A model generated the notes under the pieces. It did no database searches. It saw only the letters and a program-made list of their open reading frames with translations, and was not told the DNA's origin. From a virus, in the IMG/VR virus record IMGVR_UViG_3300030329_006602, positions 1 to 64,000 of that record: a DNA stretch of 64,000 nucleotides. The stretch is one strand, 5' to 3'. This document shows, in pieces, positions 1 to 64,000 of this stretch (positions are counted from its first letter, which is position 1; every line of letters starts with the position of its first letter). The position numbers and the translations under genes were made by a program.

Positions 1-854
1 CCGCCACCAGCCCCTGCCCCTACGGCAGCAGAGCCAATTCCTGCGCCAACTCCTCTACTAGGAAAGTTGTAGGCATAAAGTTCCCCTCCTTTACCAAGGC
101 CATAGCCGTTGCCTTTTTCAGCTTTATCAAAATCTATATCACCCAACTCTGGTTCATCCCTAGCTAGGGTTAATCCAGCAAAATCTATATTATCTTCCGC
201 CTCTATTCCGATTTCCTTTTCGCGTTCCGCTAGGCGCCGATCTAATAGGCCACGGTCTTCATTGCTCTCGCGAATCGCCCTGTCTAATGCGCCTACATCT
301 ACTCCATTGATGTCATTATCGCGGAGGAGGTCCCTTCTATTTAAAACATCCCTGTCTCCCCGCCCCACAATATGATCGTCCACAACACCACCAATATGAT
401 CTCTATTGTAAATTCTCTCATCTCTATCAATTATACCAACGCTTCTGTCGTTGTCAATATATATTTCGTCGTCCCTGTCGCGGAGGATTACATGGTTAGG
501 GTTGCCTACAACCGCGACGTGGGGATCAATAACCCTGTCTCCTCGCACTACTATGTCGGGCGCGTTGTCTAGAACCACTCCCGTTAATCTGTCCCTCCCT
601 ACGCTATGATCCTGTAGTATTTCAACGGGGTGGCGATCTACGTAAACAATTTCGCGATCCACTTCTTTGTGGACTCCATTGAAGAGGTCTCCTTCTTTAT
701 TCCCGAAAACTTCCTCAAGGTCATCAACTGTAGCTATATTAATTTCCGTATCGGAGGGCCTATTGAGAGCTACTAGTAATATAAATAAAAATAGCATGAC
801 ATATCCAGCTATTAAATTAATGATCGAGAATCGTTTTAGTTTTTTGTTATTCAT
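1..854 (-). CDS. Membrane-anchored Asp/Arg-rich protein, C-terminus cut by the window edge
   Basis: Reading the minus strand from an ATG at 854 gives an open frame of 284 codons with no stop before base 1, so the gene continues outside the window. Residues 10-30 form one hydrophobic helix after a basic start (MNNKKLKRFS), which predicts a signal anchor. The rest is very rich in Asp, Arg, Val and Ile, with recurring units such as VVRGDRVID and IIDRDERIYNRD, and ends in a Gly/Ala-rich stretch. The pattern suggests a repetitive beta structure outside the membrane. I recognise no family. The bases just upstream match a 25-bp repeat seen again at 36601. Plus-strand frames here are shadows. Confidence 0.75.
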   Translation of the reverse strand, partial: MNNKKLKRFSIINLIAGYVMLFLFILLVALNRPSDTEINIATVDDLEEVFGNKEGDLFNGVHKEVDREIVYVDRHPVEILQDHSVGRDRLTGVVLDNAPDIVVRGDRVIDPHVAVVGNPNHVILRDRDDEIYIDNDRSVGIIDRDERIYNRDHIGGVVDDHIVGRGDRDVLNRRDLLRDNDINGVDVGALDRAIRESNEDRGLLDRRLAEREKEIGIEAEDNIDFAGLTLARDEPELGDIDFDKAEKGNGYGLGKGGELYAYNFPSRGVGAGIGSAAVGAGAGG

Positions 855-857
855 AAT

Positions 858-882
858 ATATCGTCCACTGGTGGTGGGTTTT
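858..882. repeat. 25-bp repeat, copy 1 (copy 2 at 36601)
   Basis: The 25 bases match 36601-36625 at 23 positions. The copy starts 4 nt upstream of the ATG at 854 and, read on the minus strand, ends in GTGGACGATAT. It may be a promoter or leader element. Confidence 0.5.
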
Positions 883-908
883 GTTTTAAAAAAAATTTTC
901 TTTATAGG

Positions 909-1052
909 TTATTTACACTTGCAGTCTTCGCAACTTGCGTTACACCCACATGCTTCGCAGCGACAGATCTTATCGCCATTACACTTGTGAGTAAGTTTTA
1001 CGTGACTACAGGAGGTAGCCATTAAGGTTAGTGTTAATATTAGGAGTTTCAT
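909..1052 (-). CDS. Small cysteine-rich lipoprotein, 47 aa
   Basis: The ATG at 1052 overlaps the stop of the upstream gene as ATGA, which supports translational coupling. The product begins MKLLILTLTLMATSC, a lipoprotein signal with a lipobox-like ATSC at Cys15. The mature part carries eight more cysteines in about 30 residues (CNGDKICRCEACGC, then CEDCKCK), like a metal-binding or disulfide-knotted peptide. Its precise role is unknown. It is the fourth or fifth gene of a run of small exported proteins. Confidence 0.65.
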   Translation of the reverse strand: MKLLILTLTLMATSCSHVKLTHKCNGDKICRCEACGCNASCEDCKCK

Positions 1053-1519
1053 TTGCTTTTATTTTGTGTGTTTTGAGATTCTTTAAATTTTTTTAGAAGG
1101 ATGAGTCGTTCCTGCGCCCCTCTTCTATAGTTTCCGTTGGAGTCTTTTTCATAAACGAGCCTTAAGGTTTCCACTGCGCCATTTTTTACTCCTGTAGGAA
1201 ACCCATGCGGTATGCCATACGCCTTCCGTGTACGCCACTGAAGGCTAATTTGAGGGGTGATTTGGTTTAACTCCGAAATGAGATCAAGATTATTGTTTAT
1301 TACTTCTTTCGTTGTTTTTTTAATATCTTCCTCGTGAAGGGGGAACCCCGAGGGAATTCCTAGAGCTTTCCTTTTTTTTTGTATTTTGTTATCAAGGTGC
1401 GTAATTATTTCCTGATAACGGAGTCGCAAGGCTTCCTCTTTAGGAGTTGGACGCAAGTCTTTATCCCCCTTTAGGACAGGACTAAGGTATAGAATAAGGG
1501 CTGCTAAAGGGACTCTCAC
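1049..1519 (-). CDS. Putative exported protein with two GIPxGFP repeats, 156 aa
   Basis: The likely start is a GTG at 1519 that shares a base with the upstream TAG stop, so the two genes are coupled. Residues 1-17 are hydrophobic and look like a signal peptide or anchor. The rest is charged and helical. The motif KALGIPSGFP near residue 51 returns as KAYGIPHGFP near residue 98, so the protein probably arose by internal duplication of a roughly 45-residue unit. I recognise no family. It lies between a coiled-coil exported protein and a Cys-rich lipoprotein. Confidence 0.65.
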   Translation of the reverse strand: MRVPLAALILYLSPVLKGDKDLRPTPKEEALRLRYQEIITHLDNKIQKKRKALGIPSGFPLHEEDIKKTTKEVINNNLDLISELNQITPQISLQWRTRKAYGIPHGFPTGVKNGAVETLRLVYEKDSNGNYRRGAQERLILLKKFKESQNTQNKSK

Positions 1520-2319
1520 TATTCCCTGCGAGCCTTTGTTTGTATCCTATTTCGTACTTCTTCCGCAAGTGCTTTTTGCGCCGTCTTTAACTCTTGATGT
1601 TTCTCTTTTTGTGACTCTTTAAAGGCCTCTAAAAGTGCCGACTTCTCTTCTTTGGATTTTCCTTTAAGCTCTTGAGATAAGGATTTTCGAGCCAGGTCGA
1701 GACTGTTTTTGAGAAGTTTTACTTCCGCGAGTTTTGCTTTGACTTGGGGGGAAGGTTCGGGGCGTTTCGGACGCTCGGGCTTGTTATCTTTATGCCATTC
1801 TTGAATTTGCTTTCCAATATGTGTGGCATCCTCTATGCGTTCGGCATTCTCCTTGCGGAATGCTTCTACGACTTTTCTGACCTCCTCCTTGGTCGCCCCT
1901 TTTTCAAGTGCATCAATCTTTCTCTTGAGTGCTGCGCGCAGGGAGTCTTGAATCTTTTTATGTAGTTCAATCTTTTCTTTAATTTCCTTTGGTGGTCGTG
2001 GGACAGGCTGTATGGGGGGAATTGGTTTGGGTTTTTGTCCCTCAACGGGTTTTGTAGGCTTCTCCCTTTCCTTCTCTGCATCTTTTTTAAGGTTATTTTT
2101 AATCCAATGTGCTAAGGTAGAGCTTCCCTTGCCAAACCCTCCAGGGAGCGCCACCATATCTCGAGTCTGGATGCGTGGAGGTGGACCCCAATGTCGTGGA
2201 AAAGGCTTTCGTTCGGGACGGTCTACCTTGTCTTTACTTTCCTTGTCTAGGAAAGATCGGGGTTCACTAAATAAAAAGGGACAGAGCCCTAAACAGAGAA
2301 TTAAAATAAGCTTCTTCAT
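1519..2319 (-). CDS. Secreted Lys/Glu-rich coiled-coil protein, 266 aa
   Basis: A clear signal peptide covers residues 1-18 (MKKLILILCLGLCPFLFS). A basic Pro-rich stretch follows, then a short motif (VALPGGFGKGSS) near residue 57, a Pro-rich linker at about 90-110, and two long charged helical segments likely to form coiled coils. No catalytic motif is visible. It is the first gene of an operon running to position 1. Both a TTGACA-17-TAATAT promoter and a GTGTAAT box lie just upstream, with no Shine-Dalgarno sequence. A periplasmic or virion-associated structural role is possible but unproven. Confidence 0.7.
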   Translation of the reverse strand: MKKLILILCLGLCPFLFSEPRSFLDKESKDKVDRPERKPFPRHWGPPPRIQTRDMVALPGGFGKGSSTLAHWIKNNLKKDAEKEREKPTKPVEGQKPKPIPPIQPVPRPPKEIKEKIELHKKIQDSLRAALKRKIDALEKGATKEEVRKVVEAFRKENAERIEDATHIGKQIQEWHKDNKPERPKRPEPSPQVKAKLAEVKLLKNSLDLARKSLSQELKGKSKEEKSALLEAFKESQKEKHQELKTAQKALAEEVRNRIQTKARRE

Positions 2320-2328
2320 AGTGCTATA

Positions 2329-2357
2329 ATATTACACTATATAGCACCTAATGTCAA
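2329..2357 (-). promoter_or_regulatory. Sigma70-type promoter for the 2319 gene
   Basis: On the minus strand TTGACA (2357-2352), a 17-bp spacer and TAATAT (2334-2329) lie 9 nt before the ATG. A GTGTAAT box overlaps the -10 region, so either class of promoter could be the active one. Confidence 0.55.
2331..2337 (-). promoter_or_regulatory. GTGTAAT late-type box
   Basis: GTGTAAT on the minus strand, 11 nt before the ATG at 2319. It belongs to the recurring GTGTAWW family described in the findings. Confidence 0.45.
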
Positions 2358-2599
2358 GGATTTTTTTCTTTAGCCTCTCTTACTTGCCTGATTCGTTCTC
2401 TCATATATTCTTGAAAGAAAAAGTGGTAGGCCTCCTCATCTTCGTTTTCTACTGCCACTTTAATTTCGTGTTTAAAAACTTCCGCCCAGTCTCTGTTCTC
2501 CTCCTTAAGGGCCGTATCTATTGGCTGAGGGTCGTGTTTAACCATGACAGGGCTGCAAGCACTACAAAGTGCAAGCATAACGAGCGCGACAGCCTTCAT
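2354..2599 (-). CDS. Small lipoprotein, 81 aa
   Basis: The N-terminus MKAVALVMLALCSAC is a lipoprotein signal with lipobox CSAC at Cys15. The remainder is charged and helical (KEENRDWAEVFKHEIKVAVENEDEE). AAGGAG lies 5 nt before the ATG, a good Shine-Dalgarno inside the end of the upstream gene, unlike the promoter-proximal genes. Paired with the upstream membrane protein it resembles the two-component Rz/Rz1 spanin layout (inner-membrane coiled coil plus outer-membrane lipoprotein), although the genes are in tandem rather than nested. The spanin idea is inference only. Confidence 0.7.
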   Translation of the reverse strand: MKAVALVMLALCSACSPVMVKHDPQPIDTALKEENRDWAEVFKHEIKVAVENEDEEAYHFFFQEYMRERIRQVREAKEKNP

Positions 2600-2600
2600 T

Positions 2601-2840
2601 CTACTCCTTGTTTTGGACGAGGTCGTAGAGTTTGCGTATATCTACACGCCTATCTTCCAACCGTTTATTTGCCGAGAGCCACCTTTCCTTGTCTCTTACT
2701 TCGTTTTTTGCAAGAGTCACTTGTATTGAGTTTACAAGTGTCTCAAGTTCTTCGAGCCGTTTATTTTCGCGCTTAAGGAAGTATCCTATTACAGAGATAG
2801 CTGTCCCTATGCCAACCAGTATGAATTCATTGTACTCCAT
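2601..2840 (-). CDS. Small membrane-anchored coiled-coil protein, 79 aa
   Basis: Residues 6-22 (FILVGIGTAISVIGYFL) form a transmembrane helix, followed by a charged helical tail (KRLEELETLVNSIQV...) typical of a coiled coil. A lipoprotein gene follows one base later. A one-helix coiled-coil protein next to a small lipoprotein suggests an i-spanin/o-spanin pair for lysis. Similarity to a known spanin could not be tested. A GTGTATA box and a terminator lie directly upstream. Confidence 0.65.
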   Translation of the reverse strand: MEYNEFILVGIGTAISVIGYFLKRENKRLEELETLVNSIQVTLAKNEVRDKERWLSANKRLEDRRVDIRKLYDLVQNKE

Positions 2841-2847
2841 ACCGTAC

Positions 2848-2854
2848 TATACAC
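2848..2854 (-). promoter_or_regulatory. GTGTATA late-type box
   Basis: GTGTATA on the minus strand, exactly 7 nt before the ATG at 2840. It directly follows the T-run of the preceding terminator. Confidence 0.6.
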
Positions 2855-2878
2855 AAAAGCGCCCTCCAAAAAGGGCGC
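2855..2878 (-). terminator. Rho-independent terminator after hsp20
   Basis: GCGCCCT pairs with AGGGCGC across a 6-nt loop, followed on the minus strand by TTTT. The T-run runs straight into the GTGTATA box of the next gene. Confidence 0.75.
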
Positions 2879-2901
2879 CTCTGAGGGTTTTGGGGTTAAA
2901 A

Positions 2902-3384
2902 TTAAAGAATTTTTACCTTCTTAGGGCTCGCTGCTTCCTTTTTTGGAACGCTAATTAAGAGTATTCCATTGCTGAAGTCTGCTTTAATTTTTTTTGAGTT
3001 AAAATTTGAGCCCAACTTAAAGGAGCGCTTAAAAGAGGAGCGTTTTAATTCCTTGCGGATATATCTGGTGTTGGTATCCTCTGTGTGACTATGCTTTAAG
3101 CCTGAGACCGTTAACACATTCTCTTCGAGGTCTACTGAAACTTCCTCCTTGGTGAGTCCAGGAATTTCTGCCTCGATAGTAATCTTATCGTCGTGATCAA
3201 TAACATCTACCTTGGGGTAGCTATTCTTTTCAAAAAAGCCTACGCCAAAATCTTCAGCGAGACTGGGGAACGCTTTGCCGATTACATTGTCAAATAAAGC
3301 GTCAAATGGAGTCAGGAATTCGTCCCGACTAAACGTGGATGGAACTATTGCGGATGTTCCGAGTCCTCTACTATACTGTGTCAT
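2902..3384 (-). CDS. Hsp20 / small heat-shock protein, 160 aa
   Basis: ATP-independent chaperone that holds unfolding proteins in oligomers. An alpha-crystallin domain spans about residues 53-150, including the conserved VDVIDHDDKITIEAEIPG region, the L-x-GLKH beta-strand region, and the C-terminal GILLISVPK signature. A short V-K-I-L tail provides the usual I-x-I/V-like oligomer motif. Hsp20 genes are common in large T4-like marine phages. AAGGA sits 5 nt before the ATG, and a sigma70-type promoter lies about 70 nt upstream. This gene therefore has a real leader, unlike its leaderless relatives. Confidence 0.93.
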   Translation of the reverse strand: MTQYSRGLGTSAIVPSTFSRDEFLTPFDALFDNVIGKAFPSLAEDFGVGFFEKNSYPKVDVIDHDDKITIEAEIPGLTKEEVSVDLEENVLTVSGLKHSHTEDTNTRYIRKELKRSSFKRSFKLGSNFNSKKIKADFSNGILLISVPKKEAASPKKVKIL

Positions 3385-3455
3385 ATTTATCCTTGGGTTA
3401 GTGATTATGAGCCCTTGCGGCGCTCGCGAAACCTCTTTTGAGTATTTCTACCTAT

Positions 3456-3484
3456 ATAGTAGCACAAAGTATGCCAAAAGTCAA
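3456..3484 (-). promoter_or_regulatory. Sigma70-type promoter for hsp20
   Basis: TTGACT (3484-3479), 17-bp spacer, TACTAT (3461-3456) on the minus strand. The predicted start lies about 65 nt before the ATG, leaving a 5' leader with an AAGGA ribosome site. Confidence 0.65.
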
Positions 3485-3490
3485 GAATTT

Positions 3491-4831
3491 TTAAATAAGT
3501 TCCTTTATAGGGGTCGTGTAATCTAAAAGATAGCGAGGGCGACCTGAAGGGTCAATAAGTTGGGTGTCTGCTGGATCAATTCCGCAGTGTTTATAGATGG
3601 TGGCCATTATTTCCTGCACATGTACAGGACGCTCTATTGGCTCTCCCGCTAAATGATCGGTAACTCCTATAACCTGTCCCATTTTCAGTCCCCCGCCTAT
3701 CATAAGAGCGCTTTGCACTTGAGGCCAGTGATCTCTTCCTGCCTTATCATTAACTATGGGGGTGCGCCCAAACTCTCCCCATGCCACCACTAAAACATCT
3801 TTATCTAAACCGCGTTGATAGAGGTCGCTAATCAAGGCCGACAGGGCTAAGTCAAAGGGGGGTAAAATAGCACGCATTTTAGGGTAATTATTATCGTGGG
3901 AATCGAAACCTAGATATCCTCCCCAATTTAACGATACATATCTGGTTCCTGCTTCTACTAGCCTTCGGGCCAAAAGTAACCTCTCGGTTTGTCCTCTCCA
4001 ACGCTCTGGAATTTTATCTACGTAGGGGTTTCTCGTTTTCTGGGGTTCTCTACTGAGGTCCATGGCCTCGGATATTTTTCCCGAAAGAACCATGTTTACC
4101 GACTCTTGGGCATACTGATCAAATAGCTCCATGTTCTGCGAATTATCCCAGTGGCGTTTTATTTTATCTAAACTCCCTAAGAGTCCCACCCGATCATGCA
4201 ACCTTTTCTCAGGAATTGTGGGGTGAAAATTGGCGGGACTAACCTGAGGATTAAAGGGAGCATAACGTGGGCCGAGCCAACCATGCTGCACCTCTTCTTG
4301 GGACCCTCCCGTTTTGTCCCAAACAAAGGCGGGCATCCCATCCCTTCCTCCTAGAATCTTACTAATCACTCCTCCTATAGGAGGAGCTCCACCAATAGCA
4401 CGCATGGCAGGCTTCGGGAGTCCTAATCCTGGATAACCTAATTGTGTGGTGTCATAGTTATGTTTATTAACATTACCAATAACTGTTCGGATGATAGTAA
4501 ATTTGTCTGTGAGTTGAGCTAAATGTGGCAAAAGCTCACAAATATGAGTGCCTGGAACCTTGGTCCGTATGGGTGAAAATTCTCCGCGCAACTCTAGGCT
4601 GGAATTCGGCTTCATATCGAAGGTATCCATTTGGGGAGGGCCCCCTTCTAGATGTAAATTTATTACGGCCTTATAGGAAGGATGCGGGTTGTTTTGTGCA
4701 GCTTGAAGTCGTAGCACATCAGGGGCTGCCAAATTTCCAAATCCTAATCCCAATGCTCCTACTTTAAGGAAATTTCTCCGTGAAATTCCATCACAAAATC
4801 CGTCAATGACGTCTCCCTTTATCGTAAGCAT
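3491..4831 (-). CDS. DUF1501 protein with Tat signal, copy A (446 aa)
   Basis: DUF1501 proteins belong to the alkaline phosphatase/sulfatase-like fold group and abound in Planctomycetes and Verrucomicrobia. Their biochemical role is not established. A twin-arginine signal (SRRNFLKVGALGLG) covers residues 17-32, predicting folded export. Family motifs are present: LEGGPPQMDTFD near residue 62, AWGEFGRTP near 350, GRDHWP shortly after, and a final GxPRYLLDY-like element. Length is normal. It is the last gene of an operon behind DUF1501 copy B and an A-type Fe-S carrier. It is very unusual in a phage. Confidence 0.88.
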   Translation of the reverse strand: MLTIKGDVIDGFCDGISRRNFLKVGALGLGFGNLAAPDVLRLQAAQNNPHPSYKAVINLHLEGGPPQMDTFDMKPNSSLELRGEFSPIRTKVPGTHICELLPHLAQLTDKFTIIRTVIGNVNKHNYDTTQLGYPGLGLPKPAMRAIGGAPPIGGVISKILGGRDGMPAFVWDKTGGSQEEVQHGWLGPRYAPFNPQVSPANFHPTIPEKRLHDRVGLLGSLDKIKRHWDNSQNMELFDQYAQESVNMVLSGKISEAMDLSREPQKTRNPYVDKIPERWRGQTERLLLARRLVEAGTRYVSLNWGGYLGFDSHDNNYPKMRAILPPFDLALSALISDLYQRGLDKDVLVVAWGEFGRTPIVNDKAGRDHWPQVQSALMIGGGLKMGQVIGVTDHLAGEPIERPVHVQEIMATIYKHCGIDPADTQLIDPSGRPRYLLDYTTPIKELI

Positions 4832-4834
4832 TAA

Positions 4835-5152
4835 TTAACTAAAAGATTTTCCACAGCCGCACGTAGCTTGAGCATTGGGATTCTTAATCTCGAATCCCTT
4901 GCCGCTCAAACCATCATCAAAATCTATTTCTACTCCTCTCAGATAGTCGGTGCTAGATCTCTCTACAAAAAGGGTCACCCCTTGGGACTCGACTTTTACA
5001 TCTTCCTTTTGCGGTACCCCGAACGTCATTTTATATTCGAAACCCGAGCATCCTCCTGGGTCCACAAAAACACGCAATCTCTGAGAAGGATCTTCCCGTT
5101 TTTTTTGGAGTGATTCGACTTGGAGGCCCGCGCGCTGGGTTAAGGTGATCAT
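4835..5152 (-). CDS. A-type iron-sulfur cluster carrier (ErpA/IscA/HesB family), 105 aa
   Basis: A-type carriers receive [Fe-S] clusters and pass them to client enzymes. All three conserved cysteines are present: PGGCSGFEY near residue 34 and the C-terminal CGCGKSF pair. Length is typical. HesB-like genes also occur in marine cyanophages, where their clients are unknown. The ATG overlaps the stop of DUF1501 copy B as ATGA, and DUF1501 copy A follows 3 nt later. Candidate clients inside this window are the RfbH-type [2Fe-2S] dehydratase at 49.5 kb and possibly the Cys-rich nuclease at 12.1 kb. Confidence 0.9.
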   Translation of the reverse strand: MITLTQRAGLQVESLQKKREDPSQRLRVFVDPGGCSGFEYKMTFGVPQKEDVKVESQGVTLFVERSSTDYLRGVEIDFDDGLSGKGFEIKNPNAQATCGCGKSFS

Positions 5153-6435
5153 GAAAATAATTCTGTCAGTATTCTTCCTTGATTTAAAATTGGGTGGGGC
5201 CTGCCGCTGTGGTCGTAGTAGTGGTGCTTGATGTTCACTCCCATATGTTCATAGAGTGTGGCTAATACATCGGGAGGAGTAATTCCTACTACGGGTTCAG
5301 ACCCCGTCTTGTCGCTCTCTCCAGCCAGCCTTCCCCCTTTAATTTTTCCTCCTGCAATAGCTGCAGCCATAGAGCGAGACCAGTGATCCCTGCCTGCATT
5401 AGCGTTAATTTTAGGGGTGCGGCCAAATTCTCCCCAAGCAACCACCATCACATCATCTATTAGACCCCGCGCATGAAGGTCAATTATTAAGGCGCTAAAA
5501 GCTTTATCAAACTGGGGTAAATTGTTATTGCCCATAGATTTGTCGCTATTTTGGTGGGTGTCCCATCCAAAAGGAGTTTTAACGGTCACCATTTTCACTC
5601 CATTCTCTACTAAGCGGCGCGCTAATAACAAATCTCTACCAAAACCTGGCCCGTAAAGGTCTTTGGTAAAAGTGGATTCCTTTTCTATATTAAATGCATT
5701 TGCCGCTTTACCGCTGGTCAATAGTCCCTGAGCCTTCAAGTTGAACTCGTCGATGGATTTAACCATTCCCGATTTATCTAATACTTTTCTAAACTTATCA
5801 AAGGACTTCAAAAGATCCCCCCTATTATCCACTCTATTGATGGTGAGCGAGTCATCTAGGGTAAAATTGGTATCTTTATAATCCTCGGTGCTCGAAGGAC
5901 GCTGTTTGGTTTGATAGGGTCCAAATTCATGCCCCAGATAACCTGGGTAGGTTCCCCGAGTATGATTTGGAATAACTACATAAGGAGGAACTTGTGTGTT
6001 GGACTTGGCGTGTTCGGCAATAGTGGCACCAATACTGGGGTAAAAGTTTTGTTGTTGGTTGGGCTCCACAGCCTTATACCCAGAGTTCATTATTTCATGG
6101 GCTGAACTATGGTTGTTATTGGTGTGATGAAGCCCTCTGATAATCGACCATTTGTCCATGCAGTCGGCACAATTTACTAAGTGTTCGGGGAGCTGAATTC
6201 CATTCACATTAGTAGAGATAGCTTTAAAGTGTCCTTTGTAGGGTTGGGGGGCATCGGGTTTCGGGTCAAAAGTTTCATGGTGGGAGGGGCCACCGTTCAT
6301 CCATACTATAATTACCGCTTTCTTATTATTTAATGTCTTCGCTTTTGCTTGTAGTTCAATAAGTTGCGGGAGGCTTAAGGAGGTTAGTCCTCCTATGGCC
6401 CCAACCTTAATAAAGGATCGTCGCGAGGTGTTCAT
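5149..6435 (-). CDS. DUF1501 protein with Tat signal, copy B (428 aa)
   Basis: First gene of the DUF1501-carrier-DUF1501 operon. The N-terminus has a Tat motif (SRRSFIKVGAIGG, residues 4-16). Family motifs include WMNGGPSHHETFDPKP near residue 45, WDTHQNSD near 293, VVAWGEFGRTP near 334 and GRDHWSRS soon after. It shares the architecture of copy A but is clearly diverged, so the duplication is old or the two copies were acquired separately. A GTGTATA box lies 7 nt before the ATG and a terminator just beyond it, so expression is probably late in infection. Its substrate is unknown. Confidence 0.88.
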   Translation of the reverse strand: MNTSRRSFIKVGAIGGLTSLSLPQLIELQAKAKTLNNKKAVIIVWMNGGPSHHETFDPKPDAPQPYKGHFKAISTNVNGIQLPEHLVNCADCMDKWSIIRGLHHTNNNHSSAHEIMNSGYKAVEPNQQQNFYPSIGATIAEHAKSNTQVPPYVVIPNHTRGTYPGYLGHEFGPYQTKQRPSSTEDYKDTNFTLDDSLTINRVDNRGDLLKSFDKFRKVLDKSGMVKSIDEFNLKAQGLLTSGKAANAFNIEKESTFTKDLYGPGFGRDLLLARRLVENGVKMVTVKTPFGWDTHQNSDKSMGNNNLPQFDKAFSALIIDLHARGLIDDVMVVAWGEFGRTPKINANAGRDHWSRSMAAAIAGGKIKGGRLAGESDKTGSEPVVGITPPDVLATLYEHMGVNIKHHYYDHSGRPHPILNQGRILTELFS

Positions 6436-6442
6436 GTATGCA

Positions 6443-6449
6443 TATACAC
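6443..6449 (-). promoter_or_regulatory. GTGTATA late-type box
   Basis: GTGTATA on the minus strand, 7 nt before the ATG at 6435, abutting the T-run of the terminator at 6450-6479. Confidence 0.6.
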
Positions 6450-6479
6450 AAAAACCGCCCCCAATAGGAGGCGGTTTTT
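6450..6479. terminator. Rho-independent terminator, nearly symmetric
   Basis: A perfect 10-bp stem (AAAAACCGCC/GGCGGTTTTT) with a 10-nt loop. It ends the transcript of the membrane protein and beta-barrel genes, and could work in both directions. Confidence 0.8.
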
Positions 6480-6496
6480 GAACTAGAGGACTCTCT

Positions 6497-6745
6497 TTAC
6501 TTGCCCTTGGAGCAGCAGCTCTGCTTCTGAAGGAGTCCCACGATTAGAAGAAGGGTAATTAAACCAGCCAGGCTAGCTCCCTCACCAACAAAGCCATTTA
6601 CGATAGCCTGAAGGTTACTAATCACGTTCATCCCTGCTTCCTCACCGAAAACCACTTGTGCGAGAACAAGAAGTCCGATGACTGACGTTAACACTGTAAA
6701 TAGTCCACCGATGGCAGACTTAACTGTATTTGCTATATTATCCAT
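6497..6745 (-). CDS. Small two-helix membrane protein, 82 aa
   Basis: Two hydrophobic segments, residues about 13-33 and 57-74, flank a short loop. The C-terminus is basic and Cys-rich (QKQSCCSKGK). Size and topology fit a holin-like or other phage inner-membrane protein. No family is recognised, and no lysozyme gene is adjacent. It follows the beta-barrel gene by 13 nt and ends just before a strong terminator. Confidence 0.6.
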   Translation of the reverse strand: MDNIANTVKSAIGGLFTVLTSVIGLLVLAQVVFGEEAGMNVISNLQAIVNGFVGEGASLAGLITLLLIVGLLQKQSCCSKGK

Positions 6746-6758
6746 ATATTATTTGGGG

Positions 6759-7430
6759 TTAAAATTTAAGACGCAATCCGAGACCCCATACGGTCTCATA
6801 ATCACGAGTGTCGGTATCCGAAAGGGCTACATCAGCATAAACATTAAGGTTTTCCTTTAAGGTTTTAGAGGCTGTTACCCGCGCGCCATAATAAGTGGAA
6901 TCGGTAGTAGAGGTTAGGTCGGTTTGACCTAGAACACCCGCCACCTCCAGATTAACGACGTCTAAGTCGAAATCATGACTCAATTCCCCCTCAAAAGTAT
7001 ACAGGCTGTCATCTGTATCCCTATAGAGGCTCACTGAGGGCGATAGAAGGGTGTTTAATCCCAGCGAGGCAAAAGCCTCTAGGTTATCCCCGTTAGAACT
7101 GTTAGAGGTATTATAAACCCCCGCATAAGCATTGAGCTTATTATCCAACAAGGAAGTTCCCAGCCCTAAAACTGCCTCGTCGCTGTCGGCGCTTGAAGCT
7201 GAGGTGGCCTGATTGGTAAATAGATCCCCGAAGAAATCTACTTGTCCCACTCCCACATTAAATCCCACCTGAGCCTGAATGGCCTCATCAGAGACAATTT
7301 GGCCTCGGCGGTGGTAATCGGAGGTATATTTGGTACCAGCGTTACCCTTGACGTTAAGATCCTCTGCCGCAGCAAAGGTGAATGATAGTCCTAGAAGGAC
7401 AGTAATTAGTGATACTAATTTAGTTTTCAT
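6759..7430 (-). CDS. Outer-membrane beta-barrel protein, 223 aa
   Basis: A cleavable signal peptide (residues 1-22, ending TFAAAE) is followed by alternating amphipathic beta strands and a C-terminal GLGLRLKF ending in Phe, the usual BAM recognition signal. The opening strand GNAGTKYTSDYHRRG resembles the TIGR02001 group of small porin-like proteins (ExSDYxFRG). It should insert in the outer membrane of a Gram-negative host. In a phage it could alter permeability or mask a receptor, but both roles are inference. The sequence is rich in Ser, Thr and Asp in the loops. Confidence 0.75.
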   Translation of the reverse strand: MKTKLVSLITVLLGLSFTFAAAEDLNVKGNAGTKYTSDYHRRGQIVSDEAIQAQVGFNVGVGQVDFFGDLFTNQATSASSADSDEAVLGLGTSLLDNKLNAYAGVYNTSNSSNGDNLEAFASLGLNTLLSPSVSLYRDTDDSLYTFEGELSHDFDLDVVNLEVAGVLGQTDLTSTTDSTYYGARVTASKTLKENLNVYADVALSDTDTRDYETVWGLGLRLKF

Positions 7431-7477
7431 AAGTTATTAAATACAGTTATGTTGTTGTAAAGGGAGATTTTAAGTTT

Positions 7478-7687
7478 CTAATTTGTTTTTTCAAATTTAT
7501 TATCGCCGATATACCTAATCGCTTGTATAAATTCCTCTCCCAGCATGGATTCTTTGGGGGAAAATCTACTCAGGTGTTTTCTTGTTGGGTTAAAGTCGTG
7601 CGCCCGTTTATATATGTAATATATTTGCCCAACGACAAAGAGTCCTTGTGCTTGCACGCCGCTTAGGTCCACCTCTTCTTGACTCAT
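7478..7687 (-). CDS. Small hypothetical protein, 69 aa
   Basis: The ATG at 7687 overlaps the stop of the QueF-like gene as ATGA. An ATG 15 nt further up is possible but less well coupled. The product (MSQEEVDLSGVQAQG...) is soluble and mixed, without signal, helix bundle or metal motif. Its tight coupling suggests co-expression with the QueF-like and NrdB genes. Function is unknown. Confidence 0.55.
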   Translation of the reverse strand: MSQEEVDLSGVQAQGLFVVGQIYYIYKRAHDFNPTRKHLSRFSPKESMLGEEFIQAIRYIGDNKFEKTN

Positions 7688-8109
7688 ACCACTATCGACC
7701 ACTCATCATGAGGGTCGGACCAATCTTTATATTTTTCTTCTCCACCCCTTACGGACCAATCGGAATCGATGGCGAGTTTAGAGGAGATTCCCCCTCGTGG
7801 ATTGAAAATCATCACGAGCCTCAGCCTGTCGGGCTTATATGTTTTCATTAAATCCGCATAGAAAATATTAATTAAGCGTTCATATGATACCACGATATCC
7901 CGCAGGTGAAAGACGTAATGCTTTAAACTTTTGAGTTCAATAACCTTGTCCTCTGGATAGAAACTCAAGTACGCATTAGCAAAGTCGGGCTGCTCTTTTA
8001 CCCCCAAGAAAGTGAACTCTGGGATTTTTATTTTAATCTCATACGCTTCCTTTGATGGATTGGGTATGGATTTAAGAATAGAACTATTAATATCTGTATA
8101 GGTTTTCAT
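7684..8109 (-). CDS. QueF-like (preQ1 synthase family) protein lacking the catalytic cysteine
   Basis: QueF reduces 7-cyano-7-deazaguanine (preQ0) to preQ1 using NADPH. Its thioimide-forming Cys lies in a PEFTSLC...QPDFA motif. Here residues 30-44 read PEFTFLGVKEQPDFA, so Gly36 or its neighbour replaces the Cys, while Asp42 of QPDFA, the substrate-binding ELKSLKHY segment (Glu58) and FNPRGGISS (102-110) are kept. The 141-aa length fits the single-domain form. The TAATG overlap with nrdB shows coupling. The protein may bind a deazaguanine without reducing it, or run other chemistry. No QueC, QueD, QueE or DpdA gene is visible here. Confidence 0.8.
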   Translation of the reverse strand: MKTYTDINSSILKSIPNPSKEAYEIKIKIPEFTFLGVKEQPDFANAYLSFYPEDKVIELKSLKHYVFHLRDIVVSYERLINIFYADLMKTYKPDRLRLVMIFNPRGGISSKLAIDSDWSVRGGEEKYKDWSDPHDEWSIVV

Positions 8110-9122
8110 TAAAAATCGTCTTCGAGCGCGCCGCCCTGTTGGTACTCACGCACTCTACGCTCGAAAAAATTACCCATAGCTTGTACGTCAACTACTTCAC
8201 CTAGCCAAGGAAAAGGATTCTCATCACTGGGAAAACGAAAATCCAATCCGATTCCCTCTAGTCTCCTGTTGCCGATGAAGTGCATATAATCTACAAACAT
8301 ATCGGCGTTAAGACCTAAAATACCTGTAGGAAGAACATCATTGGCGTAATTTATTTCCAACTCGACGGCCTTCTTCATGTGTTCAATAAACTCTCCTTGA
8401 ATTGTCTTGGTCCAAATTGTGGGATTCTGTTCTATGATCGTGTTTATAAGATAAGTGCCGAAAGCAATATGGCTACTCTCGTCTCGCAACGTGTATTTTA
8501 TTTGATCGGAAATGCCCTGAAGTTTATTTTGTCTACCCAAGGCGAGGAGCATGGCGAATCCACTAAAGAAAAAGGTTCCCTCGCATACTATATAATAAGA
8601 GAGGAGGTTTCTTAAGATTTCTTGCTTGCCTGCTTTTGTCGAGGGGTTGAAGTCTTGCCTGCTAATATCCGAGGTAATCTCCATGAGGAAATCATCTTTA
8701 GCTTTGATGCTAGGTATTGTTTCGTAGGCATTAAATACTTCTTCGATATCCAGATCCAAACTGTCGCAAATATATACAACGGTAAGGTTATGAAGGCTTT
8801 CTTCAAAAGCTTGGCGCAAAATATACTGACGACATTCCCCATCCGTAACAAATCTAAAAGCAGAAATAAGAAGGTTATTGCCAACCAGAGACTCGCTTCC
8901 TGCAAAAAACCCGAGGCATCGCTTGACGAGGAGTTTTTCGTCGTCGGTGATTTCATTGTTTTTCCATTGTTTTATATCGTGCTGCATGGAAATCTCTGTG
9001 GGCATCCAATTGTTGGCGCAGCTTTTAAGAAATAATTCCCAAGCATACTTGTGCTTGTGCGGAAGTATTCTATTGACTCCTGCCACGTCGGCGCCTAAGA
9101 GTTCTCCAGTTTTATCTTTCAT
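8109..9122 (-). CDS. nrdB: Ribonucleotide reductase class I small subunit, class Ic-like
   Basis: R2 subunit that generates the radical needed by NrdA to make dNTPs. All six metal ligands are seen: Glu77 (GSES), Glu108 and His111 (EESLH), Glu181 (EGTFFF), Glu215 and His218 (DESSH). The first ligand is Glu rather than the Asp of class Ia. The radical-tyrosine position four residues after His111 is Val115, whereas Tyr117 matches the electron-relay Tyr of the chlamydial protein. This points to a class Ic-type Mn/Fe centre without a tyrosyl radical. A promoter with a 9-nt gap lies directly before the ATG, separate from nrdA. Confidence 0.93.
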   Translation of the reverse strand: MKDKTGELLGADVAGVNRILPHKHKYAWELFLKSCANNWMPTEISMQHDIKQWKNNEITDDEKLLVKRCLGFFAGSESLVGNNLLISAFRFVTDGECRQYILRQAFEESLHNLTVVYICDSLDLDIEEVFNAYETIPSIKAKDDFLMEITSDISRQDFNPSTKAGKQEILRNLLSYYIVCEGTFFFSGFAMLLALGRQNKLQGISDQIKYTLRDESSHIAFGTYLINTIIEQNPTIWTKTIQGEFIEHMKKAVELEINYANDVLPTGILGLNADMFVDYMHFIGNRRLEGIGLDFRFPSDENPFPWLGEVVDVQAMGNFFERRVREYQQGGALEDDF

Positions 9123-9131
9123 AGTAAACCT

Positions 9132-9160
9132 ACTATAGCATATATTCTATTGAATGTCAA
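9132..9160 (-). promoter_or_regulatory. Sigma70-type promoter for nrdB
   Basis: TTGACA (9160-9155), 17-bp spacer, TATAGT (9137-9132) on the minus strand. Only 9 nt separate the -10 box from the ATG, so the mRNA leader is 2-4 nt at most. Confidence 0.75.
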
Positions 9161-9163
9161 GTA

Positions 9164-11608
9164 TTATTGGCAGGATTCACAAGTTTCTCCGCGCGCCATT
9201 GCATCTATACTGCATTCCGTTGGCTCGCTAGAGCTTTCTTGCGTGGTAGCTTTTTCCACTTTGGTGGCTGCGCGATTTCGAAGATAATAGGTGGTTTTTA
9301 AACCGTATTCCCAACAGGCCATATATATGTCATTAAGATATTTGAGTGAAGTGGTTTTGTTGTATAGGTTAAAACTGATAGATTGGTCCATCCATTTCTG
9401 TCTCACCGCATTCGCTTCAATAAGTTTTAGCATATCTCTGTCGAAGGCAGTTTTGTATTTACTTTTAAGGTCATCTGGAATTGACCCGTTAAGAAGTCTA
9501 AGGTCCCCATCCGCTTGCTTGATTAAGGTTGCAATTTCAGGTCCCCATAGACCCCTGTTTTTCATGTCATTGACAAAATGTTCATTTACAATAAAGAAGT
9601 TTCCGCTTTTATTCTCATAAACAAACAGTACGGAAAAATTTGGTTCAATGCTTTGTTCTACTCCGTTGATGTATCCTATAGTTGCGGTGGGTGCAATCGC
9701 CATTACATTAGAGTTTCGCATCCCATCTTTAAGTATGTGGTTTCTCAGTTGGTCCCATTTTTCTTTTGTAAGTTGGCTATATTTGCTTTTGACGCTGTAA
9801 TCGTGCGAAATTTCCCTATACTCCATTAAGTCCTTATGGGAATCCACGGGAAGCTTACCTTGAGACCATAGGGATCCTTCATATGTTTCGTATGACCCTC
9901 GTTCTTGTGCCAGTTGGTTGCTTGCTTGGATGGCGTGGAAGGAGTAAAATTCAAACAAGCCATCACTAAAAGAGACGGCCTCATCGCTGTCTATTTTAAT
10001 GTCAAGGGTATGTAATACGTCGTGCAGACCCATTAACCCTAATCCTATTGGGCGATTTTTGAGATTTGAATTCTTGGCCTCGGGGGTGGGATAAAAATTA
10101 AGGTCTATAACGTTGTCCAGCATTCGGATGGCGGTATGGATAGTTTGCGCCAGCTTTTTATAGTCTATACCGTTTTTCTTTTCGGTTAGGTGATGAAATA
10201 GGTTGACTGACCCCAGGTTGCATACAGCTGTTTCTCCCACCTTAGTTTTTTGTCCATGTTGGTATTGTGAGGCTTTGGTGTGGAGGGTTATTTCTGTACA
10301 TAAGTTAGAGCTATGTACGACTCCTTCGTGTTGATTGGTGTATCGAATGTTGCATGGATCCTTAAAGGTATTCCATGGATGAGAGGTCTCAAATAGAACT
10401 TTGAGCATTTTTTTCCATAATTCCTTGGCTGAAATCTTGCGGAAGTTTTTTATCTCTCCTTGTTCGGCCAGCTTGCAGTATTTTTTATACTTTCTGTCGA
10501 ATTTTTTCCCAAATAAATCATGGAGGTCAGCACACTCTTTGGGGTCAAACAAGTACCACTCTTCATCCTTTTGAGCGGCCCGCATGAAAGCATCGGGTAT
10601 CCATGAGGCCGTATTTAAGTCATGACATCTTAAGCGATCATCTCCAGTGTTGCGTCGTAAGTTTAAAAACTCTTCGTAGTCTAAATGCCACGGCTCTAGA
10701 TAGGCGCAGCCAGCTCCTGGCCGCTTGCCCCCTTGATTCACCGCAACTAAAAGATCATTATATATCTTGAGCCATGGAATAAGTCCACTAGAAATGCCAT
10801 TGGTTCCTTGGATGTGGGACCCTGTAGATCTAAAAGGTGTTACATCAAGACCGAGCCCTCCTGCATATTTGGATTTGCGCGCTTCCTGCCAAGCTCCATC
10901 AAAAATTCCATCTATAGAGTCATCGAAGGTATTAAGATAGCAGGAGCTTAATTGTGAGTGGGCCGTCCCGCTATTAAAGAGGGTGGGGGTAGAGGATGTA
11001 TAAAGAAGGCGGCTAATAAGATTATAAAACTCCACAGCCTTTTCCTCTTTATTTTCCTCGTTAATTGAAAGCCCCATGGCAACCCGCATCCAAAAACCTT
11101 GAGGAGATTCCATGATCTTGTCATGCTCTCTGATGAAATAACGATCATACAGAATTTGAATGCCGAGATACTTGAATTTTTTATCTCTTTCTACCTGAAT
11201 TGCGTCGGCTAGGTATTTTAAATCAAACGTGAGGAGTTTTGGGTTGAGTCGCTCTGACTTTACTAACTTTTTAATGTTTTGAACAAAGCTTTTTTTATAT
11301 TGTAGCTCAAAGACATCGCTGTCTACCCCCTCCCTGAATACTTCTTTGTATAAATTATTAAGAACAAGCCTCGCAGCCGCCAGCGAGTAATTCGGCTCCT
11401 TCTCTATCTTCTCTCTCGCCGAGAGTACTAGGGCTTGGTCTATTTGGGCGCTGGGGATCTTGTCGTAAAGCTGTAGTTGTGCATCTAGTACAATTTCACT
11501 GGCTGAAACATTTTCTATTCCCTGGCAGGCCCTTTCTGCGCTGGCGTTAATTTTTCCTACTATAAATTCCTCTAGTCGTCCGTTCCTCTTTTTTACGTGA
11601 ATCTCCAT
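9164..11608 (-). CDS. nrdA: Ribonucleotide reductase class I large subunit
   Basis: Catalytic R1 subunit, reducing NDPs to dNDPs. An N-terminal ATP-cone (about 1-90) gives allosteric activity control. Cys223 (SSCYLN), NLCTEI and CNLGSVNL supply the active-site Cys and Asn/Glu residues, and TTYYLRNRA carries the two Tyr of the radical path. The C-terminal CESCQ is the thioredoxin-reducible pair. Length (814 aa) is normal and no intein or intron is present. nrdB follows 41 nt downstream under its own promoter. A GTGTATT box lies 7 nt before the ATG. Large lytic phages commonly carry such genes to feed DNA synthesis. Confidence 0.96.
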   Translation of the reverse strand: MEIHVKKRNGRLEEFIVGKINASAERACQGIENVSASEIVLDAQLQLYDKIPSAQIDQALVLSAREKIEKEPNYSLAAARLVLNNLYKEVFREGVDSDVFELQYKKSFVQNIKKLVKSERLNPKLLTFDLKYLADAIQVERDKKFKYLGIQILYDRYFIREHDKIMESPQGFWMRVAMGLSINEENKEEKAVEFYNLISRLLYTSSTPTLFNSGTAHSQLSSCYLNTFDDSIDGIFDGAWQEARKSKYAGGLGLDVTPFRSTGSHIQGTNGISSGLIPWLKIYNDLLVAVNQGGKRPGAGCAYLEPWHLDYEEFLNLRRNTGDDRLRCHDLNTASWIPDAFMRAAQKDEEWYLFDPKECADLHDLFGKKFDRKYKKYCKLAEQGEIKNFRKISAKELWKKMLKVLFETSHPWNTFKDPCNIRYTNQHEGVVHSSNLCTEITLHTKASQYQHGQKTKVGETAVCNLGSVNLFHHLTEKKNGIDYKKLAQTIHTAIRMLDNVIDLNFYPTPEAKNSNLKNRPIGLGLMGLHDVLHTLDIKIDSDEAVSFSDGLFEFYSFHAIQASNQLAQERGSYETYEGSLWSQGKLPVDSHKDLMEYREISHDYSVKSKYSQLTKEKWDQLRNHILKDGMRNSNVMAIAPTATIGYINGVEQSIEPNFSVLFVYENKSGNFFIVNEHFVNDMKNRGLWGPEIATLIKQADGDLRLLNGSIPDDLKSKYKTAFDRDMLKLIEANAVRQKWMDQSISFNLYNKTTSLKYLNDIYMACWEYGLKTTYYLRNRAATKVEKATTQESSSEPTECSIDAMARGETCESCQ

Positions 11609-11615
11609 GTCAAAA

Positions 11616-11622
11616 AATACAC
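11616..11622 (-). promoter_or_regulatory. GTGTATT box before nrdA
   Basis: GTGTATT on the minus strand, 7 nt before the ATG at 11608. No TTGACA box or Shine-Dalgarno is seen. The region 11623-11719 is otherwise AT-rich and non-coding. Confidence 0.45.
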
Positions 11623-11719
11623 CCTATATTATTATGATTTTTGTTTTTTTAAGAAAAAATATAAAAAAGAATTTTAGCATTTTTCCGCGTGTATGTCGAG
11701 CTTAAAACGGGAAAGTTAT

Positions 11720-12130
11720 TCACAATGTGAGGAACTTGTCTCGTAGAAAAACCAAAGCATCCATAAGGCTCGGGTTGATGTAGAGGGTCTCCACCTTATC
11801 GAGTCTAAAGTAACCCCACTCAGTATGTTCGTAATCCAACACGGGGGAGAGAAACTCCGAAGCATTATGGAGGTAAAGATTAAAGCGTCCCCCATCGTGC
11901 CCCTTGAATGCAGTGACGTACTGCAACTCACTTGTGTTAATTTTAATCTGCGTTTCCTCCTCTAATTCTCTTTGGGCTGCAACAAACGGCGCCTCCCCTT
12001 TTTCTACAGCGCCACAAGGGACACTCCAATATCCACCAATTGGACCATTGGGCTGTCGTTTACATAATAAAATGCTTGCCCCGTGTCTCACAACAACACC
12101 GCTATAGGAGGGTTTAAAGGTCGAACTCAT
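11720..12130 (-). CDS. Nudix hydrolase, 136 aa
   Basis: Nudix enzymes cleave nucleoside diphosphates linked to another group, often cleaning damaged nucleotides or trimming nucleotide sugars. The Nudix box is present: GAVEKGE, seven residues, then RELEEET. It differs from the consensus only in the last Gly. The start at 12130 (MSSTFKP) is chosen because the preceding extension reads back into the upstream nuclease gene. The two overlap by 17 nt. It closes the replication operon. Either dNTP-pool cleaning or a link to the sugar genes is possible. Confidence 0.88.
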   Translation of the reverse strand: MSSTFKPSYSGVVVRHGASILLCKRQPNGPIGGYWSVPCGAVEKGEAPFVAAQRELEEETQIKINTSELQYVTAFKGHDGGRFNLYLHNASEFLSPVLDYEHTEWGYFRLDKVETLYINPSLMDALVFLRDKFLTL

Positions 12131-13178
12131 CTTTTGGTTTAGGGGTATTCCAGTGTGGGCAGCCCTCGTAATGCGCGTTAGTAATTTTATCTCCATCTTT
12201 TTTAAGTTTTTTTAAAGCCTCCTCGTCCTCTAAAAATCCACTTTTAATTAAGTTTCCCTCTGCATCTTCGAGGCGGAGGTAGTCAAAGGGGAATTTATAA
12301 GTGCAGTACCACATGGGGGTTCCATCTTTTTTTAACTGATTGGGTTCTTTGGCAAAACCACAACTTAAGGGCCCACCGAAGCTGCCATCACTCGGGTAGT
12401 TTTGTTTGGCGGCAAAGTTGCTGCAAGCCTCTTCTTCTGTAAAGTTTTCGAGGTACTCCTGAACCTCCGTAAGATAGTACTCGAACCCCTCCAGCTCTTC
12501 TTCCGAAATGGGTTCCATACCCAAGAATCCCTCTCCCTTTTCCCCTAATAGGTCGGGCTCCAGGTCAAACTTTAAAAATAAAAATTCTAGCTCCCGCTTG
12601 AGGTACTTGGGGTATAAATGTTTTACTGCTAGAGAGTACATAAGGGCCTGGAGGTTATCCGTGGCCTCTTTACCCTTAAATTTAAACTTGCTGGTTTTGA
12701 AGTCTCTGATTATTGCCTTTTTCTTTTTTGAATATAAGAAGAGCTTGTCTATAAAACCGAGTATGTTGTATTTTTTTCCATCCTCATCCACCCTGATTGT
12801 GAATTTCTTTTCTGAAATGGCTGTCGTGGGCTTTCCCTCGTCTTCGCCGAAGAAGTCGTACCGTAGGCCATTCATTATAAAATCATTTATCATGGATAGG
12901 TTTTCTTTATCGTCTACGTTTAGGGATTTTGCCTGAATCATTACCATGCGAGCTACTGGACCGCAGTCCCAGATCTCCCCATCCTTAATAATTCTTTTAT
13001 AGTGTTTTTTATGCCTTGGATTACCTAAGCATTCAAAAATGTTATGGCAAACGGAGCCGCGAGATGCTCCATCATTGCTTGAGTCTGGTAGTTTTAATTT
13101 ATACTTAGACCAATAGAGCCAAGTGCATTGTTGGGCAGTCTTGATTCGACTGGCGGAAAGTTTTACTTCAGCACTCAT
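12114..13178 (-). CDS. PD-(D/E)XK nuclease, RecB/Cas4-like, 354 aa
   Basis: The N-terminus SASRIKTAQQCTWLYWSKYKL is the opening helix typical of RecB-like nucleases, followed by a His in CHNIFECL. The catalytic part reads GFIDKLFLY then IIRDFKTSK (about residues 138-160), with Asp and Asp-x-Lys in place. Cysteines near residue 17 and in the C-terminal third (CSNF, CGFA, YCTY, GCPHW) could bind an Fe-S cluster as in Cas4/AddB, though the exact spacing is unproved. Placed after primase and helicase in one operon, it most likely acts in phage recombination or DNA processing. Confidence 0.85.
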   Translation of the reverse strand: MSAEVKLSASRIKTAQQCTWLYWSKYKLKLPDSSNDGASRGSVCHNIFECLGNPRHKKHYKRIIKDGEIWDCGPVARMVMIQAKSLNVDDKENLSMINDFIMNGLRYDFFGEDEGKPTTAISEKKFTIRVDEDGKKYNILGFIDKLFLYSKKKKAIIRDFKTSKFKFKGKEATDNLQALMYSLAVKHLYPKYLKRELEFLFLKFDLEPDLLGEKGEGFLGMEPISEEELEGFEYYLTEVQEYLENFTEEEACSNFAAKQNYPSDGSFGGPLSCGFAKEPNQLKKDGTPMWYCTYKFPFDYLRLEDAEGNLIKSGFLEDEEALKKLKKDGDKITNAHYEGCPHWNTPKPKDEFDL

Positions 13179-14224
13179 ACATTAAGGAGTTTATGATTCT
13201 TAAAAAGAGCCTTAGATATCTTGCGATCTTTATAGAGGGCTTTAGATAGGGTAGCTATTTGGGTAGCTTGATCGCTGGGATTAAGCTCTTTCAATTTGGT
13301 TTTCCATTGGGTAAAATCTTGGGGAGACATGTCTCCGAAATCGTTTTTTACAGGTAAGCATATTCTTAGTTTGTGTGGGTCAAAGTGGTTAAGTAGTTTG
13401 AGATAGTTTTTTATGGATGCATCTAATCCTCGATTGGATTCTTTGCCCATGTCGTTGTTGAATGCTATAATAATTTTCCGAGGGTTGATTTCTACCATTT
13501 CGCAAATAAGGGTGGGGGATATATCTAGACCAAATGACACAATTACATTGTTCAGTCCGTTTTGGTGGCAAGCTAGAAGATCCCCAATGCTTTCTACTAA
13601 AATTATCTCTCCCGCTCGTTCGATGACATCTCTAATTAATTCCTCTCCCGATTGGGGTACATATAGCGGGTATAGCCACGTAGACTTACGCCCTATATGT
13701 TTCCACTTAGGGCGATTGTCCTTATTTAACATATCCCTTCCTGAGAAGCCATGAATTTGGCTGTTTTTATTAAAAATGGGGAAAACAAAACGTTGGTAAA
13801 GTTGTCCTCCCGTTGCCAATCCGCCCGCGAGAGATTTGAGTATGGGTTTATCTATTCCTTTTTGGAGATAGAAGTCGTAATGAGGGAGGAGTTTATCGAG
13901 GGTGGAGTTTTCGTATATTTTTTCCATTTCTATTTTATCCCCCTTGTTGTGAGCCATGCCCAGTGTATCGAGGTCGGATTCCTTTAGGTATTGGGCTAGT
14001 ATTTTTTTATCTTCAGTTCCAAGGGTTTGGGCTATCAGAACTTCAAATTTTAAGTACGGAGTATTGTTTACATAATCCCTCCACACCCCACTATCTTTAT
14101 AGATCTGTAGCGCGGTTCTATTGTCACCATTTCTGAAAAGAGCATTGGTTTGCCAATACGATCCCCTATCATCAAGGCGATAGCCGAGGGATATCAAGGT
14201 GTCTTGAATTTTGTCAGGACTCAT
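13175..14224 (-). CDS. DNA primase, Toprim type without zinc finger, 349 aa
   Basis: Makes RNA primers for replication. The N-terminal part lacks the CxxH/CxxC zinc ribbon of DnaG but keeps the strand pattern LFRNGDNRTALQIYKDSGVWRDY. The middle part contains FPIFNKNSQIHGFSGRD and KWKH motifs of the catalytic core. A Toprim motif follows (IILVESIGDLLACHQNG, then IIIAFNNDMGKE), with Glu and Asp metal ligands. The gene overlaps helicase and nuclease genes by 4 nt at each end. Loss of the zinc domain is common in phage primases that rely on the coupled helicase. Confidence 0.85.
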   Translation of the reverse strand: MSPDKIQDTLISLGYRLDDRGSYWQTNALFRNGDNRTALQIYKDSGVWRDYVNNTPYLKFEVLIAQTLGTEDKKILAQYLKESDLDTLGMAHNKGDKIEMEKIYENSTLDKLLPHYDFYLQKGIDKPILKSLAGGLATGGQLYQRFVFPIFNKNSQIHGFSGRDMLNKDNRPKWKHIGRKSTWLYPLYVPQSGEELIRDVIERAGEIILVESIGDLLACHQNGLNNVIVSFGLDISPTLICEMVEINPRKIIIAFNNDMGKESNRGLDASIKNYLKLLNHFDPHKLRICLPVKNDFGDMSPQDFTQWKTKLKELNPSDQATQIATLSKALYKDRKISKALFKNHKLLNV

Positions 14225-15735
14225 AGATCTATTGCGATTTGATCTCCATCCTCATCGGGAACGGCATTAAGGCCCATACTGTCCACTTGATCCTGTAGGT
14301 CTCCCACTTCTTCAATCGAAAAATTACTGAAATCTAAATTAATATGGTTCTTTCTCTTGGACCCGTCCTCCAGCTCCACTAGGTTAAGGGCTCGATGTAC
14401 ATTCTTTCCTAGGTGTCGATGTTTGAAGCAACTTAAGACATGAGTACCGAACTGCGCTCCTTCGGCCTGAACCTCTTCATTGGTTTTGGAGCGTAAGTGG
14501 AACATGTGTGAACAGAATTGTATAATTCTGTCGGAGAGGGAGACGATGCTTTCATCGTCAAGAATATTTTCTACCCTACGATTGTTTGTAACCCCGCTGC
14601 GATTGCTTTGAACGCTGGTTATCATTGTGATGGTGGGACCCTCAGAGGTAACAATTTCTTTTTGAATAAGGTTTTTAAAAGCTGTAACCATATTTCCTAC
14701 CACTTCCCACTCCCTTTGGTTCTTTTGGATTGTGGCGTCGGTAGTTTTAATATAATCAAAACTAAAAATCATTTTATTTCCTCTTCCTACCTTTGAGTAG
14801 TAGAATCTCCTTAAGACATTAAGCATTGAGGAGATGTCCATTCCTGCCACGTTATAGTAGTAGAATCTAAACTTCTTTATTTGTGGCCACACGGCGCGTA
14901 TTTTATCTACGCACTCTTGGTTGTATCTCCATTCTCCTGTTTCTATAAGATGGAGGGGTACGCCCGAAAGTGCGGCGCACTGGCGCATGGTGAGCTCTTC
15001 TTGACTCATCTCGCCATTATCGAAATGTAGTACGGGGATATTGTCATATTGCTGGGAGACCTTGGTTGCAAAATCTAAACAGAACGTCGTTTTTCCTACG
15101 CCTGCCCTGGCTACTACGACACTTATGTTGCCTGGACGCAGGAGAGATCCATAGAGATCATTAAGGCGAGAGTGGGGCCCCATCAGGCCAAATTCGGTAA
15201 CAGGATTATTTCCTCTATCCTCCACCATTTCCTCCATAAGGGAAAAGATGTTTTCAGGGACTGTTCTTTCTACCGAGTAGGAATCTATTTGTTCATTGTA
15301 GATCTTGTCCGCAGTTTCCACTATCTCATCAAATGTGTGATCGCTGCCGAGGGATTGCATTTTTTTTGCTACCTTACGTGCGTTTTCAAAAATCTCACGC
15401 CTTACGGTGAATTTTTTGAGTTCTTTGGCGGCTGAGATTAATCCATCTCTAGATATCTTTCTCATACCTAGGGATTGAATGTAATGTGTTAGGTCTACGT
15501 TGTCCTCAAAAGATATATTGAATTGCTTGACTCTTTGAGCGAGCACAACTTCGTCTAGCTCTTCTCCACTCTCTAGGGCCGCTCGTAGTACTCTGAATAT
15601 GGTTTGGTGAACCTTGGTTTCTTCGGAGTAGAAGTCGTCGTCTCCAATACCTATAGATATTTCGGCATAAGCCTCGGGGTGTTGTATTAATCCAGCCAGC
15701 ACATGCTGCTCAAGTTCTTTCGAATTTATTGACAT
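14221..15735 (-). CDS. Replicative DNA helicase, DnaB family, 504 aa
   Basis: Hexameric 5'-3' helicase that unwinds the phage fork. The N-terminal primase-binding helical domain covers about residues 5-110. The RecA-like motor has Walker A VVARAGVGKTT near residue 205, a Glu/Asp segment VLHFDNGEM, Walker B IFSFDYIKTT and a TSVQSNRSG sensor. Length is somewhat above the bacterial norm. It heads the operon helicase-primase-nuclease-Nudix. Its start codon sits exactly 7 nt after the -10 box of a strong promoter and has no Shine-Dalgarno, so the transcript is probably leaderless. Confidence 0.93.
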   Translation of the reverse strand: MSINSKELEQHVLAGLIQHPEAYAEISIGIGDDDFYSEETKVHQTIFRVLRAALESGEELDEVVLAQRVKQFNISFEDNVDLTHYIQSLGMRKISRDGLISAAKELKKFTVRREIFENARKVAKKMQSLGSDHTFDEIVETADKIYNEQIDSYSVERTVPENIFSLMEEMVEDRGNNPVTEFGLMGPHSRLNDLYGSLLRPGNISVVVARAGVGKTTFCLDFATKVSQQYDNIPVLHFDNGEMSQEELTMRQCAALSGVPLHLIETGEWRYNQECVDKIRAVWPQIKKFRFYYYNVAGMDISSMLNVLRRFYYSKVGRGNKMIFSFDYIKTTDATIQKNQREWEVVGNMVTAFKNLIQKEIVTSEGPTITMITSVQSNRSGVTNNRRVENILDDESIVSLSDRIIQFCSHMFHLRSKTNEEVQAEGAQFGTHVLSCFKHRHLGKNVHRALNLVELEDGSKRKNHINLDFSNFSIEEVGDLQDQVDSMGLNAVPDEDGDQIAIDL

Positions 15736-15741
15736 GAAGTA

Positions 15742-15770
15742 ATGATATCATTTATTACTTCAAATGTCAA
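15742..15770 (-). promoter_or_regulatory. Sigma70-type leaderless promoter for the replication operon
   Basis: TTGACA (15770-15765), 17-bp spacer, TATCAT (15747-15742) on the minus strand. Six bases (TACTTC) separate the -10 box from the ATG at 15735, putting the start codon at the expected +1. Confidence 0.8.
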
Positions 15771-15776
15771 GCATGT

Positions 15777-16064
15777 TTATACTTCAGGTTCGGAATCGTC
15801 TCCATCTAGACCTTCAAGGCCAATAGGCTTGTCAGCTTCTTCAAAATCGAGCACAAATTGTTCCAGCGCTTTTCTTAAGCCGAGTTCGATTATCTGATTG
15901 TCTGCTTTAAAGTAAACCATGGGCGCCCCATCTTGATTAATGTGAAGAAGTAGGAAGCCTCTCGTACCCTCCGTGTTACCTGAGAATTCGTAAAGTTGCG
16001 TTATGAGTTTGGGGGGAAGGCTAAATGCAGGAAGGGCATCGGGATCGAAGTCCATATCTTTCAT
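15777..16064 (-). CDS. Hypothetical acidic protein, 95 aa
   Basis: A soluble protein with an acidic C-terminus (EEADKPIGLEGLDGDDSEPEV). A middle segment (GAPMVYFKADNQIIELGLRKALEQFV) suggests a small alpha/beta fold. No family is recognised. It lies between the helicase and a nuclease under a GTGTAAT box 9 nt before the ATG. An accessory role in replication or recombination is possible from context only. Confidence 0.6.
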   Translation of the reverse strand: MKDMDFDPDALPAFSLPPKLITQLYEFSGNTEGTRGFLLLHINQDGAPMVYFKADNQIIELGLRKALEQFVLDFEEADKPIGLEGLDGDDSEPEV

Positions 16065-16073
16065 ATATTATAT

Positions 16074-16080
16074 ATTACAC
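16074..16080 (-). promoter_or_regulatory. GTGTAAT box
   Basis: GTGTAAT on the minus strand, 9 nt before the ATG at 16064, within an AT-only stretch. Confidence 0.4.
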
Positions 16081-16094
16081 GTAGATTAAGGTTT

Positions 16095-16502
16095 TTATAA
16101 AATCACTTTATTTTTCTTAAAGAACTCTTTGGTTATTTTGTCTTCGTCGTAAACCTCTATTAGTTGTATGTTGTTGAGCGCGCAGAACTCTAATTTCTGC
16201 TGATCTCTCCGCAGTTGGTTCAGGTAGTTCATTTTAGTGCCGTGAAAAAAAGGCACATACTGAGTGTGCTGCCTTCCTTGTACTTCTATGGCTACTTTTT
16301 TATTGGCATTATAGAAATCAAAAGTCATACGAGTGCCTACCACAGGGAACTCCTCAAAAACAATATGATCCTTCCAGTAGGGCCGTAGAAAGGTTTTAAC
16401 CGCCCTTTGTCGTTTGCTGCGACTTTTCCCCTTCCACTTTATTAAATGCTTTTTAGGGTGCCTCACGCCCTTTACAGAACCCGTGAGAGTTTTAAACTTC
16501 AC
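16095..16502 (-). CDS. Putative PD-(D/E)XK-type endonuclease, 135 aa
   Basis: The core reads RMTFDFYNANKKVAIEVQGRQH at about residues 58-78: an Asp, eleven residues, then Glu-Val-Gln, which fits the D-x(n)-E-x-(K/Q) pattern of Vsr/DUF559-type nucleases. A basic N-terminus (KWKGKSRSKRQRAVKTF) would bind DNA. The tail IQLIEVYDED is a typical last core strand. It overlaps the RecA-like gene by 11 nt, which suggests a role in recombination or DNA trimming. A selfish homing role is less likely because it is embedded in an operon. Confidence 0.65.
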   Translation of the reverse strand: MKFKTLTGSVKGVRHPKKHLIKWKGKSRSKRQRAVKTFLRPYWKDHIVFEEFPVVGTRMTFDFYNANKKVAIEVQGRQHTQYVPFFHGTKMNYLNQLRRDQQKLEFCALNNIQLIEVYDEDKITKEFFKKNKVIL

Positions 16503-17595
16503 TTAGAAGGCTGTGAAAATAGTTAATTAAAAATTCTGTCAGCTTGGGGTTTTCTTCTAGTAGGAGGTTGAGCTTGTTTTCTCCTTGGATTTTTTCGGGA
16601 CAATCAAATTCATTTTCTTTTAATAGTTCGACGAACTCCTCGTCAAATGTTATCCATGCCCCCTTTTTCTGCAGGAAGCTCCATAGATAAAGCATGTCTA
16701 TTATTTCCCTTTCTACCCAGACGGAGTTCCCCCCTTCCCTGCCATATTTAATAGGATATTCTAGGGTATAATTAGTTTTTTCGTTGGGAGATTTTTTAAC
16801 TGTAACCTTTACATTATGTCCTAGAATAGGATTCTTTTCCTTATCTATGGGTTGCGTGGGGTTGGGTAAAATTAAATCTTTTTTAAATCTGGGTTCAAAC
16901 TCTAATATATAGTTTGCAAAGTGCAGTAGAGCGTTGCCCCCTGTAGCTGTCGTTTGGCGAATGGGGGCTTTGCTGTATGGGTCTAGTTTAATGTCTGCTC
17001 TAACTTGAGAAATAAAGAGGGCCATATGTCCTCTTTTGGCTAACGCTATACTCATTTTTTGCATAAACTTAGCTCCCAACAGGGCTCCGCCCGCAACCTT
17101 GTGGGCATCCGCAAAGTCTTTTTTTAAATCTTCTTTCATTATTAATCCATCTAAGGAGTCTAATACAAAGCAATACTTTACTTTGTCCTTGTTGTTTGAA
17201 ACCAGGGTGCGCATAAGATCCAGAACGGTTTCATAAATATTGCTTTCTAAGACAAAACAGGTGCCGTTTTCCCATTCGCTTTCGTTAAAAACAAATTGGA
17301 CTCCCGAGCGCTTTTTCATCTCAGGTGGAAGGCGCCCTTCGGCAGAAATTAAAAACCCTCTGGAATTGGGAACCTGCTTAAGAAAGTTTTTCATAACCTC
17401 TAGGGATTCAGATGTTTTTCCTCCCTCATTCATTCCTACAAAACGGTGAAGCCCAGGGCCAAAGCCACCGCCTAGCTCGAAATCCACCTTCATACTGCCA
17501 CTGGAAACTTTGTAGGTTACCTCCTCTTCAAAATTGTAGTGGTGTTCTTTGTTTTCTTTTAGAAAATTCTTTAATACTTCTGATGCCTGATCCAT
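16492..17595 (-). CDS. RecA/UvsX-like recombinase, 367 aa
   Basis: Strand-exchange ATPase for recombination-dependent replication and repair. Walker A is GMNEGGKTS near residue 55, Walker B is CFVLDSLDGL near 150, and the loop region contains FISQVRADIKLDPYSK and a TGGNALLHFANYILEF segment like the L2/C-strand region. The start at 17595 (MDQASEVLKN) is preferred, because the 38-codon extension upstream overlaps the previous gene. That gene ends 2 nt before this ATG. It follows a leaderless-promoter gene and precedes a nuclease, forming a recombination operon. Confidence 0.88.
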   Translation of the reverse strand: MDQASEVLKNFLKENKEHHYNFEEEVTYKVSSGSMKVDFELGGGFGPGLHRFVGMNEGGKTSESLEVMKNFLKQVPNSRGFLISAEGRLPPEMKKRSGVQFVFNESEWENGTCFVLESNIYETVLDLMRTLVSNNKDKVKYCFVLDSLDGLIMKEDLKKDFADAHKVAGGALLGAKFMQKMSIALAKRGHMALFISQVRADIKLDPYSKAPIRQTTATGGNALLHFANYILEFEPRFKKDLILPNPTQPIDKEKNPILGHNVKVTVKKSPNEKTNYTLEYPIKYGREGGNSVWVEREIIDMLYLWSFLQKKGAWITFDEEFVELLKENEFDCPEKIQGENKLNLLLEENPKLTEFLINYFHSLLSEV

Positions 17596-17596
17596 A

Positions 17597-17926
17597 TTAT
17601 GATAAAAAGTCTTTAATTGTTTTAGGGGGTTTGCTAAATGATCTGTCTTCCCCCACCTTCTTTCCAAGATTATACTCCTTAGGGGGTGGTATGTCAAAAT
17701 TAAATTCAAGATATTTCCTTCTCAACTCTCCCTTCCCGAAGTCCGTTTTGAGGTAGGCTAGACTGGGAAAAATAGTAGGGAATTTTACCTTGGCCCAAAA
17801 CCGCGGGTTGTCAAATTCTGCCATAAGATCATTTAGGAGTTTCATTTCCTTTGCCCAGAACGGGCGCTTGTTCTTTGTTGGTATTTCTACCAGTCTTGAT
17901 ATGATTTCCCTTTTATTTACCTTCAC
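17597..17926 (-). CDS. Hypothetical protein upstream of the recombinase, 109 aa
   Basis: The start is set to a GTG at 17926, because a promoter places this codon exactly 7 nt after its -10 box, as for the helicase gene. The five-codon extension from 17941 would overlap the -10 box. The product (VKVNKREIISRLVEIPTKNKRPFW...) is basic, soluble and rich in aromatic residues, with a Pro-rich C-terminal part (FDIPPPKEYN). It resembles no family I know. Operon context with UvsX suggests a recombination or replication accessory role. Confidence 0.65.
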   Translation of the reverse strand: MKVNKREIISRLVEIPTKNKRPFWAKEMKLLNDLMAEFDNPRFWAKVKFPTIFPSLAYLKTDFGKGELRRKYLEFNFDIPPPKEYNLGKKVGEDRSFSKPPKTIKDFLS

Positions 17927-17932
17927 CCGTAT

Positions 17933-17961
17933 ATTATGCACGATAACGAGTCATTTGTCAA
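17933..17961 (-). promoter_or_regulatory. Sigma70-type leaderless promoter for the recombinase operon
   Basis: TTGACA (17961-17956), 17-bp spacer, CATAAT (17938-17933) on the minus strand, then six bases and GTG. It begins immediately after the T-run of the tmRNA terminator. Confidence 0.75.
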
Positions 17962-17998
17962 GAAAAAAAGCCCCCTGAACATTACGTCCAGAGGGCTT
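17961..17998 (-). terminator. Rho-independent terminator of the tmRNA gene
   Basis: AAGCCCTCTG pairs with CAGGGGGCTT (one mismatch) across an 11-nt loop, followed on the minus strand by TTTTTTTC. It lies 17 nt beyond the tmRNA CCA end. Confidence 0.8.
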
Positions 17999-18012
17999 GA
18001 GGGGCGAGGGGA

Positions 18013-18416
<404 letters not shown>

Positions 18417-18441
18417 ATAAAATTTTCAAAGATCTAACTAT

Positions 18442-18470
18442 AGTATACAACTATTTTTTATAAATGTCAA
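18442..18470 (-). promoter_or_regulatory. Sigma70-type promoter for tmRNA
   Basis: TTGACA (18470-18465), 17-bp spacer, TATACT (18447-18442) on the minus strand. Transcription should start near 18435, leaving about 19 nt for RNase P to remove. Confidence 0.8.
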
Positions 18471-18477
18471 CTTATTT

Positions 18478-19182
18478 TTAAAAGAATTTCTTTTCTAGCT
18501 TCTCTATTATGAATTTTAAAATTTCACTTCTAAGGATGTCGTCCTTGTCGAATTCGAAGTATTCTATTCCTCTTTTTTTGCTTTCTTCATCATGAAAGAT
18601 GTTTGCTATGTCCCTGAAGCCCGTCTTTCCGTTAATGTCACTCTGCAGAAAGTCTCCACAAATAAATAGCTTACTACCCTCTCCGATGCGAGTAATTAGG
18701 GTTACCAGTTCTTTGGCGGTAAAATTCTGCGCCTCGTCTGCTACTACTATTTTATTTTTCCAGTTGGCCCCCCTTAGGTAGTTAACGGGTATGGCTAATA
18801 ACCTGTTGGATTTTCTTAAAGATTCTTGGTCTGCAGGCTTTAGCATTTCTTCTAGTTTATCGTATAGGGGGCGAAGGTATGGATCAAATTTTTCATCCGC
18901 ATTGCCTGGGAGGGATCCCATATTTTTCTCAGCACTTTCGATAATAGTTCTTACATACAGTAAGTCGAGGTCCGTACTGCTAGAGAGCCAGCGGAGTGCC
19001 GAATATACTGCCATATAGGTTTTAGTTGAACCTGCGGGGCCGCTCAGGAATATAATTTTAGTTTGTGCCGCCAAAGAAATGCGGAGAAAATCTTTTTGTT
19101 TTTCCGTGAGGCGGGGGGAATTTATTGATAAAGTTTGCTTAAGGGTGGGTATACGTTTTTTGTTATTTTTTTGGTTCGTCAC
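18478..19182 (-). CDS. phoH: PhoH-like ATPase, 234 aa
   Basis: PhoH proteins are P-loop ATPases related to the helicase-1 core. Their role in phages is unsettled, perhaps RNA or phosphate-stress related. Walker A is FLSGPAGSTKT near residue 45 and Walker B VVADEAQNF near 150, followed by KLFICGDFLQSD. The start is a GTG at 19182 that overlaps the previous gene by 20 nt. PhoH is among the most common accessory genes in marine phages. It is transcribed toward the tmRNA. Confidence 0.92.
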   Translation of the reverse strand: MTNQKNNKKRIPTLKQTLSINSPRLTEKQKDFLRISLAAQTKIIFLSGPAGSTKTYMAVYSALRWLSSSTDLDLLYVRTIIESAEKNMGSLPGNADEKFDPYLRPLYDKLEEMLKPADQESLRKSNRLLAIPVNYLRGANWKNKIVVADEAQNFTAKELVTLITRIGEGSKLFICGDFLQSDINGKTGFRDIANIFHDEESKKRGIEYFEFDKDDILRSEILKFIIEKLEKKFF

Positions 19183-19507
19183 TTGATTTGCGATGTTTAT
19201 AAAGTTTCACTGCCTTGTGGGTTAGGGCTGGAATCATGGGTAGTACGCAAATAAAGGCTATTCCTAAAATTAAGGCTCCAAAAATTTTTAAAGGAGCGGT
19301 GGTTGTATCGGGAGCTGTGGCTTGCTTTAGTTCGGCTTTATCAAGGCTTCCGTCTTTGTTGGTATCGATTTCATCAAAATCCTTGGGGGTAAGGTGATGT
19401 ACAGCTTTGACAGGGGGCGGCACGGGATTAGGGGCGCGATTAGAAACGGGTGCCCGAAGCATGCAGCCTTGCAATAGAAGTGTAATCGCTAATAAAAGCT
19501 TGTTCAT
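19163..19507 (-). CDS. Lipoprotein with an EF-hand-like loop and a membrane helix, 114 aa
   Basis: The start at 19507 (MNKLLLAITLLLQGC) gives a lipoprotein signal with lipobox LLQGC. An upstream start adds nine residues that spoil the signal. A Pro-rich linker precedes an EF-hand loop, DTNKDGSLDKAE, whose Asp, Asn, Asp, Ser and Glu positions fit calcium binding. A second hydrophobic helix (FGALILGIAFICVLPMIPAL) and a basic tail follow. The lipid anchor plus internal helix is odd. A GTGTATA box lies 8 nt before the ATG. A virion or envelope role is possible but unknown. Confidence 0.65.
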   Translation of the reverse strand: MNKLLLAITLLLQGCMLRAPVSNRAPNPVPPPVKAVHHLTPKDFDEIDTNKDGSLDKAELKQATAPDTTTAPLKIFGALILGIAFICVLPMIPALTHKAVKLYKHRKSSDEPKK

Positions 19508-19515
19508 ATATAGTA

Positions 19516-19522
19516 TATACAC
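19516..19522 (-). promoter_or_regulatory. GTGTATA late-type box
   Basis: GTGTATA on the minus strand, 8 nt before the ATG at 19507. This box helps select 19507 as the start. Confidence 0.55.
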
Positions 19523-19543
19523 TACTATGGACAAAAGATATAT

Positions 19544-20986
19544 CTAATCGGCTCGATGTCCTGGATTATAAGGCCCTATCGGCCTGGGAGTATCGGAAGG
19601 AGGCGGTGGAGTGGGGACTTCTTTTATTACTTCAATTTCCTTGATCACCTCCACCTCCTTAATGACTTCAACGGGAACCTCCACCTTCTTTTCTACCTCT
19701 TTAATCACTTCCACTTCCTTAATGACTTCGACGGGAACCTCCACCTTCTTTTCCACTTCCTTAATGACTTCCACTTCCTTAATGACTTCGACGGGAACCT
19801 CCACCTTCTTTTCCACTTCCTTAATGACTTCCACTTCCTTAATGACTTCCACTTCCTTAATGACTTCCACGGGAACCTCCACCTCCTTGATAATTTCAAC
19901 TTCCTTGATTAGGTCTGCCTTTTTTTTAAACATTTTAGCAAGGCTCACATTGGCAGCTATAACCAGAAGAATGGCGAGAGGATCAAAGACTAGCATGATT
20001 ATTAATATAATTAATCTAACCGCTTGGTCGGATTCTAGTTTGGTGCCACCCATATCCTGCACCGCTTCCGCCACATATTTTAGGGGCCCAATTTCGGCTT
20101 CCAGCGCCCGTATTTTTTCTCCATATTTTAGTTTTTCTTTTTGGAGTTCTTCTATATTGTCCATGGATAGGCGGATTTTATTATTAGCTTCATCTATTTG
20201 AGTATGTATCTCCTTGAGGTTCACACTGCTTTCGCTATGTCCCGCTTCCACGGAGTTTCGTATGGCAGCTATCTGCGTAGAGGTTTCCTTTCGGAATGTT
20301 TCTATGTTCGAGTTGTATGCCTTTAGGGTTGTTGTTATTTCTTGTCGCTCCTCAGCCTGTTGGCCTTTTAACTCCTCTAATTTCTTTTTCTTATTGGAGA
20401 ACAAACCACCCCCTTGCTCCTCTAAGAGGGCGACGGCAGCGTCGAGCTCTTTACGTCGGTCGGTAAGTTTATCTATGCGCCCTTGCTCTATTGCAATATT
20501 TTTATCTAGACTTTCTAGTAGTTGAGCGACTCTTTTTTCTCCTCTGTCTGCGTCGATATCGCTCTGGCCAGAGTTGTATTGCAAGCGCTTTTCTGCCCCC
20601 GAGATATATTCCTCTTGCCTCTTTATGAGTTCGTTTTCTTTATTTATTTTTGTTTCAAGGGTGGCAATAAGGGTTTCTTCGTGGATGGCTTGAGATTGGT
20701 GTTCAATGTGGGACTTACTTAGGAATCCAAAGATTCCCATACTGGTTATACCCATAAGCACAATAACCGCAAAGGAGAGGTATGATTTAATTAATAAACT
20801 TGCCCGCTTCCAGTTTCTATGTAGCCAGACTGCTGCAATGATTTTGCCTATTTCAAGCACTATCCCCATTATTACTACGGAAATAAATGACCCAGGGAAA
20901 ATCGTGGCCAAACCTAATATACTAAAATACGCCGCAACACATGAAATGCTCAGCGCCGAGACTAAAGTTGTTATTGCAAATACCAT
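19544..20986 (-). CDS. Membrane protein with coiled coil and VEV/KEV tandem repeats, 480 aa
   Basis: Three hydrophobic helices lie at about residues 5-30, 34-54 and 65-90, then a long coiled coil (100-310), another membrane segment (RLIILIIMLVFDPLAILLVIAANV, about 325-350), and a C-terminal tract of K-E-V-E-V-I and V-E-V-P-V-E-V-I-K-E-V repeats (365-460) ending in a Pro-rich tail. Similar multi-helix coiled-coil proteins occur in marine myoviruses, where their function is unknown. The repeats come from a 60-bp DNA unit. Plus-strand frames opposite the repeats are shadows. A GTGTAAT box lies 7 nt before the ATG. Confidence 0.75.
   Translation of the reverse strand: MVFAITTLVSALSISCVAAYFSILGLATIFPGSFISVVIMGIVLEIGKIIAAVWLHRNWKRASLLIKSYLSFAVIVLMGITSMGIFGFLSKSHIEHQSQAIHEETLIATLETKINKENELIKRQEEYISGAEKRLQYNSGQSDIDADRGEKRVAQLLESLDKNIAIEQGRIDKLTDRRKELDAAVALLEEQGGGLFSNKKKKLEELKGQQAEERQEITTTLKAYNSNIETFRKETSTQIAAIRNSVEAGHSESSVNLKEIHTQIDEANNKIRLSMDNIEELQKEKLKYGEKIRALEAEIGPLKYVAEAVQDMGGTKLESDQAVRLIILIIMLVFDPLAILLVIAANVSLAKMFKKKADLIKEVEIIKEVEVPVEVIKEVEVIKEVEVIKEVEKKVEVPVEVIKEVEVIKEVEKKVEVPVEVIKEVEVIKEVEKKVEVPVEVIKEVEVIKEIEVIKEVPTPPPPSDTPRPIGPYNPGHRAD
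19625..19910. repeat. In-gene tandem repeat, 60-bp unit built of 18-bp subunits
   Basis: Units begin at 19681, 19741 and 19801. The second and third are identical for about 49 bases. The 18-bp subunit encodes K-E-V-E-V-I. All changes keep the minus-strand frame, so this is coding repeat expansion rather than a CRISPR array. Confidence 0.85.
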
Positions 20987-20993
20987 AACAGGT

Positions 20994-21000
20994 ATTACAC
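20994..21000 (-). promoter_or_regulatory. GTGTAAT late-type box
   Basis: GTGTAAT on the minus strand, 7 nt before the ATG at 20986. Confidence 0.55.
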
Positions 21001-21004
21001 TATA

Positions 21005-21310
21005 TTACATTATATAGTAGCCCACTTCAGATGCTCCCGCGAGGCTCCAGATTTCTTGTGCCTGAATAGGTGGATCTAATATGACGTCATTGGAAAAACT
21101 CACGGAAACCGTGTCTCCATTCGTGTCTTTATAATCAAAGGCCGCGGACGCAGCGATCCACGTTATGTAAATATATTGACTTTTCCGTGGGAGCTCCCCC
21201 GCCTGCCAGGAACCACTGCCTGGGTAGTTTGGCGATCCTGCCCCAGTTACCATGCAAATGCGGGCAGTGTCGGGGTTGAGTGTGATTGGTGGTACTTGTG
21301 GATATCCCAT
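21005..21310 (-). CDS. Probable small virion protein, 101 aa
   Basis: A beta-rich protein (ITLNPDTARICMVTGAGSPNYPGSG, then YIYITWIAASAAFDYKDTNGD) without signal or catalytic motif. It is first in a set of short genes with virion-like composition leading away from the 546-aa structural protein. A GTGTATA box lies 10 nt before the ATG, supporting late expression. No specific family is recognised. A minor fibre, head decoration or neck protein are all possible. Confidence 0.6.
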   Translation of the reverse strand: MGYPQVPPITLNPDTARICMVTGAGSPNYPGSGSWQAGELPRKSQYIYITWIAASAAFDYKDTNGDTVSVSFSNDVILDPPIQAQEIWSLAGASEVGYYIM

Positions 21311-21320
21311 CTTACTTATT

Positions 21321-21327
21321 TATACAC
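21321..21327 (-). promoter_or_regulatory. GTGTATA late-type box
   Basis: GTGTATA on the minus strand, 10 nt before the ATG at 21310. The overlapping TATAAATA also matches the T4 late-promoter core. Confidence 0.5.
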
Positions 21328-21533
21328 TATATTAATCCTAATGTGTCTCCTTTTCTACAATTACACCACTGCACTGAGCCTTGGGATGTCTTTTTTCTGC
21401 GCTTATACTGGCTATAACAAACGGCCGCGCGCTGTTTCTCGTCGGAATACTCCGATTTCATTATGTCATCACTCATGCAACGACTAACGAATTTGCTTTG
21501 TTCTTCTTGTTTATTTGGTTTGGGTATTGGCAT
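21327..21533 (-). CDS. Small Cys-containing phage protein with EKQRAAVCYSQ motif, 68 aa
   Basis: The segment FVSRCMSDDIMKSEYSDEKQ and then RAAVCYSQYKR follows a pattern seen near the ends of phage head-associated proteins (F-x-x-RCM-x-D...EY-x-DxKQR-x-AVCYSQ). Four Cys (two in the motif, two in WCNCRKGD) may bind metal. The start codon shares one base with the stop of the upstream gene. It likely belongs to the virion gene set. Its function is unknown. Confidence 0.6.
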   Translation of the reverse strand: MPIPKPNKQEEQSKFVSRCMSDDIMKSEYSDEKQRAAVCYSQYKRRKKTSQGSVQWCNCRKGDTLGLI

Positions 21534-21859
21534 TATTCTATTTGTTTGAGGTATTCTCTCCTGAAGGTTTTGATGTTTTCTAGGAAGAAGGTTAATAAAT
21601 AAGTTGTAGGAACGGGAGGATTGATTCCTGCTTCGGACTTCTCTTCGATGGTGGTTTTGCTGGCCACATTGACTGGAAACTCATCCTTTATCACTTGTGG
21701 AATGGCGACAGCGTCGGCCAATGCTACGGAATTTCCGTTTTCATCCGCATATAAAAATCTCTTTAATGAAGTGGGTGGCTGATTGAGGCTCGCCACAGCA
21801 GCTGTTGCTCCAACGGGGGAGGTGGACGCTTTTTTTTCATTAGATTTTAATAGAGACAT
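21533..21859 (-). CDS. Hypothetical protein in virion gene cluster, 108 aa
   Basis: A soluble, moderately charged protein (MSLLKSNEKKASTSPVGATAAVASLNQPP...) with a Thr/Ala-rich N-terminus and a mixed C-terminal half ending YLKQIE. Both ends overlap neighbours by one base, so it is part of a coupled virion-type operon. No family is recognised. Confidence 0.6.
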   Translation of the reverse strand: MSLLKSNEKKASTSPVGATAAVASLNQPPTSLKRFLYADENGNSVALADAVAIPQVIKDEFPVNVASKTTIEEKSEAGINPPVPTTYLLTFFLENIKTFRREYLKQIE

Positions 21860-22200
21860 TAGTAGTTATGGTTTTCTATTACGGTAAAACGTCCTGCACT
21901 TACTCCCGTGAGGTCTACTTTAGCCTGCAGAAAGTTCCAAGTATCCGCATAAAGCAATCCCTCCGAATTAGTGGTACTATCTATGGTGTAATTGGCAACA
22001 GGTAAAAAACGTGCACTATCTCCTTCCTGATTTGAGACTAAAACTCTAAAGTGTCCCGAAGCTGGTAAGCCATCGGTTAAAACTTGATAACTATGCCGTG
22101 TATAAATAGAGGTTCCTACCGCCGTACCCGTATAATTAACACTAACATTATCAATGCTAGTGACAGTGAGATCGGTACCTAGTAAATGGGGGTCGGACAT
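21859..22200 (-). CDS. Probable virion beta protein, 113 aa
   Basis: A Thr/Ser/Val-rich beta-strand protein (LTVTSIDNVSVNYTGTAVGTSIYTRHSYQV) with the composition of a fibre or decoration protein. It has no signal peptide. It follows the large 546-aa virion-type protein by 71 nt and starts a one-base-overlap series of small genes. A GTGTATA box lies 34 nt upstream, farther than usual. Confidence 0.6.
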   Translation of the reverse strand: MSDPHLLGTDLTVTSIDNVSVNYTGTAVGTSIYTRHSYQVLTDGLPASGHFRVLVSNQEGDSARFLPVANYTIDSTTNSEGLLYADTWNFLQAKVDLTGVSAGRFTVIENHNY

Positions 22201-22234
22201 AGTCGAATAAATTTAGTGCATACTTCTAAGAAAG

Positions 22235-22241
22235 TATACAC
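22235..22241 (-). promoter_or_regulatory. GTGTATA box, distant
   Basis: GTGTATA on the minus strand, 34 nt before the ATG at 22200, so this transcript would have a short leader. Confidence 0.35.
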
Positions 22242-22271
22242 TTTTCACCCTCAACTATGAAGAACTAAAAT

Positions 22272-23912
22272 TTACAAATCGTATTTACCTCCAAACAGTG
22301 GGGTAATATGAGGATCCCCGCAGGCTTGAGTGGTGTTATTTATTATTTGCCAGTCGCCATCAACGTCGCTACTAAACAGTAAATCTCCCGAGTGACCGCT
22401 ATTTCCAAAATCTAGTCGCGATCCCGTACCCCATCCGTCTGGAGTTTCGGCGATATAAGTATTATCGGCGTTTGCTGTGCCACTAATAGTGCCTCCGTGA
22501 GGACACATGCACTGTCCCATGGTCCACAAAGTAGAAGCCACGGGATCTCCATAGCCCCACATGAGTCTAACGGGATTGCTAGCATTGGGATAATCCGCCG
22601 CGGTCACATTATCCCTGTTGTTGGTTGCGTCTTCGCCTAATCGAAAAAATGACACCATGCATTTATTTTCTGAAACGTAAGTGTTTTTCCAGTCTGAGTC
22701 TCTGCGGCCTATGCTTCCGCTAAATTGAACCCAGCCACCCCCTGGGCCATTTAAACCTCCAGTGGTAAAGACGAGGCCTACTTGATCGGATGGGGTTCCT
22801 GCTGCGCCCGCATCATCAGCATCAGCGTTTACGGTATAAGGGTCAAGGCTTAATACCATTGCTCCTGTTTCTTCTAGGTGAGTCATTTGAGCGCCGTTCT
22901 TCCATAGTCCATTCGACGGACCAGCGGAAAACCCTGTTTTTGCTGCAATTCCTGCTGCTGTAGTCTCACCAGGCGGTAATCCTGGAGGGCCTAGATATCC
23001 CCCTCCATCACGGGGAGATCTCGCAAAAGTCGTTCCCTTATAACCTCCCCCGTTGCCCATCATTATTGCCAGATTTCCGTAATACATATTGCGACTAGTA
23101 CCGTTTGATAGCGCAACTGAAGCTCCATAAGTTCGGACCATTCCCCCTGAGGGGGTAGTGTATCTGAAAGTGAGCCGCCTCCCTGGTTGCCAGGTATTTC
23201 CATTACCGACACCGCTAGTGTGATAGGTATCCACACCCCCAAACTGGTTAGGAATACGCACGTAGGAATCTCCTTTAAGTTTATAAGTAAAACTGTAGTC
23301 AGAAAAAGTTGGAGAAGCAACGGGTTCTGTCCAGGATCCAGCTTGAGCGTCCCAGGGATAATTGCTATCGAGCGCCGTGCGGCCTGCTTTGTTTGAGTAA
23401 TTACCTAGTTGCGCGGAAAACATCCAATATCTTCCTCCGAATCCGCCTTCGCCCCCATTCCATAAATATTTATCTAGACTGAAGTGATTGTATCTCCAGT
23501 AGGGCCGCCCATTGAATAGACCTTCCTGTACATATGTACCATTCCATGCAGAACCCAATCCCCCAACAGTAACGGTGCGACGAAAGCCTTCTCCTGAGGG
23601 TTTAATGCCTGCTGAAAATTTTCCATGGGAGAAAAGGGGTACGTTGTATTCTTCACTTCGTGGTAAGTCCCACGAGTTGGGGTTGTTCCCTGCGTTGTAG
23701 GGAGTTATGCAGGGAAACTCAAGCTGCCAACTGGGAGAACCATAACCCGCGCCTGTGGGAACATCGCTGGTCGTGGGTGACTGGGTTACTGAATCAGGGA
23801 GTCCTAAGAGGCCACTTATCTGAAAGTAGCTTATCTCCTGGTCTGGTGGCAAAAGATTGGCAAGCATCCCGCTTGAGGGAGTTGCAATAATGTCTATTTT
23901 TGTGGTGGCCAT
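22272..23912 (-). CDS. Large Gly-rich virion-type protein with C-terminal GDPHI motif, 546 aa
   Basis: Gly, Ser, Asn and aromatic residues dominate, with loops such as GGEGGFGGRYW and GGGYKGTTF, typical of adhesin or fibre proteins. There is no signal peptide. The last residues, CGDPHITPLFGGKYDL, repeat the GDPHI core that opens von Willebrand D-like modules, but the module itself is absent here. The motif may be a docking tail or a remnant. A GTGTAAT box lies 7 nt before the ATG. It is most likely a receptor-binding or capsid surface protein. Confidence 0.7.
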   Translation of the reverse strand: MATTKIDIIATPSSGMLANLLPPDQEISYFQISGLLGLPDSVTQSPTTSDVPTGAGYGSPSWQLEFPCITPYNAGNNPNSWDLPRSEEYNVPLFSHGKFSAGIKPSGEGFRRTVTVGGLGSAWNGTYVQEGLFNGRPYWRYNHFSLDKYLWNGGEGGFGGRYWMFSAQLGNYSNKAGRTALDSNYPWDAQAGSWTEPVASPTFSDYSFTYKLKGDSYVRIPNQFGGVDTYHTSGVGNGNTWQPGRRLTFRYTTPSGGMVRTYGASVALSNGTSRNMYYGNLAIMMGNGGGYKGTTFARSPRDGGGYLGPPGLPPGETTAAGIAAKTGFSAGPSNGLWKNGAQMTHLEETGAMVLSLDPYTVNADADDAGAAGTPSDQVGLVFTTGGLNGPGGGWVQFSGSIGRRDSDWKNTYVSENKCMVSFFRLGEDATNNRDNVTAADYPNASNPVRLMWGYGDPVASTLWTMGQCMCPHGGTISGTANADNTYIAETPDGWGTGSRLDFGNSGHSGDLLFSSDVDGDWQIINNTTQACGDPHITPLFGGKYDL

Positions 23913-23919
23913 ATGGTAT

Positions 23920-23926
23920 ATTACAC
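23920..23926 (-). promoter_or_regulatory. GTGTAAT late-type box
   Basis: GTGTAAT on the minus strand, 7 nt before the ATG at 23912. Confidence 0.6.
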
Positions 23927-23949
23927 CACACTTTACCTGCTGTGAAAGC

Positions 23950-24690
23950 TTACCAGGTTAATGGTTTTGGAGCGGCATCTGGTTTTCTAGGCTCCGATCC
24001 CCTGGTCTGAGGATCACTGTTTAACCACTTTTCATGGGCCGCTATGGTGGCCTCCCATTGCCTGGCCAGGATTTTATTAGCGTAATCTATCTCATCCTGA
24101 CCTTTTTGCAGAGGGAGTATAGTGGAAAGCTTAGGTATTTCCTTTGCGCATAATTCGGATACAAGAGCACCACGCGAGGTTGCAGGGGTCACGAGTTTGA
24201 GGTTGTCATCCAACTGAATGTTCACCCCTCTGTTTTGGGTGGTTAGTTTTAGTGTCGCTATGTCGGGTATTGTAATTTCTATTCGCCTATTGAGAACGGG
24301 GCTATTTGCTGCAGTGGTGTGGTGGTAGAAAATGGAAAAACCCTTTATCCTATGATGCCCTTCCCTGAATTTAATATTTCTCAGAGGCCTAATAATAGTT
24401 CCATCCTTTAGGTCTATCTTTAGTTTTTTGCCTTGATGATTTACGAGAACAAATCGTGCGTAGCTAAGGCCTTTTTTTACGTCGGGATTATATTTTACTA
24501 GTTTTTTAAGTAGGTGGGGAAATCGAAATTGTCCACTTCGCCATGGCTGCCATTCCTCCAGTGCGTCATATTCGCAATACGAGTTTATCACTAGCCTATT
24601 ATCTTTTTGCATATTATCGAACATGCAGAAGATCTTGGGCTCCTTGGAGGGGGCTAGTAATAAGAGGATTAGGTCTTTCATTAATTTCAT
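23950..24690 (-). CDS. Hypothetical protein upstream of the virion gene, 246 aa
   Basis: The protein starts with a short hydrophobic run (MKLMKDLILLLLAPSK), continues with mixed alpha/beta sequence including a beta-rich part (RRIEITIPDIATLKLTTQNRG), and ends in a Trp/Pro-rich tail. I recognise no family. Two start sites three codons apart are possible. A GTGTAAT box 8 nt before the ATG and its position before a virion gene suggest a late, possibly structural or assembly role. Confidence 0.6.
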   Translation of the reverse strand: MKLMKDLILLLLAPSKEPKIFCMFDNMQKDNRLVINSYCEYDALEEWQPWRSGQFRFPHLLKKLVKYNPDVKKGLSYARFVLVNHQGKKLKIDLKDGTIIRPLRNIKFREGHHRIKGFSIFYHHTTAANSPVLNRRIEITIPDIATLKLTTQNRGVNIQLDDNLKLVTPATSRGALVSELCAKEIPKLSTILPLQKGQDEIDYANKILARQWEATIAAHEKWLNSDPQTRGSEPRKPDAAPKPLTW

Positions 24691-24698
24691 TGAATATA

Positions 24699-24705
24699 AT
24701 TACAC
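24699..24705 (-). promoter_or_regulatory. GTGTAAT late-type box
   Basis: GTGTAAT on the minus strand, 8 nt before the ATG at 24690, in the 16-nt gap after the sulfotransferase gene. Confidence 0.5.
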
Positions 24706-24706
24706 T

Positions 24707-25246
24707 TCATGCGAATGTATAGTTATAGGTTTCTGTATCCTCCTTATATTTCTGCTGCACCCGTTTTTCGAGGGACGGGGTATAGTAATACTGGTAGGGT
24801 TCACGAGGACCCGTACACCTATCTCTTACCAAGGCGTCTATGGGGTAGTTAATTTTTTGTGATATAAGGCTCAGGTCCTCCGTCCGATTTTCAAACCTCC
24901 CCACGAAGTCCATGGCTCCATAATTTAAATAGTCTTTAAACGTTACTCCTTGTTCATGTGGACACGGGGTATAGTGGTCTAAAAAGAATTCTAAAGAATG
25001 GCCCGACAGGGCGTTGATCTTTTCATAAATTGGCTGATGCCATAAAGAAATAACCCTGTCCCACGGATTTCTCACAAAGGTAAACTTAAAATAATTATCC
25101 CAGATCTCTTGGCCTACTTTAAGGTAAATGCTTTTCGCACACAAATGTTTGGTAGGTTCGTCGGCAAAATTGAAGCTTCTTTCTAGAGCTGTTCCTCCTG
25201 TCCTAGGTATATGAATAAAAATACACTTGTGTTCGTGGCTGATCAT
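24707..25246 (-). CDS. Carbohydrate sulfotransferase family 2-like, 179 aa
   Basis: Transfers sulfate from PAPS to a sugar hydroxyl. The 5'-phosphosulfate loop is FIHIPRTGGTALE near residue 10 and the 3'-phosphate motif is FVRNPWDRVISLW near residue 55. Length is short but complete for phage and bacterial members. It ends the long sugar cluster, next to a methyltransferase. A second family member lies at 28.8 kb. PAPS would have to come from the host. The acceptor is probably the glycan made by the neighbouring genes. Confidence 0.88.
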   Translation of the reverse strand: MISHEHKCIFIHIPRTGGTALERSFNFADEPTKHLCAKSIYLKVGQEIWDNYFKFTFVRNPWDRVISLWHQPIYEKINALSGHSLEFFLDHYTPCPHEQGVTFKDYLNYGAMDFVGRFENRTEDLSLISQKINYPIDALVRDRCTGPREPYQYYYTPSLEKRVQQKYKEDTETYNYTFA

Positions 25247-25259
25247 TATCTAGTAACAC

Positions 25260-26150
25260 CTAAGAGATATGAGGCTGAGAAAGACCAGCCTTTGAGATTT
25301 CTACATGCGCCCGTCTTTTTCCGTAACCATATCCGCGATTATTCATACCCATGGAGCATTGGGTTTCTGTAAATCCTGCGTCTTCTAACCATTTATTTAA
25401 ACAGGGTATAGAAGGAGTGTAACCATGAGCGTTACCTCTTCGTGCGCACGGAAACCAATCGCCTTTAACGGGACCAGAATCAAAAGCCGTAGTCTCTACA
25501 AAAATCTCACCGCCATCTTTTAATGAATTAAATAGTCGCCTGAGCCCCACTGTCGGGTCTGAGAGGTGATAAACTACACCTGGACAATAAACTATGTCAT
25601 ACTTTTTATCGCTTTCAAACTCATAAAGACTTTGACTTTTACAAATGACATTTTTCTGTTGATAAATTTCATTCACTAGTACGTTTGCTGTGGATGCATA
25701 TTTTTGAACCTCCTCTAGCGCTAAAACGTGATCTGCCCCTAGAATTTTAAGCATTAAGGTGGTTCCTCCTGTCCAGCATCCAACATCAAGCACATCTTTG
25801 TCTTGAAAGTGAGTATTAGGCAAATTATATTTAACCATAAACTGTGCCATTGAATTTATATGCCTGTCGGCCATTTGTCCTGTAACCTTGAGGTTATTAT
25901 TGAATATGTGATTATGTCCCCATACGAATTTTACCGATTGCTTTCTCTGATTTTCAGAAGTGTTAAACGTTTCATTGGCCACGCTTACTCGCCCAATCTG
26001 AGACAACAACTCTCTCGCCAGTTCTAATTGTTTTTCAGTGGTGATCCTGGAAAGCTCTTCATACATCTTAGATAGCTCCGCCTCTTTAATTGTTACGTGT
26101 TCTTTATATTTCATTGTTTTGTGTTTTTTATCTAAAATTTCTCCAACCAT
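25260..26150 (-). CDS. SAM-dependent methyltransferase, 296 aa
   Basis: The class I fold shows motif I VLDVGCWTGGTTL near residue 118, an acidic residue at the end of strand 2 (LALEE), and motif IV YDIVYCPGVVYHLSDP, similar to CmoB/DUF1698-type enzymes. The N-terminal 100 residues are helical and unassigned. An internal ATG at 26114 is an alternative start with no overlap of the preceding gene. In a sugar cluster, O-methylation of a sugar is more likely than tRNA modification, but this is inference. Confidence 0.8.
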   Translation of the reverse strand: MVGEILDKKHKTMKYKEHVTIKEAELSKMYEELSRITTEKQLELARELLSQIGRVSVANETFNTSENQRKQSVKFVWGHNHIFNNNLKVTGQMADRHINSMAQFMVKYNLPNTHFQDKDVLDVGCWTGGTTLMLKILGADHVLALEEVQKYASTANVLVNEIYQQKNVICKSQSLYEFESDKKYDIVYCPGVVYHLSDPTVGLRRLFNSLKDGGEIFVETTAFDSGPVKGDWFPCARRGNAHGYTPSIPCLNKWLEDAGFTETQCSMGMNNRGYGYGKRRAHVEISKAGLSQPHIS

Positions 26151-26925
26151 GAGACTCGTGGAAGTACTTAAAATCCAGTTTCATAATTTTTTCTTTTGGG
26201 CAAAACATTCTTAGGGCATTGGCCATTATTACATGATCTCCCCACCTGTGCTGTTCAATTCCAGCTAAAGAATAAATATAACTCAAATAAGCTGTTACGT
26301 CGGGGCGCCGCCAGAATTTTAAATCCATAAAGGCAAAGTTAGTATAATAATGGAGGCAGCTGATATCGCTCTCGGGGTCGCAGAGAATAGAGACTTTTCC
26401 ATCTCTTATGTATTGTTTTATTGCTTGTGGAAGAGTGGCTAGCGTGGGCTCGTGGGTATCTACCTTGCTTCTAATGTATCCGTAGGTATAGCCGCCTTGA
26501 ATGAATTTATCTACATTTAAGGGGGAGTGGAGAGTGGAGTCTGCGTCAAGTCTGATGCAGTAGTCGTAGTTTTTTAAGTAGTGGAACATTTCCATTGCGC
26601 TAAATAAAATCATTCCTTTGTATCCCAAAATTTTCTGCCTGGGATGCAAGGTCGAAATGTCTATTGTTTTATGCTGGCGTAAATGGTTTTCCAAAAGACG
26701 TTGCGCGGGGTTCTCCCAAACGTTAACAAACTGAGTATCTGTAATTTTTTTTAGATCGCTTTTTAGTTTATCGGAGAGCGCTATATCTTCAAAGATGATA
26801 TTATCAACCTCTACGTCGGGAGAATATTTAAGGTATTTTTTAATCAATTTATTCCTGTCGAGCAAAAGATGTTCGTGACGTTTATGGCACAGGCATGTCA
26901 CTGCGATTTTTTTAGGGCTATTCAT
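26128..26925 (-). CDS. GT15-like glycosyltransferase (alpha-mannosyltransferase type), 265 aa
   Basis: The core YDYCIRLDADSTLHSPLNVDKF near residue 125 resembles the metal-binding region of GT15 enzymes (KTR/MNT-type mannosyltransferases), which are mostly fungal. CLHYYTNFAFMDLKFWR and GDHVIMANALRMF near the C-terminus fit the same family layout. The start at 26925 (MNSPKKIAVTC) is chosen since the extension reads through the end of the upstream gene. It overlaps that gene by 8 nt. A GT-A fold with DAD as metal site is clear; the GT15 assignment is moderate. Confidence 0.7.
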   Translation of the reverse strand: MNSPKKIAVTCLCHKRHEHLLLDRNKLIKKYLKYSPDVEVDNIIFEDIALSDKLKSDLKKITDTQFVNVWENPAQRLLENHLRQHKTIDISTLHPRQKILGYKGMILFSAMEMFHYLKNYDYCIRLDADSTLHSPLNVDKFIQGGYTYGYIRSKVDTHEPTLATLPQAIKQYIRDGKVSILCDPESDISCLHYYTNFAFMDLKFWRRPDVTAYLSYIYSLAGIEQHRWGDHVIMANALRMFCPKEKIMKLDFKYFHESHGWRNFR

Positions 26926-27820
26926 TAATGAATTCATTTCTAATGAGTTTAATTTGTTCGGAAAAACCTCCTGTGTCCGCAATTAAATGCTCTGCGTTAC
27001 ATAAATAACAGATTTGATAATCTATCCTATGATAACCTTGAAGGCGAGCATGGTCAAGTATTTTTATTTTAAGGGAAGGAAACTCCTCTATGACGGAGGA
27101 AAATAGTTGTCTGTAGAGTTTTAAGTTTGCCTCAAGTTTTTCGTCGCTGTAATTAAACTGGCCCGACCAAGGGTGGTCTCCAAAATGCATTGCCGTTACA
27201 AAAGTAATAGAATTAATATTTGCGGGATCGCCAAGTGACATGGATCCCCTCTTTAAACATTCATTGGCATAATTATTAGGAACTAGAGGATCTGGCGGAA
27301 CTGGCTTGGGGTATTTGGCTACAGGAGGAGAGTTTATCTTTTTTCGAATTAAATCTATTAAGGTACCATTTTCCTGATTTTGGGGAAGGAGATGGAGATC
27401 GAATTTCCCCTCAAGCGCCGACCGTTCTTCAGGTCCCAGTACTAGTACGTCTCCCCCTCTTAAATTAATGCATAGCTCTGAGGGGGAGGGGAGGGCATAC
27501 TGACTACTTTGTTTTTTGACTATAGCTGCAAGTAGCTTGTAATCTCGCTCCTTAGAGTGATCGATAAATTTCCCCGTGAATTCCTCAAATTGGTTGCAAG
27601 TTTTTGTTGAGGCAAGAGGAATCTTTTTAAATTCATCTGTCGAAATTTCATTAAGGTAATCTCTGAGTATAGACCCCTTGAATTCTTTGTTATGTAAAAT
27701 ATGGACGCGCGAGTTTTCTGAGCGCTCCAAGCCGCGCCTGTCAATAATGTCTCCCACTCTATAATGCTGATTGGACTTCAGGATAGGGATTTGTTGTATG
27801 AGCTTCTCTAGATTTGGCAT
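26918..27820 (-). CDS. Putative GT-B-type glycosyltransferase with LRGGD motif, 300 aa
   Basis: The centre contains LCINLRGGDVLVLG, reminiscent of the R-x-GD donor motif of fucosyltransferase-like GT-B enzymes (GT11/NodZ type), and the C-terminus has HLIADTGGFSEQIKLIRN, like an end-of-domain donor-binding segment. The start at 27820 (MPNLEKLIQQ) removes an extension overlapping the previous gene. A related layout is seen in the gene at 29.4-30.3 kb. The sugar donor is unknown. Confidence 0.6.
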   Translation of the reverse strand: MPNLEKLIQQIPILKSNQHYRVGDIIDRRGLERSENSRVHILHNKEFKGSILRDYLNEISTDEFKKIPLASTKTCNQFEEFTGKFIDHSKERDYKLLAAIVKKQSSQYALPSPSELCINLRGGDVLVLGPEERSALEGKFDLHLLPQNQENGTLIDLIRKKINSPPVAKYPKPVPPDPLVPNNYANECLKRGSMSLGDPANINSITFVTAMHFGDHPWSGQFNYSDEKLEANLKLYRQLFSSVIEEFPSLKIKILDHARLQGYHRIDYQICYLCNAEHLIADTGGFSEQIKLIRNEFINE

Positions 27821-28812
27821 ATTTTTTTTAATTGTTTTATGTCCAGGTTTATGCTGTAATCGGCACAGCAATCAGTGGCTATCCAATGATAGTCTAATTT
27901 CATAGTTTTTCCAATGCCTTCAAAGTTATGATCTTCTCGGCTTTTGGGACACGCCTCGTAGACTCTTGGTTTTTTTTCACTAAAAATTAGATTCGCTAAT
28001 AGGGAGCCGTGTGCTCCGATGATTATAGAGGCATTTCTAAACTGTCGAACATGTTCCGCCAGCCCTTCTGTGCCATTTAGAATTGTAAATCCCTTATTCT
28101 TTAAGAGTGGAATTACCTCGTCTTCGTTTTTAACTCTGCGTGAAGTGGTGCGTTGGAGATATAATTTTGTTGAAGAAGGGTAGGTTTTGCAGAGCGGGTA
28201 ATACTTGCTTCGTAAATAATCTAGCCCTACCAGCGTCCTTTGCGAGGGATATGCCGTGGGCGATGGATAATAAAGCGTTGGGACTCGATAGACGGTATCA
28301 CAAGCAGTCCTTCCTGGTAAATTTAAGCTAAGCGTCCTATCTCGGGGGTAACCTAACAATTCTAAATGTAGATTCAGATTGGTGACATGCGCAGAGCGCG
28401 GGGGCATGATTAAGATTTTATCAGGAATAGAGAGTCCTTCTATCTTTTGAAGGTCCTGGAAGACATCAAAGTTATGTCCGTAGACATAAATATTAAAATA
28501 GTGATGCGCATAGATATAGTTTTTTTTCTCTGGCAGTTCTTTAATTGTATAGTCGGCGAGGTTTATATTTTTTTTAATATCTTGCGACTCTAGAGTGTTA
28601 TTAGGTCGAGCTCCTTCATTGTGAAGGTTGTCCCAAAAATTATAGGTAAAATTTGCATGGGGGTGTAGCTCTCCGTTTTCATCATATATTGCTCCTCCCC
28701 CACCCAGGTAGACGTTTCTTAATTTGAGCACGTACTGCGGCCACTGTTTCTTATATAGGTGGGGAGGGAGGCTTGCGAAGGTGGTATTCGTTGGAGTATT
28801 TATAGGAATCAT
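27808..28812 (-). CDS. GT61-family glycosyltransferase (DUF563), 334 aa
   Basis: GT61 enzymes transfer xylose, GlcNAc or related sugars, and in bacteria act in cell-surface polysaccharide synthesis. The C-terminal signature is present: RNASIIIGAHGSLLANLIF near residue 272, followed by VYEACP. An upstream KLYLQRTTSRRVKNEDEVI region matches the domain's middle part. Length is normal. It overlaps the following gene by 13 nt and starts 8 nt after the sulfotransferase gene. The acceptor is unknown. Confidence 0.82.
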   Translation of the reverse strand: MIPINTPTNTTFASLPPHLYKKQWPQYVLKLRNVYLGGGGAIYDENGELHPHANFTYNFWDNLHNEGARPNNTLESQDIKKNINLADYTIKELPEKKNYIYAHHYFNIYVYGHNFDVFQDLQKIEGLSIPDKILIMPPRSAHVTNLNLHLELLGYPRDRTLSLNLPGRTACDTVYRVPTLYYPSPTAYPSQRTLVGLDYLRSKYYPLCKTYPSSTKLYLQRTTSRRVKNEDEVIPLLKNKGFTILNGTEGLAEHVRQFRNASIIIGAHGSLLANLIFSEKKPRVYEACPKSREDHNFEGIGKTMKLDYHWIATDCCADYSINLDIKQLKKICQI

Positions 28813-28820
28813 TATAATCC

Positions 28821-29423
28821 TTAGCTAAATTTATATTCGAAGTACTCTATGTCCTTTTTGTAAATTTCCGCAACCACATTACGCGTACGAGAGTTGTAGT
28901 AATTTTTGTAATCTCCATGCTCGCTTTGGTTGGTATGGGGCACTGGTTCGTGGGGTATCTCAAAAATATTTTGCAAGGAAGCGACATCTTGATCTAGGTT
29001 TTCATATTTCCCTAGAAAATCAATGAAGCATTTTCCTTGCGAGTGAGTCCAGAGGTGTTGATTGAAAAAATGAAACTTTTTAAAGGGTTGTCTATCGTCG
29101 AAGTCATGAAAATTAAGACAAAAGTCTTCAAAGTTTTTAAATCTTTTAATGTTTGCTGCGGTTTGGTGGTCGTACTTGTATGCGAAATGCGTGCTGGTCA
29201 TATTGAAGAAATAGAAATATAAAGAAACAAATCGATCCCACGGGTTCCTTACGAAGGCAAATTTAAACGTGTCAATATTTCCTTGTTTCTCTAGTATTTC
29301 CCACGCTCCCGCTTGGAGAATGGGATGTATTGTAAGGTGACACTGCTGAATCAAGGCGGTTTGATTTAGGGAGGAGCCAGCCGTTTTGGGCACATGAAGA
29401 AAGATTTTCTTTTTTTTAATCAT
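28821..29423 (-). CDS. Carbohydrate sulfotransferase family 2-like, second copy, 200 aa
   Basis: PAPS-binding motifs are IFLHVPKTAGSSLNQ near residue 7 and FAFVRNPWDRFVSLYFYF near 63. The start at 29423 (MIKKKKIFLHV) is chosen since the 16-residue extension overlaps the upstream gene. The overlap is then 8 nt. It is diverged from the copy at 24.7 kb, so two different sulfate positions could be served. It lies within a set of glycosyltransferases, pointing to a sulfated glycan. Confidence 0.88.
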   Translation of the reverse strand: MIKKKKIFLHVPKTAGSSLNQTALIQQCHLTIHPILQAGAWEILEKQGNIDTFKFAFVRNPWDRFVSLYFYFFNMTSTHFAYKYDHQTAANIKRFKNFEDFCLNFHDFDDRQPFKKFHFFNQHLWTHSQGKCFIDFLGKYENLDQDVASLQNIFEIPHEPVPHTNQSEHGDYKNYYNSRTRNVVAEIYKKDIEYFEYKFS

Positions 29424-30273
29424 AATATGGATTGGGCGGACGCTCGTCAAGCCATTTTTCAAAGTCAACAAGCGAATGGTGCGTTGGCAGGTAACTAGGC
29501 CTATCCCCTCTGTACGTACAAATTAGTTCGGAAAACCCAGAAATGCTGCCGAGAAATACATCAGCATAAATGCAGTTTTGAAATTGGGTTAGCGTTCTAA
29601 GGGCGTCTTCCTTGCTTGGGTAATAGTTGAATTTTCCATGGTGTTCTTTGAGTAAAATTTTAAGGTCGGTGGGTTTGCCCTCTTCGTTGATGTAGTCACC
29701 GTTCTTTCTTGATCCGTCTGAATAGAGGTGTAGAAAATAGTCTTTGGGTTTATATGTTTTTAAGATTCTTTTAATTGCTCTAACGTAAAACTGATCGGAC
29801 CTTATGCGTTTTCGGAATTCGTCGCTCATCAATTTATTCCCCAAGAGTAGATCTCCCCTGCGAATCGAAATGGCTATATTGAGGACTTGCGGAAACATGC
29901 GGTCTGGAAGTGGGAGCCTTGACTGTTTGAATGAGTCTCGCAAGAACTCTTTAAAGTCTTGACTAAACGCTTTAAGTGGTATTGCAGGATGTTGGGCGTA
30001 AGTATACTTTTCTCGTTTAATACTATCAGGAAAATGGGTCTCAATGAACAGGCGAGCAGTAGATACATCGGGGAGCCCCAAGAAGTCTTCAATTAATCCT
30101 ACGTACCCCGTGGGAGGCTGACTTAGGCCAAACCCCAACTCTAATTGAGGAGGCATAAACTTTAAATCAAGAGATTGAGCTAACTTTAGTCCATGGGCAT
30201 AACAACAAAGGGCATGTCCTAGCCCTGACCCCTTGACTAGGTTATCATAAAAGAGATATCTTTCCTTGCTCAT
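29416..30273 (-). CDS. Putative GT-B glycosyltransferase with RRGD motif, 285 aa
   Basis: The central ISIRRGDLLLG motif resembles the R-x-GD donor site of fucosyltransferases. The C-terminal FLGSISGFSELICTYRGDRPSYLP is like the last donor-binding segment. The N-terminus (GSGLGHALCCYAHGLKLAQSL) matches the first GT-B loop G-x-GN/H-x-L. It shares this layout with the gene at 26.9-27.8 kb. Family assignment is tentative. Fucosyl transfer would be consistent with the GDP-fucose genes nearby. Confidence 0.6.
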   Translation of the reverse strand: MSKERYLFYDNLVKGSGLGHALCCYAHGLKLAQSLDLKFMPPQLELGFGLSQPPTGYVGLIEDFLGLPDVSTARLFIETHFPDSIKREKYTYAQHPAIPLKAFSQDFKEFLRDSFKQSRLPLPDRMFPQVLNIAISIRRGDLLLGNKLMSDEFRKRIRSDQFYVRAIKRILKTYKPKDYFLHLYSDGSRKNGDYINEEGKPTDLKILLKEHHGKFNYYPSKEDALRTLTQFQNCIYADVFLGSISGFSELICTYRGDRPSYLPTHHSLVDFEKWLDERPPNPYYD

Positions 30274-31256
30274 TGAAAATAGGATTTTACTTCCTCAATA
30301 TGGGGGGTGGTTCCTGTTGTGCCATTACAGTACCACTGGAAGTTTTTTTTAAAAATTTGAGAAGCATAAAGGTTCTCGTCCGTATATTCGTCTAGCACTT
30401 TTTGGAGTTCTCGTATAAATTTATAGCGATAATAGTTGGCGTGGGCTATGTGCGTATCCCGTATTCCTTGCGGGTCCCATTTTCTGGATAAACAGTCTTT
30501 AACTGCTTCAGCTACCCCTTCGGGGGTATCGTCACATATTATAGAATTTCCTTCATTATACCAAACATCCCTGCCTCCTTTAGAGGGTGTAGAAATCACG
30601 GGAATTCCGCATAAAAGGTATTCTGACGAGGAGTAGCAAGCCCCCTCTTCCTGTGAGAGTGATAGTCCGCAGTATGATTCATTTATAATATTGCATATTT
30701 CATCCTTGCTCAACCTTATACTTGGGTCGTTAATTGCAGGAGGTAAGTCAAAGCTTAAATCGTCGTGAGTGTGGCCTCCTGCTGCAAGAGCCAGGCGCGG
30801 AATTTGGGAGGCTAAATGGTGACGCTTGAAGTCTGTGGCTCGGGCGATATATAGTGCATTGTATTTTTTTTCTAGATCCCTGGGTTTTAAAAAGTCGTCG
30901 TCAAGCCATGCGTTATGATTTATAATAGTGCCACGCAGTCCGAAAGCCGCGCCATTTTTCTCTTCTTCGGGGGAGTTGTAGAGTATAAAGAAGTTGTTTT
31001 TGTTCAAGCCGAGGTGGTCCAGGATATAGCGACTCTGATTTGCGAGATGTGAAGACAGGTGCCATCCGAGGGTAACAAAGAAAAAATCGGTATCTCTAAT
31101 GTTTTTTGCGCACGACTTTAACCATGTATAGTTATGAGGAATGTTTTCTATAAGAAAAATTCTGCAATTGGCATCTTCGAATAAGGGGGAGAAGGGGAAG
31201 TGGGCGTTGGGCCAGGTGTATATGTTTTCCTCGTTTATGTTGTGGTATGGGTCCAT
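30270..31256 (-). CDS. Glycosyltransferase family 4-like protein, 328 aa
   Basis: The GT-B C-terminal domain is clear: LYIARATDFKRHHLA near residue 148, then CGLSLSQEEGACYSSSEYLLCGIPVISTPSKGGRD, which holds the E-x7-E donor motif. It is cytoplasmic, with no membrane helix. The ATG overlaps the TylF-type gene end by 22 nt, and the next gene by 4 nt. The same family reappears at 62.6 kb on the other strand. Donor sugar unknown. Confidence 0.82.
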   Translation of the reverse strand: MDPYHNINEENIYTWPNAHFPFSPLFEDANCRIFLIENIPHNYTWLKSCAKNIRDTDFFFVTLGWHLSSHLANQSRYILDHLGLNKNNFFILYNSPEEEKNGAAFGLRGTIINHNAWLDDDFLKPRDLEKKYNALYIARATDFKRHHLASQIPRLALAAGGHTHDDLSFDLPPAINDPSIRLSKDEICNIINESYCGLSLSQEEGACYSSSEYLLCGIPVISTPSKGGRDVWYNEGNSIICDDTPEGVAEAVKDCLSRKWDPQGIRDTHIAHANYYRYKFIRELQKVLDEYTDENLYASQIFKKNFQWYCNGTTGTTPHIEEVKSYFQ

Positions 31257-31906
31257 GGGTTGAAACTGTTTTTTTTTATGAGCGAGATGCAGGTGTAGTC
31301 GACTCGCGTAAACTCGCTTACTTTGTCTCCGAAAAACTCGTCAACCGCTTTTTTGCACCCCTGCCAGTGTCCGTAGTCATCTATTATTAAGACTCCTCCA
31401 GGAGAAACCTTTTCCCATAAAACTTCTAGTTCCGCTTTGGTTGAGGCATAAAAATCAGTGTCCAGCCTTAGGAGCGAAATGGAGTCGGGTATATTTTTCT
31501 CACGGAGAAGCGTTTGGCAAACGTCTCCTTTTATGAAGTGTGTTTTTTCTTCGGGAAAGCGGGATTGAGATACAACTCCTTTAACTAACTCTAAGGATGC
31601 CATGCACTGGACTTCCTTCCAGATATCTCCCGCAAAGGTTTCGTGTAGATCACAATCAACCGCCTCAGGAGCTGTCATTCCCTCGAAGGTATCATAGAGC
31701 CATACATTTTTATTGAAAGACTGGTGGCTCTCCAGGTACTTCATTATTCCTAGAATATTACCCCCTTGAAAGACTCCGCACTCAACATAATCTCCTTCAA
31801 TTTTATTTACTCTAACATGCTCCAGGGCATCATGCAAAGCTTCGATCCTTTTGGGAGATGTAATGCTATAGGGCTGAACTATCTCCATGAAGCTTTGCTT
31901 ATCCAC
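31235..31906 (-). CDS. TylF/MycF-type O-methyltransferase, 223 aa
   Basis: Mg-dependent sugar O-methyltransferase family, best known from macrolide sugars. Motif I is VECGVFQGGNIL near residue 42, followed by LYDTFEGMTAPE. The metal-binding site RLDTDFY and IIDDYGHWQGCKKAVDEFF near residue 178 are intact. It overlaps both neighbours, the next methyltransferase by 8 nt. In this cluster it probably methylates a deoxysugar in the phage-directed glycan. Confidence 0.88.
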   Translation of the reverse strand: MDKQSFMEIVQPYSITSPKRIEALHDALEHVRVNKIEGDYVECGVFQGGNILGIMKYLESHQSFNKNVWLYDTFEGMTAPEAVDCDLHETFAGDIWKEVQCMASLELVKGVVSQSRFPEEKTHFIKGDVCQTLLREKNIPDSISLLRLDTDFYASTKAELEVLWEKVSPGGVLIIDDYGHWQGCKKAVDEFFGDKVSEFTRVDYTCISLIKKNSFNPWTHTTT

Positions 31907-32411
31907 TTGCTAGCGCTCCTTCCTTTTTTAGGATCCAACTGGAATCTGAAAAAATCTCAGGTTTAATGCCTATAACGGTATCAATGGACCGCTGAACCTC
32001 CGTATAATAATCGTGCCCACTTAAGTAACCTCCGTCTTTAATTAAAGGAAGGGATAACTTAATGTCTTCCCTTACAGCCTCGTAATCATGCATTCCATCA
32101 ATGTAAATTAGATCAAAGGATTGTGGCTGAAACTGTTGTGTTATTTCATTGAATCTACCCTGGTGGTGCACTATGTTGAGTAGTCCTTTTAGTCGCGGTG
32201 GCGCCGCCTGCACGTCGATTGTGTGAACTACTGCGGCGTACTGCGCAAACAGTTCAGCACTTACTCCTTGATGGCATCCCAACTCTAGTATTACGCTCTG
32301 GGGGCTCACATATTTAAGGCATAAATCGTTGAGGCCGTGGAGTAGGTTGTACCCCTGATCAGCTCCTCCACCCTCCATTCTTTCTTGGTCTAAGTTAAGT
32401 GATAGTGGCAT
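31899..32411 (-). CDS. Class I SAM methyltransferase, Methyltransf_24 type, 170 aa
   Basis: Motif I is VILELGCHQGVSAELF near residue 40, then VHTIDVQ (strand 2 acidic) and DLIYIDGMHDYEAVREDI with YLSGHDY. The pattern D-G-x-H-x-Y is typical of small sugar methyltransferases. It overlaps the exostosin-like gene by 17 nt upstream and the TylF-type gene by 8 nt downstream. Together the two suggest double methylation of one residue or two residues. Confidence 0.82.
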   Translation of the reverse strand: MPLSLNLDQERMEGGGADQGYNLLHGLNDLCLKYVSPQSVILELGCHQGVSAELFAQYAAVVHTIDVQAAPPRLKGLLNIVHHQGRFNEITQQFQPQSFDLIYIDGMHDYEAVREDIKLSLPLIKDGGYLSGHDYYTEVQRSIDTVIGIKPEIFSDSSWILKKEGALASG

Positions 32412-33375
32412 CGTAATACTCCCTTATATTTCTTATAAAGTTTTTCCCTGTGCAAAGCTTGTATGCTTCTAGTCCTTTTTGTCTCATTGTTTCTTCTTGT
32501 TGTGGTGTAATGCGGGCGAGAATTTGCCGTAATTGATAGTAATCTTTTTCGGGTATTTTTACAGTGCATTCATCCCAGTTGACCCCTCTTATTGTAGGGA
32601 ACATCATGGTGTCTGCTAGGATTACGGGTATAGCCCCGCTCCCTAAGCTCTCTAGAAAGCGAATGGAGGTAGGTCCCGTACCCGAGGGACACAAGGAAAA
32701 TCGTGAGCGCGTTAATATCTTTTCATAAAATTTGGACTTTTCTTCATTGATGTATTTTTGCACCGCAGACGTCGGAGCGCCGAGGATTTGGTCGCCGTAT
32801 ACATCGCTGTCAAACTGCCATCCTTTGCGTTCTATTATTACCGCATTTGTTTCGTGATCATCTTTAAATATTTTGTCTCTTATTTTGGATATGTGTTTGG
32901 GGCCGTAGGAGCCAATGAAGGAATAGAATACGTCTTTGGTGTGGGTTGGTGTTCCTATGAATACGGGGGCTAGGAAAATTGTGTCTATGGTAATTCCATC
33001 GATAGTAGGGGCAGTTCCATCGGAGTGATAGTAAAACTCTTTTGTCGTGTAGCCCGACTTCGCTACCATATGGGAAGCAAAGAGAGTTTTTATTCCCATC
33101 GTTTTTAGAATGGGGAGGATAGTGTGAAAACGGTCATGCTGGCAGACCGTAAAGCCGTTTTTGACTTGTAGCTCTTGTAGCTCTTGGATATAGCGACCAG
33201 CTTTTTCCTTATCGGCCCGTGTGCCGAAATCTAATTTGTCTATTAAGGTGGACCACGCAACCGCCACATACGTTACATCCGCCCGAAGGGGAACCTTCTT
33301 AAGGAGATCGTAAGTATTTTTTTCGGTTAGTACGGGTTTTTGCCATTCATAGATATCCTGATGGACAATTTCCAT
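32395..33375 (-). CDS. Exostosin (GT47)-like glycosyltransferase, 326 aa
   Basis: The GT47 C-terminal donor segment is clear: SRFSLCPSGTGPTSIRFLESLGSGAIPVIL near residue 233, followed by VNWDECTVKIPEKDY. GT47 enzymes build heparan sulfate in animals and pectic or xyloglucan side chains in plants. Bacterial and phage forms are rarer. The ATG at 33375 shares a base with the previous stop (TAATG), so it is preferred to a TTG four codons earlier. A related but diverged gene lies at 46.0 kb. Confidence 0.8.
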   Translation of the reverse strand: MEIVHQDIYEWQKPVLTEKNTYDLLKKVPLRADVTYVAVAWSTLIDKLDFGTRADKEKAGRYIQELQELQVKNGFTVCQHDRFHTILPILKTMGIKTLFASHMVAKSGYTTKEFYYHSDGTAPTIDGITIDTIFLAPVFIGTPTHTKDVFYSFIGSYGPKHISKIRDKIFKDDHETNAVIIERKGWQFDSDVYGDQILGAPTSAVQKYINEEKSKFYEKILTRSRFSLCPSGTGPTSIRFLESLGSGAIPVILADTMMFPTIRGVNWDECTVKIPEKDYYQLRQILARITPQQEETMRQKGLEAYKLCTGKNFIRNIREYYDATIT

Positions 33376-33851
33376 TATTCGAGACAAATCTCGGAAACAT
33401 AAAAAGCAGCTCCTTTATAGCCAATAAATTTAAGAAGTTTTGCAGACTTGAGATCGCACTTAGAGGGCTCCATTGTGAGAGCATCTAAGGCTACCGTGAC
33501 GGTATGTTCTTCTCCTGACCCTGCGTCAAGCATATCTAATTCAAAATCTCCCGACTCTTCTCCACTCTCATCCTCTAGTCTAATAAGGCCCCCACATTCC
33601 TCATCCGTGTAGACTGTAAATTTTAACACGTTAAACTCCGTAACATCCAAGGGGTCCCAGGAGCTCTGGAGGGGAATTGCACACGCAAACCAATCTTGTT
33701 TAGAGGTTGAATCGTGTACGAGCTTAAGTCGAGGGACTCCCTGGGCAACTTCAATGGGTACTTTTTCAGGATCAAGGGTGGTGGCTAAATTAGTTGACCA
33801 ACTATTCTTTAATTCTTTTGCTAAACACAGTGCTGGGTTAAAAATATCCAT
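33375..33851 (-). CDS. Beta-sandwich-like protein, possibly carbohydrate-binding, 158 aa
   Basis: The sequence alternates short beta strands (LKFTVYTDEECGGLIRLEDE, then EEHTVTVALDALT) and ends AAFYVSEICLE, resembling galactose-binding-like or CBM-type sandwiches. It has no signal peptide. It sits between two glycosyltransferases with overlaps at both ends. It could be a glycan-binding accessory protein or an acceptor on the virion. This is speculative. Confidence 0.55.
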   Translation of the reverse strand: MDIFNPALCLAKELKNSWSTNLATTLDPEKVPIEVAQGVPRLKLVHDSTSKQDWFACAIPLQSSWDPLDVTEFNVLKFTVYTDEECGGLIRLEDESGEESGDFELDMLDAGSGEEHTVTVALDALTMEPSKCDLKSAKLLKFIGYKGAAFYVSEICLE

Positions 33852-35256
33852 AAGTTTCTATTAGTTCTAATAATCCGTCATCATTAATGAATGAGACTCT
33901 GTCGATATTACTGAATTTTTGATTATTTTCTATATAAAAATTAAAGGGAGAGGCGTTAATATTGTCTGTCTTGAGTGCTACATAGTCTGGTCTTATTATT
34001 TTGTCGTGGGTTCTGAGTTGTTCTTTTATATGGTTTATTTGTTTAATTGTAATGGGTGCTGCCGTATCTGACAAGACAATTAGGTACTCGTGATCGCTGA
34101 AATAATGCCGTAGGAGGTTGAGGATTGCGTTTTTTTGATCTAATTTTTCTACGTTGCGGTTGGTGGGGCGGATAGGTAGGTATCCTATGTGGTTTATATA
34201 TCTTTTGAGCTGGGTTTCTCCACGGAGATATTCACAGAAAACGGCTTCTATTTTACCCTGTAAAAACGAGAGATTTCTGAGATTTTTAGTTAGAGAACGG
34301 GTGGCAGGGGAGCTTATTTTGTCTTTAAGTAAAACCACTGCGCAGTTTTTTTGCAACGATATGAGTTCATCCTCCATTAGACCGTACTCTATGGCCTGAT
34401 AGTATAGCCTTTTATTGTGTTTCCCTGCTGGCGAAAGGTTATCCTCGTCCCATTGTTGGGGGTGCATTAAATGGTATAAATCTTCTGTGTTTTGATTAAC
34501 TGGGTGGGCTTGTTTGAGTATGCCTGAAACCGCCGTGTCCCAATGAGGTTCTCCTATTATAAAGTCGGGAAGTAAATCTAAAGTTTGGGTTAGCATTTCT
34601 TTGGTGAGTGCTATGCCGTCTACCCCAATTTCATAGTGGCTAAATGGTTGGGAAAATATGTCTTCATAATTATCTACGGGGGGGATATCGCGCCTCATGA
34701 ATTCTGTGATGGGGTCTCTTGTTTTAATTAATTTTTTATAGATAGATGGGTGAACAGGGCAGTCCAAATTGGAGTATAGGATGACATCTCCTTTGTTGGC
34801 TAATGAAGAGGCTGCTTGAAGCATGTCCTTGAGGTAGGCTGTGTCAATGGGGTTGTTTAGTTCACTCCGCGCCGTACGGGTTAAGCGTCTAGTTTGCCAA
34901 CCCTTTCGGGCAATATTTTCTGAAACACACCCTAATAGTATAACATCTTTTGTTTTTGCTCGCTCTATTGATTCAAGGGCTAGCTCTATTCTATTGGCTA
35001 AATTAGGATTACGAGCTTGGCGGGGTAAGATTAAGTTTACTACGTGAATAACCTTACGTTTTTTGCGGGGAATAAAAACTTGGACAGGGGGAGAATTAAC
35101 TATGAAGTCGAAAGTCTTTTTTGGGGGCTTAAAGCAAAACTTCCACAACCATCTGTGCCACTTTTTCTCGGAGCGTTTAAGAAATTGATGTTCTCTGTCT
35201 AGTTTATTTAGTTTTTTATCTAGCCAGTTTTCTAGTTTTTGCAGGAAGGTAGACAT
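33838..35256 (-). CDS. Large putative glycosyltransferase, 472 aa
   Basis: A basic, helical N-terminus (about 1-75, WLDKKLNKLDREHQFLKRSEKKWHR shortened here) could be a membrane-association or coiled segment. The following domain has a GT-A-like course: KVIHVVNLILP, ILLGCVSEN, then GDVILYSNLDCPV, where NLD stands at the DXD position. IGVDGIALTKEML and FIIGEPHWDTAVSG complete a plausible acceptor side. The C-terminal 170 residues are unassigned. It is first in the 35.3-24.7 kb operon. A TATAAT lies 5 nt before the ATG, without a good -35. Confidence 0.5.
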   Translation of the reverse strand: MSTFLQKLENWLDKKLNKLDREHQFLKRSEKKWHRWLWKFCFKPPKKTFDFIVNSPPVQVFIPRKKRKVIHVVNLILPRQARNPNLANRIELALESIERAKTKDVILLGCVSENIARKGWQTRRLTRTARSELNNPIDTAYLKDMLQAASSLANKGDVILYSNLDCPVHPSIYKKLIKTRDPITEFMRRDIPPVDNYEDIFSQPFSHYEIGVDGIALTKEMLTQTLDLLPDFIIGEPHWDTAVSGILKQAHPVNQNTEDLYHLMHPQQWDEDNLSPAGKHNKRLYYQAIEYGLMEDELISLQKNCAVVLLKDKISSPATRSLTKNLRNLSFLQGKIEAVFCEYLRGETQLKRYINHIGYLPIRPTNRNVEKLDQKNAILNLLRHYFSDHEYLIVLSDTAAPITIKQINHIKEQLRTHDKIIRPDYVALKTDNINASPFNFYIENNQKFSNIDRVSFINDDGLLELIETYGYF

Positions 35257-35261
35257 CGCTT

Positions 35262-35267
35262 ATTATA
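35262..35267 (-). promoter_or_regulatory. TATAAT -10-like box, no clear -35
   Basis: TATAAT on the minus strand, 5 nt before the ATG at 35256. The 17- or 18-bp spaced upstream hexamers (GAAGCT, AGAAGC) match TTGACA poorly. Confidence 0.35.
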
Positions 35268-35342
35268 GTAAGCCCGAGCGCTAGAGCTTCTACCGAAAAT
35301 CCTAGGATCCCGTTATGAAGAGATTGTTTGGGTGCGCAGGAG

Positions 35343-35429
35343 TTAAGCGTGAGTGGGTGCCCTCACTAGTAAGGCGGCGCTTTGCTTAATGACTAAAGCT
35401 CCTAATTTTTTGATAATTATTGCCGCCAT
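35343..35429 (-). CDS. Possible 28-aa amphipathic peptide
   Basis: An ATG at 35429 follows an AAGAAGG ribosome-site-like sequence in the end of the holin-like gene. The product begins MAAIIIKKLGALVIKQSAALL and stops at 35343. It is amphipathic and basic. It could be a holin regulator or chance. The remaining 87 bp to the next gene show only a TATAAT box. Confidence 0.3.
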   Translation of the reverse strand: MAAIIIKKLGALVIKQSAALLVRAPTHA

Positions 35430-35435
35430 AATTCA

Positions 35436-35870
35436 CTACCTTCTTTTACTGGGAATGGCGTAGAATCCAACCACCATAAAGCATAAATCCATGAATGACA
35501 TCAATAGTAACCCTCCTGTCATCCTAACCATTTCCCAGTCATTGCCTCCAAAGAGCCAACTAAATATTCCCCATTTAGCATTGGAGCCCCTTGGTACGAG
35601 TACATCATAGGTAATATGAGGATTCATTGCGTAATAAATCATTAGGAAGCACATTGTCATGGTAATACTAAGAAAGAGTACTCGTCTCGTAGCCTTTACG
35701 AAAGGGTCTTTCGCTTGTTGGGCTTGGTTGTCTAGGAGAGCTGTAACTATTTTGTCATCTCGCGCGGCGAGAAGTAGTTGGTCTTGTCTTTTTTGTTCCA
35801 ACCAGCTGTTTATGAGGTTTGCGGCGAGCTTGATTCCTGCACCTATAATAGTATTTAGTATTGGTCCCAT
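35436..35870 (-). CDS. Holin-like membrane protein, 144 aa
   Basis: After an amphipathic N-terminal helix (MGPILNTIIGAGIKLAANL) and a charged segment come two hydrophobic helices, about residues 67-85 (VLFLSITMTMCFLMIYYAM) and 116-138, with a basic end PSKRR. A polar loop with WGIFSWLFGGNDWEM separates them. Size and layout resemble phage holins of the 3TM type. It follows a fibre-like gene by 3 nt under a late-type box. No endolysin gene is adjacent. The small ORF just downstream may be linked. Confidence 0.6.
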   Translation of the reverse strand: MGPILNTIIGAGIKLAANLINSWLEQKRQDQLLLAARDDKIVTALLDNQAQQAKDPFVKATRRVLFLSITMTMCFLMIYYAMNPHITYDVLVPRGSNAKWGIFSWLFGGNDWEMVRMTGGLLLMSFMDLCFMVVGFYAIPSKRR

Positions 35871-35873
35871 ATT

Positions 35874-36521
35874 TTATCCTGCACTCACATGTAATGCCGT
35901 TCCTTGTCGGAAAAGCTGTCCCCTATTATTGGGGTCACTACTCGGCAGGGTATAGTAATTAATAAAGACTCCAGTTCCACTCGCCATAAAGAGATAGTCT
36001 CCCGTATCCCAGGCTCCTGTTCCTACTTGAACTCCGAAATTAGACTGCATAACCCCACTTTCAGTGTCCGTGGGGCCTGCCCCGCTCACATGTAAATGAT
36101 GATCGGGGGTAAAGGTGCCTCCTACAGCAACGCGATCATTGGCATAATCATAGGTTAGTCCCGAGGCTCCCTGTAGTGTGTTGCCTGAATTAAATTGAAA
36201 TTGAGGTTCACTCCCGCCAATTGGATTAGGGTTTCCCGTATAACCTACAGCAACCCGAGAAGTGCTGGAATCAACTATGGTATAAACATCTCCTGAGCCG
36301 CTTATAGATAAGAGGTTATTAAACCCATTTAATTCCCAAACTCCCTCGTTGCCTGTCACCCCACTAAGGGCCGTAGGGGCCCCATCTTCTAAAATGGCAC
36401 CGCTTATATCTCCTATGGCGAATCGACGCTCGCCATCTGCTGCGGCAGTATTGTACCCAACTACAAATTGACCAGTTTGTGGGTTGCCTTCCTGTGTAAA
36501 CTCTCCGAAATTCTTTGGCAT
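35874..36521 (-). CDS. Tail-fibre or head-fibre-like protein, 215 aa
   Basis: The protein has the repetitive beta composition of phage fibre tips: QTGQFVVGYNTAAADGERRFAIGD, GSGDVYTIVDSSTSRVAVGY, ASGLTYDYANDRVAVGGTF, and TPDHHLHVSG. Repeated A/V-V-A-V-G segments suggest trimeric beta-helix rungs. There is no chaperone domain. A GTGTATA box lies 10 nt before the ATG. It precedes the holin-like gene and interrupts the long sugar cluster, so it marks a virion-gene island there. Confidence 0.7.
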   Translation of the reverse strand: MPKNFGEFTQEGNPQTGQFVVGYNTAAADGERRFAIGDISGAILEDGAPTALSGVTGNEGVWELNGFNNLLSISGSGDVYTIVDSSTSRVAVGYTGNPNPIGGSEPQFQFNSGNTLQGASGLTYDYANDRVAVGGTFTPDHHLHVSGAGPTDTESGVMQSNFGVQVGTGAWDTGDYLFMASGTGVFINYYTLPSSDPNNRGQLFRQGTALHVSAG

Positions 36522-36531
36522 CTCACTTTTA

Positions 36532-36538
36532 TATACAC
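36532..36538 (-). promoter_or_regulatory. GTGTATA late-type box
   Basis: GTGTATA on the minus strand, 10 nt before the ATG at 36521. The gap to the fcl gene also holds a direct repeat of TAGCAT. Confidence 0.55.
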
Positions 36539-36600
36539 TAATCGCGCGAGGGCCAGAATTTAAAATGCTATTTTTATGCTATCCTGTGTATTTTCAGTCT

Positions 36601-36625
36601 ATATCGTCCACTGCTGCTGGGTTTT
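36601..36625. repeat. 25-bp repeat, copy 2 (copy 1 at 858)
   Basis: Matches 858-882 at 23 of 25 positions. Here it overlaps the stop codon of fcl and lies 80 nt before the fibre-like gene. Confidence 0.5.
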
Positions 36626-37583
36626 ATTTTTTATTTTTTTTATTTTTCTTAAACCATTCGTAAGTGAGGTTTAAGCCTTGTTTTAGGCTAGTTTTTTGAG
36701 AAATACCTAGCTGAGAGGCCCTTGAGACGTCCATTAGCTTGCGCATAGTGCCATCAGGCTTGCTCGAATCGAAGGAAATATCCCCTTTGAAGCCTGTAAC
36801 TTCTTTAATCTTTAGGGCCAGCTCTTTAATGGTAATATCGGTGCCTGATCCTATGTTTAATTGGGAGATTCCTAAATTATATATGTCTGAAGCCTCAATT
36901 TTCTCCAGGCATGTAACTATGGCAGTAGCCAGGTCATCCACCAGCAGAAATTCTCTGCGTGGGGCGCCGCTTCCCCAAATTTCCACACTGCCCATCCCTT
37001 TTTCCTTGGCCTCATGGAACTTGCGCAATAAAGCGGGGAGTACATGGGAGGTTTGTAGGTCAAAGTGGTCATTGATGCCATAAAGGTTGCATGGCATTAA
37101 GGAATAGAAGTTACAGTCATGTTGGTGGTAAAAGCTTTCGCATAATTTAATTCCTGCGATTTTAGCTACGGCGTAAGGTTCGTTAGTGGGTTCCAGGGGT
37201 CCTGTAAGTAGGGATTCCTCGGTAATGGGTTGAGGGGCCTGCGTGGGGTAGATACAAGAGGATCCTAGAAAGATCAGTTTCTTCGTTGCCGTTTCTTTTG
37301 CTGCCTGAATTACATTTGTCTCTATCTGTAGATTATTGTATAAAAAATCCCCTCTAAAGGTGTTATTGGCGAGTATGCCGCCCACGGTCGCTGCAGCTAT
37401 AACGACATAGCGAGGCTTGTACGCCTGAAAAAAGGCCCCTACTGACTTTTGATTTCTTAAATCGAGATTAGTGCTTGAGACATAAAGAATATTCGTATAA
37501 CCCCGATCCTCTAACTCACGGACCACCGCTGAACCCACCATTCCGTTGTGGCCCGCCACGTATATAGCTGCATTTTTATCCAT
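36624..37583 (-). CDS. fcl: GDP-L-fucose synthase, 319 aa
   Basis: Bifunctional epimerase-reductase that turns GDP-4-keto-6-deoxymannose into GDP-L-fucose with NADPH. The Rossmann motif AGHNGMVGSA opens the protein. Catalytic GSSCIYP (Ser) near residue 108 and the YAVAK pair near 137 are intact, followed by MPCNLYG and the C-terminal segment SSKPDGTMRKLMD typical of WcaG. It overlaps gmd by 8 nt, so the two steps are co-expressed. The product would feed the three GT11 fucosyltransferases at 43.6, 45.2 and 53.0 kb. Confidence 0.95.
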   Translation of the reverse strand: MDKNAAIYVAGHNGMVGSAVVRELEDRGYTNILYVSSTNLDLRNQKSVGAFFQAYKPRYVVIAAATVGGILANNTFRGDFLYNNLQIETNVIQAAKETATKKLIFLGSSCIYPTQAPQPITEESLLTGPLEPTNEPYAVAKIAGIKLCESFYHQHDCNFYSLMPCNLYGINDHFDLQTSHVLPALLRKFHEAKEKGMGSVEIWGSGAPRREFLLVDDLATAIVTCLEKIEASDIYNLGISQLNIGSGTDITIKELALKIKEVTGFKGDISFDSSKPDGTMRKLMDVSRASQLGISQKTSLKQGLNLTYEWFKKNKKNKK

Positions 37584-38616
37584 TGGAAAGGAGTTCGTGG
37601 TCTCTTCTGTACATTTTACTTACTAACTCCTTGAAGTTTGTTTTTCTCTTCCATCCCAGTTCATTTTCTGCCCTAGATGGGTCCCCGCAAAGTTCGTGCA
37701 CTTCAGCTGGCCTGTAAAACTTTGGGTCCACTTCAAATATTAGCTCCTGAGTGTGTGAGTCGAAGAGTTTTTCCTGCTCTCCGTGTCCCGTGGAATAAAA
37801 GGTTATTTTTGCGGCGTCGAGAGATAATTCCAGAAACTCTCTCACTGTGTGCATTTCTCCACTAGCCAGTACATAATTCTCTGGATCTTTTTTCTGATTA
37901 AGCATTAGCCAGACGCCCTCCATAAAATCTTCCGCGTCACTCCAATCTCTCTGGGCCTCAAGGTTCCCGAGGGTAAGTACTGGAATCTTCGTCTCGCGTT
38001 CTAGCGCTAGTTTTATTTTAGCTACACCGTTAGTGATTTTTCGGGTAACAAAATCAAGCCCTCTTCTTACGCCTTCGTGGTTAAAGAGCCATCCTTGAAC
38101 TGCATACAATCCATATGATTCTTTATAGACTCTTACAATGTGGCGAGCGGCGCACTTTGCGGCACCATATGGAGATTGGGGTCTAAGAGGGTGATCCTCG
38201 TCCTGGGGCGAGCTAATAACATCCCCGAACTCTTCGGAAGATCCCGCGTTGTAAAACCTACAGTTGGGAGCAAAGCGCCTAATGGACTCCAGTATATGTA
38301 GTACGGCATCAGAGTCGGTCACCCAGGTTTGAATAGGATAATCCCAACTCCCCGCCACAAACGATTGGGCCGCAAAATTAATAAAGTAATCTGGCTGGTG
38401 TTCGATTATAACATCCCTGATACTATGTGCATCGTTGAGGTCCATGTTTAGGAGTTTAAAGCGGGGTTCTCCTTCGAGGTGGAGAATGTTTTCGTGGTTT
38501 TTTACGCTGAGTCGTCGAACTGTGCCAAATATTTGGTGGTCGGTATGGGCTAATAGATAGTCAACCATGTGACTACCGTCTTGTCCTGTTACTCCTGTTA
38601 CTATAATTTTTTTCAC
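37576..38616 (-). CDS. gmd: GDP-mannose 4,6-dehydratase, 346 aa
   Basis: Converts GDP-D-mannose to GDP-4-keto-6-deoxymannose. TGVTGQDGSH is the NADP-binding loop with the family-specific QDG. SSEEFGD and YGAAK supply the catalytic residues, and FNHEGVRRGLDFVTRKI matches the family FNHE...RRG-FVTRKI element. The start is set to GTG at 38616, which overlaps the rmlB stop as GTGA. An 18-codon extension lies inside rmlB. GDP-mannose itself is presumably taken from the host. Confidence 0.95.
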   Translation of the reverse strand: MKKIIVTGVTGQDGSHMVDYLLAHTDHQIFGTVRRLSVKNHENILHLEGEPRFKLLNMDLNDAHSIRDVIIEHQPDYFINFAAQSFVAGSWDYPIQTWVTDSDAVLHILESIRRFAPNCRFYNAGSSEEFGDVISSPQDEDHPLRPQSPYGAAKCAARHIVRVYKESYGLYAVQGWLFNHEGVRRGLDFVTRKITNGVAKIKLALERETKIPVLTLGNLEAQRDWSDAEDFMEGVWLMLNQKKDPENYVLASGEMHTVREFLELSLDAAKITFYSTGHGEQEKLFDSHTQELIFEVDPKFYRPAEVHELCGDPSRAENELGWKRKTNFKELVSKMYRRDHELLSNG

Positions 38617-39551
38617 TTTTCTAGAATTAATTGTTTGAGGCCTGTGGAGAACTGTATACGTGGAGACCAACCCAACTGGGCCTTGATCTTTGTGTTGTCT
38701 ATGGCGTACCTCCAGTCATGTCCTAATCTGTCCTTTACAAATTGTATTTGATTTTCGCCTTTTTTCAATAAAGAAAGTATGTTTTTTACAATGTCCACAT
38801 TTCTTACTTCATTGTCTCCTCCTATGTTATAGACTTCTCCAGCTTCTCCCCTGTGTAGTACCTCATCTATTGCAGAGCAATGATCTAGAACATGTATCCA
38901 GTCTCTGATATTACGGCCATCCCCGTAAACTGGAAGCTTATTCCCAGCCTTTGCATTCTTAATCATTAAGGGGATTAGCTTTTCCTCGTGTTGGTTTGGT
39001 CCATAATTATTTGAGCATCGAGTGAGTAGAATTGGATACTTAAAGGTTTCATAAAAGCTTCGACATAGTAGGTCTGCCGCAGCCTTGCTGGCGGAATAGG
39101 GGCTGTTGGGTTGGAGGGGCGTGTTTTCGGTAAAAGGTGAATCTCCCTCTTTTAAGCTTCCGTAGACTTCATCTGTCGATACCTGTAAGTATCTTTTTAT
39201 GGTTGAACAGTCGTGTAACAGGTTTAATAGGGAATGTGTGCCGTTTATGTTTGTCTTTATGAACGGCCCTGAGTCCTTGATGCTGTTGTCAACATGGCTT
39301 TCTGCAGCAAAATGAACAATAAGGTTTATGTTGTTGTCTTTTACGAGCTTTTTGATAACTTCGTGGTCGTTAATGTCGCATTTAACGAAATTGTATCTTT
39401 TGCTTTTTTTAATTTCCTCGCTTAGTCGGTCGAGGCTGGCTGCGTAGGTGAGGGAGTCTATGTTCCAAATATTATAATTATACTTTTGGAATATATGGGT
39501 GATGAAATTACTCCCAATGAAGCCGTAGCCGCCTGTAACTAATAGATTCAT
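38613..39551 (-). CDS. rmlB: dTDP-glucose 4,6-dehydratase-like protein, 312 aa
   Basis: Makes the 4-keto-6-deoxy intermediate of dTDP-sugars. The protein has VTGGYGFIGSNF, HFAAESHVDNSI, STDEVYGS near residue 125 and YSASKAAADLL near 155, then TRCSNNYGPNQHEEKLIP, all close to RmlB. The length is slightly below average but complete. The start overlaps the cytidylyltransferase gene by 4 nt. RmlA is not in the window, so dTDP-glucose must come from the host or another phage gene. Confidence 0.92.
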   Translation of the reverse strand: MNLLVTGGYGFIGSNFITHIFQKYNYNIWNIDSLTYAASLDRLSEEIKKSKRYNFVKCDINDHEVIKKLVKDNNINLIVHFAAESHVDNSIKDSGPFIKTNINGTHSLLNLLHDCSTIKRYLQVSTDEVYGSLKEGDSPFTENTPLQPNSPYSASKAAADLLCRSFYETFKYPILLTRCSNNYGPNQHEEKLIPLMIKNAKAGNKLPVYGDGRNIRDWIHVLDHCSAIDEVLHRGEAGEVYNIGGDNEVRNVDIVKNILSLLKKGENQIQFVKDRLGHDWRYAIDNTKIKAQLGWSPRIQFSTGLKQLILEK

Positions 39552-39985
39552 TTATTCTGGGATATCTCGGGGTTTTGTTTTAGGGTCTGGATAGTAATAA
39601 GATCTTTTAGGCGCGTTGTAGACCATTCGTGAGATCGAGTGGTGTAGATTACCTTTGGGGGTAAATCATCCCCAGTGAAACTCCTTCCTATGTAGTCTTC
39701 TCCTAAGATTCTTATGTCGGGCTTCCAGAATTTAATGAGATTAATTAATTCCTCTTCTGTTTGGTACATATATACGTCGTCAATGTATCTGATCGCCATT
39801 AGAGTCTTGTATCGTTCGTAATAGGGAATTACGGGCTTGTATTTAGTATATCTTGTTTCCGACGGGTCTCGTTGTAAAAATACAAAGAATTTGTCGCAGT
39901 GGCGCTTGGCCTCTTCAAAGGTATAAATGTAGCCTGGGTGAAGTAAGTCAAAGTTTCCAGCCGTGAAGCCAATTGTTTCTTTCAT
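39548..39985 (-). CDS. Cytidylyltransferase-like protein, 145 aa, HxGY variant
   Basis: TagD/GCT-type nucleotidyltransferases join CTP to glycerol-phosphate or similar. The first motif reads GNFDLLHPGYIY, so the HxGH signature has Tyr in place of the second, catalytic His. Later SRFT-like RSHEWSTTRLK resembles the RTxGISTT region. Length is normal for the family. It overlaps both the 861-aa fusion gene and rmlB by 4 nt. A second HxGY protein exists at 57.1 kb, so the variant is not a sequencing error. Substrate unknown. Confidence 0.8.
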   Translation of the reverse strand: MKETIGFTAGNFDLLHPGYIYTFEEAKRHCDKFFVFLQRDPSETRYTKYKPVIPYYERYKTLMAIRYIDDVYMYQTEEELINLIKFWKPDIRILGEDYIGRSFTGDDLPPKVIYTTRSHEWSTTRLKDLITIQTLKQNPEISQNK

Positions 39986-42567
39986 AAATTATTAATTGTG
40001 AAGTCCTCATATTGTAAGTCTTTGATGTTAATAAACTCAATACCGCTATCAATTAAGTCTTTATTGTGTTTTTTAATTTCGTCAGCAAAGTTCCATGCTA
40101 ATATAATCACCTTCATATTGGTTCCATTAATTTCAGTTTTAGGTTTAATTGGGATATTTGTTCCTGGCACAATTTTATTATGTTTTAATTTATTGTCCTC
40201 AACAATAAAGTCAATATCATTGACTGTTATACCGTAATAATTTAAAGCTGTTGTTGCCTTAGCTGGTGAAGCATAACCAATTAATGTGTTACCTTCGTCT
40301 TTAAGTCGTTTGATATTTTTAATTACATTGGCTTTACAATCTTGAACTCTTTTACCAAAGTCTTTATATGTCTGATACTCTGTTAACCCAAATTCTTCTT
40401 CATTTATTAGGAAAGTGTTAACATTTTCTGTGGACACCACTCTATGATGATTGCCAACATAAACACGAATTGAACCTCCATGAGTATCAATATGTTCGAC
40501 ATCATATACCTTAACACCTAAACTATCAAGGAATCGAACTATCGATGTTACTGACCAATAGTTAACGTGTTCATGATAAATGTTATCAAACGTCAAATCC
40601 TTAATAGTGTCTAATAAATATTGAACCTCAATCACAAATGTTCCTGTGTCTTTTAATAGTTTAAACACATTTTTTGTGATACCTTTTAAGTCATCTGCGT
40701 GTGCAAATACATTAGAAGCAGTTACTAAATCGGCAGTACCATCTAGCCCTTTAAATGTATTTTCATCAAAGTAGCTGTTAATTGTTGGGATTCCATTATC
40801 AGTAGCTATTTCTGATACATTAGTGGCGGGTTCTACTCCGATTACCTTAATGCCTTTATCCTGCAATGGCTTTAAAGCAATTCCATCATTTGAACCTATA
40901 TCTACAACTAATGATTTTTCATCTAGTTTGAATTTGTCTATATACTTGGTGGCGGCATCTTCAAAATGTTTTCTAAATGATGACGAAGTAGATGAGACAT
41001 ATAGATAGTTGTCAAACATTTTACCTGGAGGAACTACATAGCTTAGTTGAGAGTTATGACACTCGGAACAATAATCCATTTCTAGTGGGAACTTCTCAAA
41101 AGAATCGTCTTTGAAGTCTAATAAGTTGTTGGCCATTGGTGACTTACCTAATGATATAACTTTCTTCATATGAATGTTACCACAACACCTGCATTCCGTT
41201 TTGTATCCATCAATAAGTTGTTTCCTGAAATCCTCATCAACAAGTATATCCCTAATTGTGTGTGTGATTCCATAATTCTCATGTTCTCTTTCGCCCCTAA
41301 CAAGGTTTAAGAAAATAGAATCTTCTAAGAATACCATTGCATGTGAAACATTAGGCCTTATAACTGCAATGTCACCCTCTTTTATCAATCTGGTTTCGAT
41401 AACCGAATTTGGGTCAGCTAAATCTTTAACAACGCTAATATATTTACCTTTAATCAGTAGACATTTTTGCTCTTGTATGGGATGGTAATGATTCGCTCTA
41501 ACTGTACCCTCTTTGGACTCAATATAACCAATTAAATTAATCGGTTCAGTTAATTCAAAATTAGATATTTTACCCCTCTCATCAATATATTCTTTGCCTC
41601 CTCTAATTATGTATTCCAAATCTTCTGGTTCTTCTTTGCGGGACCAATTAGTAATCATTTCTTCAATGCACCCTTTAAGGTCGTACCTAAATTCAAAACC
41701 AGTGTCTAGTAATTTTTTATTTGATATTGTATAGCCTAAGTTTGGTATTTCATCATCCGTTTCCTTAATTTTTAATTTTGGATTTATTTTCTTACAGATA
41801 TCTGCAACTTCTTTAACGGTCGTATTCTCTTTTGACAAATGAAAAATTTCATTATTTATGCCGCTTTCGGCCATAAATTTAAAGCATCTTGCAACGTCAA
41901 CGAGGGGCACTAAACTTTTCAGTTGTATCCCCCCAGAAAATAATTTTATTGTGCCGTCTTGGGAGGCTATTTTTGAAAAAAGATTTGGCATGATCCCTGT
42001 GCGCATGGTGTCGGTTGAGTAGCCGTAAACAGATGCCAGCCTTAGTATAACGTAATTATTGCCAGAATTTTGCAAATCTTTTTCAGATTGTACTTTTCCA
42101 GATGAATAAGTTAGGACAGGGCACGGGGGCACGTCTTCTGCTAGGTTGGTTTTGGTCTCCTTAAATCCTTCATAGACCACATGGGTGGACGGGAAGAGGA
42201 TTTTTGAATTTTTATTAGCGTACTTAATAATATTTTTAGTGCCCTGAACTCCAGTACGTGTTATGGCTTGATCCTTTTCGGTATCCGCATCTGTTGCGGT
42301 ATATGCGACGTCAGTTATGCCAGCTAAATGTATGATGATATCAGCTTGGGCGAGTTCTTGTTTTAGGATGTCTTCTTCTAATATTGAAGATTCTATAAAT
42401 CTAATGCCCCAGTCTCTTAATTGCTTAACTCTTTCAGAAATAAATCTAGAATCTATTACAACAATATCTTTATATCTAGCTTCGCCCGAGTACAATTTAC
42501 ACAACTCCGTTCCAACGTAACCCAGGCCACCAGTGATGACAATTTTTTGTATTGTATTGTTTTTCAT
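39982..42567 (-). CDS. Three-part fusion: NAD-epimerase, cupin, C-methyltransferase (861 aa)
   Basis: Residues about 1-305 form an extended SDR domain (TGGLGYVGTELCKL, HLAGITDVAYT, FPSTHVVYEG, YSSGK). Residues 325-445 form a cupin of the sugar 3,4-isomerase/epimerase kind (RANHYHPIQEQKCLLIKGKY, VIRPNVSHAMVF). Residues 453-860 are a TylC3-type C-methyltransferase with a CRCCG/CSECH zinc site, SAM loop VVDIGSNDGIALKPL, HEHVNYWS and the GGSIRVYV C-terminal domain. One polypeptide could thus do several steps of a branched deoxysugar. The coding DNA turns more AT-rich after the first domain. Confidence 0.88.
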   Translation of the reverse strand: MKNNTIQKIVITGGLGYVGTELCKLYSGEARYKDIVVIDSRFISERVKQLRDWGIRFIESSILEEDILKQELAQADIIIHLAGITDVAYTATDADTEKDQAITRTGVQGTKNIIKYANKNSKILFPSTHVVYEGFKETKTNLAEDVPPCPVLTYSSGKVQSEKDLQNSGNNYVILRLASVYGYSTDTMRTGIMPNLFSKIASQDGTIKLFSGGIQLKSLVPLVDVARCFKFMAESGINNEIFHLSKENTTVKEVADICKKINPKLKIKETDDEIPNLGYTISNKKLLDTGFEFRYDLKGCIEEMITNWSRKEEPEDLEYIIRGGKEYIDERGKISNFELTEPINLIGYIESKEGTVRANHYHPIQEQKCLLIKGKYISVVKDLADPNSVIETRLIKEGDIAVIRPNVSHAMVFLEDSIFLNLVRGEREHENYGITHTIRDILVDEDFRKQLIDGYKTECRCCGNIHMKKVISLGKSPMANNLLDFKDDSFEKFPLEMDYCSECHNSQLSYVVPPGKMFDNYLYVSSTSSSFRKHFEDAATKYIDKFKLDEKSLVVDIGSNDGIALKPLQDKGIKVIGVEPATNVSEIATDNGIPTINSYFDENTFKGLDGTADLVTASNVFAHADDLKGITKNVFKLLKDTGTFVIEVQYLLDTIKDLTFDNIYHEHVNYWSVTSIVRFLDSLGVKVYDVEHIDTHGGSIRVYVGNHHRVVSTENVNTFLINEEEFGLTEYQTYKDFGKRVQDCKANVIKNIKRLKDEGNTLIGYASPAKATTALNYYGITVNDIDFIVEDNKLKHNKIVPGTNIPIKPKTEINGTNMKVIILAWNFADEIKKHNKDLIDSGIEFINIKDLQYEDFTINNL

Positions 42568-42568
42568 T

Positions 42569-42643
42569 TTAATTTTGACGCCTCCATGGGATGCGGTTAT
42601 AGGTCTTCATATAGTCCAACTGATTATATTCAAGATTTTGCAT
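42569..42643 (-). CDS. Possible 24-aa peptide or gene remnant
   Basis: The 99-nt gap holds a frame from ATG at 42643 to TAA at 42569 (MQNLEYNQLDYMKTYNRIPW...). The same frame stays open for about 16 codons upstream without ATG. It may be a remnant of a longer gene. GGAGG near its end could serve the next gene. Confidence 0.25.
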   Translation of the reverse strand: MQNLEYNQLDYMKTYNRIPWRRQN

Positions 42644-42666
42644 TTTTCTATACCATTCTTCGCGAA

Positions 42667-43590
42667 CTAGCTTTTGATTAGATATGGAAATTTAGATTCA
42701 ATCAAATGTATTGTGCTTTTTGGGTAATTGCATGATTCCAGGGTCATAGGCTTCATTCCTGAAAAAAAGTATTCTTGAAGCGGGTCTGAGTAGGTCGAGT
42801 TAGTTCTGTTAAATAAATCTGTATTAGATTCAATTTTATTTTTTATATCTGATAGGACGGCTTCATTGTTAAGTTCTTGGTGAGAATAGGCTTGAATTTT
42901 TTCTTTTATTCTCTCTGGACCACCAATGAAACTTAAATGCCAACCGCCATCAAGTATTTGTGTGAAAGTATCATTTTTGCACGCGGTCCTAAAATGCGTT
43001 AGGGATATGTTGCTTAAGTCAGAATACTTGAAAGACGTTGTGCCGTACCAATTGGTGTGGCATAAATTGTTTATATAAAAATTATGACAATCCATCATGA
43101 CAACATGGTTTGCAAGTTTTTGTTCTTTTATTTGTGATACAATATCTGGGTGTGGTATTTCATCTAAATCCGAAACAAGAATAATATCATTTGGTTCGCA
43201 GTTAGTTAAGCCTAGCTTCACGAATTCTCTTTGAATATAATCTCGAGCGAAGGTTGGGTGGCTTTTTAAGCCATTCTCGTCTTCTCTATTGAATAGATCA
43301 ACAATTTTATTGAATCTTAAATTATAATCAGAGGACTCTTCTTTTTTATTTATGTTGAATATGTCATCTGGCATTGCCTCTGTAATATAAATAATTTTAT
43401 CTAAATATTTTGAAAATTTCGATTTATTGGCTTGAAAATTAAGAGGTTTGTTATTATTGGAATGGGTTTTAGTGCTCTCGCTAATCACAAAATAATCCAC
43501 CTGGTCGTATAGCAATTCTAGCCTTATTTCTAATAGGTCTAGTTCGTTGAAGAATTGAAAACAGTCGTAGATTTTCATTTGTAGATTCAT
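42667..43590 (-). CDS. GT17-family N-acetylglucosaminyltransferase-like protein, 307 aa
   Basis: GT17 (MGAT3, bisecting GlcNAc transferase) is mainly eukaryotic, with scattered bacterial and viral members. The family start IYDCFQFFNELDLLEIRLELL is complete, then DYFVISESTKTHSN, RDYIQREF, and DIILVSDLDEIPHP near residue 145 (the metal motif). The C-terminal WHLSFIGG is also typical. ATG at 43578 is an equally good start. It lies 16 nt after a GT11 gene. It would add a beta-GlcNAc branch if specificity is conserved. Confidence 0.88.
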   Translation of the reverse strand: MNLQMKIYDCFQFFNELDLLEIRLELLYDQVDYFVISESTKTHSNNNKPLNFQANKSKFSKYLDKIIYITEAMPDDIFNINKKEESSDYNLRFNKIVDLFNREDENGLKSHPTFARDYIQREFVKLGLTNCEPNDIILVSDLDEIPHPDIVSQIKEQKLANHVVMMDCHNFYINNLCHTNWYGTTSFKYSDLSNISLTHFRTACKNDTFTQILDGGWHLSFIGGPERIKEKIQAYSHQELNNEAVLSDIKNKIESNTDLFNRTNSTYSDPLQEYFFSGMKPMTLESCNYPKSTIHLIESKFPYLIKS

Positions 43591-43606
43591 ATGTAAATTT
43601 TAGTCA

Positions 43607-44548
43607 TTATTCAATTTTTATATTATTTTTATATGTATTTAGATTGTGCATCCTATAGTAGTCTTCAGCTTCTTTTTTGCAAGTATTATAATCTGAAATG
43701 GCCCCTTCTCTATCTATGTACTCAAAGGATGTTGTATAACTGTCGGCGTGAGACCAATATCCATCGCTTAAATTGTGTGATATGAAATATTTGGGCCCAA
43801 TAGTTTTGTGACAATATTGATTCAGCCATGCGCCCCACCAGGAGAAGGAAGAATTTGAGATTATAAGCCATTTGGCCTGGTTGACGACGTAAAAATCAAA
43901 GCCTATATCCACGTGAATGGCCTGTATGTCAAAGGGCATAAAACTTTTAGCGCAATTTATGTCATCAGTTATAATTAAAAATTTCATATCTTTATTTGCT
44001 TGTAGCATATGGCTTATGGAGTCCCGCCAGTACTCTTTTCTTGGAATTACGTTGTGAAGATTTTTATATTCTCCACCCCTAAAATTAATAATGCAGAGGT
44101 TGTCGTCTAGGCTGATCCCCAGGTCTTTTAATTTTTTTTTGTAGCCATCTTTGTATTCTTTTTTTATTTTAAACCATTTTAAGATAGAGGGTTTGTTGTC
44201 AATAATGTAATCTTCGCATTGGTAAATTCCGCCGAGAGCGCCGTTATCACCCAGGAGTATAGTATTATCCTCAATATCATATATTCGATCATCTAACCTA
44301 TTGAACCAAACCTTTTCCTGTTTAGCTTTATGAAATTGCCACTTTTCATGAAAATGGTGAGTTATGCCCGCAACGGATTTACCAAAATCCGCATCCATAA
44401 ATGTCATTTGGCTCTTACCTTGGTGATAGTCGTGAGAAGGTGTTGGGCTTATCCCCCAATCGTAACCTAGTTTTTCTGCAATAGTTCTACACACAGAATA
44501 TTGCCACATGTGATTACCTAAATTACCTGTTAAATTTATTGTTATCAT
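43607..44548 (-). CDS. GT11 (alpha-1,2-fucosyltransferase-like) protein, 313 aa, divergent donor motif
   Basis: The N-terminal GNLGNHMWQYSVCR and C-terminal IISNSSFSWWGAWLN are GT11 signatures. The GDP-fucose motif, normally HxRRGDY, reads NFRGGEY here, so Arg and Asp positions differ from the two other GT11 copies and donor choice may have changed. It overlaps the DUF5672 gene by 4 nt. It stands with GT17 and two DUF5672 genes in an AT-rich part of the cluster. Confidence 0.88.
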   Translation of the reverse strand: MITINLTGNLGNHMWQYSVCRTIAEKLGYDWGISPTPSHDYHQGKSQMTFMDADFGKSVAGITHHFHEKWQFHKAKQEKVWFNRLDDRIYDIEDNTILLGDNGALGGIYQCEDYIIDNKPSILKWFKIKKEYKDGYKKKLKDLGISLDDNLCIINFRGGEYKNLHNVIPRKEYWRDSISHMLQANKDMKFLIITDDINCAKSFMPFDIQAIHVDIGFDFYVVNQAKWLIISNSSFSWWGAWLNQYCHKTIGPKYFISHNLSDGYWSHADSYTTSFEYIDREGAISDYNTCKKEAEDYYRMHNLNTYKNNIKIE

Positions 44549-45219
44549 TTTATATTATTGTTGTTAATTAATTCCCTATATTTATTATTTGCACCACCAA
44601 AATTATGGAACGCAAAAGGTTTAATGTCACCAAACTCTGTAAAATATTCTTCATGTGAAAAGTATTTCGCAATTTCAAAATCCCCATAACGCATACCTTC
44701 AGCTAAAAACATATCCCTATTTGCTACGCAAATTTGTGTATCTTCATTAAAATTATTATCAAAACGTTCCCATTTCATATTCATTCTTGTTGGCAACTCC
44801 ATTAGTCGTTTACTTCTTAATGAAACACTATTCCCGACTCTAATTATCTTACCTTTACTGTCGGATAAATGTTTATGACCCCAGGGCGCACCAATATAAT
44901 CATAATCTAAAAATTCTAGCCTCCATGACATAGGGTTAACGATAAAGCCATCATCATGAATTAAGATTGCAAATTCCGTGTCAACGTACTTATGTAAATC
45001 ATAAACCATGGCTCGATTCCATTCATCGATATTAGACATTTTATTACAATACTCATGTGTGATTAATAATGGTATATCCTTTGGTTTGGTGTCAGACACT
45101 AATTTAACGGAGCCGAAGTCGATATCTTTAGAACTATGCATTAACGCATTAATTGTTGCACTTAAATGTATTGAAGTCAAAGCAATGAGTGATACATTTT
45201 CTAACTTTAACCTTTTCAT
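44545..45219 (-). CDS. DUF5672 family protein (putative glycosyltransferase), 224 aa
   Basis: Family proteins occur in surface-polysaccharide clusters. Landmarks are YVDTEFAILIHDDGFI near residue 80 (an HDD site like DXD), WRLEFLDYDYIGAPW near 103, VGNSVSLRSKRLM, and a tail with EDTQICVANRDM and FAFHNFGG. The start shares a base with the preceding GT11 stop. A second copy is at 47.6 kb. Codon use is AT-rich. Function is probably glycosyl transfer with an unknown donor. Confidence 0.78.
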   Translation of the reverse strand: MKRLKLENVSLIALTSIHLSATINALMHSSKDIDFGSVKLVSDTKPKDIPLLITHEYCNKMSNIDEWNRAMVYDLHKYVDTEFAILIHDDGFIVNPMSWRLEFLDYDYIGAPWGHKHLSDSKGKIIRVGNSVSLRSKRLMELPTRMNMKWERFDNNFNEDTQICVANRDMFLAEGMRYGDFEIAKYFSHEEYFTEFGDIKPFAFHNFGGANNKYRELINNNNIK

Positions 45220-45974
45220 TAGATAAATCTAAATCTATTTGTTTGAATGTGTTGTGGGGAGGATCCCCTGTGTGGATTATTGTAATTTAGCCAGTGACTG
45301 GGTGCAATTATTGCCTCTTTGTCGGATAGCCAGGCCCCCCACCAGGAAAAGGTTGAATTAGATATGATACAATATTTTGAGAGGTGGAGTAACTTGAAGT
45401 CTACCATCATGTGGTTACTTATGATATCTAATTCTGGTAATATGTTGTAGGCTGATTTTATATCATCTGTTATAACCACAAACCTTATATCTTTATTTAT
45501 TTTTTTAACTTCATCAATCGCTTCTAAATAATACTTCCGCGGTAGAAACCAATTGTGGGAATTTATATAATCTGTCCCACGTACATGTATAAAGCAGTAT
45601 TCATTTATAGGGTATTTACGTGCTAATGTTTTGGTGGCATCATCGATTTTAATATCAAACCATTTTCTTATCTTATCATGTTCATCATCATAATAATTCC
45701 CGCATTGAAAAAATCCTCTAATTTTTGTAAAGTCTGTTAAGTTTAATATGCGTGGGTTGTATTCGTTGTTATCATGGTAAGTATTTTTAATATTGCCGTC
45801 ACTAGCGCCTAGGTTGATATTGGGGAAGAATTGAGATAAATGCTGTCCTTCGCATGACTCTTTTCCGTTGGTGGGGATATGAAAATTATAACCATTTTTA
45901 TCTGCAATTAGCCTGCACATGCTATATTGAAACATTTGGTTGCCCATCCTGCCCATTAAATCAGTTGATATCAT
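45219..45974 (-). CDS. GT11 alpha-1,2-fucosyltransferase-like protein, 251 aa
   Basis: GT11 signatures: GRMGNQMFQYSMCR at the N-terminus, donor motif HVRGTDY near residue 132, and ISNSTFSWWGAWLS near 207. The HxRGxDY form keeps the Arg and Asp that bind GDP-fucose. The enzyme is expected to transfer L-fucose to the 2-position of a galactose. It overlaps the gene before it by 14 nt and shares one base with the following one. GDP-fucose genes lie 8 kb downstream on the same strand. Confidence 0.92.
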   Translation of the reverse strand: MISTDLMGRMGNQMFQYSMCRLIADKNGYNFHIPTNGKESCEGQHLSQFFPNINLGASDGNIKNTYHDNNEYNPRILNLTDFTKIRGFFQCGNYYDDEHDKIRKWFDIKIDDATKTLARKYPINEYCFIHVRGTDYINSHNWFLPRKYYLEAIDEVKKINKDIRFVVITDDIKSAYNILPELDIISNHMMVDFKLLHLSKYCIISNSTFSWWGAWLSDKEAIIAPSHWLNYNNPHRGSSPQHIQTNRFRFI

Positions 45975-46962
45975 TGTCTATTTTTTTTAATATATTCTCG
46001 TAGATATTCTTAAAATCTAAAATAGTAAGATCAAAATTTTTCATTTCTTCGAATAGGTGATCGTTGTTAATTAGTAACTCTTCGGTCACCTCGGAGAACT
46101 CATTAACGAATAAAACTGGTATATTTTTAAATATGCGTTCTAAATATGGTGAACTTTTAACTACGGGTACTCTTCTCATATAAATCACCTCCCAGTCCCT
46201 AGAGCACTCACACCCAATGGCGTTGCCGCTTGGGCAAATCATAAATTTATGCTTTTTAATTGTGTGGAGATATTCCCGATACCCCGCGTGGGTATTATTG
46301 GTTTTGTTTACTGTTGACCATTTATTATGGAATAAGTCATTTAGCCCAGCCCTTTCTTTAGGGTTTGTACCCTCCGAGTGATTAACATATAATAATTTTG
46401 TTGGTTCTGATTTGTGGTTATTCACTACGTCAGATAGCACTTCATGTCTGTCATCTTCGTGGCTTAATTTTCTCTGTACACCATATGGCATGGGGTGAAC
46501 TTTGCCACCAAACGTTATTGAGTTGGATGCATATATCCCTATAACATTTTCTGGTATTTTACCCCATATAAATTCATCAATGCAATTATCCTCGAAACCA
46601 GTAAAAATAACAAATTTAATATGAGGTAGTGATCCACAGAGTTTGAGTAGGTCATTTCTTGACCACAAGTCCGCTAAAACATTATTTTTATGTGATTTGG
46701 CAGATGATACATATTCTTCCATTGCAGTATCCTTAATACCACCCCTCTCATATAATCGTATATTATCAATAAATAATGTCATATATTTCTTGGCAGGTTC
46801 TATTTCTTTTACCTTATTTAAGAATTCCATATTACCCATATTGGCATCTTTCATATAACCACCCAGTATTCCACGACCAGATTGATCCCCAAATGAATAA
46901 TCAACGTTATCTCTTATGTATGTTGGATCTACATACATTTTTTTATAAGTCTCTAGTAACAA
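45961..46962 (-). CDS. Exostosin-like glycosyltransferase, 333 aa
   Basis: The C-terminal half contains HKFMICPSGNAIGCECSRDWEVIYMRRVPVV (read in parts near residue 235), the GT47-like donor segment with conserved E and R. The upstream part LLYVNHSEGTNPKERAGL is also seen in exostosin-like bacterial proteins. There is no membrane anchor, unlike animal exostosins. It is flanked by GT11 and a methyltransferase gene, with overlaps of 14 and 20 nt. Codon use is AT-rich. Confidence 0.7.
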   Translation of the reverse strand: MLLETYKKMYVDPTYIRDNVDYSFGDQSGRGILGGYMKDANMGNMEFLNKVKEIEPAKKYMTLFIDNIRLYERGGIKDTAMEEYVSSAKSHKNNVLADLWSRNDLLKLCGSLPHIKFVIFTGFEDNCIDEFIWGKIPENVIGIYASNSITFGGKVHPMPYGVQRKLSHEDDRHEVLSDVVNNHKSEPTKLLYVNHSEGTNPKERAGLNDLFHNKWSTVNKTNNTHAGYREYLHTIKKHKFMICPSGNAIGCECSRDWEVIYMRRVPVVKSSPYLERIFKNIPVLFVNEFSEVTEELLINNDHLFEEMKNFDLTILDFKNIYENILKKIDNDIN

Positions 46963-47557
46963 CTATTAAATAATTATCACCTGAATACAAGCCGCCACCT
47001 CTTAAATCTCTAGCTGATACAGAGTATCCTGGCGGTGTGATCGAACTAAGGTGCTGCAACCATTGTTCTGGCGCCTGGGCATCTTCCACAACTAAAACTC
47101 CGCCCTTATTTAATTGTGGTACATATGTATTCCACACGGCAAGTACATCAGGGAAGTAATGGCTCCCATCGTCTATAATTATATCGAATTTAATATCTTT
47201 AAGTTGTTCTGTAACTGAAGGATCTTTTATGTCTTTAAAGATATAAGTAACATCATCCATTCTATATTCAGGAAGAATAACATCAATTATATCGACACCA
47301 TAAATATTAGCCTTTGGAAAGAAATCTCTCCACGCCTTTAAGCTGCCACCCCTCTGCACCCCAATTTCCATTAAGTTTATTTCAGAGTTTTTTTCATAAT
47401 TATTAAAAATTTCTTGATATGAATCACCGTAAGTGTGACCTATCGGTGATTCAGGGTTATCTATGATTATTCTATCATCTAAATTATTAAAAATGTTTTT
47501 AATGGTGCCGTGATTTTTATCGGTGATATATTTTAGTAGTAATTCTCCTATTTTCAT
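46943..47557 (-). CDS. SAM methyltransferase of the CmcI/rhamnosyl-methyltransferase type, 204 aa
   Basis: Motif I lies in LMEIGVQRGGSLKAWRDFFP near residue 62, followed by IYGVDIIDV. The metal-binding region FDIIIDDGSHYFPDVLAVWNTY and GGVLVVEDAQ match CmcI-like O-methyltransferases. It starts with MKIGELLLKYITDKNHGTIKN, an N-terminal extension seen in such enzymes. The likely substrate is a sugar hydroxyl. The gap to the next gene is 5 nt. Confidence 0.83.
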   Translation of the reverse strand: MKIGELLLKYITDKNHGTIKNIFNNLDDRIIIDNPESPIGHTYGDSYQEIFNNYEKNSEINLMEIGVQRGGSLKAWRDFFPKANIYGVDIIDVILPEYRMDDVTYIFKDIKDPSVTEQLKDIKFDIIIDDGSHYFPDVLAVWNTYVPQLNKGGVLVVEDAQAPEQWLQHLSSITPPGYSVSARDLRGGGLYSGDNYLIVVTRDL

Positions 47558-47562
47558 AATTT

Positions 47563-48330
47563 TTAATGTTTGCTGTGTTGGTAATAGCGGTTGTTTTCTA
47601 CTTCAGGGGTGCATGGTTTGACTGTAGGAAGTTTCTTATGGAACCCAAAGGGTAATATTCCTGAATTTTCAGGCACGGGGTTTTCGTAAGAAAAATATCT
47701 TGCAACTTCTATGGGGGCAAATTTACACCCCGCTTTTTCGAATAAGTGTTTATTGTGCACACAAATGTTTCCATCCTCATTTGTGTTAGTCTGCCCAAAC
47801 ATTTGATAAAAGTCTCTGCGCTCACTTACGTGAAAGGGGATAGGGGTATAATTTGGGACCGTTAGGAGCTTCTGACTTCTTAATGAAAAACCTCCGTTTC
47901 CTACGCGGGCGCGTTCATTAAAAGGAGTAATGTAGGTAGTCTCCGATAGTGGCCACGGGGCTCCAATGTAATCGTAATCTAGGAATTCTTCCCTCCATGC
48001 CTGGGGATTGATAATGAAGGCGTGGTCTTGAACAATGAGGACGTGGTTGGTTTCTATATGGTTGTGCAGATTATATAATATGTAGAAGTTGTATTCGTCT
48101 ATATTTGTAAGTGGTGCCACCTGCTCTTCTGCCACAATTTCATGGTGTGAGAGTGCGTCTTTATATTTTGAGCATAGGGCTTTTGTTGTGACGAGCTTTA
48201 CTTCGCTAAATTTCGCAACATTTTTACAATGGATTAAGGACTTGATGGTGTTTTCAATTCTATGGGTGTTGTCTATCGCAAGGCAAGTTGTATTGTGTAG
48301 GACGGGTGGGCGGTTTATTTTTTTATTCAT
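47563..48330 (-). CDS. DUF5672 family protein, second copy, 255 aa
   Basis: It shares with the 44.5-kb copy the segments HVLIVQDHAFIINPQAWREEFLDYDYIG (read in parts), GAPWP, RVGNGGFSLRSQKLL, NEDGNICVHNKH and PFGFHKK. The metal site reads QDH rather than HDD. It overlaps the RmlD-like gene by 8 nt. The two copies are diverged, so they probably act on different acceptors or add different sugars. Confidence 0.78.
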   Translation of the reverse strand: MNKKINRPPVLHNTTCLAIDNTHRIENTIKSLIHCKNVAKFSEVKLVTTKALCSKYKDALSHHEIVAEEQVAPLTNIDEYNFYILYNLHNHIETNHVLIVQDHAFIINPQAWREEFLDYDYIGAPWPLSETTYITPFNERARVGNGGFSLRSQKLLTVPNYTPIPFHVSERRDFYQMFGQTNTNEDGNICVHNKHLFEKAGCKFAPIEVARYFSYENPVPENSGILPFGFHKKLPTVKPCTPEVENNRYYQHSKH

Positions 48331-48997
48331 TGAGCTCCTTTTGTAGCTTAGACAGGTTCATGCTTAAATCTCCTGGTACGTGGGCTGGCTTAAGAGATTT
48401 GCCGACTGGCCTCGTTTGTTTTGCTAATTGATAGGTTGTTTTTACTTCAGTGCCTACATTGAATACGCCAGTGGAATTTTTTTTTATTAATCTTATGATC
48501 AAATTTGAAATTACATCTACATAATCCATGTTGCTCGCCCTGTCTATCCAGGCCTCCTTGTATGGAAATGGCTTAGGTATTTGCGAGCATCGACAGAGTA
48601 AGAAATTGTTGGACCGCAACTGAACCAATCCGTCACTAAGGAGTTTTGTGTAGGCGTACCAGTTGTTGCAATGCACGGGAACGCTTTCTTCGTCTATATT
48701 TGGGGGCGATCCAGCATAAATATAGTCGGTCGATATGTGGACCAACTTGAGGGGTTTTTCATTGCAGTAATTTACCAACCTATCTACAAAGGAATAGTTT
48801 GTTTGCCAATGGGAGCTTTTGTCTGCAGAGTAGGTATTAGTGTTCGCTATGCAGTTTACTATGGTGTCGTAGCCACTAGGAAGTGTGCCCACATCGCGGA
48901 TATTGAATCCATCTTTCTTTCTGGAAATGTAGTCCCAGTCTGTTTGCTTGATGATCTCTGACCCTAGCAGGCCGTCTCCTAGAATTAGGGCTTTCAT
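48323..48997 (-). CDS. RmlD-like dTDP-4-dehydrorhamnose reductase family protein, short form, 224 aa
   Basis: The Rossmann start LILGDGLLGSEI, NCIANTNTYSADK, HISTDYIYAGSPP near residue 93 and YAYTKLLSDGLV near 117 are SDR features of RmlD. The protein is about 60 residues shorter than usual, lacking much of the C-terminal substrate domain. It may be a reductase with a smaller substrate site. It follows the RmlC gene by one base. Together with rmlB at 38.6 kb these could make a dTDP-6-deoxy-hexose. Confidence 0.8.
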   Translation of the reverse strand: MKALILGDGLLGSEIIKQTDWDYISRKKDGFNIRDVGTLPSGYDTIVNCIANTNTYSADKSSHWQTNYSFVDRLVNYCNEKPLKLVHISTDYIYAGSPPNIDEESVPVHCNNWYAYTKLLSDGLVQLRSNNFLLCRCSQIPKPFPYKEAWIDRASNMDYVDVISNLIIRLIKKNSTGVFNVGTEVKTTYQLAKQTRPVGKSLKPAHVPGDLSMNLSKLQKELNE

Positions 48998-48998
48998 A

Positions 48999-49544
48999 TT
49001 AAAATGGGCTTTGGAAGTCCTCTAGTGACGGATGCATGGTATCTTTATGGGATATAATTGGAGCCTCGCACGTTCCCCAATGGATATTTATGGTGGGGTC
49101 ATTCCACCTGATTCCTCCTTCGGATTCCTTGTTGTAGAGTGCAGAGCACTTGTATTGTACTATAGTGTTGTTTTCCAGCGTTAGAAAACCATGAGCAAAT
49201 CCATCGGGAATGTAGAGCATTTTTTTATTTTGGGCCGACAAAATATGGCTGGAGTATTCTCCATAAGTCTTTGAATCTTTTCTAATGTCCACCGCCACAT
49301 CTAATATTGACCCATGGATCGCTCTAACTAATTTAGCTTGAGAATAAGGAGGGGATTGGAAATGAAGCCCTCTTAATACCCCTTTTTGGGAGAGGGATTG
49401 ATTGTCTTGAAGGAAGTCGGCCGTAATTCCTAGGTCGTGGAATTTTTGCTTATTAAAGGATTCAAAAAAATATCCTCGAGAGTCCTCCAGGACATTGGGC
49501 TCAATTAGGGCTAGGTCTTCTATGTGAGTTTTAATTTTTTTCAT
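48999..49544 (-). CDS. rmlC: dTDP-4-dehydrorhamnose 3,5-epimerase family protein, 181 aa
   Basis: A cupin enzyme that epimerises 4-keto-6-deoxy sugars. Family motifs are present: EPNVLEDSRGYFFESFN near residue 14, FLQDNQSLSQKGVLRGLHFQ (catalytic His in LRGLHFQ), VDIRKDSKTYGEY, IPDGFAHGFLTLE near 130 and IRWNDPTINIHWG near 150. The length is standard. It overlaps the RfbH-type gene by 14 nt. Another cupin domain of a different kind lies in the 861-aa fusion. Confidence 0.93.
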   Translation of the reverse strand: MKKIKTHIEDLALIEPNVLEDSRGYFFESFNKQKFHDLGITADFLQDNQSLSQKGVLRGLHFQSPPYSQAKLVRAIHGSILDVAVDIRKDSKTYGEYSSHILSAQNKKMLYIPDGFAHGFLTLENNTIVQYKCSALYNKESEGGIRWNDPTINIHWGTCEAPIISHKDTMHPSLEDFQSPF

Positions 49545-50838
49545 GATTAGTAAAGAACTCTTGTATTTGTTTAATGATGTAGTCTATCATCTTTTTTGTC
49601 AAGGTGGGTGAGCACCCGAGGAAGAATACTTTGTCTAGTACGCGGTTGGAGTGGGGGTATTTAGTGTAATCGTCTAAATGTTTATAGGCGGGGTGAATGA
49701 GAATGTTTCCCGCGAAGTAATTTCGTGTTTGGATTTTACATTTTTCGAGGTGCGATACTAGTGCGTCTTTTATTTTTTTATTTTTACAAACTATGGGAAC
49801 CCCAAACCAACTGGTGTGCGCGGCAGGCAATTCATCAACGGTATTGACGTCAGCGAGAGGTTTAAGCGCCTTATCTATCGCTTGCTTGTTGGCCCTGCGC
49901 TTTTTATGAATTTCGCTAAATTTTTCCAGTTGAACGCAACCTAGTGCTCCCTGTAGGTCCAGGGGCTTTAGGTTGTATCCCATATTAGTGAAGATATATT
50001 TGTGGTCCACTATCCCTGAGTACTCCTCTAGCCACTTGTCAAACCTATTTCCGCATGTACCGCACGCAGATAAATTGGCCATTCCAACGCAATAACAATC
50101 CCTACCCCACCACGCCAAGCTTCTTGCGGTTTTAACTATGTGTGGGTTATTAGAGGAAACCATTCCTCCTTCTGCCGTGCATATATGATGTGCAGGATAA
50201 AAAGAGCATGAGGAAGCAATAACGTATTCATTTAGATATTTTCCTTCCCATTGAGATCCAAGTGAATCACAGTTATCAAGAATTAATTCTAGGTTGTATT
50301 TGTTTTTTAGATCTAAAAGCTTATTGAAGTCAGGGGGGTTTGCTAAGACAGGGGAGATGAATATAGCTTTGGTTTTTGGTGTTATTTTCTTTTCCACCTC
50401 CTCTAGATCAAAGTTTAAGGTTTTAAATTCAATATCCGCAAAGACAGGCTGTAGATTGTGTTGGTAAATCGGGGCGATGGTAGTAGGAAACCCCACTGGG
50501 GAAACTATAATCTCGTCCCCATCCCTCCAGTTCAGTACTTTTTTAATCGCCCCCACCATAACTAGATTGGCGGAACTGCCAGAGTTTACCATTACGGACT
50601 GCGCTTGCTTAAATTTTTTGGAGAATTGAATCTCAAATCTATGAACAGCCTCCCCAGAAGATAGCCACTTACCTGCGAGCACCGAATTTAAGATGGTCTC
50701 AACCTCACTTTCGTCCCAGTAGGGACCTGAGTAGTAAATGGGAGACCGTCCTGGAGTAAATTCCTTTTTATTGTGAAGGTAGGGGGGTGTTATCTCCGAG
50801 GTGAGTTGAGAAATAATTTTACTTAGCTGTTCTGACAT
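49531..50838 (-). CDS. RfbH/E1-type [2Fe-2S] PLP dehydratase, 435 aa
   Basis: E1 enzymes remove the C3 hydroxyl of a CDP-4-keto-6-deoxy sugar, leading to 3,6-dideoxyhexoses. The aminotransferase-fold protein has His in place of the PLP Lys (SFYPAHHICTAEGG near residue 213), the hallmark of E1. Cysteines follow C-X57-C-X-C-X8-C, almost identical to the published E1 cluster motif C-X57-C-X-C-X7-C. No E3 reductase gene is seen in the window. The product could be an abequose- or paratose-like sugar. The Fe-S carrier at 4.8 kb might load its cluster. Confidence 0.9.
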   Translation of the reverse strand: MSEQLSKIISQLTSEITPPYLHNKKEFTPGRSPIYYSGPYWDESEVETILNSVLAGKWLSSGEAVHRFEIQFSKKFKQAQSVMVNSGSSANLVMVGAIKKVLNWRDGDEIIVSPVGFPTTIAPIYQHNLQPVFADIEFKTLNFDLEEVEKKITPKTKAIFISPVLANPPDFNKLLDLKNKYNLELILDNCDSLGSQWEGKYLNEYVIASSCSFYPAHHICTAEGGMVSSNNPHIVKTARSLAWWGRDCYCVGMANLSACGTCGNRFDKWLEEYSGIVDHKYIFTNMGYNLKPLDLQGALGCVQLEKFSEIHKKRRANKQAIDKALKPLADVNTVDELPAAHTSWFGVPIVCKNKKIKDALVSHLEKCKIQTRNYFAGNILIHPAYKHLDDYTKYPHSNRVLDKVFFLGCSPTLTKKMIDYIIKQIQEFFTNHEKN

Positions 50839-50848
50839 AGGTCTCCTT

Positions 50849-51568
50849 TTAGAGGTCTCTTGTTAGGTGTTGGAGCGTTTGCCATTCGTAAAGGTAATGC
50901 CACTCGGGTGTAGGTGAGGTTAGTAACTCCTTAGTCTGCGACGCGCTGTGGATTCGGTTGACCGTAAGGATATCGGGTATTATGGCTGGGGCTCCAAAGG
51001 CGTGAAACATTCGGCAATAAAATTCGCAATCTAAGTAAAATTTTAGGGTGGGATTAAAGAGGTATGGCCCGTGTTTATTATTTAATGTTAAGGAGGAGGG
51101 ACAACTCAGGGTGTTTTTTCCCGCTTTCATTCCTTGGTGATCGTACTTGGGTGAATATGGCCTGATGAATGATTTTCCTCCATTTTCAGTATGGGTGCAG
51201 GCGTTAATTATCCAGGATTTATCACTAGTAAGATGGGGAGCTAAGAGCTCTAAGCTTTGGGGGCTATAAAAGAAATCATCCTGCAACAGGATTTTCGTGA
51301 ATTTTCCATTGGATAACTCTAGCACGTTGTTGAGGTTGGGCCCAATGGAGCCGTAGCTGGCTGTAAAAGCGGAGTACCGTAAGTCTATCTTTTTTTCCCA
51401 TTTGGAACAAAGGTTCTGGATGGATGTGTCTTTACTGTTGTCCGAAACAATTACATTGTAATCCGTGAAAGACTGTGCTTCTATTTTTTTAAGGCTAAAT
51501 TCCAGAAACTCGCTACCCATTCCGTTGAATTCATAAGTAGGGATCGCTATAGATATAAGAGGGTTCAT
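50849..51568 (-). CDS. GT2 family glycosyltransferase, 239 aa
   Basis: The N-terminal GT-A domain is standard: LISIAIPTYEF, FTDYNVIVSDNSKD and KILLQDDFFYSPQSLELL, where QDD holds the DXD position near residue 97. The region LYFNPTLKFYLDCEFYCRMFHAFG corresponds to the acceptor-side ED/CE segment. There is no membrane helix. It starts one base after the GT25 stop and precedes the RfbH-type gene by 10 nt. Donor unknown. Confidence 0.85.
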   Translation of the reverse strand: MNPLISIAIPTYEFNGMGSEFLEFSLKKIEAQSFTDYNVIVSDNSKDTSIQNLCSKWEKKIDLRYSAFTASYGSIGPNLNNVLELSNGKFTKILLQDDFFYSPQSLELLAPHLTSDKSWIINACTHTENGGKSFIRPYSPKYDHQGMKAGKNTLSCPSSLTLNNKHGPYLFNPTLKFYLDCEFYCRMFHAFGAPAIIPDILTVNRIHSASQTKELLTSPTPEWHYLYEWQTLQHLTRDL

Positions 51569-51569
51569 C

Positions 51570-52304
51570 TTATAGTCTCCAACTAGAGTCTGGAGTGGGG
51601 GGTTGGGGGGTTGGTTGGTAGATGCTCTGAATCAGGTAGTGACCCTGGTCTTTATTTATGCCGTAGGCAGTGGTTAAAGTGGGCTCTTTATTTACTTCTA
51701 CATGGGGATAAGAAGAAAGGGGTTCGTCGGTTCCTAGGGAACTAGATTGGTAGAAGGGGGGCTTGTCGAAAGCATAAATGTTAAAATAGCGATGGATTTC
51801 TGCATAACCTATATCGAGGTGATTTGCTATTTTCATCCAGTGTTCGGCTACTCGGGCGCACATGTCTACATAGTCTTGGCTAATGAAGAGCATTGCGTGG
51901 GTGCTGAGCATATTAAATATCCTTAATAAATTTTCGTTGATTTTTTGTAGGTGAACGAAGGGTCCCGATCTTCCATCTAGTCTGCCCCACGAGGAGTTTC
52001 CTAGGTAGACCGCATCTGCGTCGTCGGGGAATTCGATAATTGGTCGAAAGTTTTTTTCCGTAGCGTCGTCTTCTAAAATAATGAAGGGGGGAGTATTGTT
52101 TTCCATTAGGTGGAGGTGCGATGCTGCACACCCTTCTGCCGCCGCGGAATCGTGGGCAGTCATATTCGTTCCTTTTATCCCTTCGAAGCGTGAGTAGTTG
52201 GTGAAATTGAGTCGCGCCAGCATTTCCTCCATATTTTTGCGCTTGTCCGAGGCTGTCGCCATATTAATGTAATGGACAGGTATGTCTCTAAGATCTAATT
52301 TCAT
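51570..52304 (-). CDS. GT25-family glycosyltransferase (beta-1,4-galactosyltransferase-like), 244 aa
   Basis: GT25 includes bacterial LOS galactosyltransferases such as LgtB/LgtE. The start VHYINMATASDKRKNMEEML and GCAASHLHLMENN near residue 58 are family landmarks. FIILEDDA near 73 is the metal motif, and VYLGNSSWG and THAMLFISQDY follow. It overlaps the GT6 gene by 17 nt. In animals and Neisseria, beta-1,4-galactose is the acceptor to which blood-group fucose and Gal/GalNAc are added, making the order of genes here suggestive. Confidence 0.85.
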   Translation of the reverse strand: MKLDLRDIPVHYINMATASDKRKNMEEMLARLNFTNYSRFEGIKGTNMTAHDSAAAEGCAASHLHLMENNTPPFIILEDDATEKNFRPIIEFPDDADAVYLGNSSWGRLDGRSGPFVHLQKINENLLRIFNMLSTHAMLFISQDYVDMCARVAEHWMKIANHLDIGYAEIHRYFNIYAFDKPPFYQSSSLGTDEPLSSYPHVEVNKEPTLTTAYGINKDQGHYLIQSIYQPTPQPPTPDSSWRL

Positions 52305-52983
52305 GATGGTCTTTGTTTAATGCTAACAGTCGGCATTTGAAGGGGAGGGGGTGTCCCTCTCCAAAGCAGTATCCTGGATCGAGGGCTAGGGTGGGGGGAT
52401 TATCGATAAAATAGCGATTCATATGGCTCTCATCATGCCATAGAGCGATAATGTCGTTTTTAAAATCCGTGTCAATGTTGTCTGCGAGAACGCGGGCCAT
52501 TTTTAAATACTCACTCGCTGTACCTCCATTAAATCCTCCCGCCATGTAGTACGAGTAGGGAAAATCTTCATTCTCATGAATGCAGGCCAAGGATTCGGGT
52601 CGCGTTTCGGGGTCTCCTCTAGGTTTATATAAATAACAACCTGGATGAGCCGTACCCACTAAAGTGGAGAGAATTTCATCCCCTACTTTATCCTTAAAAA
52701 GCATGTCTGCATCACTATAGTAAAGGTAATCCATTTTGGATAGCTCCTCTTGGTAAGTGGTGAAAATCCTATATCTTCCCAGCGTCATCCAGGGCCATTC
52801 TTTGTGTTCTACTTTGAGTTTGACTACCTTTCTCTCGCTTTGGATTTCATCTTCTCTATCGGTAAAGAGGAAGTAAGTGACATCTTGGTCTTGGAGGAAA
52901 TGCTCGTCGGCGCTGCTGATTAGGTCTTGAGCAAACCTAATATATTTATTTGATGCAATAATTAAGAGTCCTACCTTATTCAT
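52288..52983 (-). CDS. GT6 family glycosyltransferase (ABO blood-group transferase family), 231 aa
   Basis: GT6 enzymes add alpha-1,3 Gal or GalNAc to galactose, often to Fuc-alpha-1,2-Gal. Signatures match the human A/B enzymes: YFLFTDRED, YYSDADMLFKDKVGDEIL with an intact DXD, GTAHPGCYL, a MAGGFNGG acceptor loop and IALWHDESHMNRYF, whose Glu is catalytic. Bacterial GT6 proteins mostly have NXN instead of DXD, so this one is of the metal-dependent type. There is no membrane anchor. The ATG at 52983 overlaps the GT11 stop as ATGA. The donor cannot be read safely, though a Gly in the specificity loop would suit GalNAc. Confidence 0.92.
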   Translation of the reverse strand: MNKVGLLIIASNKYIRFAQDLISSADEHFLQDQDVTYFLFTDREDEIQSERKVVKLKVEHKEWPWMTLGRYRIFTTYQEELSKMDYLYYSDADMLFKDKVGDEILSTLVGTAHPGCYLYKPRGDPETRPESLACIHENEDFPYSYYMAGGFNGGTASEYLKMARVLADNIDTDFKNDIIALWHDESHMNRYFIDNPPTLALDPGYCFGEGHPLPFKCRLLALNKDHHEIRS

Positions 52984-53948
52984 GCAATTTCCCACCCTTC
53001 AGGAATTAAATCATTTAGATAGTTTTGGGGATTTAGCGTCGACTTCTGCGCGTAACCTTCGCTAAACCAAAGCTTGGGGGCAATTACTCTTTTATTTTTA
53101 TTGGGGTTTAGCCATGCTCCCCACCAGCTAAACGACGAATTAGAAATCACGTGATCTTGACACCGAGACATTAAGATCATTTCCGTGAAATCGCTTTCTA
53201 GGTTAAGGTGCGCCCTTTTCTCGAAGTCTGGATGGGTTTGGTCCTTCTCTTCTTCGGTGTGCCCCCTTTCTGAAATGAAAGTGGCGTTGTCTAGAACGAG
53301 ATTATTTTTACACCAGTCTAGATCGTCTGAAAAAACTAAAACATGATCGGGCTTGAGGCGATCCAATGCACTTTGGTAGTAGTCTAGGGATTGTGTGGGG
53401 TGGGGATTATCAGGGTGTGATTCTTCTAACTTGACGTAATCCCCTCTTCTCACGTGCAAGGAGGCGTAGCGTTGGGCTTGGTCCAGTCTGTATTTGCTGT
53501 CTATGTAATCTGTGATGGTTTTTTTTGGTTGAAACAACTTGCGGATTACGGCTGTTGACCGCTGGAAATATTTTTCACTTTGAAAGTAGCCGTCAAGATT
53601 TATTAGTTGAGTCGGGTCTATTAAGGTATCTCGATCCAGGTGCTGTGGATAAATATTGGGCAGATGACCCCCTTTGGACTCCGCTAAGTTTAGTAGTTTT
53701 TGATTGTTAGGTAAATAGGTTTCTCCCGTTTCGGGGTTTATACCCTTCCATAAGGCGGAAATTATTTCATCATTCAAGGTTCTCCAGTTCTCTCCGTTGT
53801 GAAATAGTCTTGAAGGTGCGGTCCACACGCGAGGAAAAAGAACGTCGGTATTCAAGGAGTGGGATAGTCCTATGGCGGCAGCCGCTTGAAAAAGCTGATT
53901 TCCCAGGCGTCCGTTCCTTCCTATGTTGAGATTTGTTAGTACTGCCAT
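52980..53948 (-). CDS. GT11 alpha-1,2-fucosyltransferase, canonical, 322 aa
   Basis: All GT11 marks are intact: GRLGNQLFQAAAAIGL, HVRRGDYVKLEE near residue 147, and VISNSSFSWWGAWLNPNK near 270. The HxRRGDY motif binds GDP-fucose. The product is expected to be Fuc-alpha-1,2-Gal, the H antigen, which is the natural acceptor of GT6 enzymes. The GT6 gene follows with a 4-nt overlap. The next upstream gene ends 1 nt before. This is the best-preserved of the three GT11 genes in the window. Confidence 0.95.
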   Translation of the reverse strand: MAVLTNLNIGRNGRLGNQLFQAAAAIGLSHSLNTDVLFPRVWTAPSRLFHNGENWRTLNDEIISALWKGINPETGETYLPNNQKLLNLAESKGGHLPNIYPQHLDRDTLIDPTQLINLDGYFQSEKYFQRSTAVIRKLFQPKKTITDYIDSKYRLDQAQRYASLHVRRGDYVKLEESHPDNPHPTQSLDYYQSALDRLKPDHVLVFSDDLDWCKNNLVLDNATFISERGHTEEEKDQTHPDFEKRAHLNLESDFTEMILMSRCQDHVISNSSFSWWGAWLNPNKNKRVIAPKLWFSEGYAQKSTLNPQNYLNDLIPEGWEIA

Positions 53949-53949
53949 A

Positions 53950-54873
53950 TTATTTATTATATTTGTGCAGATAGGGCTGTTGAGCGTAGTAGGTTCTTAT
54001 GTGGTCCTGCCTCATTTTCATAAAATTAAGATAGAGTATTGTGTTGTTGATATATTCTATGTTCTCTATGGCTGAATCCGCCAGTCTTTCATGCTCTAGG
54101 TGATATACCGCCCCCTGGTCTAGGTGGGCCACTTTTGCCCCAAGAGCCTTAAATCTGAAGTAGCGTTCCTTGTCTTCGGGGCCCCACGAGATGAAGTTTT
54201 CGTTTTCCATTCCGAAGGCGCGGTATGCGTTGGTATTGATGAACTGACAATGCCCTGCGAAAGATTCATCGTTGGTTACTATGTCTATTAGTGTGGTGAT
54301 ATCGGCCCCTGTTTCTAATTTCTTTTTAAGGAGTTTTCTTATATCTTGGGTTATTTTCTTCTGTGAAAAGCCCAGCTCAAAGGGGTAGACCATGTCTAGG
54401 TTTTCTTCTCGTAATTTGGCGGCGGCCGTTATGTATGACTGTAGTGGAAGGAGGATGTCCGCGTCGTAATTTACTGTAATAGGCGTCTCTACCTTGGCTA
54501 GCATTTCATTGAGCATTCGCGTGCGGTGAAATGGTTTTGTCGAAAGATTTAATTTCTCCAACTCGGAGGCTTTATTGAACTGCCGCCATTGTTCTTGGTA
54601 GTTCATGTATTCCTCACTACCTTCTTTTACGTAGCCGCTTTCAAAGTAATAATTGACGCGCGGGTGATTTTGTATAGAATCGGGGACAAGGGGAACTTCT
54701 TCTAGCGGTGAGGTGGCGGTTTCTTTACTAAGCTGTCCCATTTCATGTATAATGAATTTGCAGTCAAAATTATTGGAGAGGTATCCGAAGCTTATTTCTA
54801 GATTATCTAGACGGTCCGCGCTTTCTATCTTAATCGGGATTATGAATGTAACGTCTTGAAGCTGATCGATCAT
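53950..54873 (-). CDS. GT-A glycosyltransferase with GT7-like C-terminus, 307 aa
   Basis: The N-terminal GT2-like half contains VTFIIPIKIES and TVNYDADILLPL near residue 135 with DAD. The C-terminal half shows GHCQFINTNAYRAFG and FISWGPEDKERYFRFKALG, the galactosyltransferase GT7-type W-G-x-ED signature, followed by VYHLEHER. This two-part layout occurs in chondroitin polymerase-like and beta-4-galactosyl transferases. It overlaps its upstream neighbour by 4 nt. It is probably a Gal or GalNAc transferase. Confidence 0.8.
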   Translation of the reverse strand: MIDQLQDVTFIIPIKIESADRLDNLEISFGYLSNNFDCKFIIHEMGQLSKETATSPLEEVPLVPDSIQNHPRVNYYFESGYVKEGSEEYMNYQEQWRQFNKASELEKLNLSTKPFHRTRMLNEMLAKVETPITVNYDADILLPLQSYITAAAKLREENLDMVYPFELGFSQKKITQDIRKLLKKKLETGADITTLIDIVTNDESFAGHCQFINTNAYRAFGMENENFISWGPEDKERYFRFKALGAKVAHLDQGAVYHLEHERLADSAIENIEYINNTILYLNFMKMRQDHIRTYYAQQPYLHKYNK

Positions 54874-55586
54874 GCTAGTTTATAGTCTCTCGATAGGATA
54901 TTAAACTCTTGGGAAAGTTTTTGCAATTTTAATTTATTCTGTTCCTCTGTAAGCGCAGGGGATTCGGGGATCCCCCAGTTTGACCCCCTTATAAAGTGAA
55001 ACATTTTAGTATCTAATATCTCGTGGAATCTATCGGTTCCTTGATGTCGGTGTTCTTGCTTTATTCCCCTTACTTCCCTTTGCCCTAGGCGCTCTATATG
55101 GTGGTGTAATTGTCCCCCCGTGTCCGTCGACTCTCCCTTGATATGGGTGGGGAGAAAATCCATCTGGGGTATTTTGTTTAAATCTATATTTATATATGCA
55201 GGGCACATGTAGGAGATTTTTCCTCTGTGTTGTAGTAGTCCTTCTAGTGCATAATTACTTTCTATGTGAAATTTTTTAAAGGGAATAACGTCGTGGTCTA
55301 GTATGAGGAGTCTATTGAATCCTCTTTTCTTTATCTCCCTAAAACCCTCGTTCAGGGCTGGAGCGTGGCTAAAGCTTCCGCAAGCATGTTGATAGTTTGT
55401 TTTGGCAAAGGTGGCTTGGTACTCCTGGGTAGTATGAAGGATTTCGTTACTAATGCTTGATTTCTCTGGAGGAGTGTTATCTATAATTAGAATTTCTACA
55501 GGATCGACACAGAGATTTTGTATGCGATTCAGTTGGTGTTCAATAAAGAAAGAGGTACTGTGGGTGACTATGACTACCGCATTCAT
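54870..55586 (-). CDS. GT2-like glycosyltransferase, 238 aa
   Basis: The start MNAVVIVTHSTSFFIEHQL at 55586 overlaps the epimerase stop as ATGA. A 17-residue extension further up is inside that gene. EILIIDNTPP, then CGSFSHAPALNEGF and LLILDHDVIPFKKF (HDV at the DXD position) mark the GT-A fold. SNWGIPESPAL near the end may contact the acceptor. The family is less clear than for its neighbours. Cytoplasmic, donor unknown. Confidence 0.7.
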   Translation of the reverse strand: MNAVVIVTHSTSFFIEHQLNRIQNLCVDPVEILIIDNTPPEKSSISNEILHTTQEYQATFAKTNYQHACGSFSHAPALNEGFREIKKRGFNRLLILDHDVIPFKKFHIESNYALEGLLQHRGKISYMCPAYINIDLNKIPQMDFLPTHIKGESTDTGGQLHHHIERLGQREVRGIKQEHRHQGTDRFHEILDTKMFHFIRGSNWGIPESPALTEEQNKLKLQKLSQEFNILSRDYKLA

Positions 55587-56476
55587 GTGGGTTTGTTTTC
55601 TTTTATCCAATCTAGAATATCTATCTGTGGACTCCACTTTAGGATCTTTTTTGCTTTGGAGATATCTGCCAAGGTAAATTTAGGCTCAATGCGGGGCTCT
55701 ATATATTTTCGTTTTTTGGAAACGAGATCGCAGAGGTCATTGAGAGAGTTATTGGTCCCCGACCCAATGTTGAAAAAGCTGTGTCCACTCGTGGAAACTG
55801 TAGCGGCCTGGAGGTTGGCTCGCGCCACATCTCTTACGTTTATAAAATCTCTGCTGTTGTTTCCGTCTCCCGTGAGAGTAGGTAATTCTCCAGCTACCAA
55901 CTGGCGAAACCAAATCCCCACCACGGGAACATATGCCCCCTGTAGAGGTTGACGCTCGCCATAAACATTAAAGTATCTCAATGATACGCTATTTAGTCCA
56001 TATAGTGTATGAAATAGGTCTAGATATTGCTCGCCAAACAATTTTTGTAACCCATATGGACTCAGGGGGTGGGGAGTCGCTCTTTCTGATATCTTTCTTG
56101 GGGGGACATCTCCGTAGATAGAGGAGGAGGAGCTGAAAATTACTTTCTTAACTTTCGCCTCTTTTGCCGCAAAGAATACATTGAGTGACCCCTTCGTGTT
56201 GATTTCATCTGAAGGGAGGGGGTTCTGGATGGAGGGTTCTACTCGCGGTAGTGCGGCTAAATGGAAAACATAGTCTACTCCCTTGAAGATATGCTCGACG
56301 CGCTTAAAGTTACGGATGTCCTCTATATAATATGTTGCGTCTCGATTCGCGTTCTCCTTGGATCCAGTAGAGAGGTCGTCTATTACTGAAACCTCATGAC
56401 CTTCTTCGACTAGGAGGTCAACTACGTTGCTTCCAATGAAACCGAGGCCTCCTGTTACTAGTGATTTTATTTTCAT
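55583..56476 (-). CDS. UDP-hexose 4-epimerase-like SDR protein, 297 aa
   Basis: The protein has VTGGLGFIGSNVVDLL, VIDDLSTGSKEN (typical of GalE/WbpP-like UDP-sugar epimerases), HLAALPRVEPSIQNP, FSSSSSIYGD and YGLQKLFGE, plus RYFNVYGERQ. Substrates of this group are UDP-Glc/Gal or UDP-GlcNAc/GalNAc. That would supply the donors for the GT25, GT7-like and GT6 enzymes encoded just downstream. It is slightly short at the C-terminus, ending in DWIKENKPT. It overlaps both neighbours by 4 nt. Confidence 0.88.
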   Translation of the reverse strand: MKIKSLVTGGLGFIGSNVVDLLVEEGHEVSVIDDLSTGSKENANRDATYYIEDIRNFKRVEHIFKGVDYVFHLAALPRVEPSIQNPLPSDEINTKGSLNVFFAAKEAKVKKVIFSSSSSIYGDVPPRKISERATPHPLSPYGLQKLFGEQYLDLFHTLYGLNSVSLRYFNVYGERQPLQGAYVPVVGIWFRQLVAGELPTLTGDGNNSRDFINVRDVARANLQAATVSTSGHSFFNIGSGTNNSLNDLCDLVSKKRKYIEPRIEPKFTLADISKAKKILKWSPQIDILDWIKENKPT

Positions 56477-57132
56477 TGGGACTTTTTAGGGATGCAGATT
56501 AATAATTTATCTTTTCTGGTTAAATTACTGAATAATTCATCTCCCCACGGCCACGAGGCGCGACCCTCCTCGGTTGCTTCCTCAGTTAAATGAAGATGAT
56601 AGGATGATAGGGCGTTATGCTGTTTAAAAATTTTTAAGAGTCGTGTTTCCGCGAAATCCTGATTTACGTCATCGACTATTATGGGATGATTAGGAACGGT
56701 ATGTGTGAGAATGGTGTGTAGTTCGTTTTCGATGATTTCCTCGAGGCTATACTCCTCCCCACCACTTCCTTCCCCACTGTGATGCGCGTCAAGAAAAAAT
56801 ACTGTGGGAGTAGTGATATTTTGAAGAATTTCAGGCAAAACTTCCTGGGATGGTCCGATGTGTAAGTCGATATCAGGCTCTTCCCATTCGGGGGCCTGTT
56901 CTTTAGCAGCGGTAATCTGGCTCGGTAGATACTGTGAGTTGTATGCTTGGCGGTCTTCCTGTAACTCTATAGAGTGGATTTTTTTAAAGTGGGTATGAAG
57001 GGAAAGAAGGAAGATAATGGTCCTAGCCTTATCGGTCCCTGTTTCCACAAAGATATCTGGGCTCAGCCCCTCTAAGAACTCATGGAGGTCTCCCTCTTTT
57101 TTGAATCCAAAATTTTTATAGGGTATGGTCAT
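56473..57132 (-). CDS. Methyltransferase-like protein, 219 aa
   Basis: The fold suggests a class I SAM enzyme: DIFVETGTDKARTIIFLLSL near residue 29, HSIELQEDRQAYN, and VFFLDAHHSGEGSGGEEYSLEEI near 112, with IIVDDVNQD later. The motif I is weaker (VETGT) than usual, so binding of SAM is likely but not proved. Related proteins occur in marine phage and bacterial sugar clusters. Four-base overlaps on both sides. Confidence 0.65.
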   Translation of the reverse strand: MTIPYKNFGFKKEGDLHEFLEGLSPDIFVETGTDKARTIIFLLSLHTHFKKIHSIELQEDRQAYNSQYLPSQITAAKEQAPEWEEPDIDLHIGPSQEVLPEILQNITTPTVFFLDAHHSGEGSGGEEYSLEEIIENELHTILTHTVPNHPIIVDDVNQDFAETRLLKIFKQHNALSSYHLHLTEEATEEGRASWPWGDELFSNLTRKDKLLICIPKKSQ

Positions 57133-57833
57133 AGTGATTTCTTTATTTTTTCCTTGAGTGCGGTTGTGGATCTATCGTGGTTTCTTCCGTGGAAGTATAC
57201 CTCCATCCCTAAATTTTCCCCCGTGAATTTTTGGCCGCGATAGTCGGATCCCAGGATGCGGAGGTGTGCACCTGAGTTCTTTAATAAATCATAAAGATCT
57301 TGTTCGCGATCATAGGTTTGAATTTCATCAATGTATTTGATTGATTCGAGAATAAGTTTTCTATCCTCCAAGCTTTGGACGGGACTGGTCTTGTATGGCC
57401 TCTCCACACTCGAGTCTTCTTGCAGCGCGACGATTAAGTGGTCGCAAACCCGTTTGGCATCTTGAAACATGTAGATGTATCCCGCATGTATAAGATCAAA
57501 GGAGCCTGCTAGGATACCTATTTTTTTATTTAGCTTTCTTCTGAAGTCATCTATATGCATTGCCTTGTCGTCGATGTAGATGTCGGCCCCTAGTTTTTTG
57601 CCAACGCATAACTGGTGGTATTTGATTCCCCATTTCTCCATTTGTTCATGGGTAAATTCTCTCCAGTCTATCCCCGAGCTATATCCCCGAGCGGTAGCTA
57701 AACGGATAGTGTGTCCCTCTGCGTGGAGCTTATTGATTTCATCCACGACATCGGGAAAGGGTTCCGCTATTGTGTAATCGTGCTCAGCATTCGTACTGCA
57801 AATGGTTCCATCTATATCAAAACAATAAATCAT
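57129..57833 (-). CDS. Fusion of HAD phosphatase and cytidylyltransferase-like domain, 234 aa
   Basis: Residues 1-105 are a HAD phosphatase (FDIDGTICST with DxDxT, LATARGYSSG, ADIYIDDKA), like capsule/heptose phosphatases. Residues 108-234 are a nucleotidyltransferase (GILAGSFDLIHAGYIYMF, RPYKTSPVQSLEDR, GRNHDRSTTALKEK). The HxGH motif is HAGY, as in the 39.5-kb protein. Fusing phosphatase and nucleotidyl transfer would join the last two steps of activated heptose synthesis. The isomerase and kinase genes precede it with 4-nt overlaps. Confidence 0.83.
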   Translation of the reverse strand: MIYCFDIDGTICSTNAEHDYTIAEPFPDVVDEINKLHAEGHTIRLATARGYSSGIDWREFTHEQMEKWGIKYHQLCVGKKLGADIYIDDKAMHIDDFRRKLNKKIGILAGSFDLIHAGYIYMFQDAKRVCDHLIVALQEDSSVERPYKTSPVQSLEDRKLILESIKYIDEIQTYDREQDLYDLLKNSGAHLRILGSDYRGQKFTGENLGMEVYFHGRNHDRSTTALKEKIKKSL

Positions 57834-58324
57834 AGTACTGAATGTAAAAAGGTTTCGTGTGCGATTTCAACCACCCCATAGTCTTCTGAGTCTACCCAGT
57901 ATTCCATTTTTGCAAGAGGGGCAAACTTCCTTAAGAGGTTATTTTGTTTAAAGCCTGTTAGGATTAACATATCCAGGTTGTTGTTTTTACAGTGCGACGC
58001 ACAGTTTACTATGTTGAGGGATTCTCCTGATGAGGAGATGAGAATATGAAGGGTTTGGCTGGTGGAGAAGTCTTTAATAAACTCCACGTAGGCCTGCTCT
58101 CCGTAATCATTGAAGTAGCACGTTAGGCGGGGCCCATCCCCAAAGGCGAGAGCTCGTTTCTTTAGGACTTTTGAGTAATCCTCCGCAATGTGAAGGCAGG
58201 TAGCATTACTTCCGCCGTTCCCTAAGAGGATAACATCTTTATATCCCTGTAGCAGCCTGTTAAGTCTATCGCTATACATACAGTTTATTTTCTGAACCTC
58301 GGTGGATAGCTCGAATAAATTCAT
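57830..58324 (-). CDS. SIS-domain sugar isomerase, GmhA-like, 164 aa
   Basis: GmhA turns sedoheptulose-7-phosphate into D-glycero-manno-heptose-7-phosphate. The protein has VILLGNGGSNATCLHIAEDYSK near residue 32, where GNGGS contacts phosphate, and LHILISSSGESLNIVNCASHC near 90, then LTGF. The C-terminal EIAHETFLHSVL keeps the Glu and His of the family. It is shorter than GmhA by about 25 residues. Placement between a GHMP kinase and a HAD-cytidylyltransferase fusion supports a heptose route. Confidence 0.85.
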   Translation of the reverse strand: MNLFELSTEVQKINCMYSDRLNRLLQGYKDVILLGNGGSNATCLHIAEDYSKVLKKRALAFGDGPRLTCYFNDYGEQAYVEFIKDFSTSQTLHILISSSGESLNIVNCASHCKNNNLDMLILTGFKQNNLLRKFAPLAKMEYWVDSEDYGVVEIAHETFLHSVL

Positions 58325-59274
58325 AGTTTTTTTACGTGGGCGCCTTTGTGGGAGATATTAATTTTTACGCAGTGATTTTCTAGGTTATTTTGGCTTGGGA
58401 TCCAAGAGGGTTTTGTAAAAATTAAAAAGAATCCTCCGTTGCCCGCCCCACATAGTCTATGCCCTAAGATATTTGGGGACTCGGAGAGGGTGGCGTTTAA
58501 TTCTTGTACCCGAGGGTGTTTTATTATTTCAGGGCACGATTCTACTTTTTTTACCCATCCCTCGTTGATAATTTCAATAAGAGCGCTTAGGTTGTTCTCT
58601 TGTAGGGCTTTTTCGGCCTCATCGACAAGAGACAATAGCCTCCTGCATTTTTCGATATCTACCTTTTTCAAGAGTTTAGTAGAGGAGCGATACACGCCCG
58701 TATGACAGAGAAACATATTAGCCTCGTTGAGGGTGGCTGGATTGAGCTGAGTTATGGAAACCGTAGAGGGTTTTTTGATAGTAATTTTTTTTAACCCTTT
58801 TATTCCACAGCCATAAGGATCCTGGTATCCTGTAAGTGGATTAAATTTCCTTTCGAGCATAAGGGCTAATTGGCAAATTTTTTCGTTTGCCAGAGTTGTT
58901 CTGTTTTTGTGAATACAGGCCTTAATAAAGGCGATGAGGTAAGACGAGGAGGAGGCGAGCCCTGAGCCGCTAGAAAAGATATCAGCCGTAAGAGAACTGG
59001 TATTGGGATTAATATTAAAGTGGGAGAAGCACTCTCTTACTATGTCATTTTTTATTTCTTGTATGGTGTCGCACTCTTCTCTGGTGGAGTAATTGATGAT
59101 ATACTTGTTGTCTACCGAGCTTAATCCAAAGAGATCCTCGTTGATGGTGGCGTAAGTGTAAATGTCTGCTGCAAAATTGATTACCCTACCCTCTCCATAT
59201 TTATCTATAAATTCTTGAAGATCGGTGGCGCCTCCCACTAGGGAAATTCGCAATGGACATTTAGACACAATCAT
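58321..59274 (-). CDS. GHMP-family sugar kinase, HddA-like, 317 aa
   Basis: The start KCPLRISLVGGATDLQEFIDKYG is the usual opening of D-glycero-manno-heptose-7-phosphate 1-kinases and related GHMP enzymes. The ATP loop is DIFSSGSGLASSSSYLIAFIKA near residue 107 and the C-terminal motif is LCGAGNGGFFLIF near 280. YQDPYGCGIKG (residues about 165) is conserved in HddA. It is the first of three heptose-type genes in sequence. Product likely a heptose 1,7-bisphosphate, consumed by the next gene products. Confidence 0.87.
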   Translation of the reverse strand: MIVSKCPLRISLVGGATDLQEFIDKYGEGRVINFAADIYTYATINEDLFGLSSVDNKYIINYSTREECDTIQEIKNDIVRECFSHFNINPNTSSLTADIFSSGSGLASSSSYLIAFIKACIHKNRTTLANEKICQLALMLERKFNPLTGYQDPYGCGIKGLKKITIKKPSTVSITQLNPATLNEANMFLCHTGVYRSSTKLLKKVDIEKCRRLLSLVDEAEKALQENNLSALIEIINEGWVKKVESCPEIIKHPRVQELNATLSESPNILGHRLCGAGNGGFFLIFTKPSWIPSQNNLENHCVKINISHKGAHVKKL

Positions 59275-60218
59275 TTTAGTGAACTGATGAGTTTATGGTA
59301 GTCGGGGACGCCTTTAGGATTATATGTGACATCTGTTAGGGTTCCCCCATTTAGGGTTTCTACTTGATAAATCCACTCCTTTAGTTCGGGGTTTTGGAAG
59401 TTGAGGGATAGCGCATGCCTACTGAGGTCGAAGGCTTCGGCGTGTAGGCCAGAATTAAAAAGCGACGAAGCGATTTGGGTTAGGACGTGAGGGGGAAAAT
59501 TAAGGTCCCAGCTCAGGACCCAATTTCCTTTACGGCTATTTTGTCGACGCCTACACATTTTTCCCACTGTCGTATAGGTGTCATCGTTATGCCAGACAAC
59601 TAAATCATGATTATGACTTATGGTAAACCCTTCCTCTCTGCATTTTTGCGCAAAATCGGTATCTTCATTGTGTTTTCCATTTATATAGTCTTTGAGGTTA
59701 CTCATCGAATTTGACCCTCCCGCCATGTTGAACTCTTCCCCCCAGCGAACCTTCTGGAAAACTGACTTTTTCATTATCCATGATTGGCCTCCCGACATAT
59801 AGAGGTGGGAGTCTGTTTCATGCCCCTCTAGTATAGTGTGTCCTTTGGTAGGGCTCTGATAGCAGACGTGGTCCCAGTATCTTCCTCCATCAGGGAGGCG
59901 TACTTTACTAGTAAGGATTTCGAAGGTAGGGGTCTGTAGGAGAGTTTTATACCATCCCTCTGAAAATAGCATATCATCATCTGATATAACTAAATTCTCG
60001 TGCGTTGCGTGGTCACACGCTAGATTTCTCAGAGCCCCCAAGAGTTTCTTCGTTGTGAGTTCTTTGGCGGGAATATAAGAGTAACCCTCTCCTTCTCTCC
60101 AGTCTCCAACGATAATAATCTCATAGTTGGGAATTTGCTGAGAGTGGATGCTTGCTAGTTGCAAGTTTAATTCTTGAGGCTTGCCTCCGTTTGTTACGAT
60201 TATAAAGCTCAGGTTCAT
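59271..60218 (-). CDS. GT2-type glycosyltransferase with C-terminal helical extension, 315 aa
   Basis: Residues 1-230 form a GT-A domain (LSFIIVTNGGKPQELNLQL, NYEIIIVGDWREG, LGALRNLACDHATHENLVISDDDM with DDD near residue 99, KCREEGFTISHNHDLVVWHND). The region MSGGQSWIMKKSVFQKVRWGEEF is the acceptor-side segment. The last 80 residues may form TPR-like helices (ASSLFNSGLHAEAFDLSRHAL). First structural gene after the wHTH regulator, overlapping it by 4 nt. Confidence 0.82.
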   Translation of the reverse strand: MNLSFIIVTNGGKPQELNLQLASIHSQQIPNYEIIIVGDWREGEGYSYIPAKELTTKKLLGALRNLACDHATHENLVISDDDMLFSEGWYKTLLQTPTFEILTSKVRLPDGGRYWDHVCYQSPTKGHTILEGHETDSHLYMSGGQSWIMKKSVFQKVRWGEEFNMAGGSNSMSNLKDYINGKHNEDTDFAQKCREEGFTISHNHDLVVWHNDDTYTTVGKMCRRRQNSRKGNWVLSWDLNFPPHVLTQIASSLFNSGLHAEAFDLSRHALSLNFQNPELKEWIYQVETLNGGTLTDVTYNPKGVPDYHKLISSLK

Positions 60219-60556
60219 CTAACTTGAATTTCCTTTCCCCTGATAGAGTAGCGGCATTTATTTTCTATATATGTTTTTAGCTCTATTCGATTGTTGCCAT
60301 TGGTTTTCCGAGTGGAGATATGTCCCGCCCTTCTTAGTCTAGAGATACCCTTGGTCACCTTGCTGTGAGATATGGGTTTGCCATTCACCTTAAGGGTTTT
60401 TGCCAGAATCCTCTCAGGGGTAAAGGTAAAGCGTTTTTGGCCACATACCTTAATGAGGTGCCTCATTAAGCGATGGTCTGACTCGATTAGGCGGCCCGTT
60501 GCTATATCGTCGTCCAGTACATCGAGCGTCATCAAGAATGTTAATTTTGGATCCAT
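60215..60556 (-). CDS. Winged-helix DNA-binding-like regulator, 113 aa
   Basis: The start is set at 60556 (MDPKLTFLM), since the 18-codon extension runs across the -35 and -10 boxes of its promoter. The central part VNGKPISHSKVTKGISRLRRAGHISTRKT (read in parts) has the helix-turn-helix-wing pattern of MarR/Rep-like wHTH domains. It is the first gene of the glycan operon. A palindrome lies about 120 nt upstream in the divergent region, so autoregulation is an attractive but unproved idea. Confidence 0.6.
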   Translation of the reverse strand: MDPKLTFLMTLDVLDDDIATGRLIESDHRLMRHLIKVCGQKRFTFTPERILAKTLKVNGKPISHSKVTKGISRLRRAGHISTRKTNGNNRIELKTYIENKCRYSIRGKEIQVR

Positions 60557-60562
60557 TTTTCT

Positions 60563-60591
60563 ATGATAGCCTAAAAATGAAATAAAGTCAA
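60563..60591 (-). promoter_or_regulatory. Sigma70-type leaderless promoter for the glycan operon
   Basis: TTGACT (60591-60586), 17-bp spacer, TATCAT (60568-60563) on the minus strand, then six bases and the ATG at 60556. No other clear promoter is seen downstream until the 36.5-kb late box. Confidence 0.75.
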
Positions 60592-60672
60592 GGTAAATGG
60601 GTTTTGACATTAATTGAGTTAAGTTTTAGTAAATTTTTACTCGTTGGGTTAATGTTATATTATATATAATTC

Positions 60673-60695
60673 AAACAAATACAAGGTATTTGTTT
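60673..60695. repeat. Perfect 10-bp palindrome in the divergent control region
   Basis: AAACAAATAC and its reverse complement are separated by AAG. It sits between the two divergent promoters in a very AT-rich stretch (60600-60748), where no gene is seen. It could be an operator or part of an origin. Confidence 0.6.
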
Positions 60696-60713
60696 ATTTA
60701 GTAGTATTTTTTC

Positions 60714-60742
60714 TTGACTTGTGCTCTGTATAATGTTATAAT
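60714..60742 (+). promoter_or_regulatory. Sigma70-type leaderless promoter for the plus-strand operon
   Basis: TTGACT (60714-60719), 17-bp spacer, TATAAT (60737-60742), then six bases and ATG at 60749. A weaker TTGACA-17-TAGTAA pair lies at 60604-60632 on the same strand. Confidence 0.8.
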
Positions 60743-60748
60743 TAGCTC

Positions 60749-61066
60749 ATGTTTACCAGAAAAGTAGATTCAGATTCAAAAGATCTCTTCTTCATTTCCT
60801 CTGCAGACTGGGAGGTTGTTGCAGAAGGTAATGATGCAACTGAAGCCGCAACCATTGCGGTGGAAAGGCATCTGGGCGAGAATCCTACATCTACAAACAT
60901 TTCAACGGTCATTCTAGCACTAAATATAAGTAAGTGCACGGAATCAATAGACGCCTCAGAATCTATTGAAATCTTATATGCTCCCAAGATCCTAGCCAAC
61001 GCAGGCTACCACTCGGAGTCCAAAAAATTACAATATATAATCGACGAAATAAAAGCAATATCATGA
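60749..61066 (+). CDS. Hypothetical early protein, 105 aa
   Basis: First gene of the rightward operon, with the ATG 7 nt after a consensus -10 box and no Shine-Dalgarno. The product (MFTRKVDSDSKDLFFISSADWEVVAEGNDATEAATIAVERHL, in parts) is acidic and soluble, with an alpha/beta pattern. No motif or family is recognised. It overlaps the dNMP kinase by 4 nt (ATGA). Early expression is expected from the promoter. Confidence 0.65.
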   Translation: MFTRKVDSDSKDLFFISSADWEVVAEGNDATEAATIAVERHLGENPTSTNISTVILALNISKCTESIDASESIEILYAPKILANAGYHSESKKLQYIIDEIKAIS

Positions 61067-61653
61067 GTTCAGAAGAAATAACACGCGGAAAAGTGATAGG
61101 TGTGGCTGGTGCCGCTCGAAGTGGTAAAGATACAGTTGGCCATTTTACACAAGAATTATTATACGAGCGCAATGAGGAAATCTCCAAACAGTGTGGATTT
61201 GCCGATCTCCTTAAAAACGATCTAGAGAAATTTTGTAGAGAAAAGTTTGGCTTCTCGGCATTCACAAAGGATGACAGACAGAAAGAGATGATTCGCCCAC
61301 TCCTAGTGGCCTACGGCACGCACGTCATGCGCAAACAAAATGAAAACCATTGGGTTGAGAAGATGAAACCCACCGTAGACTTCTTTACTAGTGCAGGGCG
61401 CAATGTAATAATAACTGACGTCCGATATGAAAACGAAATCGATTGGATCCAAAAGGAACTAAGTGGTGCGTGCATTTACGTTACCAGGGAAGGTATCTCC
61501 CCAGCAAACAAAGAAGAGGAGCAGAATTGCCCCCTCCTTAAAGAGAAATCGGATACGCTCATCGAATGGGAAACCTTCGGCCCCAAAGAAATAGCCCTCG
61601 CGAAGGCCCCTGTAGAGGCCGCCCTCTCAAAACTGTCTTTAATTCATGATTGA
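61063..61653 (+). CDS. Deoxynucleoside monophosphate kinase, 196 aa
   Basis: T4 gp1-type kinases phosphorylate dNMPs to dNDPs for phage DNA synthesis. The P-loop is GVAGAARSGKDTVGHF near residue 15. The pattern DLLKNDLEKFCREKFG, DRQKEMIRPLLVAYGTHVMRKQ and IITDVRYENEIDWI is typical of the phage enzymes, including the LID-side Arg. Length is a little below T4's. It overlaps the sigma-like gene by 8 nt. It complements the ribonucleotide reductase encoded at 8-11.6 kb. Confidence 0.88.
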   Translation: MSSEEITRGKVIGVAGAARSGKDTVGHFTQELLYERNEEISKQCGFADLLKNDLEKFCREKFGFSAFTKDDRQKEMIRPLLVAYGTHVMRKQNENHWVEKMKPTVDFFTSAGRNVIITDVRYENEIDWIQKELSGACIYVTREGISPANKEEEQNCPLLKEKSDTLIEWETFGPKEIALAKAPVEAALSKLSLIHD

Positions 61654-62236
61654 TAGCAAAACAGACTTTGAATTAATTCAGGCTGTTCAAGAGGGAGTTG
61701 ATGCCGACGCGTGCCTGCGGGAGATCGTCAATAGGCATAGCGGAATCTATATCGAGATGGTCAATTACTTCATGCCCAACAGCATGCCGTTCGTAAACCG
61801 AACAGATTTAATCGACGATAAAGAATACAATATATATAGAGCGGTCATGAAATACGACCCCACAAAGGGAACTAAATTCAGTACCCACCTTGGTAATGAG
61901 ACAAAATGGATGTGTCTTAACTTATATAATAAAAACAAAAAGTATTCCCAAGTAGAATTTGACGAGAATTTTTTATCATCTTTACATGATGAGCAAAAGC
62001 CCTACCAAGACGAAATCAAGAGAGAACTCTTCAATAAAGTTATTGAAATCACAAAATCGCACCCCGACACTCGCGTCGGCACCATCTTCGAGATGAGGTA
62101 TGTAGTCGGCAATAAAAACAGGGTAATGCCGTGGAAGAGAATTGGTGAGCACTTAAATATGAGCGTTCAGGGCTGTATTAATATCCACAATAACACTTTG
62201 GAAAAAATAAAAACTAAACTACAACAAGAAAAATGA
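61646..62236 (+). CDS. Phage sigma factor-like protein, 196 aa
   Basis: Directs RNA polymerase to phage promoters. A sigma region-2-like part contains YDPTKGTKFSTHLGNETKWMCLNLYNKN (in parts) near residue 70, including the T-x-F-x-T-x3 segment that contacts -10 DNA. A region-4-like HTH follows, WKRIGEHLNMSVQGCINIHNNTLEKIK near residue 160. The length compares with T4 gp55, the late sigma factor. It is placed in an early-type operon. A GTGTAWW box before virion genes could be its target. Confidence 0.78.
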   Translation: MIDSKTDFELIQAVQEGVDADACLREIVNRHSGIYIEMVNYFMPNSMPFVNRTDLIDDKEYNIYRAVMKYDPTKGTKFSTHLGNETKWMCLNLYNKNKKYSQVEFDENFLSSLHDEQKPYQDEIKRELFNKVIEITKSHPDTRVGTIFEMRYVVGNKNRVMPWKRIGEHLNMSVQGCINIHNNTLEKIKTKLQQEK

Positions 62237-62571
62237 GCACAGTAAAAGGAAATATCAAAGTCATCAACGATGCACAAACTTTCGGATCCTTCACGAAAAG
62301 GGAATTCGTTCTTACGACAGAGGAAAAGTACCCCCAAGACATTAAATTCGAACTCTATCAGGATGCCTGCGCAGACCTAGATGCCCACACAGTAGGAGAG
62401 ACAATTAGCGTAGAGTACAATCTTAAAGGAAATGAGTATAAAGGCAAGTACTACGTTAACCTTCAGGCGTGGAAGCTTAGCGCCGAAGGCCCATGTCAAG
62501 CTCCTCCCCCCAATACATCAGGGGAAGACTTAACCGAAGGTGACGAGGATCTAGAAGACGTACCCTTCTGA
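62233..62571 (+). CDS. SSB-like protein, DUF3127 family, 112 aa
   Basis: DUF3127 is a small OB-fold-like family, best known in Bacteroidetes and their phages. It starts TVKGNIKVINDAQTFGSFTKREFVLTTEE (in parts) and contains YKGKYYVNLQAWKL, the strand after the loop. The acidic tail ends EDLEDVPF, much like the DIPF end of bacterial SSB that recruits replication proteins. It overlaps the sigma gene by 4 nt. It probably coats single-stranded DNA during replication. Confidence 0.82.
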   Translation: MSTVKGNIKVINDAQTFGSFTKREFVLTTEEKYPQDIKFELYQDACADLDAHTVGETISVEYNLKGNEYKGKYYVNLQAWKLSAEGPCQAPPPNTSGEDLTEGDEDLEDVPF

Positions 62572-62575
62572 TATT

Positions 62576-63655
62576 ATGGATAAATTAGTTTTTAAAGCTC
62601 CCCTCAATAGCCTGAGTTTCGGGAATGTTTCCTACAACATTCTAAAAGAGCTCTACAATAGAAACGTAGCGGTATCTTTTTTTCCCATTGGAGACCAAAT
62701 TAGTCTAGAGGCGTATGATAAGATTGACCCAGACTTTAAAAACTGGATTGAGCAAACCATCAACAACAGACTCCTCTCCGTCGCCCCCGATACTCCCACC
62801 CTACAATTATGGCACCTTAATGGATCTGAGCATCGGGTGACCAGAGAGAGCACTCTCTTAACTTTCTATGAGCTCGATTCTCCAACCCCTCAGGAGATCA
62901 ATTTAGCTAAATTACAAAACAAAACCCTCTTCAGTAGCCTCCATGCTAAGAATCTTTTCCAGCGCCTTGGAATAAGTAACTGCGAAGCAATCCCTATGGG
63001 GTTTGACCCCGACTTTCATAAAACAGAAAAAGAGTACCTTAAGGGAAAAATCCATTTTGGCATCATGGGAAAGCTAGAAAAAAGAAAACATACTGGAAAA
63101 ATAATTAAAGCGTGGGCCCAAAAATACGGCAATAACTACGACTACCAATTGTCCTGTTGCATAACAAACCCCTTCTTTCAGCCAGATCAAATGAATCAGG
63201 CGATTGGCCAAATTCTAGAAGGCCAGCGTTATGGAAATATCAATTTCCTACCTTATCTTAAAACAAACTCAGAAGTAAATGATTTTCTCAATGCAATAGA
63301 TATAGACCTCAGCGGATTAAGCGGTGGTGAAGGATGGAATCTCCCCGCCTTCAATGCTACGGCCCTCGGAAAGTGGAGTATCGTACTAAATGCCACATCC
63401 CATAAGGATTGGGCAACGGAAACCAACTCTATTTTGCTTGAGCCAAACGGAAAGGAAGAGGCTGAGGACGGAATTTTCTTCAAAAAGGGTCAGCCGTTTA
63501 ACCAGGGCCAAATCTATACATTCGACGAAGAAGAGATGTTGGTAAAAATGAACGAGGCAGTAAAGAAGGCTAAGACCCCCAATACCGAAGGAGAAAAGCT
63601 TCAGCAAAATTTCACCTACTCACGTACGGTAGACTCTCTCCTTTCACATCTTTAA
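62576..63655 (+). CDS. GT4-like glycosyltransferase, 359 aa
   Basis: A GT-B protein: HFGIMGKLEKRKHTGKIIKAW near residue 160 opens the donor domain, and DIDLSGLSGGEGWNLPAFNATALGKWSIVLN (in parts) holds the donor Glu. The N-terminal domain is unremarkable. It is the only sugar gene on the plus strand here and lies with DNA-metabolism genes, which suggests a different target, perhaps phage DNA or a host protein. No membrane anchor. It follows the SSB-like gene by 4 nt. Confidence 0.8.
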   Translation: MDKLVFKAPLNSLSFGNVSYNILKELYNRNVAVSFFPIGDQISLEAYDKIDPDFKNWIEQTINNRLLSVAPDTPTLQLWHLNGSEHRVTRESTLLTFYELDSPTPQEINLAKLQNKTLFSSLHAKNLFQRLGISNCEAIPMGFDPDFHKTEKEYLKGKIHFGIMGKLEKRKHTGKIIKAWAQKYGNNYDYQLSCCITNPFFQPDQMNQAIGQILEGQRYGNINFLPYLKTNSEVNDFLNAIDIDLSGLSGGEGWNLPAFNATALGKWSIVLNATSHKDWATETNSILLEPNGKEEAEDGIFFKKGQPFNQGQIYTFDEEEMLVKMNEAVKKAKTPNTEGEKLQQNFTYSRTVDSLLSHL

Positions 63656-63658
63656 CCG

Positions 63659-63835
63659 ATGAGACGCCCACGTTTAATCGCCCCCAAGTGGAAGGCTATT
63701 AAAAATATCCACACTGGAGACCTTGAGATTATTAGATGGAATCATGACCCTATAACCCCAACGCTTTTAAAAATAAAAACCCTACAAAAAACGTGGAAGC
63801 CGCCCTTTCCCCAACCTAAAATAATTAAAAAATGA
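63659..63835 (+). CDS. Small basic protein, 58 aa
   Basis: ATG at 63659 follows the glycosyltransferase stop by 3 nt and the stop overlaps the next ATG as ATGA. The product begins MRRPRLIAPKWKAIKN and ends PFPQPKIIKK. It is very basic, Trp/Pro-rich, and may bind nucleic acid. No family is recognised. Confidence 0.6.
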   Translation: MRRPRLIAPKWKAIKNIHTGDLEIIRWNHDPITPTLLKIKTLQKTWKPPFPQPKIIKK

Positions 63836-64000
63836 AAAAGTATGTGACCCTTCTCTTTGGAGTTATTCTATCAGGGTGTCAATCTATGACCTCCTCCCAA
63901 TCCCTCGACCTCATTGAATCACGAATACAAGAACTAAAAAACCTAGAGGCAACGGAGAGTGAATCTGATTTTTTTGGACGCCCCCCTGAAAAATGCCCCA
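63832..64000 (+). CDS. Lipoprotein, cut by the right window edge
   Basis: The N-terminus MKKYVTLLFGVILSGCQSM is a clear lipoprotein signal with lipobox LSGC at Cys16. A charged helical stretch (LDLIESRIQELKNLEATESESD, in parts) follows. The frame is open to base 64000. The start overlaps the stop of the 58-aa gene. It joins several other phage-encoded lipoproteins in this window. Role unknown. Confidence 0.7.
   Translation, partial: MKKYVTLLFGVILSGCQSMTSSQSLDLIESRIQELKNLEATESESDFFGRPPEKCP

Follow-up and report, generated by a model that had tools for sequence, protein, structure and literature searches.

A phage glycosyltransferase cassette that may build a blood-group A-like glycan tip

Can a phage build a histo-blood-group glycan with its own enzymes, and if so, on what would it place it? 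The question is raised by a six-gene cassette, on the minus strand throughout, at positions 51,570–56,476 of the window, which is the 64,000-nucleotide stretch analyzed here from a virus record of 76,331 bp that belongs to a large aquatic phage. The initial annotation had proposed that these genes, supplied with GDP-fucose by gmd and fcl, decorate the virion or the host surface with an ABH-type structure. The record encodes a phage-type primase, DnaB, UvsX, PhoH and exonuclease. Its DnaB has only remote matches among annotated phages (best 26% identity), and no cyanophage relative was among the best matches in that search. The open reading frames were recovered where they had been annotated, and matches for the key genes have E-values from 1e-20 to 1e-134 and so are not due to chance. 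The cassette and the two donor-sugar genes are as follows.

51570–52304, minus strand: GT25-like glycosyltransferase that may be a beta-galactosyltransferase; next gene downstream of GT6 (PF01755, 30.4 bits)
52288–52983, minus strand: GT6 (ABO/BoGT6a family), candidate alpha-1,3-GalNAc/Gal transferase (PF03414, phmmer, AF2, substrate residues)
52980–53948, minus strand: GT11, alpha-1,2-fucosyltransferase family (PF01531, 82 bits, E 4.5e-23)
53950–54873, minus strand: GT7-like protein with a WGPED motif, possible Gal/GalNAc transferase (PF02709, 22.4 bits, below the cut-off of 23)
54870–55586 (ORF to 55637), minus strand: unclassified gene, possible glycosyltransferase (weak homologues only)
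55583–56476, minus strand: UDP-sugar 4-epimerase, candidate UDP-GlcNAc/UDP-GalNAc (or UDP-Glc/Gal) enzyme (PF01370, 186 bits)
36624–37583, minus strand: fcl, GDP-L-fucose synthase (NF047922, 448 bits; cut-off 500)
37576–38670, minus strand: gmd, GDP-mannose 4,6-dehydratase (TIGR01472, 317 bits; cut-off 415)

The genes had been described as joined mostly by 4-nt overlaps. This is true of three junctions (GT6/GT11, GT7-like/unclassified and unclassified/epimerase), provided that translation begins at ATG 52983 and ATG 55586; the GT25-like gene and GT6 overlap by 17 nt, and a 1-nt gap separates GT11 from the GT7-like gene.

The GT6 assignment is the firmest. From its likely start at ATG 52983 (the alternative is GTG 52995, ORF 52288–52995), the protein matches PF03414 at 141 bits (E 3.7e-41, profile positions 76–312 of 313, cut-off 25), and phmmer E-values are 3e-44 to BoGT6a and 5e-35 to human GTA. 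Both the DAD metal motif and WHDESH are present as annotated. The AF2 model (pLDDT 94) superposes on Bacteroides ovatus BoGT6a, the closest solved structure, with a TM of 0.93 and on human GTA with 0.90, a fold match that bears out membership in the ABO family. The catalytic Glu (E303 in GTA, E192 in BoGT6a) and both Asp residues of the DXD are invariant across 42 phage GT6s. Whereas BoGT6a has an NXN motif and is metal-independent, the window GT6 is predicted to be metal-dependent via its DAD. Of 18 BoGT6a active-site positions checked, taken from the contact-residue list in PMC3961637, 14 are identical, including Y13, W66, T70, R73, H122, A155–G157, W189–E192 and K231. At the acceptor side, the window GT6 has Asp at the position of BoGT6a T134, where near relatives keep Thr, and loop insertions flank the active site; we count both against our best explanation.

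The donor site can be read with more detail. BoGT6a is an A-synthase that takes UDP-GalNAc and 2'-fucosyllactose (PMC3961637), and its donor-specificity loop is Ala-Gly-Gly, as in the window GT6; that of GTB is MGA (PMC4202792). In GTA numbering, the window GT6 has G at 235 and A-G-G at 266–268, with Ala at 266 where human GTA has Leu (PMC4202792), and the residues at 235, 266 and 268 permit GalNAc. The epimerase, first annotated as a UDP-hexose 4-epimerase, has as its best solved relatives 6dnt, 4zrm, WbpP and WbgU, which are 4-epimerases of UDP-hexoses and UDP-HexNAc. It retains S143, N195 and Q201 of the WbpP pocket, with S306 replaced by Thr. The AGG motif and the UDP-GlcNAc-4-epimerase-like gene together favor UDP-GalNAc as donor, and so a predicted A-type tip, over the B-type.

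It is improbable, in our judgment, that the same steps instead end in galactose, with the epimerase acting as a UDP-glucose 4-epimerase. The second-best solved relative of the epimerase is indeed a UDP-glucose 4-epimerase (4zrm), and its top NCBIfam match is TIGR01179 galE, though far under the cut-off. However, the BoGT6a-like AGG motif and the WbpP-like pocket with a small residue at 306 argue against a B-type or other donor.

GT11 carries the annotated HVRRGDY (HxRRGDY) together with SNSSFSWWGA and SNSSFSWWGAWL, all read off the sequence. A phmmer search of this protein against the PDB gave no match, and the nearest GT11 by identity is a GT6-linked one (L006, 41%). The GT11 family includes an alpha-1,3-linking enzyme, HhFT2 (PMC4202792). 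The gmd and fcl genes were found where expected, at 36.6–38.7 kb on the same strand; they are clear family members that fall slightly short of the equivalog thresholds, and the pair lies about 13 kb from the rest of the cassette.

The remaining transferase labels are looser. The assignment of the first gene to GT25 of the beta-galactosyl type is tentative: PF01755 clears its cut-off of 24, but over a short stretch only, and the nearest folds to its AF2 model (pLDDT 86) are Mimivirus R655, human COLGALT1 and a bacterial beta-1,4-galactosyltransferase, at a TM of only 0.45–0.5. This loose match also counts against our best explanation. When viral contigs were scanned for this protein by itself, no relative was confirmed; relatives did turn up as neighbors inside GT6 loci. 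The GT7 label at 53950–54873 was not accepted at its marginal GT7C score; the protein scores 228 bits to phrog_15655 (function unknown), and against a phage 'galactosyl transferase' family it reaches 35.6 bits. The 'GT2-like' label on the next gene is unsupported, as it has no match in Pfam or PHROG, and its weak homologues (21–31% identity) lie in 16 GT6 loci.

Do these genes belong together? Of 80 further viral records with a GT6, 71 have a GT11; the two share a strand in every case, and in 62 they lie within 6 kb of each other. GT11 is also common in phage glycan islands that lack GT6 (29 of 50 control records with RfbH, a base rate of 58%), so that its presence beside GT6 counts, by itself, as moderate evidence. 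We therefore relied more on the epimerase, the GT25-like gene and a comparison with sister phages. In a dereplicated comparison of 45 GT6 loci with 27 RfbH-island control loci, GT11 was found in 34 versus 9, the GT25-like gene in 29 versus 0, and the epimerase in 31 versus 1.

Three sister phages share the same replication genes (DnaB 55–62% identical). Their glycan loci, of about 7–9 genes each, are very different from that of the window, and only gmd (74%, 58% and 58% identical), GT11 and GT6 are common to all four. Taken with the 71 of 80 records, this supports the view that GT11 and GT6 are functionally linked. No fcl was recognizable in the sister phages despite the presence of gmd, which means that GDP-fucose comes from the host or that gmd serves another sugar; this too weighs against our best explanation.

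The full donor-plus-transferase set had been singled out as the notable part, but it is not new. Prochlorococcus phage P-SSM2 (PSSM2_257–271) holds all six types (gmd, fcl, GT11, GT6, epimerase and GT25-like) within a single island of 12 kb, as the window does in an island about three times that size, and all six lie within about 6 kb of GT6 in 21 of the 80 metagenomic loci. Identities between P-SSM2 and the window are 41% (gmd), 49% (fcl), 38% (GT11), 45% (GT6), 50% (GT25-like, gene 269) and 42% (epimerase). In both, the GT25-like gene directly follows GT6; in P-SSM2 the epimerase lies downstream of it, gmd-fcl is nearby, and a methyltransferase and an oxygenase intervene. The enzyme set is thus not peculiar to this phage but recurs among phages. 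By 2014, two GT6 genes had been recorded from cyanophages (PMC3961637); the literature we found on them gives no function. Synechococcus phage S-SCSM1 was earlier reported to have gmd, fcl and an alpha-1,2-fucosyltransferase, which the accessible portion of the report, where GT6 goes unmentioned, interprets as cell-wall modification (PMC9602691). By description, the E. coli O86 O-antigen cluster is also similar, with WbwK (GT11) and then WbnI (GT6) making a true blood-group B structure (PMC4202792); unlike the window, it is bacterial and uses a B-type donor. PBCV-1 chlorovirus likewise supplies GDP-fucose for a virus-made glycan with its own GMD and GMER (PMC4691112), but it is a eukaryotic virus whose transferases and glycan are unrelated to those of the window.

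Around the cassette lies a much larger set of genes, two of which encode further GT11s. Neither these nor the size of the island appeared in the initial annotation.

22272–60610, minus strand: whole island of about 38 genes for glycan building, with the cassette inside it (Pfam and hydropathy scans)
43607–44548, minus strand: second GT11, outside the GT6 cassette (PF01531, 30 bits)
45219–45974, minus strand: third GT11, outside the GT6 cassette (PF01531, 52 bits; same clade as 43607)

The GT11 at 43607 clusters with GT11s from RfbH-bearing phages (best identity 63%), and both extra copies belong to another clade than the cassette GT11; the tree was a quick build with a long branch for the 52980 gene and served only to place the other two. 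The island also carries other deoxysugar and heptose pathways, and a scan of viral contigs with its GmhA-like protein confirmed no relative. Given its gene number, three GT11s and these pathways, an ABH tip can account for no more than part of the product. The proposed ABH-type structure is consistent with GT6, GT11, the GDP-fucose genes and the GT11–GT6 link, but not as the whole glycan. No flippase- or polymerase-like membrane protein was recognized in the island by Pfam or hydropathy, nor any initiating enzyme; the sole hydrophobic protein is a 144-aa gene product (35436–35870).

From sequence and models, we give about even chances to a pathway in which the cassette makes an A-type (less likely B-type) tip, most likely on a virion structural protein. 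Gmd and Fcl would convert host GDP-mannose to GDP-L-fucose. Either the GT25-like enzyme or, with lower probability, the GT7-like protein would place a beta-galactose, to which GT11 would add alpha-1,2-fucose. The epimerase would supply UDP-GalNAc, and the metal-dependent GT6 would put alpha-1,3-GalNAc on the fucosylated galactose. All steps would occur in the cytoplasm of the host, and the tip would belong to a larger glycan, variable between lineages, that the remaining island genes build. We infer a virion protein as the preferred target because the island has no obvious membrane export or polymerization step. Against the pathway stand the two extra GT11s of the window, the GT6 enzymes that need no fucose and the alpha-1,3 link made by HhFT2 (PMC4202792). 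Against this target, no capsid or terminase genes were found in the record, which is a fragment.

The main rival keeps the cassette and the A/B-like tip but places it on host LPS or capsule, where it would block superinfection or alter grazing. The publications on the P-SSM2 15-gene cluster and on S-SCSM1 read those genes in this way (PMC7824862, PMC9602691), and host export and ligation machinery could serve. Still, the lack of a recognized initiating, flipping or polymerizing enzyme and the small benefit to a lytic phage unless its latent stage is long make this possible rather than probable.

A further alternative separates the two activities: GT6 would transfer alpha-Gal or alpha-GalNAc to an acceptor that lacks fucose, with fucose placed elsewhere by the three GT11s and no ABH motif formed. 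Fucose-independent GT6 enzymes exist, such as an alpha-1,3-galactosyltransferase (PMC4202792), GT11 is often found without GT6, and one acceptor-side residue of the window GT6 is altered. We nevertheless think it quite unlikely, as same-strand GT11 accompanies GT6 in most records, is retained with it in all three sister phages, and the two extra GT11s come from another clade. A bacterial origin of the genes, through host or assembly contamination, is rejected as very improbable: the left-end DUF1501 and HSP20 genes look cellular, but the sister phages have GT6, GT11 and gmd beside UvsX and DnaB homologues, and 71 annotated phage records have GT6.

The coupling of GT6 with GT11, the GDP-fucose genes, the GT25-like gene and the epimerase leads to the prediction that ABH-like glycans occur in many aquatic phages, which, if true, would make viruses a source of histo-blood-group structures beyond animals and bacteria. 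We doubt, but put forward, a stronger version of our preferred reading: that aquatic phages widely build true blood-group A, GalNAc-alpha-1,3-(Fuc-alpha-1,2)-Gal-beta, on their own virion proteins by a self-contained cytoplasmic pathway. Here, the GT25-like enzyme would use galactose to begin or lengthen the chain, in the way that COLGALT1-type enzymes act on protein, and gmd–GT11–GT6 would be the stable core, with the rest variable. A metal-dependent (DXD) phage GT6 would also bear on the origin of the vertebrate and bacterial GT6 genes. The 18 bacterial matches are contigs assembled from metagenomes; many are short and they may in fact be viral, so they were left out of any inference on origin. 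The cassette is also a possible source of small soluble enzymes for the synthesis of A-type oligosaccharides.

The first 64 kb of the 76,331-bp virus record make up the window. Between about 22 and 60.6 kb lies a single long minus-strand run, almost entirely sugar genes, with ends mostly overlapping or abutting. This island adjoins genes for phage replication, encoding primase, DnaB, UvsX, exonuclease, PhoH and ribonucleotide reductase. The cassette and the two putative GDP-fucose genes are:

51570-52304, minus strand: GT25-like gene
52288-52983 (ORF to 52995), minus strand: GT6 (PF03414)
52980-53948, minus strand: GT11
53950-54873, minus strand: GT7-like gene, slightly below the Pfam cut-off
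54870-55586, minus strand: unclassified gene
55583-56476, minus strand: epimerase
37576-38670, minus strand: gmd, about 13 kb from the cassette
36624-37583, minus strand: fcl, about 13 kb from the cassette

This confirms the gene set of the initial annotation: the cassette genes are in place on one strand, with gmd and fcl (36624-38670) on the same strand about 13 kb off. The GT25-like, GT6, GT11 and epimerase labels held, the GT7-like assignment falls just under the Pfam cut-off, and the gene called GT2-like (54870-55586) is unclassified.

GT6 matches PF03414 at 141 bits in Pfam, and its best solved relatives are Bacteroides ovatus BoGT6a (3e-44) and then human GTA/GTB (from 5e-35). An AlphaFold2 model (pLDDT 94) that drew on 40 related proteins superposes with TM 0.93 on BoGT6a with UDP-GalNAc and 0.90 on GTA, so the match to the human fold that had been proposed as a check is borne out. 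BoGT6a converts UDP-GalNAc and 2'-fucosyllactose to A antigen (PMC3961637). We compared 18 BoGT6a positions, namely the UDP-GalNAc/GalNAc contacts of PMC3961637 that the alignment covers together with those of the donor loop and the NXN motif, and found the same residue at 14. Differences occur at the other four: N95 and N97 (both Asp, giving DAD), N69 (Met) and T134, which is an alignment gap opposite Asp in the window GT6 and Thr in near relatives. DAD is the motif of vertebrate GT6 enzymes where BoGT6a has NXN, and metal dependence is therefore predicted. The donor loop reads M-A-G-G-F; the positions of its AGG are LGG in GTA and MGA in GTB (residues named in PMC4202792). Because AGG is identical to BoGT6a and Gly occupies the GTA-235 position, the sequence favours GalNAc as the donor. 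Residues ~119-150 also carry 2- and 3-residue insertions in an active-site loop, unlike the closest relatives.

In Prochlorococcus phage P-SSM2, the gene directly after GT6 shares 50% identity with the GT25-like protein. The structures closest to the model of the GT25-like protein are Mimivirus R655, human collagen galactosyltransferase COLGALT1 and, from a bacterium, a beta-1,4-galactosyltransferase, at a TM of only 0.45-0.5; the protein may plausibly be a beta-galactosyltransferase. The nearest solved relatives of the epimerase are 6dnt, which we take to be a UDP-GlcNAc 4-epimerase, 4zrm (UDP-glucose 4-epimerase), WbpP and WbgU. Among the WbpP positions that presumably determine N-acetyl specificity, S143, N195 and Q201 are kept and S306 is Thr.

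In the proposed pathway, GT11 would act first and GT6 next, with GalNAc (A-type) as the favoured addition and the product preferably on the virion. In our judgement this joint reading, which partly overlaps its alternatives, has about an even chance of being right. A simple hydropathy scan of the island found no membrane-bound proteins except a 144-aa gene at 35436. Because flipping, polymerising and lipid-linked initiation are not encoded there in recognisable form, decoration of a virion protein in the cytoplasm is the preferred reading. Such decoration has a precedent in large eukaryotic viruses, PBCV-1 among them (PMC4691112), and is reported for mycobacteriophages in work cited in PMC12619734. 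Placement of the identical tip on the host surface, which overlaps the other readings in part, is a less likely alternative; host-surface change is the published interpretation of cyanophage sugar clusters (PMC7824862, PMC9602691), but the same lack of recognisable export functions counts against it.

Searching 2.9 million viral contigs with the window GT6 gave 114 relatives. Among the best 80 of these, 71 records have a GT11 above the curated cut-off, on the GT6 strand in 71/71 and at most 6 kb away in 62; 5 of the 9 without GT11 are fragments <16 kb. In 50 control records selected by RfbH, another glycan gene of the window, GT11 passed the cut-off in 29 and GT6 was present in two, both also with GT11. 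The enrichment (71/80 GT6 records from the best 80 of 114 versus 27/48 GT6-free controls; Fisher p 6e-5, uncorrected for relatedness) is real but moderate, since GT11 is frequent in phage sugar islands generally. Neighbour counts used dereplicated loci of at least 12 kb (45 GT6 loci, from the best 80 of 114, and 27 controls). The GT25-like gene (29/45 versus 0/27) and the epimerase (31/45 versus 1/27) are far more specific to GT6 loci than GT11 is. All six genes (gmd, fcl, GT11, GT6, GT25-like and epimerase) lie within about 6 kb of GT6 in 21 of the best 80 loci (of 114). Four loci (L031, L032, L047, L048) have two GT6-like genes near one GT11, perhaps for two donors.

Three of the nearest GT6 carriers (G003, G005 and G006) have the window phage's replication genes (DnaB at 55-62%, primase, UvsX, exonuclease) and are therefore its relatives. 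Their sugar loci comprise only about 7-9 genes. When all window genes were compared with 80 kb of each sister, gmd (58-74%), GT6 (56-60%) and a GT11 (32-38%) were the only genes of the sugar island with clear counterparts in all three. The epimerase occurs in one (43%), a GT25-family gene overlaps the GT6 end in one, and most other island genes have no counterpart in the 80 kb compared. Since no other island genes are kept in all three, GT11 and GT6 form the stable core of the lineage's glycan locus, with gmd alongside. No fcl was recognisable in any of the three despite gmd near GT11 and GT6; GDP-fucose there would come via host Fcl, or gmd makes another product. This is a weak point of the GDP-fucose reading. 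A GT6 with no need for fucose, which overlaps the other readings in part and is favoured by the wide spread of GT11 (29/50 RfbH controls), is unlikely given that GT11 stays with GT6 in all three sisters.

In a quick tree, the island's other GT11s (43607 and 45219) cluster with those of RfbH-bearing phages (SH-aLRT 96-97), and 43607 reaches 63% identity with its best match. The cassette GT11 (52980) falls outside that clade. Its highest identity, 41%, is to a GT6-linked GT11; the exact place of 52980 is unsure because its branch is long. This pattern would fit two separate uses of GT11 enzymes, one alone coupled to GT6.

P-SSM2 has gmd, fcl, GT11, GT6, the GT25-like gene and the epimerase in one 12-kb island. 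Several Synechococcus phages have GT6 and GT11 annotated adjacent or close together, and gmd, fcl and an alpha-1,2-fucosyltransferase are reported for S-SCSM1 (PMC9602691). The gene set is therefore already known in phages, in whole or in part. The ABH-type reading itself is partly supported, by the GT6 fold and the GT11 pairing. We found no earlier statement of the gene coupling or of an A-type prediction in the open-access literature searched.

The island has further sugar genes, all on the minus strand. In an 861-aa fusion (39982-42567), an SDR epimerase domain and a sugar C-methyltransferase of the Methyltransf_13/14 type flank a central segment that is unassigned; together with RfbH, RmlB, RmlC and RmlD in the island it suggests a branched or dideoxy sugar. 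RfbH (3-dehydrase, 49531-50838) occurs very commonly among viral contigs, one scan giving 518 relatives, and no CDP-glucose dehydratase was recognised in the island. A HAD-nucleotidyltransferase fusion, a GmhA-like isomerase and an HddA-like kinase (57129-59274) could make up an NDP-heptose pathway; genes resembling GmhA and HddA are close to GT6 in 6/45 other loci (from the best 80 of 114). Two sulfotransferase-family genes (24707-25246 and 28821-29471), and one between GT11 and GT6 in G006, make a sulfated glycan possible. At the left end (3491-6435, minus), two DUF1501 genes and one HSP20 gene, usually cellular, have distant homologues at 44-49 kb in G006. A phage-encoded tmRNA (18015-18416, minus; Rfam RF00023, 122.6 bits) specifies an unusually long, basic tag of 33 residues with C-terminal LALAA.
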